In this document: positions 1-64,000 of the stretch, piece by piece
Numbering within the stretch: position 1 is the first letter of the stretch
How the letters are laid out: each line of letters starts with the position of its first letter
Assembly: GCA_947172415.1 (NCBI GenBank)
Contig: OX359202.1
Location: 2,048,501 to 2,112,500 of the forward strand
Reading direction: 5' to 3'
Length of the DNA stretch: 64,000 nt
Source of the DNA: Chondrosia reniformis
Taxonomy: Eukaryota; Porifera; Demospongiae; Chondrillida; Chondrillidae
Program-made: the position numbers and the translations under genes
Notes under the pieces: generated by a model
Told to the model about the DNA's origin: nothing
The model's database searches: none
The model's input: the letters and a program-made list of their open reading frames with translations, nothing else

Positions 1-348
1 AAGCTATACATATAACATATACGTATATAAGAATTTCCTTCATTAAATATGTACAGTTGTGCCATTTGTGCTAAGACACATAAAAATGTACATAAAACTT
101 AACTACCTGGATAAAAATTATTACCCAATTTCCTTGTACGTATATATGTGTACTAGACCAGATGATAACTACACAATCCTTTATAACTCATTAGGAAGTG
201 GTTATGTATAGCAACAAATGCACTATCCTCAACTTGCTTACTATAAAAAGTGAATTTGAAACATTATCTACACCATCCTGAATTTGATTGACAGAATAAG
301 TAAGTAAAAACATTAGAAATGCAATGCATTTGGTTTGACTTTCAAATA

Positions 349-686
349 CAGTAGAAGCTCTCAATTATCAGATTCAAAGAGGGCCAGATGGTAAGACCAG
401 ATAAGTGAAACTGCCAGATATGTGAATCACAATACAACACATTGTGCACAATTATAAAAACGTTATTAAAACAGTGTGTAAATGCACGTCCGCAAGTTTA
501 TCTTAAGTTGCTCCATCCTTCAGGTGGTCGAATACTGTTATTAAATCCTCTAGGGTAAGAACTACACGCTTTCTTTTCCTGGAATTACTCTTCTCACTGC
601 TCAAAGTAGCCATTTTGCTATCACCACGAAGGCCAGATAATCCAAGCAGCAGGTTAATTGGGGTGTGGATCAGTGAGGTTCTACTA
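349..686 (-). mobile_element. Tigger/pogo-type MITE with transposase N-terminal remnant
   Basis: The left end CAGTAGAAGCTC and the right end (reverse complement TAGTAGAACCTC) are inverted and flanked by TA on both sides (347-348 and 687-688), as expected for Tc1/pogo-type insertion. On the minus strand the interior keeps a short reading frame with a basic KRKRVVLTLEDL stretch, which resembles the start of pogo/Tigger transposases where the first helix-turn-helix begins. The rest of a transposase is missing, so this is a non-autonomous or deleted copy. A second member of the same family lies at 32659-32973 and shares the subterminal block. Plain DNA transposon relic; family assignment is by termini and the basic motif only. 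Confidence 0.7.
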
Positions 687-818
687 TACAATCTACAACA
701 GTCTATTAATACTAGTGATAATAACATTTTTACTTTGAGCAAGTCCACCTTCACTTAAGACACCACGCACCAAGGTAACCATATTGCTAAGTATGTCTTA
801 AATGAGAGAGAGACTGAC

Positions 819-3177
819 CTTTGCTCTTCAACAGTGGAATGATAAGATCCTTCTTTTTCCCTCTTTCAGCCTTAGCAAATGCATTACATTTCTGCTCATC
901 CATCAGGAAGATGTCTGCATTAGCCATCAGTAAAGACTGGACGCAATGGAAGTGTCCTTTCAGGCAGGCAATATGCAGAGCTGTCTGCCTGTTTCCCTTC
1001 AACTGTGTGTCCGGAGGGATGGCTTGGGTGAGCATCCAGTGTACTGCATCCAGCTGGTCCGCCTGGGACAAACACAAACACACACTGTAACAGAAGGTCA
1101 AAACTAATCAACCAATCAAATTGCACATTGATAAAATAAGGATTTCTTCTGCATCAAATTCATCTCTTGGATGAGCCAGCCAAGAGATGAATTGTACATT
1201 GAGAAATAATATAGCTATATATTTATATAGATGCAAACACAATATATCTCAAACCTGCAGTAGTTTTAATACTTTTTGTCTGTATAAATGGATGCCATGG
1301 TGACTAGCTATTGCTAATTCATAATATTTGCTTTTCCTTTCTTAGAACTTAAACTAGACAACTAGCAATCTGTTTTATTGAGCATCAGTAATATTTAACA
1401 GTGTACTGTATTAATAATTTGTTCGATTCCAACCGAATGATTTACAATAATTCCTCACTAAATCATTACTGACATTTATATTTAACAGGTTTGCATGTTC
1501 TGACCCAGAGGAGAAAATGTATAAACCAGTTTGTATGTATCTTTGCTGATGCTTATTAAACCAATAACCCACTTACTACTATAATGATACCAAGTCTACA
1601 CAGTCCAATGATAAACTACCCAGCCTCATCACATTAGCATGAAATGCATTAAATAGCACAAGACATCAATTAAAGGCACCATTAGAAAGCCATTAAACCA
1701 ATCAGAAGACTCAAAGAAGGAAAATGAATGACACCAATTAGAATAACCTTTCAAAGAAAACTAATTTATATGAATGTGGTGTTGCCTTCTCAAGCATGTA
1801 CAAAATTCCCTACAAAACACATACAGATCTTTTACACTCCATAAACATTAAATATTAGTTTACATACGTACAAACATATAATAAGGCAATATTTACACAA
1901 GTAATGCAAATGTATTCAGCAGTGCATGCTTGTAAGCCGGCAAAGGACACTGCTTTTATACACCGAGTGCTGATCTTTGAGTGGGTGAAAAGAGTGAGTA
2001 TAAGAGGAACATGGGAGGAGATATCATGTTGAAATGAGCAACATAACAAATTAGGAATGGTTCTTATCAGAGGTTACAGAATGTAAATGCAGCTCAATAT
2101 ATACAGAATACTGTAAGGGTTGGCAGATTGGCAATTTTGAGAACAATCAGCTAATATTTTAACCAGCAAACTACAACAAAAGTAGAAGAATAACTGCCTG
2201 GTCAGTAAAATCTACCAAATGCCATAATTTGTGCAATTTGCCAAATTTTCCGAAAATATCATATATGGCAAGATAATAATCTAAACTAAATAAGTAATGT
2301 ACGTAAATACTTTACAGACTCTAGGAAGGATAATATATACATATGAAATAAATGGTAGCGTGAATTATCTAACAGTATGCGGTTTGTAGCCGTGGCTTCT
2401 TTGGACAGTTAGGGCTGGTTAAGTCTAGTTTGACACCTCAATATTACAACTGCCTGATTGACCAAGAATGTAGCAATATTACATGAAGCGTAATCTCAAA
2501 CAACTATAGCCGACATATTGACTGAGATGTCCAGAGCTATCCCTGCATGATAGGCACACTTTCATCACTCTAGAGTACTGTCTGCTCATAGTATTCATGG
2601 CTAACATAACATTGAACGTTTGTATGTAAGCAGCTATAAATGTTAACAATACGATAGTACTAAGACAAGAATGGTGCAAGTGCCAAGTCACCAGAAACAG
2701 TCAGCACACCAATGTACCACAAGTACTACACAACAAACAATGTATGGTCATGCATAAAGCTATGAACCATGAAAACATAGGCGTCACGGGAAGGTACGAT
2801 TGTTTTTGAAATTTATAAGGCATTTTCCTAAATGTGGTTAATTTTTGCAGTCGTACCAGTCAGGTTATTTCTTACTGATTTACAAGTGTCATCTTTTCAA
2901 ACGTAGCAAAATGGACTTACACAGACTAATCACATTATTTTTAGCAATGAGATAAAACAATAGTGCAAGTAGTGCATAGTCGTTCGCATACCTCCACTGC
3001 TTCATGTAATGCGGTATAGCCTTTCGGACCGGGCAAGGGAGAGGTGAAGTACTTGACCGGATTAGCAACTGAACAATATATCTTTTCTAAACCGTCAACA
3101 GACCCTTCTCGACAGCACTTTTGGATCTCAGCTAACTTTTCCACATCGATCGACTGTTCAGCAACTACTGAAGCCAT
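819..3177 (-). CDS. Ankyrin-repeat protein, 5' exons (3' end not found)
   Basis: Two exons are seen: 2992-3177 (ATG at 3177) and 819-1062, joined in phase 0 across a 1.9-kb GT-AG intron; the second ends at a GT donor leaving one base of a split codon. The joined product begins MASVVAEQSIDVEKL and holds two ankyrin repeats: one starts GYTALHEAVE and runs across the splice junction, the next starts RQTALHIACLKGHF. A lysine-rich stretch (AERGKKKD) follows. Ankyrin repeats are protein-interaction modules, so the specific role cannot be told. No third exon could be identified between 1 and 818, so the C-terminus is missing from this model or lies beyond the window. The start is chosen because it is the first ATG of an open exon ending in a good donor. 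Confidence 0.7.
1063..2991 (-). other. Intron 1 of the ankyrin-repeat gene
   Basis: AT-rich sequence between the donor GT at 2991-2990 and the acceptor AG before 1062. No exon, RNA gene or mobile element could be recognised in it on either strand. Confidence 0.6.
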
Positions 3178-3973
3178 TCCTTCCTTCAGAAAGCAGACAT
3201 TTCTAGCTCATGTGATCACGGCATCACGTGCAAATCGTTACTGACGTCATTTCAGCATTATTATGTGCTTATATACCGGGTATATAAGCTAACAGGTAAA
3301 TAGGTAACAAGGCCAGTACTTTGCCTAATGTATGCTATTACACTTTCTTCACTGAAATCATTTGATCACTTCATTATAATAATAATCACAGTGATAATCA
3401 AATTATTGTTGAATTACAGCTGGTTTTGTTAATCAATGCTCCAGATCTGCGACACTGAGCCGCAGTTGCCACTAGTAATATCCCTGTATAATAATTACAT
3501 ACTTATTATTTCTCTATAAAAGCAGTGATTCCTTTACTGAACCAGTTTAAACTAACTAAAAGAAATGTATTAATAATACACAGTTTAACCAAATTTAAAA
3601 TAATTCACTTGTCTAATGCTAACTGTACAGCTGGTCCTAATATTGAACTACAAATCTGATTTGAATCATGCAAGAGCATTTTTAGACAAGAATTAGTAAA
3701 TTAGCAGGACAAGCCAGGGCAAAGCTAAAGAATGAGTAAATCTATCCTATGTAGCAGAATTATAGGTAGACCAGGTAAATTGGCAGCATCTTTAAGGCAT
3801 GCAACTCATGGAGGCTGATTACGTAGAACAAGTGCAGTATAAGAACACGCACAGTAATTCTACTGAAAAGCAAGCTGATACATATCTCAATCTTCACAGA
3901 CTCCTGGCATGTGTTTCACTGTAATAATCATCATAGTATAACGAAACATTTTAAAAAGTAGATTCTGCATCAG
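3178..3973. other. Intergenic region between ankyrin gene and hnRNP L copy A
   Basis: About 0.8 kb separating the 3' end of hnRNP L copy A from the start codon of the ankyrin gene, both on the minus strand. It should hold the promoter of the ankyrin gene; no clear coding sequence or repeat is visible. Confidence 0.5.
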
Positions 3974-6900
3974 TTACACCTTATCTAGATTAGGGGTAGG
4001 TGAAAATGCCAACTTGAATGTGAAAGCACGGCCGTCTACAACAGGAAGGAAAGAAAACAACTTGTCTACTAGATCCATACATACCTACACAACAACTCAG
4101 CTCTCAGCAGTTGACAGAACTAGTCTACTCACCTGTAACATGTAGTGTTTTGTGGTTGACAAGGACAAATGCATCCAGAGCAGTCTCTATTGTTCCCCAT
4201 TCCAAAAGTCCAGTGGAACTCTTACCACCCTGACTTATGAACTTGATAGTAACAGGTAGAGGAGCAGACGATTCTGAAAATATAGTATTTATTGTTTCAT
4301 CGGTTGCATCAGGTGGAGCATTGTAGAAGTGAAGTATCTTGGTAGGGCCAATGATTCGGTTCTTACTAGTACCTTCTACAGTCAGAAACCTGTAGAATAA
4401 TGAATTAAACAGTAGACAGCTACATACATGACATATGTGCGTATATGAAGTAATAGTTAAAGACTATGTCAACAGGACATCTCTTGAGCCTACATGTACG
4501 CATAGTTAAATATACAGACCTGTTATTTCTAGACTGAGAAAAGTCCTTCCAGCAAGGGCTTCCATCTGGAAGCAACTCTACAGTCTGCCCATGATCTGCT
4601 ATAAAGTCATGCTTGGACAACCTACATATATCAACATGTTGCAATATATACAATATAGCCGAGAGAGGTAATAAAACCATGCCAAGTATATATAGGGGTT
4701 AGGGAGTCCAATGAGTATGCTGACTTGTGGACAACTATTCTCTTAATGAATTGCAAGACCTAAAATCCTTACAAGAAATATAAAGTAGAATTGGTTATTC
4801 AGTAAAGGGTTTAAAAACTCACGCTAACTCAAGTTCAGTCCCAAAGAGTACACATTTTGATAGAAATTGGATGGCATTCTTTACGGCAGTAGGATTATCC
4901 AAGTGGACCATTGCTGTACCTTTCTTGTTGACCAAGATCTTCACCTTCAGTACATTGCCATAGGAACAAAAGAGATTAAAGAGACCATCGCAGTTGACAT
5001 TCTTGTCCAGTCCGTACACCATCACTACAGAACCAGGGATGGCTGGAGAGGGGCCAGGGTTCATGGCTGGGACAGGTACTCCAGGGATCCCTCCTGGGGG
5101 ACCATGTGGACCACCTGTACACACAACAAGTCAACAATACATAAACGTACATCATAAAAATTTATGATTAATCAGAAAAACTTCAGCATGGATAATACAA
5201 TAGTAAGAAACAGCAAAACAAGAGTGCACAAATGTACATACGTACATCCCTATATACCCTTCTCATTAGTGCTATTGGCTTTCTTAGCTTCCATCCCTAT
5301 ATACCCTTCTCATTTGTGCTATTGGCTTTCTTAGCTTCCATCCCTATATACCCTTCTCATTTGTGCTATTGGCTTTCTTAGCTTACATCCCTATATACCC
5401 TTCTCATTTGTGCTATTGGCTTTCTTAGCTTACATCCCTATATACCCTTCTCATTTGTGCTATTGGCTTTCTTAGCTTCCATCCCTATATACCCTTCTCA
5501 TTTGTGCTATTGGCTTTCTTAGCTTCCATCCCTATATACCCTTCTCATGTGTGCTATTGGCTTTCTTAGCTTCCATCCCTATATACCCTTCTCATTTGTG
5601 CTATTGGCTTTCTTAGCTTCCATCCCTATATACCCTTCTCATTTGTGCTATTGGCTTTCTTAGCTTCCATCCCTATATACCCTTCTCATTTGTGCTATTG
5701 GCTTTCTTAGCTTCCATCCCTATATACCCTTCTCATTTGTGCTATTGGCTTTCTTAGCTTCCATCCCTATATACCCTTCTCATTTGTGCTATTGGCTTTC
5801 TTAGCTTCCATCCCTATATACCCTTCTCATTTGTGCTATTGGCTTTCTTAGCTTCCATCCCTATATACCCTTCTCATGTGTGCTATTGGCTTTCTTAGCT
5901 TCCATCCCCATATACCCTTCTCATTTGTGCTATTGGCTTTCTTAGCTTCCATCCCTATATACCCTTCTCATTTGTGCTATTGGCTTTCTTAGCTTCCATC
6001 CCTATATACCCTTCTCATTTGTGCTATTGGCTTTCTTAGCTTCCATCCCTATATACCCTTCTCATTTGTGCTATTGGCTTTCTTAGCTTCCATCCCTATA
6101 TACCCTTCTCATTTGTGCTATTGGCTTTCTTAGCTTCCATCCCTATATACCCTTCTCATTTGTGCTATTGGCTTTCTTAGCTTCCATCCCTATATACCCT
6201 TCTCATTTGTGCTATTGGCTTTCTTAGCTTCCATCCCTATATACCCTTCTCATTTGTGCTATTGGCTTTCTTAGCTTACATCCCTATATACCCTTCTCAT
6301 TTGTGCTATTGGCTTTCTTAGCTTCCATCCCTATATACCCTTCTCATTTGTGCTATTGGCTTTCTTAGCTTCCATCCCTATATACCCTTCTCATTTGTGC
6401 TATTGGCTTTCTTAGCTTCCATCCCTATATACCCTTCTCATTTGTGCTATTGGCTTTCTTAGCTTCCATCCCTATATACCCTTCTCATTTGTGCTATTGG
6501 CTTTCTTAGCTTCCATCCCTATATACCCTTCTCATTTGTGCTATTGGCTTTCTTAGCTTATTGGCAGTATTCAGTTGCACCATAGATTCAAGTTATTACT
6601 TCTTTTACACTTTGGCTACTATATTTAGCTATTATAGTGGCTAGGTGCACTGCTACAGTTAGGCTAAAGGCATCTAAGATGTATGCCTTAGTATATAAAT
6701 AATATATGATTAACAAACGTGCTGATAAAGAGAATAATTAAATTTCTACAGTTTGATTAGGTTCTAGGAAAGTATGTCTAAGTTGAAAGTGCCCATACCA
6801 TATTGAGGTGGTCCTTGAGGCTGGCCATATGATTCTCTGTAACCTTGCTGGTAACCCTGTTGATAATGAGGTTGGTAGTTCATAGCTGCCTGAGGCATTG

Positions 6901-9900
6901 GTTGTGGTCGCATTCCACCCATCCTTTGGCCTGTAGAAGGAACAGAAACACATTCATCATAATGAACCACAGTTCAAGAGGAAATTGTAATCAGAAATAC
7001 ACAAATAATGATAATGCGATAGGTAGCCTGTTTTACAAATCTAGATAAGTTCTCCATTATCCATACAAGAGGTTCCTACTAGCCAAAGTCCTAGCAGGGT
7101 TGTTGAGGGGAGTACTACGCTGTATTTATTGCATTTCCAAGGATATACTCACTCCAATAAACAAAACATATGTACGTAGCTACATACGTACCTATCGGAC
7201 AACACATGACATGGAATTTCCTAGGAGTCTATATTCATGACTTATTTCTATTATATTCTTCATCTGTATAGACTTGACCCTGTAGACTCGGTTAATAGGC
7301 TATCTATTCATAGCAAATAATACATCATGATGATAGGAAGTGAACTTGCCTGAGTTAAGTACATCAATCTGTACTGCACTAGCCTATATGGAATGCATAG
7401 CCGTCTATATGGAATGCATAGCCGTCTATATTCCGTATAGGCTATTAGATCTCTACTAGATCTCTCAACAAACCCTGAGGTGCACAGTCTATTGTTTGAC
7501 CCCTTTCTTCAATATTCTCATAACTGGCACATTTGAAATCCTTTCTAATTCAAGGCAATATTTTATAGGCTGATGACATTAACACAGTCTACAACACTAG
7601 TTGAATATACGTATGTGGGCAATAGTAGGACCTACAAACCCTCCCTGTAAGTTGGTGAAATATGAAGATGCTAGCTAGAACGTTGACAGGGCAACACATA
7701 CACAACATAAGACTCACCTTGCAATGAAATATCATAGGTCATGTCATCATTCTTATTCACATTCACTTTCTGGGTCTAGGAATAAAAAATATTAAGAAAA
7801 ATTAGTAACGAATATTTACTTAGAAAACATAAATATGCCAGATGTTAGAACACAAATGTATGTACATTAAACACAATACAAAATTTCTAAAGAGGAATTT
7901 CATATGAAAAGGACCTCAATTCACATTTTTAAATCCCACTTTGAATTGTTGTACTAAATCACTTCAGTACACTTTTAACCCAAGAGAGTTTTCAAACCCA
8001 GAGGGAAGTAACCATTAACATACACCACAAAATAGGAATTGTCAAAGGCAAGAGACAGTTGACAGAAACTGCATCCTCATCCTAAGCTGTATAGGTTTAA
8101 GTTGTATAGGTATAATACGTAGGTCCAGGAAAATAGTCTGTTCTATTCGTATATTTCCTTGGCCTTGTATTCATCCTTTGTACAACAAATCCAAATACGG
8201 TACAAAATTGGATCCAATTGTGACCACGCATCATGTACAGGTCTTGGAAGAGTAACATCCTAAGACTGATGGATTCACAAAACCTGGCCAGTGCAAAAGC
8301 CAGTGAAAGGTTCCCATAGCAACAACTTATCTGTACCTCAGATCCAGATGCTCCAACCAACAACTTGTAACCTTTTACTGTCATTGTATTGAACTACTCA
8401 CAAGAACACATTTCATCTCACCTCCTGTTTTGAAATTACCATTCTTGAAATAATAATATAATACTTTATTTTTATTTTCATATTTCTGATGTTCATGAGG
8501 TAAAAACGATATACAGTGGACCTCACTTAATAGAATACACCAAGGACTGCTTAAAATTATTAGCTTAACCAAATTATTCCATTATCGAATTGTGTTATAC
8601 TGTGAGCTTTATGTGTTAAACGTTTTGTGCTAATCAGTCTACATAGATGTTAAAACTATAACAAGTTTTTAGCGCAATCAATTAAACGAAAAGACCTTTC
8701 TTGGAAGATAAATTAAACGTTATTGATTCTTCTTCTCCCTGCACACACTACCAAGTCCGTATTTCCATGCAATCACATGATCTGGTGCAAGTGCTACAAG
8801 GACACAGATCCAATTTCAGGATGATTAATTAGAGTAGCAACAATATTATTACAATAATAGTATAGATTCTTTGCCACTAGCGCTGTTACCTAGGAAACCA
8901 CTACACCCACGGGACAGGTATTCATATTTTCGAGAGGTATGTAGGCAGGTAGGTAACAGATCTAGACCCAAAGGAAATAGCCACGTTCAGTTGATCGTTT
9001 TTACCATGCCGACGTCTTATTGTGTTGCTGGTTGTACCAATTGTCATTGTAAAGATGCACGCCCTATCGCTTATATCAATTTTGGAATGACAGCAGTTGA
9101 AGGCAAAGATGGATGGCTGCCAGTCAATGAGTGAACATTGATGGATCAGCCTGGCAACTGTTTGCTGGAGATAGAGTTTGCTCCATCCATTTTGTCTCTG
9201 AAGAGAAGAACGACAACCCGACACACCCTGGATATGTTCCCACGCTGAATATGACAGGAGACGTATTCACAGCAGTGGTCAGTACAGCAACAGAACAATC
9301 TATCAGCTGAGTTGAACGACGTTCAGCTCGAGAAGATCACAAATGTTGTCAGTTTGAAGAAGAAACAGCACCAGTTGCCAACATCTCTGTCCTTAGAAGA
9401 ATTGTCTCTATTGAGCATTCTTATCCTTGTGTTGACTGCGAGTCCATCTGGGAACCTCCAACCAAAGTAGCTAAACGCAATGGGAATAGCTTCAGCCTCC
9501 CATCTCTTGAGTTGAAAAGCACAGGTTAGATATTTGGGTGTCTTTGTTTGCTTGCTGTTGTTGCAAGTGTACATGCACATGTATGGATGTATGATTAATT
9601 GTGCATGTAAATGAAGCAAGCACTTATCTTGATTTGTTATATGTGTCCATGTTGCCAGACAGACCCTTTAGCTATGAAGATCTGCAAGCCATGTTTACAT
9701 AGTGCAGACTACAGTTGTGACAAACTGTCCAGTAAGTCTAGGCATTGAACATATATAGTTAGGATTTCAAAAGAAAAAATGAAATTATCTCTTTTCAAAC
9801 ATGGTATCCTCTGCGCCTAATTTTAACAGCCAAAACGACCTTTGTAGGTACATGTGGTACAGTCCTCTAGTAGGACTCCTGCAGCTGTGCTAGGTCAGGT

Positions 9901-12900
9901 AGCTTGGCCATTTGCCCTGCCACGTTTTGGGCAGGTAGGGCATTGGCTTACCTTCCCAGGCATAAAGTAAAGTCTCTGGGAATGAAGCGTTCCCAGAACG
10001 ATCAGCTGTTAGCGTAGTTTCATGAACCAGGCTCTATCTGTTCGTGGCGGTCATTTAATTGTGACACCTGTCTGAATAAATAATTATAAATGTACTTGAC
10101 TGAGGGTGAGCCACTATAGTCATACCGGCACCCCTCATTTAGCTTTGCCCTACCACCCATTATGGAGCTGTTCCGGGCCTGAAAATGAACTGACATGCCA
10201 TAAAAGTTCCCCCGCCGAATTAGTTCCCCCGGGCCTAAAACGGCAGCATAGTGGCTGCCAAATCAGTTCCGCTTTGCCGAATTTGGCCCCCCGTTCATTT
10301 ATGCCATTAAAATTGGCGGGAACAGTAGAGGTGTGACGACTACACAAGACGTAATCGTCATTTCTTCAAACGAAATCGATTGCAAAGCCGAGATGAGCGA
10401 GGAGAACAGTGGAGATAGCGTTCTAGAGGACGAAATCCTAGAAGAAGTGATAAAGTATGTTGTTGCAGGCAGTAAAGGCAGCCAATACAAGTACCGGGCC
10501 TGAAGGATGGGACAAGAACATGAAGCGATCTGTTAGGAAGAGAGCGAACAGAGTAATAATGAGGGGAGTGGAAGTGATGTACAGGAAAAAGAACAAGGAA
10601 GCAGTTAGAATAATACAGAGTAGAGAAGAACAGTTGCGGATCTTGGAGATGTGTCATTCAGACCCTACATCTGGACACTTTGGGGTTAAGAAGACATTCA
10701 ACCGAGTGAGGGAGAGGTTCTACTGGAAAGGGATGCGCAAAGATGCAGAAGAACTGGTTTGTTTAGATACATTCTATGCGCATTTCCAGAATGTTTTTAA
10801 TGTTTGCTCTCATTTCCATATGTACGTATATAGGTGAGCAAGTGCAGGCACTGGCAGATGATGAACAAAAAAGTGAACATAGCTAGGCCAGAGCTCCATC
10901 CCATTCCTGTGAAGTCACCCTGGTATCATTTAGGAATTGACTTTATTGGCCCTTACTCACCCCCATCTGCCAGTGGTAACAAGTATGTTCTGACGGTGTC
11001 CGACTACTTTACCAAGTTTGTGTGGGTGAAAGCCCTTCCAACAAAGGAAGCAAGTGGTGTGGCACAGGCACTGCGAGAGGTAAGATTCATGCATTGTCTG
11101 TCTCTTTCGCTGCACTTCTCTGCAGTCATCAAAACATACACCACACAAAGTGATGTTTGGCCGGAAAGCAGTTCTGCCAGTTGATTTTAACAGTCAGGAC
11201 AGCTGTGACCCCGAAGAAGCCTTGAAGGCATATGATGAGGAACCCCTCCCAGACCCAGCAGACATTGAAGCATACTGGAATAAAGTGAATGTGAAGGTGA
11301 AGGTGGGGGGGGGCAAATTCGGTATAACAGAACATCCACCAAGCCTGTGAGGGGTATGGGGTGCAAAGATCCACATTGCAGAACAAGATATTAGGAAAGA
11401 GTAGCCTCAATACAAGAAGTGGATCTCACCGGTGGCTTTTATTTAACGTATTACAAACGTTTATATAAAGTATTACAAATATAACTATAAGAAAATCATC
11501 ATATTAGCATAAGGGTTATAAGGGGTTAGAGAATACAGAATTTTCTTTCAACTATTAAGAATCTATTTTAATGCCATTAGATGGTTTTTGAATGTAGCTA
11601 TAAAAGCCATTGAGTTGAAAAGGAAGAATCTCCTTTAAATATCTGGTACAGATGTGTGTGTAAATGGATAAACCTATAATACATACATCATGCTTGTCTT
11701 GTCGCATCTTTCTGAGTTCCAACATAAGCTCCTGATTGATATGTTTGCGTCTGTCACTTTCATTTCTGTACCAAAGATGCAACAGGTAACCCAAGAACAA
11801 TTTCACAAAACAGTAAGGAGTAAAGGCATGCATTTTAGAAGCAATGGAAGAGCTGATTACAAAACATCTTTTACAGCTGAAAGACTTCTGATGATAGAGA
11901 ATTGCTAAAAATTGAATGTTACATACAGATCAGCATGACTTTGGGTTTAGCTGCCCTTGAATAAGGAGGAGGAATGGAATTTATTTTTACCTCAAATCAC
12001 TAACTGTACTCTCACTATTCTAAAAGGAACACCCTCAGCTCACACTGAGGCACTGTCACATGTTTGTGCAAAAGCAAATAACCCTGAGGCAATCACCAAG
12101 TATTTTGATCTCTGCAACAAAAAAGAAAATGGCCTAAGAAACCGCCCAGCTCAGATTTTTAACTGTGATGAAAGTGGACTACCCCCCTGACACACAAGCC
12201 ACCAAGCGTAGTTGCACAGGTTAGGCAGAAGCATCCATATGCAATCACTAGCAGCAACAAAGCACAATTAGCTTGTGGAAGTGCAGCTGGTCACTACATC
12301 CCCCCAAGGGTAATATTTGACCATAAGTCTCTTAATCCAGACTGGGCAATTGGAGAAATGCCTGGCATATTTTATGGTCTATCTGATAGTGGCTGGGTGG
12401 ACACAGAGCTATTTGAAGAGTGGTTCAAAAGCCACTTTTCACACCATGCACCACCTGCCAGACCATTCCTCCTGCTGCTGGATGGTCACTCATCACATCA
12501 GCAGCCAGAGCTGGTACAGGTAGCTGCCTCTGAAACAGTGATTGTATTTCGTCTGCCTCCACATACTACTCATCTACTGCAGCCTCTTGACAACTGTGCA
12601 TGTGGCTCCCTCAAGAGACACTGGGGAGAAGAGTGCCATCACTTTTGCAGTGACAACCCTGAAAAGGTTGTAAATTGGTACAACTTCTCCAGGATTTTCA
12701 ATTCAGCCTGGATGTCAGTAAGTAACATCATAGCAAGCTTTTGGGTAACTGGAATCTCTTGAATAGGAGAGCTGTACTATCACAACTCCCAGGATCATCA
12801 AAAGATGCTGATGCTTCAACATTACCTTCCTGCTTCTTTACCATTTGTGCCTTTCCACACTCCTCAATGGCCAAGCCACTTAATGTCACCCAATTCTGTT

Positions 12901-15900
12901 TGTAATAATTGCAGTTGTAGGTAAGTGCTATATTTAATAGCGAATTAAGAGGTGAATAATATGCGCAGGTAATATTTGTGTTTTGTATTGAAACTCGCAA
13001 TTCAAAATATTACAAGCTAGCATTTAATACCCATCCATTAGGTGCCGGCCATGTTTTTGACGTCATCCAAGGCAGGGATGGCTTATGTGATGTAATTACG
13101 TTTCCAATCCCTCACTTTACTCTATCTATGATTATAAAAAGCAAAGATCAGTACCGAAAAAATAAAAATTCCATAGACTCAGAAGTTAAATTTTTCTTTA
13201 GTCATAAAACAAGGTGTATCTAATGAAATAATTTGCAAAGGAGTAACAAGAGAGTAACTATATATATATAATTCAGGAAAGCCTTAGCAACCAAATCTTA
13301 ACTTAAAAAGAAACTGCATACTATTTGCTAGTCATGCACATATTTATGTAGTTGATTTTTTGCAACTCAAATCTCTTCTGTCAACTTATAATGCTTACCC
13401 TAGCATACTCTATCTTCAGTGTACAACATCCCGCATATATGTCTGCACCATCAAGGTTCTGCTTGGCTCTGTTGGCGGACACATTACTGTCAAACTCAAC
13501 CAGAGCTTGGATACCATTCTTTTTGAAGATGGCAATTCTTTGAACCACACCATAGGGACTACTTATTGTATGAATAACATCCTGCATGAAATGAATATAA
13601 TAAATGTGTATGTACGCACATATATACGTATATGTAAATAATAATGTAAATCACAATATACGTACACTTGTGGACATACATCATATGTGACAATTGTTAT
13701 TTCTTTTACACATTCAAAAATCACTACAAGACTATTGAGTAAGTACTCTATAAATACATCATCTTAGTTAAAAGTAGCAATCATTTCCAATTCGCACCAT
13801 ATGACATGCACAAGACAGTAAACTTCAATTATTTCTCTGTTTTGGAACTAAAAGCCAGTTTAAAATAAGGTGAACAGTCACTGGAAATTATTACAGCCTT
13901 TGCACAGATTTAGTGTAATTAAGTTTTAAAGTTATCAAAGTGATAGTAACAGTATGCTTGATAGTAGCATACAGTCTATAATCCCTCAAAAACACAAAGT
14001 GCCCATTCCTTGAATCTTCCACTCCATAAAGGTCCACTTATCGCCTGATGATGGAATACATCAAAGGCACTGCCAGAGAAATAAATCATTTACTTCAGTC
14101 AGGCAGCAAATCATAAACACCCCTTACACCCTCTTGTTGGACTTTGAGCAGGAAACACCACCTCTTTTTTTAGTGAGTATACACTTGGGATATACTTTGT
14201 AGCTGCTGGATATAACATCCTGCTGATACTATATTGATAGGTCGTTTTGTGAAAATTGTACTATATATACGTATACGAATACAATATATGCATTCACCTT
14301 ATAAGATATTTTGTCATAAAAATAAAAAATGGTTCTACCATAAGGGACAAAATGAATGTAGCGGGTTTTGAGTGTTTAGATGCAACTGTGGCGATTTTAA
14401 AGGTACCATGATATGTTTTTGATATATTAAGCTAAACATTCACATCAGCGTCTCTTTAAATATAATTTTGCACATGCTAAAATATCAGTAAAGATTTTCC
14501 ACTAAAATATAAAAGGGTCCCCATAGCACTTAATATAACACAGTCCCTCCTCGAGGTAACTCACCACATTGATAGAATACATTGGTTTAAATATAGTGTA
14601 CAGGAGGATGTGGTTGGGTGGTGGTTCATCTGGCGGAGCTTGATTGGAGTCTGGAGCATACCCGTATGGAGACCTACCAGAAACACAAATCAACACTAGT
14701 AAAGTTGGATCTAAATGATTGTATCTAACCACTATGGGAAATCTAACGTTTGATTAGTACTTGTTTATCACTCAAGGTTAAACATGTGGTTCAATAGTTA
14801 GCTTATGGAAAAATAGTGTATTAAATAATCATTGCTGTTATAAATATATACTATACTGTCTGTTTGTTGAATATATTCGCATTAATATATTCTCCGTTAT
14901 CTCTTTCTCTATAAACGTATCATATTATACATATCATATATTTTGTAACCAACTGCATAAAAAAAACATCTTTCTATAAGGATCAAGCTAGAGGTGAGAT
15001 ATGTGTTGATTACACCAGCCCTAATAGCTAACAAATGTATGGCCATAAATTAACTAAGCACAAATTTTTTAGCCTAACACAGGATAATTAATTTCACTGG
15101 TAAAGGAAACATGTAGTAAGATTTGAGTAGCAAGCTAACACTCTCAAACAAGCAAATGGTGACGAGTTGAAAAACAAAGCCAAAAATGGTCTACCTATGG
15201 ACAAGGCTACCAAATTCTTGCAGATGATCACTGTTCAGTTTCAATTCAACCAACACAACTGCAGCTAGTGTAAATATGCATATAAGACTAATTGCATTAA
15301 TCAATATTACAGAGATTAATGATCTATGAAGCTGAAATTCATTATAATTATTTATTTCACAACATTCCCAAAAAGAGTGTGAAAGAGGAAGTGTATAAGA
15401 TGGTCAGTATTTTGTCAAAAGCTTGAAATATAGCTAATAAGTAAAATCCATGCTTCAATACCAGAGTACATCCCATGAATCTGCTACTGATACAGTTCTT
15501 AATCATTACTTGCAGAAAATTATGCATGCTTAAAAAAAGATCTTTACATGCAAATAAAAACTGGCATGTGTTAACCTTGTAATCTCCTGGCTTGTTGAAA
15601 AGTTGAAGAATACATGTCTGTCCATTAGATACAGTTGGTCATCTGCTGCAGTTCTGACGCAATTGATGGCATCTTCCAACCTCTCAAATTCGACAAGAGC
15701 TTGGCGCAACTTTGGCATCATTGTCAGGTAACTGCATACACACGGACAAATAGTTTAGTAAACTTCGCCGTAACTAACATCTAAATCCTGTTAGCATTTT
15801 AAATTTCATCAAAAAATTAAGGTGATCTAAATTAAGACGGCAATAGATAGTAGACAAACAAACAAACTAGGCCTGTACCTAATTTTTCCAAATCGTTGCA

Positions 15901-16117
15901 AAGAATCAATGAGCATTTGAAAGCTACAACCGTCCGGAACAGCTCTCGCGTGCACTACGCGAGAGACAGGTGCGTTATGAGGGTCCACGCTTGCCTTGGA
16001 CATTTGTTGCTCGATCTTTCTTCTCTTTGGATCACCTGTGTTATCCGAATACCACTGATTTTGCGCTTGAAGATCGTTTTGCGTACCGAACTGAATTAAG
16101 GCGTGCTTCTCCGCCAT
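3974..16117 (-). CDS. HNRNPL: hnRNP L-type RNA-binding protein, tandem copy A
   Basis: Ten exons: 15879-16117, 15576-15731, 14565-14673, 13399-13581, 7718-7775, 6799-6930, 4823-5114, 4520-4621, 4133-4389, 3974-4035. They total 1590 bases, 529 codons plus stop, with every junction GT-AG and in phase. Four RRM domains are visible: RRM1 (about residues 51-130, SRVVHARAVPDG then VEFERL), RRM2 (about 154-230, HILLYTIFKPMYSI, ending CCTLKIEYAR as in vertebrate hnRNP L), RRM3 (about 322-400, GSVVMVYGLD and NLFCSYGNVLKVKI) and RRM4 (about 440-525, TKILHFYNAPP). A Gln/Tyr/Gly/Pro-rich linker lies between RRM2 and RRM3. The hnRNP L/PTB family binds CA- or pyrimidine-rich RNA in the nucleus and controls splicing and 3'-end choice. 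The introns after exons 4 (5.6 kb) and 6 (1.7 kb) are swollen by dead elements and by a 47-bp array. The start is the ATG shared with copy B. Confidence 0.9.
5245..6557. repeat. 47-bp minisatellite, about 28 copies, in an intron of hnRNP L copy A
   Basis: A 47-bp unit repeats head to tail from 5245 to 6557 with very few changes (C/A at one position, T/G at another). It lies wholly in the intron between exons 6 and 7 of copy A. Copy B has no such array at the matching place (18254-18742). Read on the sense (minus) strand, each unit carries a CCAAT word and, about 20 bases later, a TATATAG word. Near-identity of units suggests recent expansion or homogenisation. Confidence 0.95.
7388..7441. repeat. 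Short direct plus inverted repeat
   Basis: A 21-bp word starting TATATGGAATGC is repeated twice in tandem, followed by an inverted partial copy (TATTCCGTATAGGC). It lies in an intron of hnRNP L copy A. No known element is recognised. Confidence 0.6.
8515..8560. mobile_element. Possible Tigger-type terminal repeat
   Basis: TACAGTGGACCTCACTTAAT resembles the ends of the MITEs at 349 and 32659 (TA then CAGTGGACC). The opposite end could not be found, so the extent is unknown. Confidence 0.35.
9006..9524 (+). pseudogene. THAP-domain gene relic
   Basis: The first frame opens MPTSYCVAGCTN, the hallmark start of THAP zinc-finger domains (M-P-x-x-C-x-x-x-G-C), and soon meets a stop. In another frame, about 9172-9240, comes CSIHFVSEEK, which is the CxxH part of the C2CH THAP zinc-binding set, followed by a proline/threonine stretch. 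A further open stretch (about 9310-9524, with RRIVSIEHSYPCVDC) ends at a plausible GT donor. THAP domains are sequence-specific DNA-binding modules found in host regulators and in P-element-like transposases; which of these it came from cannot be told. It sits inside intron 4 of hnRNP L copy A on the opposite strand. At least one frameshift separates the two zinc-ligand halves, so it is read as dead. Confidence 0.65.
10380..11405 (+). mobile_element. Gypsy-type integrase fossil (broken)
   Basis: A zinc-binding integrase region (about 10600-10760, with CHSDPTSGHFGVKKT), the beginning of an integrase catalytic core (about 10900-11080, with GIDFIGPYSPP) and a C-terminal integrase part (about 11150-11300, with MFGRKAVLPVDF) lie in order on the plus strand. 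The family is Ty3/gypsy or the related gypsy-integrase (GIN/Ginger) group. No LTRs, gag, protease or reverse transcriptase were found nearby. The copy is incomplete, has several breaks and looks old. It lies in intron 4 of hnRNP L copy A, opposite to the host gene. Confidence 0.75.
11940..12770 (+). mobile_element. Tigger/pogo transposase relic (DDE_1 domain)
   Basis: The plus strand carries most of a DDE_1 catalytic domain: PAQIFNCDESGL (first Asp, about 12147-12180), then GWVDTELFEEWF, LLLLDGHSSH (second Asp, about 12470-12500) and LPPHTTHLLQPLDNC (third Asp region, about 12555-12600). The order and wording match pogo/Tigger and jerky-type transposases, which cut and paste at TA. A frame slip close to 12185 and the lack of an N-terminal DNA-binding part show the copy is dead. 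Ends were not found. It is nested in intron 4 of hnRNP L copy A next to the integrase fossil. Confidence 0.8.
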
Positions 16118-16281
16118 ATTTTAGGGTCCACACACCACGTGAGTAGACACGCGGGATTGAGGTAAAAATGCGTCACGATAAGTCAAAATGTACCGCGGTT
16201 ATTTAGAAAAAAAAAACAAAGGGTACTGTCTCGTAATTGTTGTAAACACAAAGCTAGATACATCATAGTCTAGACCATATA
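16118..16281 (-). promoter_or_regulatory. Promoter interval of hnRNP L copy A
   Basis: Only 164 bp separate the copy A start codon from the stop codon of copy B, so the copy A promoter must lie here or inside copy B. A CACGTG E-box occurs at 16136-16141, about 20 bp upstream of the ATG, and a matching one precedes copy B. The start codon context on the minus strand is AATATGGCGGAG, close to the YY1/TISU consensus. Confidence 0.5.
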
Positions 16282-19200
16282 TTAGGGGGCTTTGTCAATA
16301 GTAGGAGTTGGAGAAAAAGCCAACTTGAAGGTAAAAGCACGGCCATCTACAAAAAACAGATAATAGAATAATATCAATAGCAAGTATATGACCTTACAAA
16401 CCTAACAAAACAGTAATTACAGTCAACCAAGGTACAAACTTAAGAGCTATGGTAAATTGCAGGGCATTTACAGGTCTAACTACACCAAGTACACAAGAAA
16501 GAATGTGTATTCACTAGTGTAATCACTACGTATATGTAGTACAAATAAATATTCACACTAGAAAAACCCTAATAACTGTAACTCTTATCTAAACTCAATA
16601 AATAAAAGAAACAAACTTTCAACATGTAGTGTTTTGTGGTTGACAAGGACAAATGCATCCAGAGCAGTCTCTATTGTTCCCCATTCCAAAAGTCCAGTGG
16701 AGCTCTTACCACCCTGACTTATGAACTTGATAGTAACAGGAAGAGGAGCAGACGATTCTGAAAATATAGTATTTAGTGTTTCATCTGTTGCATCAGGTGG
16801 AGCATTGTAGAAGTGAAGTATCTTGGTAGGGCCAATGATTCGGTTCTTACTAGTACCTTCTACAGTCAGAAACCTGTAGAATAATGAATTAAACACTAGA
16901 CAGCTACATACATGACATATGTGCATATATGAAGTAATAGTTAAAGACTATGTCAACAGGACATCTCTTGAGCCTACATGTACGCATAGTTAAATATACA
17001 GACCTGTTATTTCTAGACTGAGAAAAGTCCTTCCAGCAAGGGCTTCCATCCGGAAGCAACTCTACAGTCTGCCCATGATCTGCTATAAAGTCATGCTTGG
17101 ACAACCTACATATATCAACATGTTGCAATACAATATAGCAGAGAGAGGCCATATAGCGTTCATATATAAATACATACAAATTCAAAAACTTATGGGTATG
17201 CATGTACATACACAAAGGTAATATGGCATCTTCAATTGAAAAGCTTAGCAATCGTATAATTACAACAGAGAAATTACATAACTTTGATGTAAACCTATAT
17301 ATACATACGTAGATAAGATGAGATATACGTATATGCTGAAGGGTTGTTAGTAGAGAATGCATTTCTGGAATATCCATGTGGAGAGCCCAATAAAAGCGAC
17401 TTTGTATTACTCGTAGTGACACGATATCAGGCAATCTGATTGGCCAGAACGTTAGTGTGCTGCAGTACCGAGCATTTCAATTAAAGATGACAGACTACTT
17501 CAGTTATAGATTAGCAATAAAATGGCCACTTTATCCTTAGTTAAGTTTGTAGAAATTCAATTGGCATTCTGTTAAATGTAAAAGTCAAAATAAAAATTAA
17601 CCTTAAAAATGGGATATGAAGTACATATGTAGAACAATTCCTATATAAAATATTCTAAGAGTACCATATAGCTGGAAATATTGGTGGGGAATTTGCTTTA
17701 GTGAATTGCTGATTTCACACAAATCATGATCCGCCAATATTATTGCATCATAGTGACATAATCCACTGTGACATGGGTAACCACCAAAAACTAAAACAGC
17801 CAATATATAAATCAGTCCAAAATTGCCAAATATTCTTCCCGCCAATATTTCCGGCTATACGGTAACTGAGACTAGTTAGATTATCCAAGGCATCTATTAT
17901 GGGAGTTTCAATGTAGCAATAATACTCACGCTATTAACAGTAATATGGTAATAATACTTACGCTAACTCAAGCTCAGTCTCAAAGAGAACACATTTTGAT
18001 AGAAATTGGATGGCATTCTTTGCTGCTGTAGGATTATCCAAGTGGACCATTGCTGTACCTTTCTTGTTGACCAAGATCTTCACCTTCAGTACATTGCCAT
18101 AGGAACAGAAGAGATTAAAGAGGCCATCACAGTTGACATTCTTGTCCAGTCCGTACACCATCACTACAGAACCAGGGATGGCTGGAGAGGGGCCAGGGTT
18201 CATGGCTGGGACAGGTACTCCAGGGATCCCTCCTGGGGGACCATGTGGACCACCTGTACACACAACAAGTATATATTGCACGTTTATCAGTAATCAGAAA
18301 AAGTTTCAACATGTATAGACGTTTATAAGTTAACATACAACCAAATAATTTACATTCATGTACATATACTATACAGGGCTGCATAGAGAAGTCCCCCATC
18401 CCCCTAGACTTTTGGGAACCCTCTAAACTGCTACGACACCCTCATACCATTGCCTCCTCCCACTAAATTTGAACATTTTCACCCACCCCCCCCCCCCTCC
18501 CCCAGCCCCAAGTTCTGCATGCATCCCTGGTATACATACATACGTACATATGAGTGCAAAGGTAGCATATGTATTATGTGAACGATAAAGTAAGAAGCTA
18601 TAGAAAGTAGACACAACAATGAATTGGTACATAGGGTCCTCGGCACAAAAATAAATTACTGGGTTGCTTCACTACAAACAAGGATAGACTGGTATACATG
18701 GAGTACTATATACTGCAGCCTCTGGCTGAAATATACACATACCAAATTGAGGTGGGCCTTGTGGCGGTTGAAATGGTTCTCTATATCCTTGCTGAAAGCC
18801 TTGAATGGCAGGAACGGGTGGATAACCAATGGCTGCATGTGGAATTGGTTGATTTCTCATACCGCCCATTCTGGGGTCTATATGCACGTACGTATGCACT
18901 GAGATATATAACAGACATTTACTAACATATAAGTAATTACATATTTACATTACAGACACAAATAAAAACTGATGTCAGCAGTCCGTCAAAAGAGGGTTAA
19001 AATTTATTAATCAAACACAGTCTTCAGAAGCATTCATGATTATGCTGTCATTTAAATGGCAGTGGAGGAAGTGTAATACTGTCAGCTCTCATCAATAACT
19101 GGAGTAGCCGTAGCCAGTTGATTGGGTGGAGGCTTGGAGTACTGAGCTGGGAAGGGAACACTTGGCTGTTGTACGTTCATCTGGATCATTTGAGGGTTAA

Positions 19201-22200
19201 ACGGAACTGATTGGGCTGCAACCTGTTGATTCATAACTGTTGCGTTTAAGGGGACTGGATTCATGCCATAATATCCTCCATAGCCACCCATAACTGCCCC
19301 CATACTCCAACCTTGAGTCCAAGAGGTGGGCAGGTTTCCAGGTCCTATTTGTCCAACTAAACCAGCACTGCTTCCAGATTGCTGCCACCTTGGATCTGAA
19401 TATTTCGACATTGCATGTAAGAGAGCACAAGGGAAGGTGCCAAAGTTAATATATATTTCACACTGTGAGAAATGTTGGTACATCCTACTGCCAGTCTTGT
19501 TGCATGTAGACTCATGCAGTATGTACAAATGTACTGCAGGTGCATGTACTGTGTCACAGTATGCCTTGTTGCATGGCGCTGAACAGACTAGTCAGACTCA
19601 GAGTGGATGCAGTTCTTATGCAATACGGCAACTCTATTGCTGTTTGAAAAAAGCAGTAACTGCCAAAGCTTTGTGCTTCATTAAATACAAATGGAAGTTA
19701 CGCATGGCACAACATACAGAGTGCACACAGAAATGACATACAGGAATGTCGTACGTACGTATTTGGGAAGGAGAACTAACCTTGCAATGCCATGTCATAT
19801 GTCATATCATCATTTTTAACAACATTCACCTTCTGTGTCTAAAAAAGGAAAAGTGTCTCCTTAAATACTAACTGAATATTACTGGTGTACATGCATACAC
19901 ATACATACGTACACATACGTACATACCACTCACATTTATCTACGAAAAAGGAGAACATTTGATAAATACGATATTAACCATGTACTGTATAAACGGAAAT
20001 AATCTATACATTTGAATTTGAACTTTTTAACGTACTTTGAGCTACTTCAAAAAGACTTAGAGTTACATACTTCAAAGCAGCTTGAAAAAAAATAGATGAA
20101 ACTTTAAACACTTAAATCAACAGTAGAAGCTTCACAGGTGACAACTAGTATGAGCGTAACATTCAATTAAATAAAAGGTGTCGTTGAATGGTGTTAATTT
20201 GAGTGTATGCATCAACTTCAATCGACCTTCAAATAAACTTTGAATCACTTCGATCTAGCTTCACACTACTTTAGTGGTATAAAAAATTACACCAACATTT
20301 CAAAGGCTTAGTTTAGGAACAAAAACATGTTTACTTCATTAACCAGTCATGCCTGACCAATCATACGTACCTTCACTGGCAATCCTTGTAAGTACACAAA
20401 TAAACAATTGCACTAAATGGTTGTGATTGAGCAATATACTCAACAATGAGCATCAGAGTTCGTGGTCAAACATTTCAATCTTGTGGATCTTCTTCAGTCA
20501 CCGAAGAAGATCCACATCTATGTTTGACCATGAACTCAAGAAAAACAACCAACTGCATCTCCAAATGCTCTTCAAGCCTGGGGTCCAACCCTTATCATAA
20601 TTTGGATGCAGTACAAAGAAATCCCATTAATGAGTATCAGTAAATAATTACAGTTGATAAAGAGCTACGTAAATATGTGATTGAAACATCCTGTAAGTGC
20701 TTATTGATTATTTCTATCTATTTGATCAATAACGTATGACAATTTAGTGCAATTTTCAAGCTTCTAAGGTATCAATACCAATACAATGCAGTACGTACAT
20801 ATCCATAGTACACTGCCATTTGACAAAGAAGCCAATGCCTACTAGTCAGGCACGTACGTATTTATGTAGTTGATTTTTTGCAACTCAAATCTCTTCTGTC
20901 AACTTATAATGCTTACCCTAGCATACTCTATCTTCAGTGTACAACATCCCGCATATATGTCTGCACCATCAAGGTTCTGCTTGGCTCTGTTGGCGGACAC
21001 ATTACTGTCAAACTCAACCAGAGCTTGGATACCATTCTTTTTGAAGATGGCAATTCTTTGAACCACACCATAGGGACTACTTATTGTATGAATAACATCC
21101 TGTATGAAATGAGTATAATAAATGTGTATACATATGTATATACGTATGTATGTGTATCAATATGTTATCAATGTTATCAATTATGTAAATCACAATATAC
21201 ACTTGTGTACATCATACATAGGTGCATGTAATAAGGGAAACCCCCTGTATGTTCCCATGCCAACCTCTAAGGCAAACAACCCCTGTATGTATGGGTGCAA
21301 AAGTCAGATTTACGTAACTGTATCTGATCAGTGGCAGCACTTTCAGTGGTAAGTATGTATGTATATACGTACAGTACATAGGAACGTGATAATTCAAAGA
21401 TACCGTAGTTCTATAAATGTATGTGTGGTATTTAATTATGCTATATATGCGAGTGACTAATATGAGCGCATAATTTAATTTCGCACTTGATATAACCGCG
21501 CAAAAAACAAATTCTTACCTCTGTTAAGGTGTTAAAAAGATGATCATTTAAGAACGATTCACGATGGCACTCCTAAAGTATTTTAAGACCACGCTACCGA
21601 CTGCAAAAGAGACAGGAATCGGCGAGAAAGCTACGAAGGAAGCGAATGCTGCCGTATAACGATTGACAAGTCCACAAAGAGAAAATCGTAAACGGAAGGC
21701 TTATACAGCCTTCAGCGATGAACAGAGAGCTACTATTGGTCAGTATGCTGCTGAAAACAGCAATGCTGCAGCAATCTTTCAAATCGCATAATTAAAAAAA
21801 GTATATTAAATTTTAGAATGGTCCAAAAATGCCAAAATCGCATAATTTAATACCCATATAAATTAATAGAACTACGGTACACGTACATATACGTATGTAT
21901 ACACGTAAAAAAATGTACGTATATTTAGGAACATTCAGAACACACGTACATACATGCCTATACGGCAAGAAAGCCCTACAGATCAATTAGGGCCACTGGG
22001 GAATCTAATTAATATGTTGCCATATTATCACAATTTTATTGTGCTACAAATACACCAACCTTGCATACACTGAAAGATTAGTGAGCACTTTCCACTAAAA
22101 TATAAAAGGGTCTCCATAGCACTTAATATAACACAGTCCCTCCTCGAGGTAACTCACCACATTGATAGTATACATTGGTTTAAATATAGTGTACAGGAGG

Positions 22201-24017
22201 ATGTGGTTGGGTGGTGGTTCATCTGGCGGAGCTTGATTGGAGTCTGGAGCATACCCGTATGGAGACCTAGCAGAAACACAAATGAATAAATATGTACATA
22301 AATCAGCGAGGAATGTACAACATCAAACAACAACTATATTTACAACAATAAATTAGCAGGAGAAGCAATGACCTAAAATTAGTATACACCTACGTAATTA
22401 CTGTATCTTTGTATTACACTTACAGCTTTGATTAGCTGAACAAATTGGAAATCATATGTGCATAAAATATACTGTATTAGAATCTATGGTATTAGCTACA
22501 GATGTTGGTGCAGGTAGGTTAAGTACATACGTAGGAAAAAAATGTTGGCTTTGATTTGGTAATAACGTTTTAGTTAAATTCTTAAACTGAAGAGCATTCT
22601 GGCTATTGAAGCAAACAAGAACTGATCCACAAATGTGCATAAGAGTGCTCTGTTTGTAAATATACACATAAACGTGCAACACTGCCTAAAAACAACAGTG
22701 GCAGATACTCTAACAATAGATCAGTTGCACGGTACATTATATAAGAAACGTTTTCAACACAGGTTGAAACCTTTATTAACCTCCTACACTTAACTGTTGG
22801 TAAGAGAAAAGTGCTGGAAGCGGGAGTCCTAGAAAGGCAATGGGGTATGAAGCAAGTGAAGGAGATTATCAGGCTATTGTGTCATTTGCAGAGAGAACTG
22901 CAGACATCAACACATGAACCCAATTGAGAATCTACGTATTACATACGCATTACTGCTAAATTTAGATATTATACCCAACCACGTATGTCTCCTGAGGAGC
23001 GCAGGTATCAACCACTCCCCATGCTGTAGCTTTCCCATTGGGGTTGAATAAATGGGAGTTAATTGCACTGAGCCGTGCAAAGGCTATGATGATAAGCAAA
23101 AATCATCACTGGATAGTATTACGCCAAACTTACTAATACTTTCCAGTGATGGATTTTACCCACTGGGGTAATTCAATTAAATGCTTAAATGATATTGTTA
23201 AGTATCAACAGCATAATAAAGTACACACACCAAGCTACGTACATTCACATGTACATATGTATACCTATTGCACAACACTACTCCATTATATAACACATGT
23301 ACATACGTACGAATACCTATTGCACAACATTGCTACATTTCATAACACATATGCATCTGTACAAACCTCGTAATCTCCTGACTAGTTGAATAATTAAAGA
23401 AAATTGGTCTCTCTTTAATGTAGAACTGGTTACTTGCTGCCATCTGAACACATTTCTGGGCATCTTCAAGTCGCTCAAACTCAACCAAAGACTGCCGTAA
23501 TCTTGGCATCATTGTAATATAACTAGACATTAAATTAAATACGTATAAACACAAACCAAATTAGAGTGTAATACAATGACGTATGGTATTGCCATTAAAA
23601 TGACCAAGCCACATTAGAGTGGAGTTTTAGTGGAATTACAATTACTACAATCTAACGTAACTGACATCACGCTATTAGAAATGGTAGAAAATTGCTGAGA
23701 AATACCATCATCATCACATGCCGCTCCACGCAGCAAACTAGCCGGACAGACTATGAAAAGGTAATATTAATTGAATACCTAATTTTGCCAAATTGCTTTA
23801 AGACGTCGAGGAGCATTTGAAAGGTGCAGCCATCTGGAACAGCCCTTGCGTGCACTACGCGAGAGACGGGTGCGTTATGAGGATCTACACTTGCTTTCGA
23901 CATCTTCTGATCGATCTTTCTTCTCTTTGGATCACCTGTGTTATCCGAATACCACTGATTTTGCGCTTGGGGATCGTTTTGCGTACCAAACTGATTTAAG
24001 GCGTGCTTCTCCGCCAT
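16282..24017 (-). CDS. HNRNPL: hnRNP L-type RNA-binding protein, tandem copy B (long isoform)
   Basis: Ten exons: 23779-24017, 23367-23522, 22158-22266, 20917-21099, 19781-19838, 18743-18877, 17962-18253, 17004-17105, 16617-16873, 16282-16346. They total 1596 bases, 531 codons plus stop, all in phase, with the same phases and nearly the same lengths as copy A. Four RRMs are in the same places, and the RRM2-RRM3 linker is Gln/Pro/Gly-rich (QGFQQGYREPFQPPQGPP). Expected role: nuclear CA-rich RNA binding and splicing control. Exons 3, 4, 7, 8 and 9 and parts of their flanking introns are nearly identical to copy A, while exons 2 and 6 differ in many residues. The donor after exon 9 (GTTTGT at 16616) is weaker than its copy A partner. 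The gene starts 70 bp from LSM1 on the other strand. Confidence 0.9.
19082..19395 (-). CDS. HNRNPL: Alternative terminal exon of hnRNP L copy B (two-RRM isoform)
   Basis: An acceptor AG directly before 19395 opens an exon that continues the split Gly/Asp codon left by exon 5 (19781-19838) and runs 314 bases to a TGA at 19082-19084. Joined to exons 1-5 it gives 1059 bases, 352 codons plus stop. It encodes a low-complexity tail rich in Gln, Pro, Asn, Gly and Tyr (for example GGYGGYYGMNP) and starts DPRW; the alternative exon 6 (18743-18877) starts DPRM in the same phase. Use of this exon would give a protein with RRM1 and RRM2 only. No equivalent is visible in copy A between 6931 and 7717. Splicing to it is inference from phase and open reading frame; transcript data would decide. 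Confidence 0.7.
20456..20537. repeat. 82-bp near-perfect hairpin
   Basis: The outer arms GAGTTCGTGGTCAAACAT and ATGTTTGACCATGAACTC pair almost fully, and the inner arms TGTGGATCTTCTTC and GAAGAAGATCCACA pair perfectly around a 7-base loop. It lies in intron 4 of hnRNP L copy B. A degenerate copy of the inner motif occurs near 41236, so it may be a foldback transposon family; a small-RNA precursor is the alternative. Confidence 0.8.
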
Positions 24018-24087
24018 ATTTTAGGGGTTAAACCACGTGAGCGCCCTCTAATTGCGCATGCGTAGTAACAGGTGAGGCTAGTAAAGT
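24018..24087. promoter_or_regulatory. 70-bp bidirectional promoter between hnRNP L copy B and LSM1
   Basis: The two start codons face away from each other 70 bp apart. The interval holds a CACGTG E-box (24034-24039) and TGCGCATGCG (24053-24062), a good match to the NRF1 consensus known from animal promoters of growth-related genes. The hnRNP L start is embedded in AATATGGCGGAG, a YY1/TISU-like context typical of very short 5' leaders. Factor binding is inferred from motif only. Confidence 0.7.
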
Positions 24088-27000
24088 ATGGCCTCCATCG
24101 ATGATCAATCAAATTCGGTGCATTCGTATCTTCCTGGTTCAGCTAGTCTTATAGAGGACTTAGATAGTAAGAGAATGAATTTTGTATCGTAATAGCACAC
24201 AAGACTCATTGTGAGCTAGAAAAGTTATCGACAGAAAATTCTTTAGTAGAACCATAGACTATATAAACTACGTAGTTTGTATAGTCTATGGTAGAACGTT
24301 TCGACCCGAGGGTCTTCATATATATGCATATTAGCTGATAAGACCCACGGGTTGTTGACCTTTCTAGCTCATCATGATCACAACAAATACTCCCTATAAC
24401 TTCAATACTCATTGTTTACATACAGTATCTACCAGGTAAAAGCTAGGTATTGAATACTGTAGGCGTTAATCCAATATCCGTATACCTACTTACCTATCCA
24501 TTGAATATGGCTGGTTCATTGCCTTCCCTTCACTGCAGAGAAGGTACTAGCAGTCCTCAGGGATGGCCGAACCCTCATTGGATATCTCAGATCTATAGAC
24601 CAGTTTGGTAAGTAGAGCGGCACAGCCTTGAAGTCACTGGTGGAACTACATCAACCTTGTACATTTTGGGTACATTTAACATGACCTTTACCACTCAATA
24701 ACAAAGCCCATTATGTGAGATTTATGGGATGTTTCAAATGTTACCATTTATAGTAGAGTCACTTAATGTGGTCTAATCGTAAATGGCTCCATGTGTGTGC
24801 AACATTAGTATTTTCTGATATGCATGCTGTTTGTTCAAAGCATTCGGCTGTCAAAGGAATTGTTTTTTTTTTCTAGTCTCACATATATTTAGTGTATGAT
24901 GCATATGTATGTACGTACATGGAAAGTCAGCTAAAAGGCTGACATGCTTATACCATAGCAGTCACCGTGTCTTGGTTTAGTAACAAATGCTGTTCTCTCT
25001 GTATGCATAGCAAACCTCTTACTGCAAGATTGTATAGAGAGGATTCATGTGGGAAAGGAGTATGGAGATATTCCCAGAGGAATATTCATTGTACGAGGTG
25101 AAAACTTAGTTCTTTTAGGAGAAATAGTGAGTTTTAAAGTAGTACAAGTTGTATATCTGTCATTTTTCTACAATAAGCTCCTTTTTTATACAAGAATAAT
25201 ATCTTTTGTCTACACTTACCACTATATTAGTTATTTAGGATTACCATTAGAATGTACCTTTAAATTAGTATGAATCGAATTAATATAGTATCGAAAATTT
25301 GGCGCCATACGGTATAACGATTTTATCTATTGTCATCCATTTGCACATGGCACATGCCCTCTTCATAAAGTAGATGGTAAGGTTTATTCGCCATGTATTC
25401 ATTGCTTAGGTGACATGGATGTGGCAAGATTATTTCCATTTAAATAAATGTGCATTTGCACTGTTTATTTCCATTGAGACACAGTTTCGTCTCCTTCTGC
25501 CAAAGCATCTAGCCTACCAATCTGATAAAGATACCTTTAGAAGTGATCGAAATTGTAATCGAATTGTTAAAATTGACCAACTTAAAGGTGATTCCAGCTG
25601 CCTGAATGATCGTACTTCAAGGGCACCCACAGCGTATACACAGAATACACCTTGTATACCAATTTTACCAGAGGGGTTAGAAAATGAAAATTATTCCTGT
25701 GGGCACCCTTGTACTTGATCGTAGTAGTTAAGGGATACGGGTGTGTACACTATTTTTGTTTATACAGCAACGTAAATGCAAAAATGTTGGTTGTAGGACT
25801 AACATCTATACTAAATAGTTGAAAATCATTGGTACTTCCGACAAAACACTGATCATTAATAGGAGTTTTCCCGCAACTACGTACCTTATTACACATATAA
25901 ACATGTTATTTACTTCCGTTGCCAAACCTGTTAGGAGAGGTTAGTTTATCCATGCTTTTACCATGTGATTATTATATGCATAGGTACGTAAAAGCTAATC
26001 ACATTTTACTATTTGCTAAATTGTATGACATGCATTTCACAGTATCTTCTTGACATCGATATTCTCATTATATTAGTTGATAACAGATGTTTAGAAACCT
26101 TTTAGTTTTGTGTAAGCTGTGAGTAACCTCATGAATGGATGAATGGCATAATAGGAGCGCGTGTGATCTTTTGGCTTCTTTGGGCCATTTCACTAAAAAC
26201 TGTAACTGTGAATCTCTGGTACAATACTTGAAGATGAGTACAATTTAAACTGTGAAAACATGTTGATTTAAAACAAATACGCACACCTAGCAGCTATTGC
26301 AAGGGTATACGCATACGTGCATTCCCCTAACCTATGCATATTCCACAAGGTAGTGGTAGTCTGTTGATTCTTCTAAAGCAATGGCTTATCCAGGTAAACT
26401 ACTACTACTTTGACCAAAGAATAATTCTGGCAATCATGGTTCTGTTTTGTTCAATCTTTACTGAGGAGCTATTCTTACAGAGGTATCAGTCATTTTTTCT
26501 ATTGAATGCTGTAATATCCTTTCTCTTAGAAAAAACTGTTAAGGCCAAGTTAGATAGATTACTTTTTTATCGTCCGACAGTGATCATGAGATAGGGGAAG
26601 GAGATCCAATTTTAATTTTATTTTTTACTTTTTCTTATTGGTCCATGCACGTCATGTGAAACTCAAATACATAGGTATACATTTATTCAAATTTCACTCA
26701 AGTACAGAGTTGATTGTCAGATACAACAATGTACCTACATGTTTGTGCATAATTATGCATGTACCAAAGACAGCAAAGAAATACAGGCAGGTGTGTACAG
26801 GTAGAAACTGAGTACATATATATACCAATAAATTTATTAATCTAAAATGCAGACAGTGAACAGTACATGTGGAAAAGGGTGAAAGACAAATATACAAGTG
26901 TCTAGTATAAGGATTCCACATCGATTATTTCTTAAGTCCAGGTGTGAAGGAACATGTACACTTTTGAACTTTCTCCTTTCCGGCACACAAAGCGCATAGT

Positions 27001-27446
27001 GGATAATAGCCTGGATTATCAGTGCATAGTTCATCCTCGTGTCCACAAAATGGGAGCCGGTTGTAACGGTATAAAACCTATGCACACATGTTACGTAACA
27101 CAACGTTTAATACATGCAACGTACTACGCAACCTCTTAACGTACAGTTCTCGTATGTCGGTCACAGGTATTTGAGACCTAATTATGTACATTCATGGTCA
27201 GGGTATATATATAGACTGTCCAGGTGGTGGTATATGCTGAGGAACGGATGGGGACGATAAACAAGTAATATATTTTACTTGGCCTAAACTCCTCTTTATA
27301 GCTATGTACTTATGCTCCTCTTGTAGCTACGCACATACAAATATTATGGTTTATTTAAAATAACAGCTGAAATTATTTGGAGGGCAATTTTTACAGTGTA
27401 GTAGTACATATACTTGATGATTATTTTGCAGGTATCATTTCCCTCC

Positions 27447-27505
<59 letters not shown>

Positions 27506-27673
27506 TCACTGTTTGTTATTGTGAAGGATGATGATAAGGAGGTAGGGATTGCACTACAGTCTGTCCCTGTTGATCAGATATTAGAGATGCAAAGAGAAGC
27601 TGAGGAAGAGCAGAAAAAGAAGAAAGATATTAGAAGACAATTAGCAATTAAAACGGATGAAGACATATTTTGA
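24088..27673 (+). CDS. LSM1: LSM1, Sm-like protein of the cytoplasmic LSM1-7 mRNA decay ring
   Basis: Four exons: 24088-24166, 24539-24607, 25011-25126, 27527-27673; 411 bases, 136 codons plus stop, all GT-AG and in phase. Human LSM1 is 133 residues. The Sm1 motif reads VLRDGRTLIGYLRSIDQF, followed by DCIERIHVGKEYGDIPRG and the Sm2 part IFIVRGENLVLLGEI, which are diagnostic for LSM1 rather than other LSM proteins. The C-terminal tail is charged and helical (EMQREAEEEQKKKK). LSM1 forms a heptamer with LSM2-7 that binds oligoadenylated 3' ends and promotes decapping with PAT1. A poly(A) signal AATAAA lies at 27681. The last intron (2.4 kb) ends in a long TC microsatellite just before the acceptor. 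The start ATG gives the short N-terminal extension MASIDDQSNS before the conserved YLPGSASLIEDLD. Confidence 0.95.
24251..24292. repeat. 42-bp palindrome
   Basis: ACCATAGACTATATAAACTAC is followed directly by its near-perfect reverse complement (one mismatch) with no spacer. It lies in intron 1 of LSM1. It could extrude as a cruciform or mark a small foldback element. Confidence 0.8.
25608..25721. mobile_element. Small foldback element (MITE-like) in LSM1 intron 3
   Basis: Inverted ends of about 25 bp are seen: the left contains CAAGGGCACCCACAG and the right, read in reverse complement, CAAGGGTGCCCACAG, with GATC outside both. The interior is about 60 bp and non-coding. Superfamily unknown. 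Confidence 0.6.
27451..27503 (+). repeat. (TC)n microsatellite acting as polypyrimidine tract
   Basis: About 26 TC units lie 24 bp upstream of the acceptor of the last LSM1 exon (27527), in the sense orientation expected for a polypyrimidine tract. Length should vary between individuals. Confidence 0.9.
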
Positions 27674-27894
27674 TGTTATCAATAAATGAAGTCACTTTTT
27701 TAAAATAGTCCAAAGTGAAAATGCATGTACATAACATTCTTATATATCATTGATTTGTTCAGTGTGCAATGTAGTAAGTACACATACATACGTACATGTA
27801 CATGATTACATACATACTGTTTGTAAAAATTGTTGATTTGGATACATTCGTTTCTATTCTGTATATTACTCCTTAAAAGATGTATGTACTAGTG

Positions 27895-29280
27895 TTATAT
27901 TCGGTTGTCTTCCGGAGTAACTATTATATGAATGTATCTAATGTCCCCTTGGCTGACATTAGTATTGCAGTAGACATCAAGAAACAAACCCCTTTCTGAA
28001 GGATTAAGACTACTTGAGTACACAAAGGGATTGTTAGATACTGTTCCTGAACCATTAATTAACGAGCAAGCAGACCAGTTTTGATTTGGCTTAAAGAACA
28101 TCTCTACTTCACTTGAAATTGTTTGGGGCATCCCACCACCACTATTATCTTCCTCAACACCAGTGTCGTCTTCCTCACTACCACTGTCGTCTTCCTCATC
28201 ATCACTGTCGTCTTCCTCATCATCACTGTCGTCTTCCTCATCATCACTGTCGTCTTCCTCATCATCACTGTCGTCTTCCTCATCATCACTTTCATCTTCC
28301 TCATCATCTCGACGAGTACGCCTTGACACGTCTGTCATGTTTGCCTGATGATGGTGTTCTATTCCACCACATGACTTTGATGTGCTAGATTCAGGAATTA
28401 TGTAATGAAAGCCAACAGATTGCTGGTCATCACTTAAAAGGAAAAGTTGCTCTACTCTCCTGTCCGATCCAAGTTGACTTTGAAAAGCTGTTGTTACTTT
28501 TATATGATAATCGTGTAAGTTACTAAAGTGGTTTGGTTGTAGAATAGGTATTCGCAGGAGATATTGCACTTCCTTATTTGATATTTCTGTAGATGCAGGT
28601 CTGTTGGGGATGTACTGCAATAATTCTTTCGAAGTTAATAATCTGTCTAGATATAGGTCTCCTAACTGAGAGGATAAACCCCCTCCATCCTCCTAGGAAT
28701 ACACAGAACAGAGTACATTTATAGTATACAGTTGAAGTTGCTATGTGCCTTGTGCATGCAGCTCAGTCAAGGAAATACGTACAAGTGGGTACGTACGTAT
28801 ATGCACATGCATGCATCATCAATAATATATATATATAAATTCAAAACAAACCAATGACTTGGCCACAGAAGTCACATATGTATAGTAGATCTTGCACTAT
28901 TGCTTTAATTCTGGGTGTATGCAATTTTAGCTATACCCTATACACAGTTATAGCATTCCACTAGCTCGCTCATCTTTTACATACTGTTAGCATAATCAGC
29001 CCAGCATCTGGTGGAACATCTACGTTGAATGTCTCAGCTGTACCTTCTTCTGACCTCCTCTACATGGAGTATCACATGCAAACAATAATATGTAGACTTG
29101 GCCTCAGCATTGCTATACAGTCTCCTAATCTCTGGTCTATATATGACTATCACATAATACAATCTACATAGAATATAGATACTTATATTATATGGTACCT
29201 ACCTTAAAATTCAGAGCTGCTGTACCAGCTGGTAACATACATATTTCAAGTAAGTAAATTCTTAGCAATACCAGATCCAT
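27895..29280 (-). CDS. Unrecognised protein with acidic SDDEEDD repeat
   Basis: Three exons fit in phase: 29203-29280, 28985-29059 and 27895-28692, giving 951 bases, 316 codons plus stop. I do not recognise the family. The N-terminus (MDLVLLRIYLLEICMLPAG) is hydrophobic and could be a weak signal peptide, though an upstream exon cannot be excluded. The middle is a tandem run of the 7-residue unit SDDEEDD, about residues 178-228, encoded by a 21-bp minisatellite. The flanks look like ordered domain sequence (for example VDVPPDAGLIMLTEDGGG and the end GDIRYIHIIVTPEDNRI). Acidic runs of this kind occur in chromatin-binding, calcium-binding and secreted matrix proteins, so no function is proposed. 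It is convergent with LSM1, 222 bp from its stop. Confidence 0.6.
28160..28309. repeat. 21-bp coding minisatellite
   Basis: About seven copies of a 21-bp unit, several of them identical, encode SDDEEDD on the minus strand. The number of codons per unit is whole, so length changes keep the frame. Confidence 0.9.
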
Positions 29281-31040
29281 CTCACTAAAGGTATAAGCAA
29301 TATATACGTATGTAAAATGGTAGAATATTTAACTCGAGGCTTTATATATACACAACTACACACAAAATACTATACACTAATTCTATATAAGGAACTCGTG
29401 CATGTATATAGCTATATACACAATACGCAGCCCTAAATGTCTATGGAAATTCTATGACTTCACCTTTAAACTGTCCAATTATTACTACATAATACATATA
29501 TCACAGTGTAACTACTGATGAAGCCTTTAAATGTATTTCCTTATATACCCTGTGATCGACTGCATACAATAACTTAGTTGCTTCTAGACACTTACATGAA
29601 TGCAATGCAAACTAAAACAAGATATATATGTATAATCTTATCAACTTTTCTTCTAAATATTTGATAATAGGTGAATTTTAAAAGTAGGGAGCCTTTTTAT
29701 TCTATGCAAATTATATGATGATCAAGAATATGATTCCTGCAGTTTCATCCTTCACGATGTAGGCATGTGAAATAGTACCATACTTTACAGTATCCGTACA
29801 TGGTATATATATATACACCACAAGATGCATTTTTATTGTTTCTTTGCTATAATACTTTCAGTATTGCAATCAGCGTTGATCTCGATTAAAATGTATAACA
29901 ACAATTCTTTCTAAGTTCTAAGTTGAAAAAAGAACTCTTAGATGATCCATCAATATCGATCTATCCTTGTATGTAGCGTAAATTTTTGGAACAATTCTCC
30001 CTGGGGGATTGATTGGAAAAGGTTGAATAAGGCTGGTTGTATTTTTCCTGGTGATCAGGAATGGGAGACTATATAAATAGAACAGAAGAGAAGGAACAGT
30101 TGGCATCAGGAAGAATGCTGAGGATAGCAGCTGGGGGCTATGCATATATACGTATGTAACAGGAGACAGGTTAAACTAGGAAGCTTATAACAGGGAGACG
30201 CCTATAGGTTCATATAAAGAAGTGACATAAGCAGTGTTGGTGTCAAAAGGTATGTAATGCATACAAATGGAGAGATAAATAAGTCTGCAATAATTGTGGT
30301 GATATATATAAGAATAATATAGTTATTTCAAGGAGAAACTTTGATTGGTTAGCAGCAAACAGAAATATAGTCATGTTTTTGTTGTTATACATATAACAAG
30401 GTGTCAGATTTAGAATCTGATATTTGTATGATCATGAGTATTCAATTAGGTAATATATGCATATACGTATATATGAAGGTTGTATATCACAGGTATTGTG
30501 CAATTAATTAACTTCCATTTTTAAATGCTAACAGTGAATCATATTATATTTAAGTCTGTGATCATGATCCTTTCTTAACCATGAATAACATAAAAGTGGA
30601 TGTTCAGTTCAGCTTATGGGACCAACTGTTCCTAATAATTATATACTTGTAATTGTATACAATGTCCTAGGATTACTATTAATCCCCCTGCATGTTTTAC
30701 AAAAGTAAAAAGGTCAACTGAAAACATTTCTTATAATTAGCAGTACAGGCTATTTGAACTGACTGTTTTCTAGAGGGTTGCTTGTATTAAAATCAGTCAC
30801 TGTGGACACAGCTAAAGAATTCTTGCTAGGCCCGGACCCTTCCATATTCACGTGCATGCATAAGCACATTGCTGGATGACCTCTGGGGGTACCAGGGTAT
30901 TAGAGGGTCATGATGATGTGCCTCCAAAGCTGGATGACGTCATACGATTTGTCAGGTGTCTGTTTACCTGGTAGATGGCACATATATAAGGATGAAACGT
31001 CATGGATTGCCCGTTTACCTGGACGTAGTATTTTGGTAAA
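29281..31040. other. Intergenic region, no confident gene
   Basis: AT-rich DNA with TATA-rich microsatellite-like stretches. A minus-strand open stretch at 29918-30145 follows a good acceptor-like pyrimidine tract, but I could not tie it to a neighbouring exon or a known family. Confidence 0.4.
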
Positions 31041-31673
31041 ATGTTGGTGCAATTTTCTCTGTTGCTCCTTATAGCGGTAGCATGCCAAGCGCGGGAAAGA
31101 GGTAAGCGACTTTTTGTCCATATAACTATATGTAGGTATTTAAATATATGTTAAGTGTATATTTTCTGTAATTTATATATATGTAGCCGAGATTCGCTTT
31201 CCCCAGAAAGAATATTTTGTTGGAGAAGATGCTGCCATTTTTAAAAATTTTCTAAACGTTAATCGAAGTATGTTGCAATATAGTGGATCCTTCTCGGTGA
31301 CTGTCGGTACATGGCCAGTCGAAGTGACGATCAACCGCCAGCAACTCCTATCGACTCTTTTCCTCGTACGTATATACAGTGCAAGTTACAATATACTAAG
31401 GTAATCTAATCTAATATAATATAATATAAATAATATAATTAATTAATTCATATGGCTCCAAGAAAGAACCTAAAAACAAAATGGGCATATCATCATAAAG
31501 TTTAGGGTATAAAACTCATTTTAAATTAAGGGATTTTTTATTTAGGTCTCCGTTTCTTAGAAAACGGAGGACAAAGTTTGCATATAAAAGGCCATAGGAC
31601 TATAAAAAACCTATGGGAAATTTATATGCAAACCAAGTGTTATATTGATAAAAAATTTCAGTTCGTCAGATAA
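31041..31673 (+). CDS. Possible small secreted protein
   Basis: Exon 31041-31101 encodes a clean signal peptide (MLVQFSLLLLIAVACQARER) and ends at GTAAGC. It joins in phase to 31187-31365, which encodes a beta-rich stretch (IRFPQKEYFVGEDAAIF, FSVTVGTWPVEVTI) and ends in phase 0 at GTACGT. The third exon is uncertain: an acceptor at 31661 would add three residues and a TAA at 31671-31673, giving 83 codons; other acceptors nearby (31534, about 31796) also lead quickly to stops. The beta stretch faintly resembles Calx-beta or Ig-like sandwiches. The first two exons are convincing because the signal peptide, donor and phase agree; the end is not. Confidence 0.4.
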
Positions 31674-32518
31674 CTGTGAAATCAACATATATCATGGTAC
31701 ATGTGTATAAGAAATGTCTGGCGAAGTTTTGCTTAATTAAATGAGCAAAATAATCAAGATGTAATGAAGAATTCAAAGTTACGATTGCGCAAGCTGGTGA
31801 TGTATTGTGATGTTCTTCTATTGCGTCACCAACACCTTCGTATGTCGCTCGGTACACACATTTTGTGAATCATGTGACGTGCGAAAACGTCACCGCCTCG
31901 TTGCTAAAGAAGATCATCCTTTCGAGAACGGCTATGACAAGTCGACGCTCTCCTACGAGAAGGAGCTACCGAATAAGCGAGTTATAGCGAAGGTTAGATA
32001 AAGCGTATTTGTATACGTTCATGCTAAGTTTAAGCCAAAAGTGTTGCTATATATATTGATGTAAAGAAATAAAAGAAATTCGTTTAGACGACCATAGTAA
32101 AACTGTGGTACTTTAAGCTCCGTCATCTCTTCTTATGTTTTCTATTACTTATCCATGTGTGTACGTGTGCAGGAGTGTAATTGGATACGTAGGGGTGGAT
32201 TGGGATAAATATGCGTGCATGCAAGCTCATGAGTTGAGTTGAGATGAGTTGAGATAATGAGTTTCACTATAATGAGATTCCACTCTATATACAGTGCAAG
32301 TAAATTCATGTACACATTCATCCATGGGCTCCTGTGTACCTATATATTTCCTCATTTAGAGCATTTTAAAAGTCTTTGAATATGACTGTGTGTTCTGTTT
32401 GAGTTCTAGAGGTACATTATATATATATATATTGTCCATGTGTAGGAATAAGGAGTGTATATTAAGCATGTTTAAATACAATCAAGTACTACACAGTGCA
32501 AGTTACAAATTTATACAC

Positions 32519-32610
32519 GGATGCAAGTGACTCCCAAGATAATCACACTGAGGTATATAATATAATACGGATGCAAATGACTCCCAAAATAATCACAATC
32601 AGGTATATTA
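32519..32610. repeat. 45-48 bp tandem duplication
   Basis: Two adjacent copies beginning GGATGCAAGTGACTCCCAA and GGATGCAAATGACTCCCAA. Non-coding. Confidence 0.7.
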
Positions 32611-32658
32611 AAGACTTTAGCCACACTGAAATTCTCAACTGCTGCATACAGAGTAGTA

Positions 32659-32973
32659 CAGTGGACCTTCACTTATCCGGATAACTGAAACGACCGGATG
32701 TGTGAAGCAAAAGAAACGTCGCCTCGATAGAGATTTTCAAGCGAGGAACGAGTAGTACTTCGGTTGATTTCGTCGAGTGGTTAGTTCAAATAAGTTAGTT
32801 TGGTCTTTAAAGTACCACAACAACGCTTCCTTTTCAAGGAGACATCGCTACAGCTAGCCATTGTCATAAGCTCGTATACACTATTAAACGATGGACGTTA
32901 ATTAGAACGGAATCTAAGGCCGGATAATCTGAGCAGCTGGTTAATTGAGGTTCGGATAACTGAGGTTCTACTG
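32659..32973. mobile_element. Tigger/pogo-type MITE, complete
   Basis: The element runs from CAGTGGACCTTCACTTATCC to GGATAACTGAGGTTCTACTG, inverted relative to each other, with a TA duplication at 32657-32658 and 32974-32975. Its 3' subterminal block (GGATAATCTGAGCAGCTGG) matches the MITE at 349-686 (GATAATCCAAGCAGCAGG). At 315 bp it has no transposase and is a non-autonomous member of the pogo/Tigger group. Confidence 0.85.
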
Positions 32974-33414
32974 TAGTCTCTACAGATCATATAAGGTTAA
33001 ACACATGACCTTCCAATTACCTTTTCACACCTTAGTATAGACTGAAGATGATGCATCTGCATGCCATTATCATGCAGCAAAATTCCAGTCTCATGCAGGG
33101 GGTCCCAGCCAATAATCACCGCAGATTTGACTTGCCTTGAGTGTGAGCTAGGAGTACCGTTGGTTGCTTGCATGCATTCACATATATAAACAACAGGGTT
33201 AGAGACGATTTGGTAACTTACACACAAGGGACATTGTTCATGAAATAAATTAAAGGTCCCAGCCTTTATGTCCCTGAGTTCTATTGTTACAGCTCCCGTT
33301 TCAAGTAAACGTATATATAAGAGTGCAGCTGTTTTAGTTCCCCTGGTATCTTGTCAGGGACAGACACACGTTCTGCTTACAAGTTAATTACACAGCATAG
33401 GTATAACTAATGCA

Positions 33415-34700
33415 AAATTTATATTTAAATTCTTTATGGACAGAAATAAAGTTTTATAAATTTTGAAAAGCACAGAATAAACTTTTTTTGAAATTCTTCA
33501 CCAAATTATTTCTCATGGATCAGAAGACTCTTTTATTGTTTTCAATCATAATAATACTAACTATTCCCAATGGAACTTAACAGTTCGAGGTGGTTCAGTA
33601 ATGTTGAACCAGTCCAAATTAATGAGAATGTGTCCTATGATCGTTTTACGTATAGTGCTCAGTAGTTCAGGCATGTTTGGTGGGTTGAACCACACTGAAC
33701 CCATGAGAAATAACACAGTAATCCTTGTCCCAATTAATAGATCCGAGTGGTTCACGGCGGGTCGGTTGGTTGAACCACCCTGAACCATTACAAATTAACC
33801 TGTGTTTCTTATTCCCATTGGTGCTACCGAACTTTCTCGAACCAATGATTTCCAGACGAAACAAGTATAAATTCTCATTGTGGTTCTACCCCACGGATCT
33901 TGCTTGAACCACTGTGCTCTTCAGGGAGCAAGGATTATAGGGTAATTTATTATGAGTTCAAGGTGGTTCAACCTTTCGAACTTGCTGAAAATTATAAACC
34001 CTTGATGGAAGAAGTATCAAAAAAATTTTACAGGAATTTGCAGAGGTTCTCCAGGATCCTAAGGTAATTTGTAATGAGTTAAGAAAATTCCAAACAACTT
34101 GTCACGTGATCTCTACTAGAAATATAGTATCAACGCGCATGCGCATTAGATATTAGAATCACGTGAACATACGTTAAACAGAACCAGCTGCAGGAACAGT
34201 AAGTTAGAAAAAGTGAGTTGTCCCTTTTGGGATTTAGGTACAGTCAAGCAAGCCAGACTCTATCATGAACCGTTTTAATAGACTGAATTTGGAGTGGTTA
34301 TGTTAAATTGTGTTAAACCGTTAATGCTTTTATATACAAGTTAATTTCACAACTAATGCCTTTCACAATTTATATTTAAATTCTTTCAGTTTTATAAATT
34401 TTGAAGGGAATCCTTTTTTTGAAATTCTCCGCCAAATTATTTCTCATGAATCAGAAAACATTAGAAATTACCCTATGGTTCTTGTTCCCTCTGAGCTTGA
34501 GTGGTTCAAGGAGGTTCGATAATGTTGAACCACTGCTTTTGATGCTTCTTTAATCAAGAGCTCAGTAGTTCAAGCAGCTTCAGTAGGTTCAACCTACCGA
34601 ACCTCCTCGAACTAATGAGCATGAAATGAAACAAGGATGATAGGATAAGTTCGGGGTGGTTCTACTGACTCCAAACTCTTAAGAAGTTATGAAAGGTTTA
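33415..34700. repeat. Two copies of a dispersed repeat rich in TTGAACC/GGTTCAA words
   Basis: Copy 1 (about 33415-33990) and copy 2 (about 34365-34700) both begin with a shared AT-rich block (TATATTTAAATTCTTT..., ATTATTTCTCATG) and continue with many GGTTCAA and TTGAACC words, often in opposed pairs around 10-16 bases. No reading frame is conserved between them. The family is not recognised. Confidence 0.6.
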
Positions 34701-35103
34701 TTTCTGGGTGGTTCATTCTATAGAGTGATACTGAGAGTGGGGGTGATAGAAAATGTGTAAAATAGAAAATGTGGACATCATTGTTTTGTTTTTCTCATAT
34801 AAATATTAAGCATGTAGCTAAAATATCTATGTGTACGGTGCACCCAGGCATAAACTTCCTAAAATGGCTGACCGCACATTTCTGTCTGTATCTCCAAAGA
34901 TAAACGACTGATACTTTTTATCCATTTAATAGGCGCTGTCCTTAGCCTATATAGTTTATCACTAAAATATTTTAAACTAAACCAATTTTAGGAAGTTTAT
35001 GCCTGGTTGCACCTTATTGCATTTTCCCTTAAGTTGTTAACCTGAACTTTTAAACAGACACATGCTTCAAATCTCACGAAATTCTTCTGTAGTTAATTAA
35101 AGA

Positions 35104-37009
35104 ATGGAGACTCGAAAAAGACATAAGGAGAATAAACTAAAGCCTGAAAAGGAAAAGGTAGAGCCTGAAAAGGGAAAGGAAGAGATAGAGTGTATAATGA
35201 AAAAGTTTGAGCGAGAAAAGGAAGAGCTAAAGCTTGAAAGGAAAGAGCTAAAGAGTAAAGAAAAGAATGTACTGAGTCGACAGGAACAGCTAAACCTTAC
35301 AATTGAAAACCTACAGCGTCAAAAAGGCGAGATTAGAGCTAAGATTGAGAAGGAGACAAACAAAATAGAGTAAGATCGCTATGTCTGCATGTCTTTGAAT
35401 AATATCTTACGTATTATTTTTATGAAATATAGGCTGGCACGCCACAATAAAGCTATCACTGAACTTTCTGCTAAGATAGATGTTAAATTGAAGCAAATGG
35501 AAAGTATTGATTTGCAACTCACCACTATTTTAACTGAAATCGGCTTGCTTAATACTAATATAAGAGCGATAAATAGTATTCTTAATAAGATATCTCTTAA
35601 AACACTAACCGTATCAGAGGAAAGCCCTTCAAAGAAGTCAAAAATCAGTGAAACAAAATTCAAAGGTATGTTTACTAGATTGTTTGATAACCTCACCTGT
35701 TTCACATCTACTTATCACTCTCTATTTGTAGGACCAAAAAAATTCAGTTGTGCAGCATCAGCGGCTACTACTGGTGACATTAATGAAAGGACATTTATAG
35801 GTAAAGTCTATAGCCATTGGTTTGCCGTGGGTATGTACGATTTGAGAAAAAAGCTGGAGAGACTGGAAGACTTAGACAATAAGTCCCAACTGCAATTACC
35901 CTTATTGGATGATATGATGACTCTAGAAGTTTTGCGATTAAATAGATTATTGGAATTTAGGAAAATAATAATGCAAGATAGCTATGAGCTGCCTATGACA
36001 TCTGGATTAGCAGTGGCACTGGATCACTTTCTCTTTGCGTGTCAGCCTGGCCAATATCCTAAAGGTTTTTGCTGTCATCAAATGCCTATTACAAATGACT
36101 CTAATGAAAGGCCTGACATCACTGTTTTTCCATATGGCTTGACCCTACTGAATTTGTAGCACTTACGCACGTAAAATTGAATTCCGATCATGATTCGAAA
36201 ATAAAATCTCTTGCATATGCTATGAAACAGCAGGGTGAGAAAATAGACAAGATTAGACTTGTGGTTGCAATGACAAAAAAAGGTTTTTCTTTATATATCT
36301 ATGTTCCTGTAACGAGTCTTGTGCTTTACATCGATATTTGTAATGACTCTGAGAGCTCATTAAGTGTATTTTTCTGCATGCTGTATGCCGGAGAACATTA
36401 TTTACTTAACCATCCCATTCAATCAACCATGGTCCCGCAGCCTCGGAAAGACCTGGAAGTGACCGGAATGTACAGGCTACATGTGCTTAGGGGCCAAGGG
36501 TTTGTTTATAAGCTCTTTGACACTGAGATTAAGAAGCCTAAAGTTGATATTGCAAAATTAGTCCTTCATGAAGCAAAAGTTGAGAATTTGAGTGCGGACG
36601 GACGTTATTGTCTTCTGAAGTATCAGCATCGAGAGGAAAATGGGTCTCCAAATCAAAAAGCCTTTGGGCAAATTTTATCACAGCTACATAAGATTCATGA
36701 AATTGGGTATGTCCACTCTGACATTAGGGAGGAGAATATTGTGTTTGGTAAAGAGGAAGCATGGATAATAGACTTTGATCTTGCCTCGAAAGAAGACGAA
36801 AGATATCCATATGGCTATAATCACCGCACAATCAAGGAACGCCACCCAGATGCTACAGCCTGGGCACCAAAAAAATCCATGATGTTCATGCGCTTGACAT
36901 GATTATGAGAACTCATAAATTTTCAGGGATTCTTGAACAGTACAAACTTGGAGCATCACTATTGGAAATAGCTAAGAATGTCACTGAAGCAATGGAAGTG
37001 GAAAACTAA
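35104..37009 (+). pseudogene. Coiled-coil plus kinase-like gene, with apparent frame slips
   Basis: Exons 35104-35369, 35433-35665 and 35732 onward join in phase. The first two encode a long lysine/glutamate coiled coil (KEKVEPEKGKEEIE, LSAKIDVKLKQMES). The third encodes a globular region with NERPDITVF. The last part is a protein-kinase-like domain: YVHSDIREENIVFG (about 36703-36744) corresponds to the HRDxxxxN catalytic loop with Ser-Asp-Ile-Arg wording, and AWIIDFDLA (about 36760-36786) to the DFG loop with Asp in place of Gly. The frame changes once near 36140 and once at the A7 run near 36870, after which a conserved-looking tail runs to TAA at 37009. Either the gene is recently dead or the assembly has two indels. 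Kinases of this HxDIRxxN/DFD type are divergent and of uncertain substrate. Confidence 0.6.
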
Positions 37010-38373
37010 ATTTTGCATTAGTATTTACTCTTAGATATCTATGATATTGATTTTACCATGTTTAGTGCCTTATGATTTATTATAATGGTTTGACTGAAAA
37101 TTGTTTGTTATACAGGGAAAAGCACATAATTCATTTTCTCATTATTGTTACGATTACAAAGTACTCAATATTGTACCATGTTCATTTGTCAACTCTTTCT
37201 GAGCATATTTGCTATATCCACTCACCACGTGCATTTGTCTACTCTATCAAGTTACTACCTGTGTGCACCTGTTTAACTGTCTTTAATATTACCATGACAG
37301 ATTCTTTAGCCGTTGATTGTGTAATGATTTAATTTAAAAGCAGTGTTTCGATCTGATTTCTGTATAGCCAGGAGTATTGGTGGGGAAGTTACTACAGTCA
37401 TTGTCACTTATGTATATGCAATGAATAAACAAATTCTTCCATAGCATTACTTTAAAAAAGAAGGATATTGAAGATGAACCGGCACTAAGTTCTGTGTTTC
37501 CTTTCTTGAATGGGTCTGCTGGTGTAATAGGACATCTCTTTAAGTTATGAAATTACAGGCAGCACAGGCTGGTGACATACATTAGTCACAATTAGCCATG
37601 AATATAATAAAAATATGCTAAACAACCATATACCAATAATTCAACATTTTTGGTTATACAGTATTGATGTAAATTTCCTATCTTTGAAATACATATATTA
37701 ATCTGTTTAATTCGTAGTCAAGAAAAATGGACATAGTCCCAGTAATTGGACATGTGATACTGGATGATGTAATGAATACTACCCTAGCAATCAATCCTAA
37801 TGAGGAATGAGATGTAATGTTTCTGTCTATAATGAATGTACTAGATATATACAGTGCACTCTGTTCAATTTACCACCACTTTTTCTCAAAACTGACTATT
37901 GACTGACAATGTAGATTAAGTGGAGTGCACTGTAGTACATGTTCTACGTTTAGCCTTATTACTATTGTAATACGTATGTATCATCTCTCTGTTTATTATT
38001 TGTCTTGTGTATGTCCTCTCACTGAACTTTAAACTTTATAGGTAGCCATTTTAACCCTTTCCGCGCCAACTTATTGCGTGGGCGGACCTATACCTTATGA
38101 CTGACTTTTTCGAAGGCCACGTGATGTACGTAAGTGCTACGTGTAAGGTAAGGTTGTTTTTACGACTGAGGAAGTGGATTCTCGTCAAGTTTAGCCTTTC
38201 GAATCAAGTGAAGAGAACGGACCAGGCACTAAACCTAGCCCTAACCCTATATATGATATGTATATCGTCAACGGTTATCGTGTATGTCCTCTCACTGAAC
38301 TTTAAACTTTATAGGTAGCCATTTTAACATGCATCGTAATGCATAGTAATGATATTCTTGTGTATGTACGTAG
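37010..38373. other. Intergenic or intronic DNA upstream of the Nudix exon
   Basis: No exon with a Nudix box (GxxxxxExxxxxxxREUxEExGU) could be found here. It contains a 49-bp direct repeat (38007-38055 and 38278-38326) bracketing about 220 bp of more GC-rich sequence. Confidence 0.5.
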
Positions 38374-38553
38374 GTTGAGTATGTGTTTACAGTTAGTGTG
38401 GAAGACCTTCAGAACACTACTAATCAATTCTACACAGAGTTCAAAGATGTCACAAGACTACCGGTCTTTATTGTAGATGGAGAAAGGATTTGGGGGTTGA
38501 CTGCCACTGTATTAGAGACTGTACTACATATATTAAGGGAGGCTACTAAGTGA
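38374..38553 (+). CDS. Last exon of a NUDT7/8-type Nudix (CoA diphosphatase-like) gene
   Basis: An acceptor TACGTAG precedes a 180-base phase-0 exon ending in TGA at 38551-38553. The product VEYVFTVSVEDL...RLPVFIVDGERIWGLTA TVLETVLHIL matches the C-terminus of vertebrate NUDT8/NUDT7, where LPVF, the WGLTA motif and a final helix follow the Nudix fold. These enzymes hydrolyse CoA and its derivatives in mitochondria or peroxisomes. The exons with the Nudix box were not found in the 1.4 kb upstream or elsewhere on the plus strand, so this is either a gene with a distant 5' part or an orphaned exon left by rearrangement. Family is recognised by the WGLTA ending, not by the catalytic motif. Confidence 0.6.
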   Translation, partial: VEYVFTVSVEDLQNTTNQFYTEFKDVTRLPVFIVDGERIWGLTATVLETVLHILREATK

Positions 38554-38973
38554 AGTCTTACCAGTGACTGTTTTCTATTTTTCTATTTAACTTTGTCAGC
38601 TTCTAATGATGTACTGTTACTGTAATATGCTTTTATTTCTTTACATGTGATTTGCAGTTGACTAGTACTGCATATATAGAAACATGCTTATTATGGAAAT
38701 AGCTGACTTACTTAACACTAACTACATAACACTAGTGTTAAGTCACACAAAATCGAATCAAACATTTAAATATGATGCTTTACATCCTAAACAAACATTA
38801 GGTTTAGGCTTTAATACACTAGTTCTCTATGGACTTCATAATTATAAGAAATAAAACATGACTTGATTAAATCTACTTATCTGCAAGCAGCAACATGGGT
38901 GGTCAAGTCATTCAAATTCCAATTAATCTATCAAGAATTCATTGTTCAGTATCACTGCATCAAAGTTTACTAG

Positions 38974-39079
38974 CTAACTACTTGTCCATGCTCTGACCAT
39001 CATAGTGTTTCCACTTCCCCATCTGTTGATTGCAACAATACCAATACTATATTTGGTGTTGGAGTGAAGTCCATTAAAC
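38974..39079 (-). CDS. Terminal exon with half an FN3 domain (partial gene)
   Basis: Behind an acceptor AG at 39081-39080 the minus strand encodes GLHSNTKYSIGIVAINRWG, then GNTMMVRAW, and stops at TAG (38976-38974). The pattern L-x-x-x-T-x-Y-x-I-x-I-x-A-x-N-x-x-G is the F-G half of fibronectin type III domains. Upstream exons could not be fixed; a stretch near 39300-39370 (DACDNSGPGAVTYVFQ) might be one. Function unknown. Confidence 0.4.
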
Positions 39080-40675
39080 CTGTAATTATGTGAATTTCTA
39101 CTTAGACATATTCAGATCATGTTCTTAGTTAGACCACATCTGTTCCTCTATCAGTTGTGTAGCTAGGGTGACCTACGTACCAACAGAGTTGAGCATACTG
39201 TTGTATATGGGAGCAGCTTGAAGTGCATGATGGAATAATTAAAGATGAAGTACTTGTTTCAATTCCTTCCCACACCTCATGATGTCTCTTTGTATTGAAA
39301 TACATAAGTTACTGCTCCTGGGCCAGAATTGTCACATGCATCCACCACTTGTTTGTACAGTAATTGTAACTGTAGCTATTGTAACGAATATCATTCCTTG
39401 CCATACGTAAGACAGCTACTGAGTTAGTTTGAACTAGACCTGCCATTGTTCTTTGTTATTCCCCATAACTGTTTATATACGTATAACAATAATCTGGACT
39501 TAGTCTATAGAACATTCTAACAAAGTTCTCTAGTCGATCACAAATAATTATCACACAAAGATTTAACTGACATGCCTTACTTCAAACTAAAACATACCAG
39601 GCCCGAGGGCTTTACTTTAAACTAAAATTAGAACAAGGATCACTATGAAACCCAAGCAGCTATAGCTACAACTAATTGCTGACCTATTAAATGGCTTCTA
39701 CATGGCCAAGGAGCTCTCTAGCTGAGCACTGCCACATTTCTGGTTTGGCTGGAGAACATTACCTGAGGGCTTAAAAACTATATAGCTAGGGTTATGGAAC
39801 CAAAAAATGATGATTACAACTAAATAACAAGATTGCCATAGCAACAATCCATGCAATCAATTTAGGCTGCAACTAAACATTAACTTAGCTTGTAGTAGAA
39901 TGTCTTAATTTAAACATAATGTAAACTTTGCAAAATACAAATGACAAACATAATTCCTAAGTACAAAAAACCTCACAGAACTGTGCATGTAGCATCACCC
40001 ATCATCTTGCATTTGTCTATTTATTTGTCACTTTCTTAGTCAAACTTGTCATCCGAGAAAATGTCCAGTGCATTCTGATAAGTCCTATGAGTTCATAAAC
40101 AAATAACAACAAAGTTGTAATTAGACAAGACAAACAAGTCCATACAAAGCTGCTAGAATGTGGTACATACGTATCTTATAAGTGAACAAGAAGGGAACCA
40201 AATAACTTTAATTGTAATAGAATTTTGTTTTAAAATAGAGTCCGTCATTGATAGCAAACAGCTTCAATTGACTGCCATTTAAAATCAAAAACAGATATCT
40301 TGCCAAATGTCAATGGCACACTGAGGTCCAACTAACCTGCCGCCAAAGGTTCTAATAAAAGCTCAAGCAACAATAAACTCAAAGGGATTGGACAATTTTA
40401 TAGCCAAATAGCAAGGCCAACTTATCTATAGGATACGGAGAACCTGTTAAGCATGTACTACACACTTCCCCTAACTGAATTACAGTGGACTGGTAGACAT
40501 GCTAAATCTGGTGGTCTCATTGAACAGATGTAATCCAGGATCTTTAAGCATTCAGTAAACTCTTGTAAATTGTTGCATTATATACGAGTATTACGTATAT
40601 AAAAATCCAAAGGATACGTATAGTTTAGATTGCGGCAATGTATCATAAATGTAATCGGTGTTGTAAGTAATTAAA

Positions 40676-40750
40676 GCAAAGGGAAAACGGAAAAAGGGGG
40701 GAAGGAGGAAAGTAAAGCGAAAAAGGAAAAAAGGAAGAAAGAAAGATAAG
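40676..40750 (+). repeat. Polypurine tract
   Basis: About 75 bases almost entirely A and G on the plus strand, mixing AAAAGG and GGAAGAAAG words. Such tracts can form triplex DNA; no function is shown. Confidence 0.8.
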
Positions 40751-42365
40751 ATGTGTATTCCATTACAAGGACTGCAACAGAGGACTCTTAAGGTGAGAGG
40801 CAGTGATGAGGAGAGGTGATTCTAACAATGGTATTGAAACCCAGACTGGGATGGTGCCAGAGTTAAGAGTACTACACCTATGTATTATATAAGACCAGTG
40901 GTGGGGCAATGAACTTGGACTGGGGTAAGCAACCACCTACAGTGCGGAACCCAGTACTTATTCCACCCTATGTATATAATCACCATTCACTGAATATATA
41001 AGTATATGGACACTTAATTAATCTAACATTGCAATGTGATCTGTCTTAGTAAATGCCATGTACCCTAATATATACCCACCTCTTTCTCCTTTATTATTGC
41101 TCACTTTAACTGGCTGCAAAAGTTTATCAAATAGACAAATACAGCTTTTTACCTCATTGGTTGGTTATCTTTTGAAAGGATCATCTTTCAACTTTGCTTT
41201 GTTGTCTCTTCTGGCTGTCGGACATTTAGACCATAAGGATCTTCTTCAGTGACTGGAAGAAAATTATGATTGCGGCAAGCATGCCATTTTCACAAATTGT
41301 TAGTCCACATGATACTCTCTCTTCAATTTAGTATCTTTACCAATCTATTGACAATGACAAATTCTCATATATATGCATGCATGACTTGTATATAACTAAT
41401 CTTGTAGCTAATCAGTACATGACATATACTATAGTTGTATATATGCTATTGAATGTGAAAAGAACCACATTCAACCTCAGATAATTTAAAGGACATGTAC
41501 ATATGCCATTTTGAAGTGACATAGTATTATATATAAGTACATAAAAATGTTATTTAAAATCCTTTCTAAGCCTACGTATATATACGTATGTATATACTTT
41601 CAATAAATCCTTCCCAGCTTCAATACATACTGCATTCCTATATATATATACTACATGTAAGGGCCTTTTTAACAAATTAATTGTGACAAGGTTGTGCATG
41701 TGTATTCCTGATATACACGTATATACGTATATATACTAAATCATTTAGTTTCAACCACTGCAACTCCTGAAGACATATATAATTAAGCAAACACTTGAAT
41801 TGTGCTTCCCACATATAGAGCTCTATACTGTTTAACCTAACCAATAAATAGGGATTTTTATTGTGCTAACCAGCAATAAGCTATCTTTACATTTGAAATT
41901 TTGATTTGTTGTTCTTGATTTATGACTTTTAGTATGGTGGAATTAAAGGTTTGAATATTGTTTTGTGGCTTGTATGTATATAAGGAGACTAACAATAAAG
42001 ACATTGCTCATTGCAGTAGACACATTTGCAAAGAACTTAAGTTTGTTTGATCCCCAGAAATCTGTGCATTGTAAATTAATCACGATATGGTAATGAATAT
42101 GACAACAGCCACTCAGTTAATTAAAATTGTTGCATGTATAACTTGTATAACTGTGTTTATCCTATTATGTGGTGATGATATATGTTTGAATTATATTATT
42201 GAAGAGCTTTATATACATGTTTATCATGCAGTCAATTGATTGGAACAATATGTATTCCTTCATGCAGCTTCATATTCATGATGAAGAATAGACTGTATAT
42301 AATTTAATTATTGTTTTCATTTGCCGATTACGTTGTACGGCTTCATGTTACGGAAAGATATATAT

Positions 42366-42472
42366 ATAATACGGGTTCATACGCAACTATTATAACACTT
42401 ATTTTATACGTCTATATATGTATAATACGAGTTCATAAGTAACTATTGTTACACTTAATTTATACGTCAATA
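42366..42472. repeat. 54-bp tandem duplication
   Basis: Two adjacent copies starting ATAATACGGGTTCATACGCA and ATAATACGAGTTCATAAGTA, both followed by a TTATACGTC word. Confidence 0.75.
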
Positions 42473-42610
42473 TATCGTTTTTGCAAATGGCGGCGTTCAG
42501 GAAGCTTTAGTTAACGAAGCTTTTCCATCGTTATTTATAAAGTTCAGGACACTTAAGCGTCCTCAATCGTTAGCATTACGAATATATATATTAAATCCCA
42601 ACGATGCGGC

Positions 42611-42671
42611 CAAGTAGTTCGAGTTAATTCGGGGGCGGCAGCCCCACGAGTTTTTAAACTCGAACTACTTG
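42611..42671. repeat. GC-rich nested inverted repeat
   Basis: Perfect 15-bp outer arms (CAAGTAGTTCGAGTT and AACTCGAACTACTTG) enclose a second hairpin GGGGC-GGCA-GCCCC. The core is GC-rich in otherwise AT-rich DNA. Confidence 0.85.
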
Positions 42672-43393
42672 TTTTCAATTGTATTCAACTATATTGCATA
42701 CATTTATTCTACATGTACAGTTAAAGGAACTATATATACACTTAGTGAGGGCTTTGGATAAGGACACAAAATTCTGCTCTTTATCATTCTCTGCTCCACT
42801 GTATTGGCCTGACTGTCCTTTCTGGAAATAGCACCCTTCATTATAGAGACCCTAAAATTCTTTCAGGTTTGAATCCTAATATAGATCTTTATATTATGTA
42901 CACCTACGTATAACATAATTAAAGAGAATATTCATGTGGCTAAATAGTAAAATAAGAACTGTATCTACCTCATGCATGACCATATAAATTTTAAATTAAA
43001 TATTGATATTCAAAAGAGAATATCCTATATATACGTATATATATATTACGTACATTTGCATTTATATCTGTTAAACTTCAAGTACAAACTTACCATGTTA
43101 ACATAAAATATCATGTGCATGTCTCTGCAAGGAATAATATGTGCAGAGTGCATGACTATATGTATATATATAGGAAGTTGGGCAAGGATCTCTCTGAGTT
43201 TGAATGGTTTCAGACAGACTGTGTTGTATATATGTATATGAGAAAGCTCTGAACATATTTAATTAATTAACATGTATAACAGGTTAATTTTAAATCTAAA
43301 TAGTTTGCTTACAATCATATGGTCTCATTCGTACCTTGCATGCACAAATGCATGAAATGTACATATATTGATGCTTAATATAACTATATAAGT

Positions 43394-46300
43394 CAACAAG
43401 GAACAAGTCCAGAAATTTGGTACTTTGGGCACTCTTGTAATATGTGGGGACTTCAATGCAAGGTGTGGAGACTTGGTGGAAGAGGAGGCAGAGGACGAAG
43501 TGCCTGGTCGTAGGCCTGTTGACACAATCAAGAACTGAAGCTTTGATGAGTTTTTTAGGTAATTCAGGACTCTACATTGTAAATGGTAGAATGGGAAGAG
43601 ATGGATTCACATGTGTGTCAGGAAGAGGGAGTTCAGTAGTGGATTATTGCATACTCCCAAGGGAACAGTTTAAGAGTATTAATGGATTTAGAGTTGTAAC
43701 AATGAGAGAGAGTTTGGAAGAAATGCACTTCAGAGGTGAAGCAATGAGGATTCCTGACCACTCACTCTTGATGTGGAATATGCAATTAGAAGGCCCGGAA
43801 TATTGGACAGGGAAGGAAAAAAATTGGAATGAGACAAAGAAGACAACCTTTATAGTCCCAGAAAATTATTTGGAGAATGACAGCGAGGAAATTAGGAAAC
43901 TGGTGAATAAAGTGAAAGTCTCTAGGAGTCAGAAGGATATAGATGAGGTATATAAGGAGGTTACAACATTGCTCAGGTCTAGATTGAAAGAGGTGACATG
44001 GAGAAGTGATCAAAAGAGACAGCCTTGGTTTTCAAAGGAGCTGGGAAAGCTGTGGAGGAAGTTCCATATAGCAGAAAAAGAATGGTTGCACTGTAGAGGG
44101 AAGAAAGAACGTTTGGTGAAGAGAGGACACTACTTGGAGATAAGGAGGAATTACAAAAAGCAGTGTGGAAAACTAAAAGAGCTTATGTAGAAAAGAGAGG
44201 GCAAGATATGGAAAGACTTCTAAAACAACCTAGGAAATGGTGGAAACTTGCAAGGAAATTGGAAATACTGAGGAAGACTTCAGCAAATGAGCATGATCTT
44301 AGTACATGCAGTGAAGGATAAGGAAGGAAGAATAAAGCGGGAGAAAGCAGTAACTGGAGTGTGGAAGGATCACTTTAAAGAAGTCCTGAATGCGGGTGGG
44401 AACCTCAGCCAGAAGAGTACGGTGGAGGACCAAGTTTTAGAAGCAGAACCACCAAAGGTCACAGCAGTGGATCCTCTCATCAATGAAGAAATATCAAGGG
44501 AGGAAGTCCTATGGGCTCTATCAAAGTTAAGGAAGAAGGCAGCTCCAGGGAAAGATAGTTTGACAGCAGAGATGATACACAGGAGCTGTCTATGGGAGCT
44601 GTGGCACACATTTCTGAATGTCTGCTGGAAGGAGGGTAGGATTCCAACAATATGGAAAAAGTCCATAGTGGTACCAGTGCTGAAGAAGAGGAGACAAGGA
44701 GCCTGTGTGATGGATGACTTCAGGGGTGTGTCGTTACTGTCAGATGATTTTGCAAGAGAGATTGATGACATTTTGTGAGAGGCAGAAGCTAATAGCAGAG
44801 GAACAAGGAGGATTCAGAAGGGGTAGAGGCTGCAGAGACCAGGTGCTTTCTCTGTCTTTGTTAGGTCAAGTGAGGATGGCCTACAATAAGAAGGGTATGA
44901 TGGGAGCTTTTGTAGACTTTAGCAAGGCGTATGACAGAGTGGACCGACATAAGCTATGGAGGGTGCTGGAAGCTGGGGGAGTAACAGGGAGAACTCTAAC
45001 TTTCCTAGAAGCAACTTATGAAAGCATCAGCTGTGAAGTGAGGATAGGAAAAGAGCTGAGTGAACCCTTTGAAGTGTCAAGAGGGCTGAGACAAGGGTGT
45101 GTCCTATCCCCTCTGCTGTTCTCCTTGTATATCAACACTTTGGTGGAGAAGCTGAGAAGCAGAGAGGTCGGGGTGAGGTGTCGTGGGAAACTGATACCAG
45201 GGCTTCTGTATGCGGATGATATGATCTTACTGGCAGAAAATGAGGAGATGCTCAAGGATGGATTAAACGTGCTGGAAGAATGGTGTAGGCAGTGGGGTGT
45301 AAGAGTTAATGTTCCAAAGTGTGCCATTATGCATTTTAGGAGAAAAGGAGTCACCCGTGCCAGAGAGTATTAAAAATTGAGGGGGAAGAAATCCAGCTAG
45401 TGACAAATTATAAATATTTAGGGTGTATGATAGATGAATGTCTACAGATGAAAGGAATGGTAGAAGTGAGAGCAAAGGCAGGGTATAAGGCCTTTGGGTT
45501 ATGGATGAGAAGGTGTAGACAGAATGTTGGTGGAATTAAAGGGGGGCTTTTAGGAGACTGATGGAAGCCTTGGTGGATTCAGTGCTGCTGTATGGAGCAG
45601 AAGTATGGGGGTGCTGCAGACAACTGCAGGAAGTAGAGCAGGTGCAGCTAAGAGGGTACAGAGTCTTCCTTGGTGTAAATTGCTTACATCCCAAAACCTC
45701 CCTACAGATGGAAATGGACATGCTACCTCTGGAATGGGCAGCAAAGAAGAGAAGTATGGCCTTCTGGTTCAGGATAATGAGAATGGAGGAAAGTAGGTTG
45801 CTCAGACTGGTGGCACTGGAAGCTGCAGAATTGGGTAGGAAGGTAAAATGGATTGAGGACCTTCATTCAAACCTGGCAGAAATTGGATGGGACAATGTAG
45901 ACCCACAGGATTTAGAGGCAGTATCTCTGAAAGAGTTAGGACACATGATAAACTGTGGAGTGTGGAGAGCAGTGATAGATAAGTGGGAGACAGACTTAGA
46001 GAGCAAGCCAAAGCTCAGTGTGCTTCGGGAAATCTATGATAGAGGGTACAGTGCCAGATGTGTGGAAGTGGAGGACAAGAAGATGAGAAGGATCTTGACT
46101 AAATTGCGAGGGGGTACAGCAGAATTTAGAATAGAAACAGGCAGGTGGAGAGGGCTAAGACGTGAGGACAGGGTGTGCACCATTTGCTGTGATGGTGAAA
46201 TAGAAGATGCAGAACATCTTATATTGAGATGCAAAGTAGCAGGAGAAGAGAGGAAAAACTTACAAGACAAGAGTGAAAAGGAACAGTTAGTGGCAATTTT

Positions 46301-46556
46301 GGATGGGGCAGTAAGACAGACAAGGGTAAGAAAAGCAGGGGAGAGGATATGGGACAGGCGATTCCAGCTATGAAAATGAACAGGGGAAGAGTTATTAGGA
46401 TGTTTAATGACAGAAACGGAAATGTGAATTCTTTTGTTTTTGTTTTTTCTTTTTTTTACGGTTTTGGTCTTGTACAGTGCAATACGGGGCAAGTTGCCCT
46501 AGTGTGGAGCACACACACAATGCACTTAAAAGTTTAATAATAATAATAATATATTT
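43394..46556 (+). mobile_element. 5'-truncated LINE (non-LTR retrotransposon), frameshifted
   Basis: The plus strand encodes, in order, the C-terminal half of an apurinic-type endonuclease (VICGDFNARCGD, about 43436; VVDYCILP, about 43640; DHSLLMW, about 43758), a linker, and a reverse transcriptase (KLRKKAAPGKDSLTAEMI; AFVDFSKAYDRVD, about 44907; GLRQGCVLSPLLFSLYIN; GLLYADDMILLA, about 45200, with the YADD catalytic motif). The C-terminal region has a Cys/His cluster (CTICCDGEIEDAEHLILRC, about 46177-46233). A TAA repeat tail ends at about 46556. The frame changes near 43550, 44170, 44270, 44750 and 45370, so the copy is inactive. Family is an I/Jockey- or L1-like clade judged by the TAA tail and architecture; the 5' part including the first half of the endonuclease is missing. 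Confidence 0.85.
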
Positions 46557-47702
46557 AAACATATTCTGCGACTGTATACATGACATTATATATATATGTT
46601 AGAAAAGCCAGCTGTAACTATTCATTGCTATATTATATTATATTGTATTTACTTCATGCTGCCTTATACAAAAGCATATAAAAAATAAGTTGAAGAATCT
46701 TCTGTCCCACATCTCTGCAAAACTCTTTATGTACGTATATATTGCTATAAACTCTTTAACAATCAATTGTATGAACATCAATGACTTCATGCACCTATAA
46801 ATTATATATATTGTTATCATTTCATCGTCAAGTTTCTCTTCTATCTTGCTGTTTATATATATACCTCCATCAATATCATAAATAGTTCCACAAGTTCACA
46901 TGTGATTTACACTTAATTGTACGTACATGTAAGATCTGTACTTTATTATACAATTATATGTAAGTACTTTATAAACACATACAATATTATATATGTAGTG
47001 TATATAGTGTGGTTCGGAAAACATTTAATGTTCACTATTATTACTAAATATATATCTACACATATGTACATACAATTTACATTGATATACTATATTCGTC
47101 AGTGCTTCTAATATTTTTCATGAGGTGTATACTTAATAATTACCTTAAATAAAAAAAATACAAAAAATATAAATTTAAAAACAGGAACCCCAGGCATCGG
47201 GGCAGAAACTTATATATATACTATAGGCCACAACATCACTAAAAAACAAAGAGGGGTGCCGGCATACAACTAGATCCTACAATAATAAATTATAGGAACA
47301 ATCCAGGTATATATAAGAATCTAACAATTGCAAGAGGGTGAGGCATACCAAGAGAAATCATGTAGAGGCATCATGCAAACCAAGGGCGTCTCAAAAAACG
47401 ATTAATTTACCCTTTCCAAGTCGCAGACCACTTAAATGACTCTATAGACTTCCGGAAGGTGGCTCACAAGAAAAATCTTTTCTGTCAATTTTTTGGTTAT
47501 CGATAAAGATTTTTCATAAAATCAATTCAAATCGATATGATCAATATTCAGGGACATGTAATTTCCCATTGAAGTACGGGAGTATTACTGACGTCACAAA
47601 ATCGTTTCCATATCGTGACAAATAAAATGGCGACATCTTTACAGTAATATGTATCTCAAAATTTTCTCAAGTAACGATATGAAAAATCGACTGTAACTTT
47701 AA
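46557..47702. other. AT-rich spacer between LINE and satellite
   Basis: No gene is visible. The sequence is AT-rich with TATATA runs. A short GGGGTGCCGGCATAC word at about 47255 is the reverse complement of one near 10122. Confidence 0.4.
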
Positions 47703-50700
47703 TGGATTCCCAGCTCTCAGCTCAAGGTAGGAGGACGACCTCCTTTGTAGCTACAACTTTGGTCTCGGCTTGGCTGCTTTGGAATCCTTCAGGATTCCCA
47801 TCTCTCGGCTAAAGGTAGGAGGACGACCTCCTAAGGTACAACTTTGGCCTTCTAGGCTGCTCTGGAATCCTTCGGCATATCTGGATTCCCAGCTCATTCC
47901 CAGCTCTCAGCTCAAGGTAGGAGGACGACCTCCTTTGGATCTACAACTTTGGTCTGGCTTGGCTGCTCTGGAATCCTTCGGTATATCAGGATTCCTAGGA
48001 TCTACAACTTTGGTCTCAGCTTGGCTGCTCTGGAATCCTTCGGCATATTAGGATTCCTAGTTCATTCCCAGCTCTCGGCTGGTAGGAAGGTGACCTCCTT
48101 TGAAGCTACAACTTTAATCTCGGCTCGACTGCTTTGGAATCCTTCAGGATTCGCAGCTCTCGGCTCAAGGTAGGAGGACGGCCTCCTTTGGAGCTACAAC
48201 TTTGGTCTCGGCTCGGCTGCTTTGGAATCCTTCAGGATTCCCAGCTCTCTGCTCAAGGTAGGAGGACGAACTCCTTTGGAACTACTACTTTGGTCTCGGC
48301 TCGGCTGTTCTGGAATCCTTTGGCATATTAGGATTCCTAGCTCATTCCCAGCTCTCAGCTGGTAGGAGGACGACCTCCTTTGGAGCTACAACTTTGGTCT
48401 CGGCTCGACTGCTTTGGAATCCTTCAGGATTCCCAGCTCTCGGCTCAAGGTAGGAGGACTGCCTCCTTTGGAGCTACAACTTTGGTCTCAGCTCGGCTGC
48501 TCTGGAGTCCTTCAGGATTCCCAGCTCTCGGCTCAAGGTAGGAGGACGACCTCCTTAGGAACTACAACTTTGGTCTCGGCTCGGCTGCTCTGGAATCCTT
48601 TGGCATATTAGGATTCCTAGCTCATTTCCAGCTCTCAGCTGGTAGGAGGACGACCTCCTTTGGAGCTACAACTTTAGTCTCGGCTCCACTGCTTTGGAAT
48701 CCTTCAGGATTCCCAACTCTCGGCTCAAGGTAGGAGGACGACCTCCTTTGGAGCTACAACTTTGGTCTCGACTCGACTGCTTTGGAACCCTTCGGCATAT
48801 ATCAGGATTCCCAGCTCTCGGCTCAAGGTAGGAGGACGACCTCCTTTGGAACTACAACTTTGGTCTAGGCTCGGCTGCTCTGGAATCTTTCAGGATTCCC
48901 ATCTCTCTGCTAAAGGTAGTAGGACGACCTCCTAAGGTACAACTTTGGTCTCGGCTCGGCTGCTCTGGAATCCTTTGGCATATTAGGATTCGTAGCTCAT
49001 TTCCAGCTCTCAGCTGGTAGGAGGACGACCTCCTTTGGAGCTACAACGGCTCGACTGCTTTGGAATCCTTCAGGATTCCCAGCTCTCGGCCCAAGGTAGG
49101 AGGACGGCCTCTTTGGAGCTACAACTTTGGTCTCGGCTCGGCTGTTCTGAAATCCTTTGGTATATTAGGATTCCTAGCTCATTCCCAGCTCTCGGCTGGT
49201 AGGAGGACGACCTCCTTTGGAGCTACAGCTTTGGTCTCGGCTCGGCTGCTTTGGAATCCTTCAGGATACCCAGCTCTCGGCTCAAGGTAGGAGGACGGCC
49301 TCCTTTGGAACTACAACTTTGGTCTTGGCTCGGCTGCTCTGGAATCCTTCGGCATATTAGGATTCTTAGCTCATTCCCAGCTCTCGGCTGGTAGGAGGAC
49401 GACCTCCTTTGAAGCTACAACTTTGGTCTCGGCTCGGCTGCTTTGGAATCCTTCAGTATTCGCAGCTCTCGGCTCAAAGTAGGAGGACGACCTCCTTTGG
49501 AGCTACAACTTTGGTCTCGGCTCGGCTGCTTTGGAATCTATCAGGATTCCCAGCTCTCGGCTCAAGGTAGGAGGACGGCCTCCTTTGGAGCTACAACTTT
49601 GGTCTCGGCTCGGCTGCTTTGGAATCCTTCAGGATTCGCAGCTCTCGGCTCAAAGTAGGAGGACGACCTCCTTTGGAGCTACAACTTTGGTCTCGGCTCG
49701 GCTGCTTTGGAATCTATCAGGATTCCCAGCTCTCAGCTCAAGGTAGGAGGACGGCCTCCTTTGGAGCTACAACTTTGGTCCTAGCTCGGCTACTTTGGAA
49801 TCCTTCAGGATTCCCAGCTCTCGGCTCAAGGTAGGAGGACGGCCTCCTTTGGAGCTACAACTTTGGTCTCGGCTCGGCTGCTTTGGAATCCTTCAGGATA
49901 CCCAACTCTCGGCTCAAGGTAGGAGGACGGCCTCCTTTGGAACTACAACTTTAGTCTCGGCTCAGCTGCTCTGGAATCCTTCGGCATATTAGGATTCCTA
50001 GCTCATTCCCAGCTCTCGGCTGGTAGGAGGAAGACCTCCTTTGAAGCTACAACTTTGGTCTCGGCTCGGCTGCTTTGGAATCCTTCAGGATTCGCAGCTC
50101 TCGGCTCAAGGTAGGAGGACGACCTCCTTTGGAACTACAACTTTGGTCTCGGCTCTGCTGCTCTGAAATCCTTTGGCATATTAGGATTCCTAGCTCATTC
50201 CCAGCTCTCGGCTGGTAGGAGGACGACCTCCTTTGGAGCTACAACGGCTCGACTGCTTTGGAATCCTTCAGGATTCCCAGCTCTCGGCTCAAGGTAGGAG
50301 GACGGCCTCCTTTGGAGCTACAACTTTGGTCTCAGCTCGGCTGTTCTGAAATCCTTTGGTATATTAGGATTCCTAGCTCATTCCCAGCTCTCGGCTGGTA
50401 GGAGGACGACCTCCTTTGGAGCTACAGCTTTGGTCTCGGCTCGGCTGCTTTGGAATCCTTCAGGATACCCAGCTCTCGGCTCAAGGTAGGAGGACGGCCT
50501 CCTTTGGAACTACAACTTTGGTCTTGGCTCGGCTGCTCTGGAATCCTTCGGCATATTAGGATTCTTAGCTCATTCCCAGCTCTCGGCTGGTAGGAGGACG
50601 ACCTCCTTTGAAGCTACAACTTTGGTCTCGGCTCGGCTGCTTTGGAATCCTTCAGGATTCGCAGCTCTCGGCTCAAAGTAGGAGGACGACCTCCTTTGGA

Positions 50701-53700
50701 GCTACAACTTTGGTCTCGGCTCGGCTGCTTTGGAATCTATCAGGATTCCCAGCTCTCGGCTCAAGGTAGGAGGACGGCCTCCTTTGGAGCTACAACTTTG
50801 GTCCTGGCTCGGCTGCTTTGGAATCCTTCAGGATTCCCAGCTCTCGGCTCAAGGTAGGAGGACGACCTCCTTTGGAGCTACAACTTTGGTCTCGGCTCGG
50901 CTGCTTTGGAATCCTTCAGGATACCCAACTCTCGGCTCAAGGTAGGAGGACGGCCTCCTTTGGAACTACAACTTTAGTCTCGGCTCAGCTGCTCTGGAAT
51001 CCTTTGGCATATTAGGATTCCTAGCTCATTCCCAGCTCTCGGCTGGTAGGAGGAAGACCTCCTTTGAAGCTACAACTTTGGTCTCGGCTCGGCTGCTTTG
51101 GAATCCTTCAGGATTCGCAGCTCTCGGCTCAAGGTAGGAGGACGACCTCCTTTGGAACTACAACTTTGGTCTCGGCTCTGCTGCTCTGAAATCCTTTGGC
51201 ATATTAGGATTCCTAGCTCATTCCCAGCTCTCGGCTGGTAGGAGGACGATCTCCTTTGAAGCTACAACTTTGGTCTCGGCTCGGCTGCTTTGGAATCCTT
51301 CAGGATTCGCAGCTCTCGGCTCTAGGTAGGAGGACGACCTCCTTTGGAACTACAACTTTGGTCTCGGCTCTACTGCTCTGGAATCCTTTGGCATATTAGG
51401 ATTCCTAGCTCATTCCCAGCTCTCGGCTGGTAGGAGGACAACCTCCTTTGGAACTACAACTTTAATCTCGGCTCGACTGCTTTGGAATCCTTCAGGATTC
51501 CCAGCTCTCGGCTCAAGGTAGGAGGACGGCCTCCTTTGGAGCTACAACTTTAATCTCGGCTTGACTGCTTTGGAATCCTTCAGGATTCCCAGCCCTCAGC
51601 TCAAGGTAGGAGGATGGCCTCCTTTGGAGCTACAACTTTGGTCTCGGCTCGGCTGCTTTGGAATCCTTCAGGATTCCCAGCTCTCGGCTCAAGGTTGGAG
51701 GACGGCCTCCTTTCGATCTACAACTTTGGTCTCGACTCGGCTGCCTTGGAATCCTTCAGGATACCCAGCTCTCGGCTCAAAGTAGGAGGACGGCCTCCTT
51801 TGGAGCTACAACTTTGGTCTCGGCTCTGCTGCTCTGAAATCCTTTGGCATATTAGGATTCCTAGCTCATTCCCAGCTCTCGGCTGGTAGGAGGACGATCT
51901 CCTTTGAAGCTACAACTTTGGTCTCGGCTCGGCTGCTTTGGAATCCTTCAGGATTCGCAGCTCTCGGCTCTAGGTAGGAGGACGACCTCCTTTGGAACTA
52001 CAACTTTGGTCTCGGCTCTACTGCTCTGGAATCCTTTGGCATATTAGGATTCCTAGCTCATTCCCAGCTCTCGGCCGGTAGGAGGACAACCTCCTTTGGA
52101 GCTACAACTTTAATCCCGGCTCGACTGCTTTGGAATCCTTCAGGATTCCCAGCTCTCAGCTCAAGGTAGGAGGACGGCCTCCTTTGGAGCTACAACTTTG
52201 GTCCTGGCTCGGCTGCTTTGGAATCCTTCAGGATTCCCAGCTCTCGGCTCAAGGTAGGAGGACGGCCTCCTTTGGAACTACAACTTTAGTCTCGGCTCAG
52301 CTGCTCTGGAATCCTTCGGCATATTAGGATTCCTAGCTCATTCCCAGCTCTCGGCTGGTAGGAGGACGACCTCCTTTGAAGCTACAACTTTGGTCTCGGC
52401 TCGGCTGCTTTGGAATCCTTCAGGATTCGCAGCTCTCGGCTCAAGGTAGGAGGATGACCTCCTTTGGAACTACAACTTTGGTCTCGGCTCTGCTGCTCTG
52501 AAATCCTTTGGCATATTAGGATTCCTAGCTCATTCCCAGCTCTCGGCTGGTAGGAGGACAACCTCCTTTGGAACTACAACTTTAATCTCGGCTCGACTGC
52601 TTTGGAATCCTTCAGGATTCCCAGCTCTCGGCTCAAGGTAGGAGGACGGCCTCCTTTGGAGCTACAACTTTAATCTCGGCTTGACTGCTTTGGAATCCTT
52701 CAGGATTCCCAGCCCTCAGCTCAAGGTAGGAGGACGGCCTCCTTTGGAGCTACAACTTTGGTCTCGGCTCGGCTGCTTTGGAATCCTTCAGGATTCCCAG
52801 CTCTCGGCTCAAGGTTGGAGGACGGCCTCCTTTCGATCTACAACTTTGGTCTCGACTTGGCTGCCTTGGAATCCTTCAGGATACCCAGCTCTCGGCTCAA
52901 AGTAGGAGGACGGCCTCCTTTGGAGCTACAACTTTGGTCTCAGCTCGGCTGCTCTGGAATCCTTTGGCATATTAGGATTCCTAGCTCATTCCCAGCTCTC
53001 GGCTGGTAGGAGGACGACCTCCTTTGAAGCTACAACTTTGGTCTCGGCTAGGCTGCTTTGGAATCCTTCAGGATTCACAGCTCTCGGCTCAAGGTAGGAG
53101 GACGACCTCCTTTGGAACTACAACTTTGGTCTCGGCTCTGCTGCTCTGGAATCCTTTGGCATATTAGGATTCCTAGCTCATTCCCAGCTCTCGGCGGGTA
53201 GGAGGACAACCTCCTTTGGATCTACAACTTTAATCTCGGCTCGACTGCTTTGGAATCCTTCAGGATTCCCAGCTCTCGGCTCAAGGTAGGAGGACGGCCT
53301 CCTTTGGAGCTACAACTTTGGACTCGGCTCGGCTGCTTTGGAATCCTTCAGGATACCCAACTCTCGGCTCAAGGTAGGAGGACGGCCTCCTTTGGAGCTA
53401 CAACTTTGGACTCGGCTCGGCTGCTTTGGAATCCTTCAGGATACCCAACTCTCGGCTCAAGGTAGGAGGAAGACCTTCTTTGGAGCTACAACTTTGGTCT
53501 CTGCTCGGCTACTCTGGAATCCTTTGGCATATTAGGATTCCTAGCTCATTCCCAGCTCTCGGCTGGTAGGAGGACGACCTCCTTTGGAGCTACAACTTTG
53601 GTCTCGGCTCAGCTGCTTTGGAATCCTTCAGGATACCCAGCTCTCGGCTCAAGGTAGGAGGACGGCCTCCTTTGGAGCTACAACTTTGGTCTCGGCTCGG

Positions 53701-53811
53701 CTGCTTTGGAATCCTTTGGCATATCAGGATTCCCATGCAGCTCATTCCCAGCTCTCAACTCAAGGTAGGAGGACAACCTCCTTTGGAGCTACAACTTTGG
53801 CCATTCACATT
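47703..53811. repeat. 6.1-kb satellite of 88-bp and 104-bp monomers with higher-order repeats
   Basis: An 88-bp monomer (start points 49443, 49531, 49619; 50642, 50730, 50818) is interspersed with a roughly 104-bp variant that inserts a GCATATTA and CTAGCTCATT segment. Blocks recur at an offset of 1023 bp (49619 and 50642; 49795 and 50818) and at 1120 bp (51561 and 52681), so the array has higher-order structure. Each 88-bp monomer contains two perfect short hairpins, AGGAGG-ACGA-CCTCCT and GGAATCC-TTCA-GGATTCC. The 88-bp monomers lack stops on the plus strand in all frames, so many spurious reading frames appear; because 88 is not a multiple of three the frame rotates every unit. Confidence 0.95.
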
Positions 53812-54836
53812 TGGATTTTGAAGCCAGCAAGACTTCAAGATTGAATGGCATGTCCCGTGACAGTACCGGTACCATTTCACTGATTTCAAGCTCTTTCCAC
53901 TCAAGAACCCTTAAGCAACCCTTGCTTTTTTGAGATAGGACAGGCATGTCATCCAAAACATCCCTGTTACTAGGCAATCAAAAATTCACCTTAAATCCTA
54001 AATCATAGACTTTTGATCATTTAGTCAAAAAGTCTGACGAATTTAGGACAGAAAGGCAGTTCATTGTCTGGAATTAAGTCTAGACTCTGTATGGAAGAGT
54101 AACCCTGGAGCGTTTGAACACTCAGGTGACATTTCACCCATTCAGGGTTCCTTGCTGAGATTGCCCAGAAATTTGCGTGAAAACTGGAATTGCAATCATT
54201 TGATCACAAGGACACCAATTATCACTTCTGAATCGCCGCTATTAGGCATATCCCGTATAATACGGCCTAGCAGCAATTTACAGTACTATCTGCTCTATAC
54301 TGTATCATATCGGAATTCTCGCCGCATATTTCGTTCACCATGCTGCCCCTTATAGTAGGCAAGAACACAGTGGCGCGCAAGGGGATATCAAGAAGCGGCA
54401 AATGTATCTCAAGATAGTTTAATCAACCATGATTTGAAATGAAGCCACTTTCATGTCTTAAGAGATTCACATTCATCAGTTTAATATTTGCAATGGTTTC
54501 TGAGTTTTAGTCACGTTTTTAAGATATAAGAACATCGAAAAATTGGGGTCACTCTCAAGTTTTATCCCGAATTAATAACTGAAACCGAAAAGGTTCTCTT
54601 CTGTAGTCATCTAAATAGTCATTTAGCTTTATTCGATAAACTTGTCGTCTAAAATTTAGAGGTCGACTAGATTCGGTAATGATCGGGTTGTCAATTTGTA
54701 TATGGAGTGAGTCAGTCGAAGCCAAGTCAGGTTGTCAATCAATGTAAATGTATAAAAGGTGCCTAACATAATAGGGAAATTACTATAAAAGGGCAGTGAA
54801 ACTTAGAAAGAGCCAGTCAAAAGAACAACTAAGATC
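53812..54836. other. Spacer between satellite and membrane-protein gene
   Basis: About 1 kb of unassigned sequence. A minus-strand open stretch (53789-53977) overlaps the satellite edge and is not convincing. The last part should include the promoter of the gene at 54837: TATAAAAG at about 54785 lies 50 bp upstream of the ATG. Confidence 0.4.
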
Positions 54837-57800
54837 ATGTATAAAACCACAACCTTGCTATTGGTATTGCTTGCTATACTTCCAATGAGTCACTAGGTTA
54901 TACCTTCTGGGTGACTCCCAATTATCAAACGAGTTGTCAGAATAGGACACCCTGTGATACCATTGATGGATACTATCAAAAGAATAGCAGTATATTCTCA
55001 ACATCTGATGTAACATGGTTTTTTCTTGAAGGTGAGCATTTCATAGCAGAGAGAGATATTGCAATTAAAAGAGCACAAAATGTCAAAATTAAAGGAGATC
55101 ATTACTTAAAGAGTACTAGCATTTATTTTGCACAAATTCACTCTCCCCTGGAGATCAATTTTTCAAAAAATATTACAATCGAATATTTGAAAATTTATAC
55201 TTTCGGAGATGATTATAGGCTCACAACTGAGTTTCAGCATGTGCATAATCTAATAATAAAAAATGTAAAGTGGTTTACAGCTTCTGCTGCCGATTTTATA
55301 TGCCTTGTCACTGGAACTATTAACATACAAGAGACAACATTTTCTGGAGAATTCATGATAAAGTTTATATTTGAAGAGTTCAATAGAAGAATTAAATCCA
55401 AATTCCTGTCAATAAATATTCAACAGACCGATTTTTGGAATACAAGGGGCATTGAATTAGATCATCATCGTACCCGTAAGACTTATGATTCTGTGGAAAT
55501 CTCAATTGACCGTTGTTGTTTTTATGGTTACTGGCCCATGTTCTTTATGCAAATCAACCAGTTTGGGCTTGCTAATTGAAGATTGTAAATTCCACATTTG
55601 CCTATAATGACTTCATATTAAATAAACCAACATCAGGTGCTGATGCCATCAGAGTTGACATTTCAACTAATATTACCAGCTTAAAGCAAACCACAAACCC
55701 ACTTGTGATAATGCTAATTGATAATTGTACCATAAACATGCCTATATCAATAACATATGATTACAGTAAGGTTAAAAATTCTGAGTTTTTTAGGAATGAA
55801 AACATTTCCATGCTTGCAAGGATTACCATTCAAAACACAGAAATAAGGTACACCAGGAGTTGCCAATTTTTAACATATTTCTCTGCAGCTGCCAGATACA
55901 TTTCACCTAAATGGTATAGTTGGCCTACAATTAAAAACTTACAATAATCTTGACCAATTGTACCTTTAACATAAAAAAATGTTTCACAAATTTTGATACT
56001 ACTATTGGCCTCAACCCCAAAATAATAAAAATTAAGAATTTCCAGCAGTTCTTTATTGATATGCATAATGTATCTGTTTTAACTGGAGATGGCATTGGAC
56101 TGCTTTTGGAAGAAAGTATTGTTCATTTGCACGGTACTAACAGAATTGAACACTTTGCAGCAGCTAGTCATATAGGTAGTTTTATTGGAATTAAAATGAC
56201 ATTCAATTCAAGGATTCTATTAGATGACTCTCTGTTGTTGTAGTACATGCAGGTCAATCAACAGAATATGGCATTTTGGTTGATCCTATGGGTTCCAATG
56301 GCAATCTATCCCAAATTACAATGAAGATAGTCAAATATATTATTATAATCATTATACTAATTGCATTATTTACCATAGAGAATGCAATGGTCTTTGCTTC
56401 TATCAGTTAGTAAAGAAAGATGGAAATTTAAGGAGTGAACAAGAAATATATGAAGGCTTGTTTGACTCAACAGTTTATATAACTGGGTCCCTTGAAAAAG
56501 GTTCTTTCAAAAGTTTTAATGGCCATTTGCAAAATTGCACAATGGAGACATCAACTGGTCTGACAGTTGTCAACCAAACATTTCATGAAAGTCATATAAA
56601 AACATCTGTTATTGCGTCTAGGCATGAATGGACAGAAGGTGATATAAAGTCTCCACCTTACCAAATTTGCTTATGCAATAATGATGGGAAGCTTAATAAA
56701 AGTCTGTGGTTTTGCAACCATGAAACACATTTCACAGTGTATGCAGGGCAAAATTTAACATTTTTAGTTGCCATTGTAGGTGATATAGGTGCAATAATTA
56801 AGGATAGAGAAGTTGAAGTTGTTAATTCCATTGACCAACAAAACAAGCAAGTTGTGTTAGTTGACAAAGAATGTAAAAATATTCTCACTTATCAGATACA
56901 TCAAAGTCTTGAAATATCATATGCTACCGTTGAAAGCAGATATGATAAATTTAAAGATTTTTTTATTTTCCACAAAGCAAAAATACATTTATTTGAATAT
57001 TGTCCTATCGGCTTACAAAGAGGAAATATTTCAAACAGATTAATATGCACTTGTAACACATTCTTAAGTTTGAATGGATTTAGCTGTATCATCAGCTCAA
57101 AGGAAGATATAGTCTTTTACAAACAAACCAGAGCACACTTTTGGCTAGGATTTTAGAAGGAAAGCTATATTTTTCAGATCAATGCCCTTTCTTCTTTTGC
57201 AACCAACTTCTTGCCAAGTCAGGTACAACTCTAAAAAAATTAACTGAAGGAGTAAATGATCAGTGTGTGAATTTACGTCAAGGCTTCCTATGTAGCCAAT
57301 GTCCACAAGGATATAGTTCTGTCTTTAGAGGAATTAAGTGTACAAAGTGTCATGGACCTTGGTACCTGATCTCTATCTTCTATGCTATTGTCGGACTGTT
57401 ACACATTGCTCTTCTCTTCTTATTCAACTTGACAATAGTACAAGGGACCATTAATGGAATCAGTCTCTATGCAAATATTATATACCTTTATGACGACATT
57501 TTGCAGGAACAAGCTGGTGAACCATTTTACAGCATAATTTCTATTCTAAATTTTGGAAGTGCAAGTGGAACTTGTTTTTATGATGGAATGGATGAGTTTG
57601 CAAAAGTCATGTTTCAGTTTGTCTTTCCAATTTACATCTTCTCACTTGTGGTTATCATTATCATTGGAGCACACAAGTTTAACTTTAGGATATTTAAGGT
57701 AGACTTTGTAGCTAAAAGAGCTGTACCTGTATTAGCTACACTGATGATGTTAACTTACACAAGTCTGACAGGCGCAATCATCACTGCTCTCAGATACACT

Positions 57801-58627
57801 AATGTCTACACTCATGATTCTAGCACCCCTTCACCACGATGGCTCTATCAACCAACCCTTCTATACTTCCAAGGGAAGCACTTGGCTTTGGGATTAGTTG
57901 CAGTGATAGCCTCTCTCCTCTACCTCATTCCATTTACGGTATAGTGTTTGGTGACCTACTCAGAAGAATGTGCATTAGAAGCTTATGGTTCAGCCACTTT
58001 CTTGATGTGTTCCACGGAGCTTATCGCTGGCCACTTGGCTTCTGGTTTGGACTGAGATTGATAATTAGAGTGATTTTTCTCATGTTACACATTGTATTAC
58101 CAATAGAAACCTTTGCATTGCTTGTATTTATTTTCATGGTTGGATTCTTCTTCTTGGAAATACATGTAGTAAGGCCCTTCCGCAAACAGATTATTACCAC
58201 CAGTCATCGCACCAGTCAAGCTGGTACAACCAAAGATAAGAGCTTTAGAAAGAAATGTAGGAATATAGCAAAATGGCTAAGAAATATAGAAAACAATGAA
58301 ACCCTTTCTCTGTTAAATATTTTTGTAACAAGTGTTCTTGTTGGTCTAAACATGACACCTTCTGTATCTAAGGCAGCCGGTATACTTTCTGTATCAGCTG
58401 CAGTCATACAAATTGGGATCATTACAACATACCATGGATACATGTATTTTCCTATTCCAAAGGGTATCAAAGATAAATGGAGAAACTTCAGAGAATCACA
58501 AAGAGAAAGAAGGAATAAAGCTTTTGAAAACTTAAACAAGAAAGCAAATAAAGCAGGGAATGCAGTAAATCAAATTGAAGATTTTCCATTTTGGAATATT
58601 CATGTTTTGAAAGCTGGAGTTCCATGA
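54837..58627 (+). pseudogene. Beta-helix ectodomain/multi-pass membrane protein, decayed
   Basis: The ATG at 54837 opens a signal peptide (MYKTTTLLLVLLAILPMSH). The following segments lie in order but in changing frames: 54899-55579, 55576-55947, 55950-56243, 56458-57156, 57141-57944 and 57839-58627. The first four are rich in beta-strand, Asn and Thr repeats (NITIEYLKIYTF, INIQETTFSGEF, LIIKNVKWF) like right-handed parallel beta-helices. Next come a Cys-rich knot (CVNLRQGFLCSQCPQGYSS) and a bundle of about seven to eight membrane segments with the motif GTCFYDGMDEFAKVMFQFVF, then a basic cytoplasmic tail. Proteins with this layout form large families in sponges; no function is established. 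At least five frame changes and one stop after the signal peptide make it a pseudogene, or a single-exon gene with many assembly indels. Confidence 0.75.
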
Positions 58628-58731
58628 GTACAGAGAGAGTGCCAGTCATTATTGAGGATGATGATAGTGGGGAAAAACAAATTTCATCCTACAAACCGTT
58701 TTTCTATTCATTCATTTTTCTTTGTGTACAG

Positions 58732-59282
58732 GGTTGTATCTCAATTTCTCTCAACAAGTGCTGAGTGCTAAGGAAGGAGATGGTTTTGTGAATATAACTG
58801 CTACTATACATGAAGGCATAATACAGAGACCTCTAAAAGTAGAAATACTTTGTTTTGACGACAACCCTAAACCAGGTCTTTCACCAGGTACTGTAGACCA
58901 TGTATATATGCATAACAAAGTTGCAGCACACACTTAAGATTTAGTGCTTTCATGTCTTGAATTGCATATATATATGACCTTTTTGAAAACTTTAGATGAT
59001 AAGTCTGCATGTAGCTATTTCTCAATGTACGTACGTATATATATGCAGCTGTGGTAGTTTTATATACATGCACTTTTTTCTCTACATGCAGCTGCCTTGG
59101 GAAAGGCTTACAGTGAAGCAAATTTCTCTTCATTAGAAATACTATCTCAAAATGCTACTGTTGCTGTAAACTTGATTGATGATCAAATTGCTGAGCTAAC
59201 AGCATATTTTACTTGTGTTATGAATATCAAAAATAACAAGCAATTAATTATAACTGATCCAGACACTGTTAACATTATTACT
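58732..59282 (+). pseudogene. Calx-beta domain exons, gene fragment
   Basis: Exon 58732-58887 encodes YLNFSQQVLSAKEGDGFVNI and ends at a GT donor. Exon 59092 onward encodes SSLEILSQNATVAVNLIDDQ, then AELTAYFTCV and TDPDTVNIIT. Together this is the strand pattern of a Calx-beta domain (first strand F-S, then E-G-D-G, then V-x-L-x-I-x-D-D, final V-x-I). The second exon runs into a foldback repeat at about 59284 that supplies its stop. Calx-beta domains bind calcium and occur in sponge aggregation factors and many adhesion proteins. No first exon with a signal peptide was found between 58627 and 58732, so this looks like a broken fragment. Confidence 0.6.
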
Positions 59283-59283
59283 G

Positions 59284-59376
59284 GAGTCACTAAAGAAGAC
59301 CCCCAGGGTCGAAACGTTTGGCAGACAGAAGAATCAAAAAAACTGCGTCTCTAGACGCTCTAAAAGTCGAAAGATG
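59284..59376. mobile_element. Foldback repeat with hammerhead-like core, copy 1
   Basis: Contains AAAGAAGACCC-CCA-GGGTCGAAACG followed by CTGCGTCTCTAGACGCTC. It is a degenerate partner of the copy at 63678-63783; its left arm is eroded. Confidence 0.55.
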
Positions 59377-60184
59377 AACCTTTACAAAGATAAGTTCGAC
59401 GCAGTTAGAAGAAATCCTTATTCCATTATGTAATGTTTATGTGGATGAAAGATAATGATGTGAATTACTGTATCAGGGGCGGGGGCAGCTCCTAAATATA
59501 AGGTGGGGGCTCCATCTTTCATGGAACTGGGTGGCAAAAAAATTACTACCGCTACACTACTACTACTACTCAATTCTTTGAAAAGTTTCGTTAGTGGGAG
59601 CCTGGGCTAAGTTTCAGAATGAGGAGGCTAAGCTTCAGAATGAGGAGGCTAAGCCCCCCCGGTCTCATCTGAGTGGGTCCCCCTTCTACCGCCGCCCTTG
59701 TGTATGATTTTATAGAATTGACTGCATATAGCTCAGAATTACCCATGTTGAATTTCCTTGAGACAATTTACAGTTCAGTCAATATTTAAAGCTTTTACGA
59801 AATATCTGTAATATCCGAAGACATGCATATGCAGCTGAAATTAATTGCACATTTAATTAAATGTAAACAAGTGAGAAGTTTCTACCATAAAGTACAGTAT
59901 AGTCTTGACATATACGAGTACTGTTCATTTTACGATACTTCATACGTACATGCCTGATAATAGTAAAATACTCATATATATATTTGTGTACAAATTACTC
60001 CTTTAGCATACCTTTGAGCAGTGAACATGCTTTTCTGGTGTTACAAGTTACATATATGTATAAACAGGAGCACATGCAATAAAGGTTTACTATAATTAAA
60101 ATGCCTGCTTTAATGAGGGTACCAAAGTGCAATTAGAATAATATTAATAGGAATTACTATATTCAAATGCTTAATTTTCTGCAG

Positions 60185-60570
60185 AAACTCCGTCAGATGT
60201 TCCCGTAATACCTCCACCATCTCAAGTTTAAGGTGTTAGAGTAAAAGAAAGTGGAAAATCCTTGACTGTTTCATGGACTGCGGTAACTGATCCAATGTAT
60301 AGAATATTATACATAGTTATGCATTCGACTGCAAGTGGTACGGTAACAGATCCACCATCTGATGCTATGAAGAGATCAGGGATTACAGATACATCAACTA
60401 CATTGACTGGACTTCAATCAGGTACCATCTACTACGTATGTTTGGGTAGCAGCAGAAATCCTTGGTGCTGGAGTTCAAGGACCGTACAGTATGAGAATTT
60501 CAAATCTGTAGAAAAAGTGACTTTATGCATGAAACTCTTCATGATCCTTCCCATTATGTACCTTGAGTGA
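60185..60570 (+). pseudogene. FN3-domain exon, decayed
   Basis: After an acceptor GCAG at 60181-60184 the plus strand reads a proline-rich linker that hits a TAA at 60230-60232, then GVRVKESGKSLTVSWTAV, YIVMHSTASG and TLTGLQSGTIYYVCLGSS. These are the B-C-E-F-strand signatures of a fibronectin type III domain (Trp in strand B, L-x-x-L-x-x-G-T-x-Y). Position and strand suggest it belongs to the same former gene as the Calx-beta exons. The in-frame stop argues for decay. Confidence 0.6.
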
Positions 60571-60681
60571 TACTAATTGACATAGTAGTAGTGCACTGAT
60601 ATTTTGTTTTGTGCATATCTACATATGAAGTGATAGTAATTGTAATCAGTCTTAAACATCATGAAGATGAAAAACGCAAAT

Positions 60682-60728
60682 GCTGGGAATGAACCCAGTA
60701 CAGCTGGTTTGCTCTGCCACTGAGCTAA
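60682..60728 (-). mobile_element. tRNA-derived SINE head or tRNA relic
   Basis: On the minus strand an A box (TTAGCTCAGTGGC, 60728-60716) and a B box (GGGTTCATTCCCAGC, 60696-60682) are present, and the B-box arm folds as CTGGG-TTCATTC-CCAG. Only about 12 bases lie between the D arm and the T arm, too few for an anticodon arm, so it is not a working tRNA. Confidence 0.5.
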
Positions 60729-60799
60729 CAATTGCCACAGCAATGCCGCCTTCCATGTTTCTCCTTTTATACTAAGTTAATTTTCATTTACTAATTAGT

Positions 60800-60902
60800 G
60801 CAACCCATCAGTTAAGATGGCCACTCACACCGGAAATGGGCTGGATCTTGACTATCAGCTTGCTCTGATAAGAGAATCACCACTAATTAACCGATGGGTC
60901 GC
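60800..60902. mobile_element. 103-bp MITE-like element
   Basis: GCAACCCATCAGTTAA at the left and TTAACCGATGGGTCGC at the right are inverted repeats matching at 14 of 16 positions. The interior is non-coding. Superfamily not assigned. Confidence 0.55.
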
Positions 60903-62387
60903 TGGCCACCATTATTTTTATATAGTGATCCTCTAAACATACATAAAAATACATGTTATAATACATAACAGAAGTTGGAATTATATACCTCCTCATTCTA
61001 AAAATCCTTCTTCCACCCTGAGATGTATTGTATGTCAAAGAGTTAAATCATTGAGGTTGGGATTGCCTTGCAGACCCATTGCCTATGGCAGTACTAGTAT
61101 TATTAAGAATATAGGAATGTAAATGTGCTCTATGTAAGTCTATATATGTCACATTCCTGCCTTAAATTGCATGTCCGCTGGTCTGTTACTCTCCAGTCAC
61201 CAGGTAGTAGTGTACTCTAAGCTAGTATATACAGACTATATGAGGCTTACTAATTAAGTGCAGATCATTTCATATTAACATTGATGAAATCCACAGCTGT
61301 ATGAAGTTTACATTTTCAAATGAGTAGCTACTAGGAGCTGGAATGGATCCTAAATCAGGTATATACCAGTTATAAATTGGACAAATTTAATCTGTGCCAA
61401 TCACTGAAATGTGATCATGAAATATAGCCCTATTACAGTATAACATGCGTAAGTCAGCTATATAGCCACTGGGAATGTGTAAATTCGTGTGTTATATGAT
61501 GTGACTAAATAATTTTTCATTGTAACAGTGTAATAATTACGTACCACCAGGCCACTGAGTTCATTAAGACATTCAAAACATGTTACACATAACTTTTATA
61601 TAGCTCTTCCATGCAATTTGAACATGCATTTGTATGCACATATTTGATTAATATAAATGCACTGTTCATTTAGTACAGTCCATTGGTAAAATTTACAGGA
61701 AAATGAAGGCATAATTTAAATCACCTAAAATTTCCTTATGATTGAAATGGTGATGTTGTGAACATTTGGTTTACATGACCCTCGATCCCAGGAGCAGTAT
61801 AAATATTAGAGATTATAATTAGATAATTATACAATTACCATTGTGCAACGCAGGTAGAACATGTGCATTTTTGTGGCAAAAACAAAATGGCCGTCAAAAA
61901 GGAGGGTGTAATTCATCCCTATTCTTTTTCGTTTGTTTTACTTTCAAGATTAAAACCGAAGACATTTATGAAAGTTGAACTCTTAAAATTTATAATTTTA
62001 TTTTTATAATTTTTGTGGCCATATACGTACGTATACATAAATTCGTAACTACTGCAATATAATTATATGCATAATCTGTGTCAAAATGGATATCTATATA
62101 TATAAAGTAATTCTCTCTAATATTATGTAATTAAATAAACAATCATTTATCCAATGAATAAACATAACTGCATGCTAATGAGACATATATAAGTTTCAAG
62201 AGCACAATATATACGTATATAGCACTGAGTCATCAATTAGCATATATACTTTGAAAATTACACTGCATATGGCATTTAAAATAATCATTGTATATAATTA
62301 TATGTACGTATATAAAATGAGAAGAGGCAATCATTTAAACAGTGAGGACCTTTCCATAAAGTACGTGCATTACATCACAAATTGGTA
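60903..62387. other. Intergenic region downstream of mL49
   Basis: AT-rich; no exon or RNA gene recognised. An ATG in AAAATGGCCGTC context at 61888 opens a short frame that I do not think is real. Confidence 0.4.
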
Positions 62388-63281
62388 TTAAAATCCAAGT
62401 TTCTCAAGCCACTCTCTGACTTTCGATGTATGATTGCCATGCAAAATTATTGATCCAGTTAACTCATCAATTCGAGTTAGTAGTTTGGGATCATTCATAT
62501 GAAGTCGCAACATCTTCTCCATTGTCTATATTTAAAAAGGATAATTTAAGCACAAAACATAAATTGTGTATATTATATAGAGTTTACCTGGATGTAGAAA
62601 TATACGTATCATATATATCTATAATCATCAGGCTAATGGAAAACTACTTCCTGATAGGAATTAAGTCCTATAGGATTAGATCATTTAATGAAGACAGCTG
62701 TGTTTTAGGTATTACGCATTAACCAAGCATAGGGCACATATCAATACCACAATCAGTTAAATAATGGAATCAACTAGTTAATGTGCCAGAGTAATTATAG
62801 TCAATGGTGCTTCAAAGAAACTTGTTACTTGTGGAAGAAACTGAATCATTATGGCAAATACGTATATGATTGTTTTATAGTACGTATATGAAAAATCTAA
62901 GATACCATTTTCCTATGCCTATTCTGTAAAAGAGCCCTGCATATGTACAGAACATATCTTATATAGGCTTAATTTTCCTGTAAACATTTCATTCTCCTAA
63001 CCTGTATGGGCACAGAGTTATAGGTCTTGTTAAAGCTACGTAAAAATAGGACATGTTGGATTTTCACTCTCACACTTGGGTAAACTGCTAAATACAATTA
63101 GTATATAACAACATCAACTACCACTATATAAGCTACAGTGCATTACAACAAACCATCATATCTCCATTAACATTTTTGATTCTTGTTAATATTTGCGTAC
63201 GTCCACTCTTGTAGTCGGTGTATACCGGTAATTTGCCATATTTAGATCTTTTAACAAAAAATGGAACTCCAATACAAACAG
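62388..63281 (-). CDS. MRPL49: Mitochondrial large-subunit ribosomal protein mL49, C-terminal exons
   Basis: Two exons: 63154-63281 and 62388-62525 (stop TAA at 62390-62388), joined in phase. The first gives GVPFFVKRSKYGKLPVYTDY then ILTRIKNVNGDMM; the second gives TMEKMLRLHMNDPKLLTRID, ELTGSIILHG and ends KVREWLEKLGF. This matches the Img2/mL49 family: an N-terminal P-F/Y-F-V-x-R-S-x-x-G-x-L-P-V-Y, the I-R-x-V-x-G-D turn, T-G-x-I-x-I-x-G and the C-terminal W-L-x-x-x-G-F. mL49 is a structural protein of the mitochondrial ribosome's large subunit. The N-terminal exon with the targeting peptide was not found before the window end; one base of a split codon must come from it. An open stretch at 63007-63093 lies in the intron and does not fit the family. 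Confidence 0.8.
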
Positions 63282-63677
63282 CTGCAGATATTATAAAAGG
63301 TTAGTCAAAGAGTGTAGTGTAGATCAGATAAACTATCCTTTTACGGCCATTAAACCACAGCATTCTCTATTGAATATTTATTACAATATTTAATGAGCTA
63401 AGATAAAAAGGAAAGGCAACAGTTGCAGCCTTGAAAAATCTCACTAAGTGTAACTACCTCTACCACAGCTCTGTCACTGTACTACCTCTACCACTGCACT
63501 CATTTCCTCTAAAATGCCCTTTTCAATGTTTAGTTTGCTAGTATTACCTAGTTATAACATTATCAGTATATATTTATATGAACAACATGTACAGTCATCA
63601 CTTAAACATTTTAGTAAATGGAAAGAAAACTGTAGACAATTCAGACTGGTCGACCTTTATAATATTATTCTATCTGT

Positions 63678-63783
63678 TCATCTTTGAGCGTCTAAAGACG
63701 ACACTGAAGAAGACCCTCAGGGTCGAAACGTTTGACGATCAGAAAAAAATCGCCTACTGCGTCTCTAGACGCTCAAAAGATGA
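63678..63783. mobile_element. Foldback repeat with hammerhead-like core, copy 2
   Basis: Arms TCATCTTTGAGCGTCTAAAG and (reverse complement of the right side) TCATCTTTTGAGCGTCTAGA enclose about 60 bases. The loop carries CTGAAGA (63704-63710), then GACCC-TCA-GGGTC and GAAAC (63725-63729), the order of conserved parts in hammerhead ribozymes. Confidence 0.65.
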
Positions 63784-64000
63784 AAGATTAATCTATCTTT
63801 GTTACTAACTTCCTTCAGTTGGACAGCTGTCTTTGGTTCCATCGCTAGCAAAGGAAACGATCAAAGAGGACCTCTAAAACAAATAACACCGTAGGCTGAT
63901 TAAAAGTGCAATAAATAAATATGTCTTAATGTACTCTTCTTTTACTATGCACCTACCGTAGACCGAGGCCAAGAATTAGCTAAGAATTGAGCTCTAAAAG

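Follow-up and report, generated by a model that had tools for sequence, protein, structure and literature searches.

Patchwork identity in a tandem hnRNP L gene pair of the sponge Chondrosia reniformis and its probable origin by gene conversion

Two hnRNP L genes and their islands of near-identity

The analysed window, a 64,000-nucleotide stretch of contig OX359202.1 of the Chondrosia reniformis assembly GCA_947172415.1, contains two intact hnRNP L genes, both on the minus strand and in head-to-tail arrangement. As the first-pass annotation had proposed, both copies are complete and their exons match in phase; judging from splice sites and open frames, each has 10 exons. The outer limits given there, 3974 and 24017, coincide exactly with the stop of copy A and the start of copy B. 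Copy A (3974–16117, 529 amino acids) has exons 1–5 at 16117–15879, 15731–15576, 14673–14565, 13581–13399 and 7775–7718, and exons 6–10 at 6930–6799, 5114–4823, 4621–4520, 4389–4133 and 4035–3974, its stop lying at position 3974. Copy B (16282–24017, 531 amino acids) starts at position 24017, with exons 1–5 at 24017–23779, 23522–23367, 22266–22158, 21099–20917 and 19838–19781, and exons 6–10 at 18877–18743, 18253–17962, 17105–17004, 16873–16617 and 16346–16282; a candidate alternative last exon of copy B lies at 19395–19082. The predicted protein has the four RRMs of the family, and its closest named relatives are hnRNP L proteins. Pfam RRM families were present in copy A, and its PDB matches to hnRNP L covered residues 45–133, 147–246 and 318–522 (RRM3–4); in the structure database, vertebrate hnRNP L and hnRNP L-like were matched best across RRM1, RRM2 and RRM3–4. 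Binding to CA-rich RNA is a feature of this family. Vertebrate hnRNP L and hnRNP L-like are not known to be adjacent tandem copies, whereas the sponge genes lie head to tail. No third copy or dispersed donor was found in the genome: the exon 4 island described below had two matches, and of the 18 matches to the full hnRNP L protein none lay outside the two genes on C14.

Comparison of the window with itself by BLAST (word size 11, E 1e-4) revealed four islands of near-identity between the copies, all on the minus strand. The exon 3 island (14496–14690 in copy A, 22089–22283 in copy B) was 98.5% identical and included 69 bp of intron 3 with one mismatch. The exon 4 island (13328–13631 and 20842–21147) was 95.8% identical in a gapped alignment; the exon itself showed no difference over 61 codons, and intron 4 was identical for its first 58 bp. 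Beyond the 3' ends of these two exons the copies matched for 58–69 bp, in agreement with the earlier description of these exons and their flanking introns as almost identical. The near-identity claimed for exons 7–9 was also recovered, with two qualifications. The exon 7 island (4812–5131 and 17949–18270, 96.3%) was uneven inside, with silent differences at 2 of 37.0 sites in the first 46 codons and 5 of 35.0 in the remainder, and the island spanning exon 8, intron 8 and exon 9 (4137–4668 and 16621–17148, 97.7%) terminated in the alignment 4 bases inside exon 9, its copy B end falling 4 bases short of that exon's donor. This last island, the largest at about 530 bp at most, contained the entire 130 bp of intron 8, the near-identity of which was likewise upheld (2 of 130 sites differed). 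In the 3' half of the genes, intron 8 and short intron edges belong to islands and intron 7 does not. Alignment and codon segmentation also indicated a fifth low-divergence patch, weaker than the other four and perhaps older (16013–16126 and 23913–24026, minus strand). It comprised codons 1–35 of exon 1 and 9 bp 5' of the ATG, with silent differences at 2 of 19.2 sites in these codons versus 20 of 29.3 in the exon's remaining codons.

Divergence outside the islands

Under the same BLAST settings, exons 1, 5 and 10 were 86.6%, 82.1% and 86.3% identical between the copies; exons 2 and 6 gave no match, and neither did the introns between islands, introns 3 and 7 among them. Around exons 2, 5, 6 and 10 the intron match was lost within 3–7 bases, the first upstream mismatches falling at bases 3, 4, 3 and 7, respectively. 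Silent differences per silent site were 0.45, 0.86, 0, 0 and 0.70 in exons 1–5 and 0.68, 0.10, 0.05, 0.05 and 0.75 in exons 6–10. The exons outside the islands are thus near silent saturation (85.7 of 132 sites in exons 1, 2, 5, 6 and 10 pooled), including the diverged RRM1 exon (exon 2 of copy A, 15576–15731, minus strand; 26.7 of 31.0 sites) and the linker between RRM2 and RRM3 (exons 5–6 of copy A, 6799–7775, minus strand). The first-pass annotation had listed exons 2, 5 and 6 as diverged; this was confirmed, and exon 10 joins them.

No silent difference was found in exons 3 and 4 pooled (0 of 64.7 sites), compared with 11 of 154.5 in exons 7–9. At the latter rate, the chance of finding none in exons 3 and 4 is approximately 0.9%, and these two exons look younger than exons 7–9. 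Clustering was judged by custom codon permutation tests rather than GENECONV: none of 20,000 permutations produced exon heterogeneity as great as that observed, and none of 20,000 a clean run as long. Likelihood segmentation with a BIC penalty divided the coding sequence into six alternating blocks, with silent differences of 0.10, 0.78, 0, 0.74, 0.07 and 0.72. Silent divergence was therefore strongly uneven, running from 0 to 0.86 across exons, and the even divergence that the first-pass annotation had named as refuting its interpretation was not observed.

Probable gene conversion and its alternatives

These patterns, compared within one assembled haplotype of one genome, suggest that interlocus gene conversion, probably repeated, homogenised exon-centred islands in an old tandem duplication. 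We place the probability of this reading at roughly 90%, in line with the interpretation first offered for the patchwork. Three features expected of conversion were found together: blocks in which silent identity greatly exceeds that elsewhere in the pair (exon counts and segmentation), non-coding sequence as similar as coding sequence within a block (intron 8 and the edges of exons 3 and 4) and differences clustered beyond chance in both permutation statistics. Tract ends were also visible in the alignments of the two copies. Copies A and B would stem from the ancient duplication, in head-to-tail order, of a gene with four RRMs. Conversion would later have homogenised exon 3, exon 4, exon 7 and exons 8–9, that is, RRM2 and most of RRM3–4. 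The remainder, comprising RRM1, the linker in the middle, exon 10 and the bulk of the introns, would have escaped and diverged to near silent saturation. When one copy was broken or a fork stalled within it, repair may have used the neighbouring copy as template for a few hundred bases, a process that would require a surviving near-identical stretch of sufficient length. Because of this requirement, as indels and repeats eroded the introns, the islands would shrink and come to sit on exons.

The island edges give a mixed picture. Beyond three of the eight edges, residual homology exceeded that of first-order Markov shuffles (0/300, 0/300 and 1/300 shuffles as good), as expected of an older duplication beneath the islands, although simple motifs such as TACGTA recur in this sequence and may inflate the signal. 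Beyond the other five, including all four 3' edges, no homology was detectable (101 to 265 of 300 shuffles were as good), and plain homologous repair by itself does not predict such abrupt ends. GC-biased conversion left no visible mark on third-position GC, which was 0.41 in the island exons of both copies and 0.44 (A) and 0.40 (B) in the others. When the amino-acid changes inside islands were polarised by vertebrate hnRNP L, copy B was derived in three of four (S/T in exon 3, V/A and G/E in exon 7), while I/L in exon 9 was unreadable and the S/T site carries a third residue in hnRNP L-like; these changes do not indicate a direction of conversion. Orthologues, against which conversion would leave the two paralogues the closer pair within each block, were sought in a single scan of viral_contigs and another of genome_contigs. 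Neither gave a sponge relative; the former had no match, and the latter returned one bacterial MAG contig at 32% identity.

Purifying selection could in principle have produced similar islands if splicing enhancers or autoregulatory elements had frozen exons 3, 4 and 7–9 and their intron edges since the duplication. Regulated exons with conserved intron edges do occur in vertebrates, and mammalian hnRNP L autoregulates its own splicing, both of which count in favour of such constraint. RRM2, moreover, is both the domain best conserved against vertebrates (60/99) and the most homogenised between the copies, so that the case for conversion there rests on silent and intron sites. Constraint would nevertheless have to freeze all 64.7 silent sites of exons 3 and 4 beside neighbouring exons near saturation, and intron 8 differs no more than the silent sites of exons 8–9 (4 of 82.5). 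Nor does constraint on the protein account for the 3' half: RRM3–4 of copy A is not better conserved against vertebrate hnRNP L (89/198, 45%) than RRM1 (44/87, 51%), yet the two copies agree at 188 of 191 residues (98%) in RRM3–4 versus 66 of 87 (76%) in RRM1. No Rfam family reached its gathering score within the window. Constraint at the RNA level does not fit when judged by Rfam, by intron versus silent rates and by per-domain conservation, with the reservation noted for RRM2, and we regard it as very improbable.

Misjoined alleles or haplotypes, the other refutation named in the first-pass annotation, or the polishing of one copy with reads of the other would also leave patches of identity. 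Assembly curation did remove 4 haplotypic duplications, and k-mer completeness (69.43% for the primary assembly, 93.73% combined) implies that the haplotypes differ. Alleles, however, should not carry exons near silent saturation or introns without a BLAST match, and the islands, none at 100% identity, are short relative to HiFi reads averaging approximately 12.9 kb at about 70-fold coverage, a mean derived from read statistics only (10.31 Gb in 0.80 million reads). The assembly QV is 69.8 and the window contains no N. With islands so short, reads so long and neighbouring exons so diverged, an artefact is unlikely in the extreme. Chimaeric copies could further arise by reciprocal unequal crossing-over or partial recent re-duplication. 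The copies are direct repeats, which permits unequal exchange, and a single genome does not distinguish reciprocal from non-reciprocal exchange. The six alternating coding blocks, with unmatched introns 3 and 7 between islands, would however demand many closely spaced exchanges that left the copy number unchanged, and only two copies were found. We therefore give this explanation little credence.

Relation to known systems and to other tandem pairs

Conversion of the kind proposed for this pair has parallels in other animals. In a study of the copepod Tigriopus californicus, which applied GENECONV to the paralogues GOT1Sd/GOT1Sr and GOT1p1/GOT1p2 in four populations, conversion restricted to exons beside unalignable intron is already reported for GOT1S, and GOT1p1/GOT1p2 form a mosaic of high and low divergence like the hnRNP L pair (PMC3728101). 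The present case differs in its gene family, in its restriction to one genome and in its near silent saturation outside the islands. Human BMP8A/B, DDX19A/B and TUBG1/2 show long-lasting concerted evolution seen across mammals, which the authors of that study speculate may serve to preserve the likeness of binding domains (PMC2720389). As in the sponge, specific segments of old two-copy genes are homogenised and intron similarity is used to exclude purifying selection; those pairs were followed across mammals, whereas ours is known from one species. The L/M opsins of gibbons and other catarrhines are likewise neighbouring genes converted over part of their length, but in the opposite pattern: conversion is mostly intronic and selection holds the central exons different (PMC3213168), whereas in the hnRNP L pair it is the exons with their edges that are homogenised, the introns having diverged. 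Among the titles and abstract openings listed for the literature on sponges and gene conversion, none dealt with conversion within a pair of sponge genes.

Most likely, then, a well-known process is seen here in clean form, and the pair is a clear sponge example in which some modules of a splicing-factor relative are homogenised and others diverge. Phylogenies or age estimates that pool all coding exons of a pair like this would be wrong, as exons 3–4 look recent and exon 2 saturated. We also entertain, as a doubtful extension, that selection acts on conversion domain by domain, so that continued conversion keeps RRM2 and RRM3–4 interchangeable whereas RRM1 and the linker, shielded from it, have specialised. 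The two proteins might then share an RNA-binding core and differ in the choice of partner or target, and exon-anchored conversion might be common in this compact sponge genome, as in P450 and other patchy pairs. Should such islands prove frequent there, long-read data that already exist would allow conversion to be measured.

A survey of 33 tandem pairs, including hnRNP L, bears on this frequency and on the conversion reading itself, for which a P450 pair speaks and against which the pairs that are not patchy count. The pairs were chosen by eye from family match lists, are not mutually independent and leave out many listed clusters, kinases above all; 3 of the 33 lacked a protein match. A pair was called patchy if it had one segment with a silent difference of ≤ 0.06 (≥ 20 silent sites) and another of ≥ 0.5 (≥ 15), cuts that were fixed after the data had been seen and applied to translated stretches, some of them intronic, rather than curated exons. 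At a weaker cut of 0.3, six more pairs qualified than at this strict one, and 25 of the 33 were not patchy even so. Two of the 33 reached the strict cut, namely the hnRNP L pair and a P450 tandem pair on C9, which shows a similar exon-plus-edge pattern.

Structure of the tandem hnRNP L genes

Two complete hnRNP L genes of 10 exons each lie head to tail along the minus strand, copy B (24017-16282) first and copy A (16117-3974) after it. Corresponding exons are equal in length, apart from a 3-base difference in each of exons 6 and 10, and the encoded proteins comprise 529 aa (A) and 531 aa (B). Copy A had structure-database matches to hnRNP L across RRM1, RRM2 and RRM3-4, and its Pfam matches were RRM families. 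The 3' half of exon 1, with exon 2, encodes RRM1. Exons 3-4 and exon 5 encode RRM2, exons 5-6 the linker and exons 7-10 RRM3-4. The genome to which the window (C14:2048501-2112500) belongs comprises 15 contigs and 117,379,552 bases. The Chondrosia reniformis assembly odChoReni1.1 is described as spanning 117.37 Mb in 14 chromosomes plus the mitochondrion, with a scaffold N50 of 8,459,200 bp, an N90 of 6,903,244 bp, a HiFi input of approximately 70-fold (10.31 Gb, 0.80 million reads) and a QV of 69.8 (PMC12181767).

The stop codon of B and the start codon of A are 164 bp apart (16118-16281), and 5' of each start codon there is a CACGTG box as well as the string CTAAAATATGGCGG. A candidate alternative last exon of copy B, open and phase-compatible, was observed between exons 5 and 6 (19082-19395, minus strand); it encodes 104 aa ending in TGA, with AATAAA at 19008, and its use would yield a protein with RRM1-2 only. 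This exon had a single match in the genome and no significant counterpart in the rest of the window, copy A included.

Patchwork divergence and its probable explanation

Silent divergence between the copies was distributed unevenly. Silent differences per silent site were 22/48.5 in exon 1, 26.7/31.0 in exon 2, 7/10.0 in exon 5, 19/27.8 in exon 6 and 11/14.7 in exon 10, versus 0/25.0 in exon 3, 0/39.7 in exon 4, 7/72.0 in exon 7, 1/20.0 in exon 8 and 3/62.5 in exon 9. In permutation tests, the heterogeneity among exons was matched in 0 of 20,000 permutations, as was the longest clean run. Segmentation of the 529 aligned codons yielded six blocks, with low difference at codons 1-35 and 289-508, no silent change at codons 132-229, and high difference at codons 36-131, 230-288 and 509-529. 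Amino-acid-changing differences followed the same trend (6/722.8 sites in exons 3, 4 and 7-9 versus 65.3/513.0 in the others). In the high exons they amounted to only 0.127 per site, compared with 0.649 for silent differences; thus, both copies look to be under selection as proteins.

The likeness was not confined to coding sequence. The match extended 69 bp past exon 3 into intron 3 with one mismatch, 58 bp past exon 4 into intron 4 with none, and 30 bp before exon 4 with two, and intron 8 was similar along its whole length (2 differences in 130). Counting from the splice site, the first mismatch on the 5' side of exons 2, 5, 6 and 10 fell at base 3, 4, 3 and 7, respectively, and mismatching continued from there. 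Introns 3 and 7 separate near-identical islands, and their interiors had no BLAST match between the copies, indicating that the four islands (about 195, 305, 320 and 530 bp) are separate tracts rather than a single long recent block. Three of their eight edges graded into residual homology, and nothing was detectable beyond the other five. All four 3' edges were sharp, while three of the four 5' edges were graded; with only four islands, the sharpness of the 3' edges may be due to chance.

Copy A shared 44/87 residues with vertebrate hnRNP L in RRM1, 60/99 in RRM2 and 89/198 in RRM3-4, and 66/87, 96/99 and 188/191 with copy B. Over the long term, RRM3-4 has thus been no more constrained than RRM1, yet it differs little between A and B, and protein constraint does not account for their likeness there. 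This argument is unusable for RRM2, which is better conserved than RRM1; here the case against constraint is made by the intron edges and by the absence of change at 64.7 silent sites. An intron as alike as its flanking exons, when the remaining introns of both genes have diverged, points the same way.

Gene conversion is very probably the explanation. A review places conversion mainly at identities above 80%, with a low rate below, and cites one experimental series in which the shortest efficient stretch was about 200 bp (PMC3924818). Conversion has probably been ongoing since the duplication, every round keeping the surviving stretches alike, while indels and repeats put the introns beyond its reach. 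A DNA-transposon-like fragment of a DDE superfamily endonuclease (PF03184; 12172-12762, plus strand) sits in intron 4 of copy A, and intron 6 of the same copy contains a minisatellite (5245-6559) in which a 47-bp unit is repeated 28 times with 99% matching. Exons 3-4 and exons 7-9 differ in silent divergence: at the rate of the latter (11/154.5), the chance of 0/64.7 is approximately 0.9%, for groups picked after seeing the data. The 5' part of exon 1 (2/19.2 silent) forms a fifth patch, older or partly constrained. At least two exchanges are likely, and there were probably more than two.

Patchy pairs elsewhere in the genome

Segmental homogenisation of old pairs has been reported for three human gene pairs (PMC2720389), and exon-restricted conversion beside an intron too diverged for alignment for the copepod GOT1S genes (PMC3728101). 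The hnRNP L pair belongs to this kind of process and adds a new case to it. Among 33 tandem pairs picked by eye, hnRNP L included, one other pair combined segments of ≤0.06 and ≥0.5 silent difference, a cut set after seeing the data: two P450 genes on C9 (4818500-4829500; matches at 4820646-4821807 and 4825459-4827263). BLAST matches covered two adjacent exons at 95 and 97%, and the intron edges beside them were identical over about 6 to 33 bp; the intron between them was unequal in length and poorly aligned, with some residual similarity beside one exon. Silent differences reached 0.50-0.79 in five other segments, and the 0.26 over the second alike exon arose because the segment overruns that exon. 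In a tandem RRM pair on C8 (3299-3999 of stretch L025, with its partner in L026), 701 bp matched at 98.4%, intron included, and adjoined 384 bp at 74.5%. In this hand-picked survey, the process recurs within the genome; 25 of the 33 pairs showed no patchiness at the weaker cut (≤0.3) either, which counts against its generality.

Other elements

A reverse transcriptase frame (PF00078; 44711-45373, plus strand) lies among long neighbouring frames resembling a retroelement (43441-46373, plus strand), and 48064-53716 is occupied by a satellite array, about 5.7 kb long, whose nested periods are 88, 192 and 280 bp. Short near-perfect palindromes, visible in the sequence at about 20456-20540 (intron 4 of B) and 24252-24291, are possibly small inverted-repeat elements. 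Beyond the window, part of hnRNP L exons 3-4 had a counterpart at 32% identity encoded on a contig assigned to a Streptococcaceae MAG (JAIRUS010000099.1; 5001-5177 of stretch L027), which may be eukaryotic contamination of the bin.
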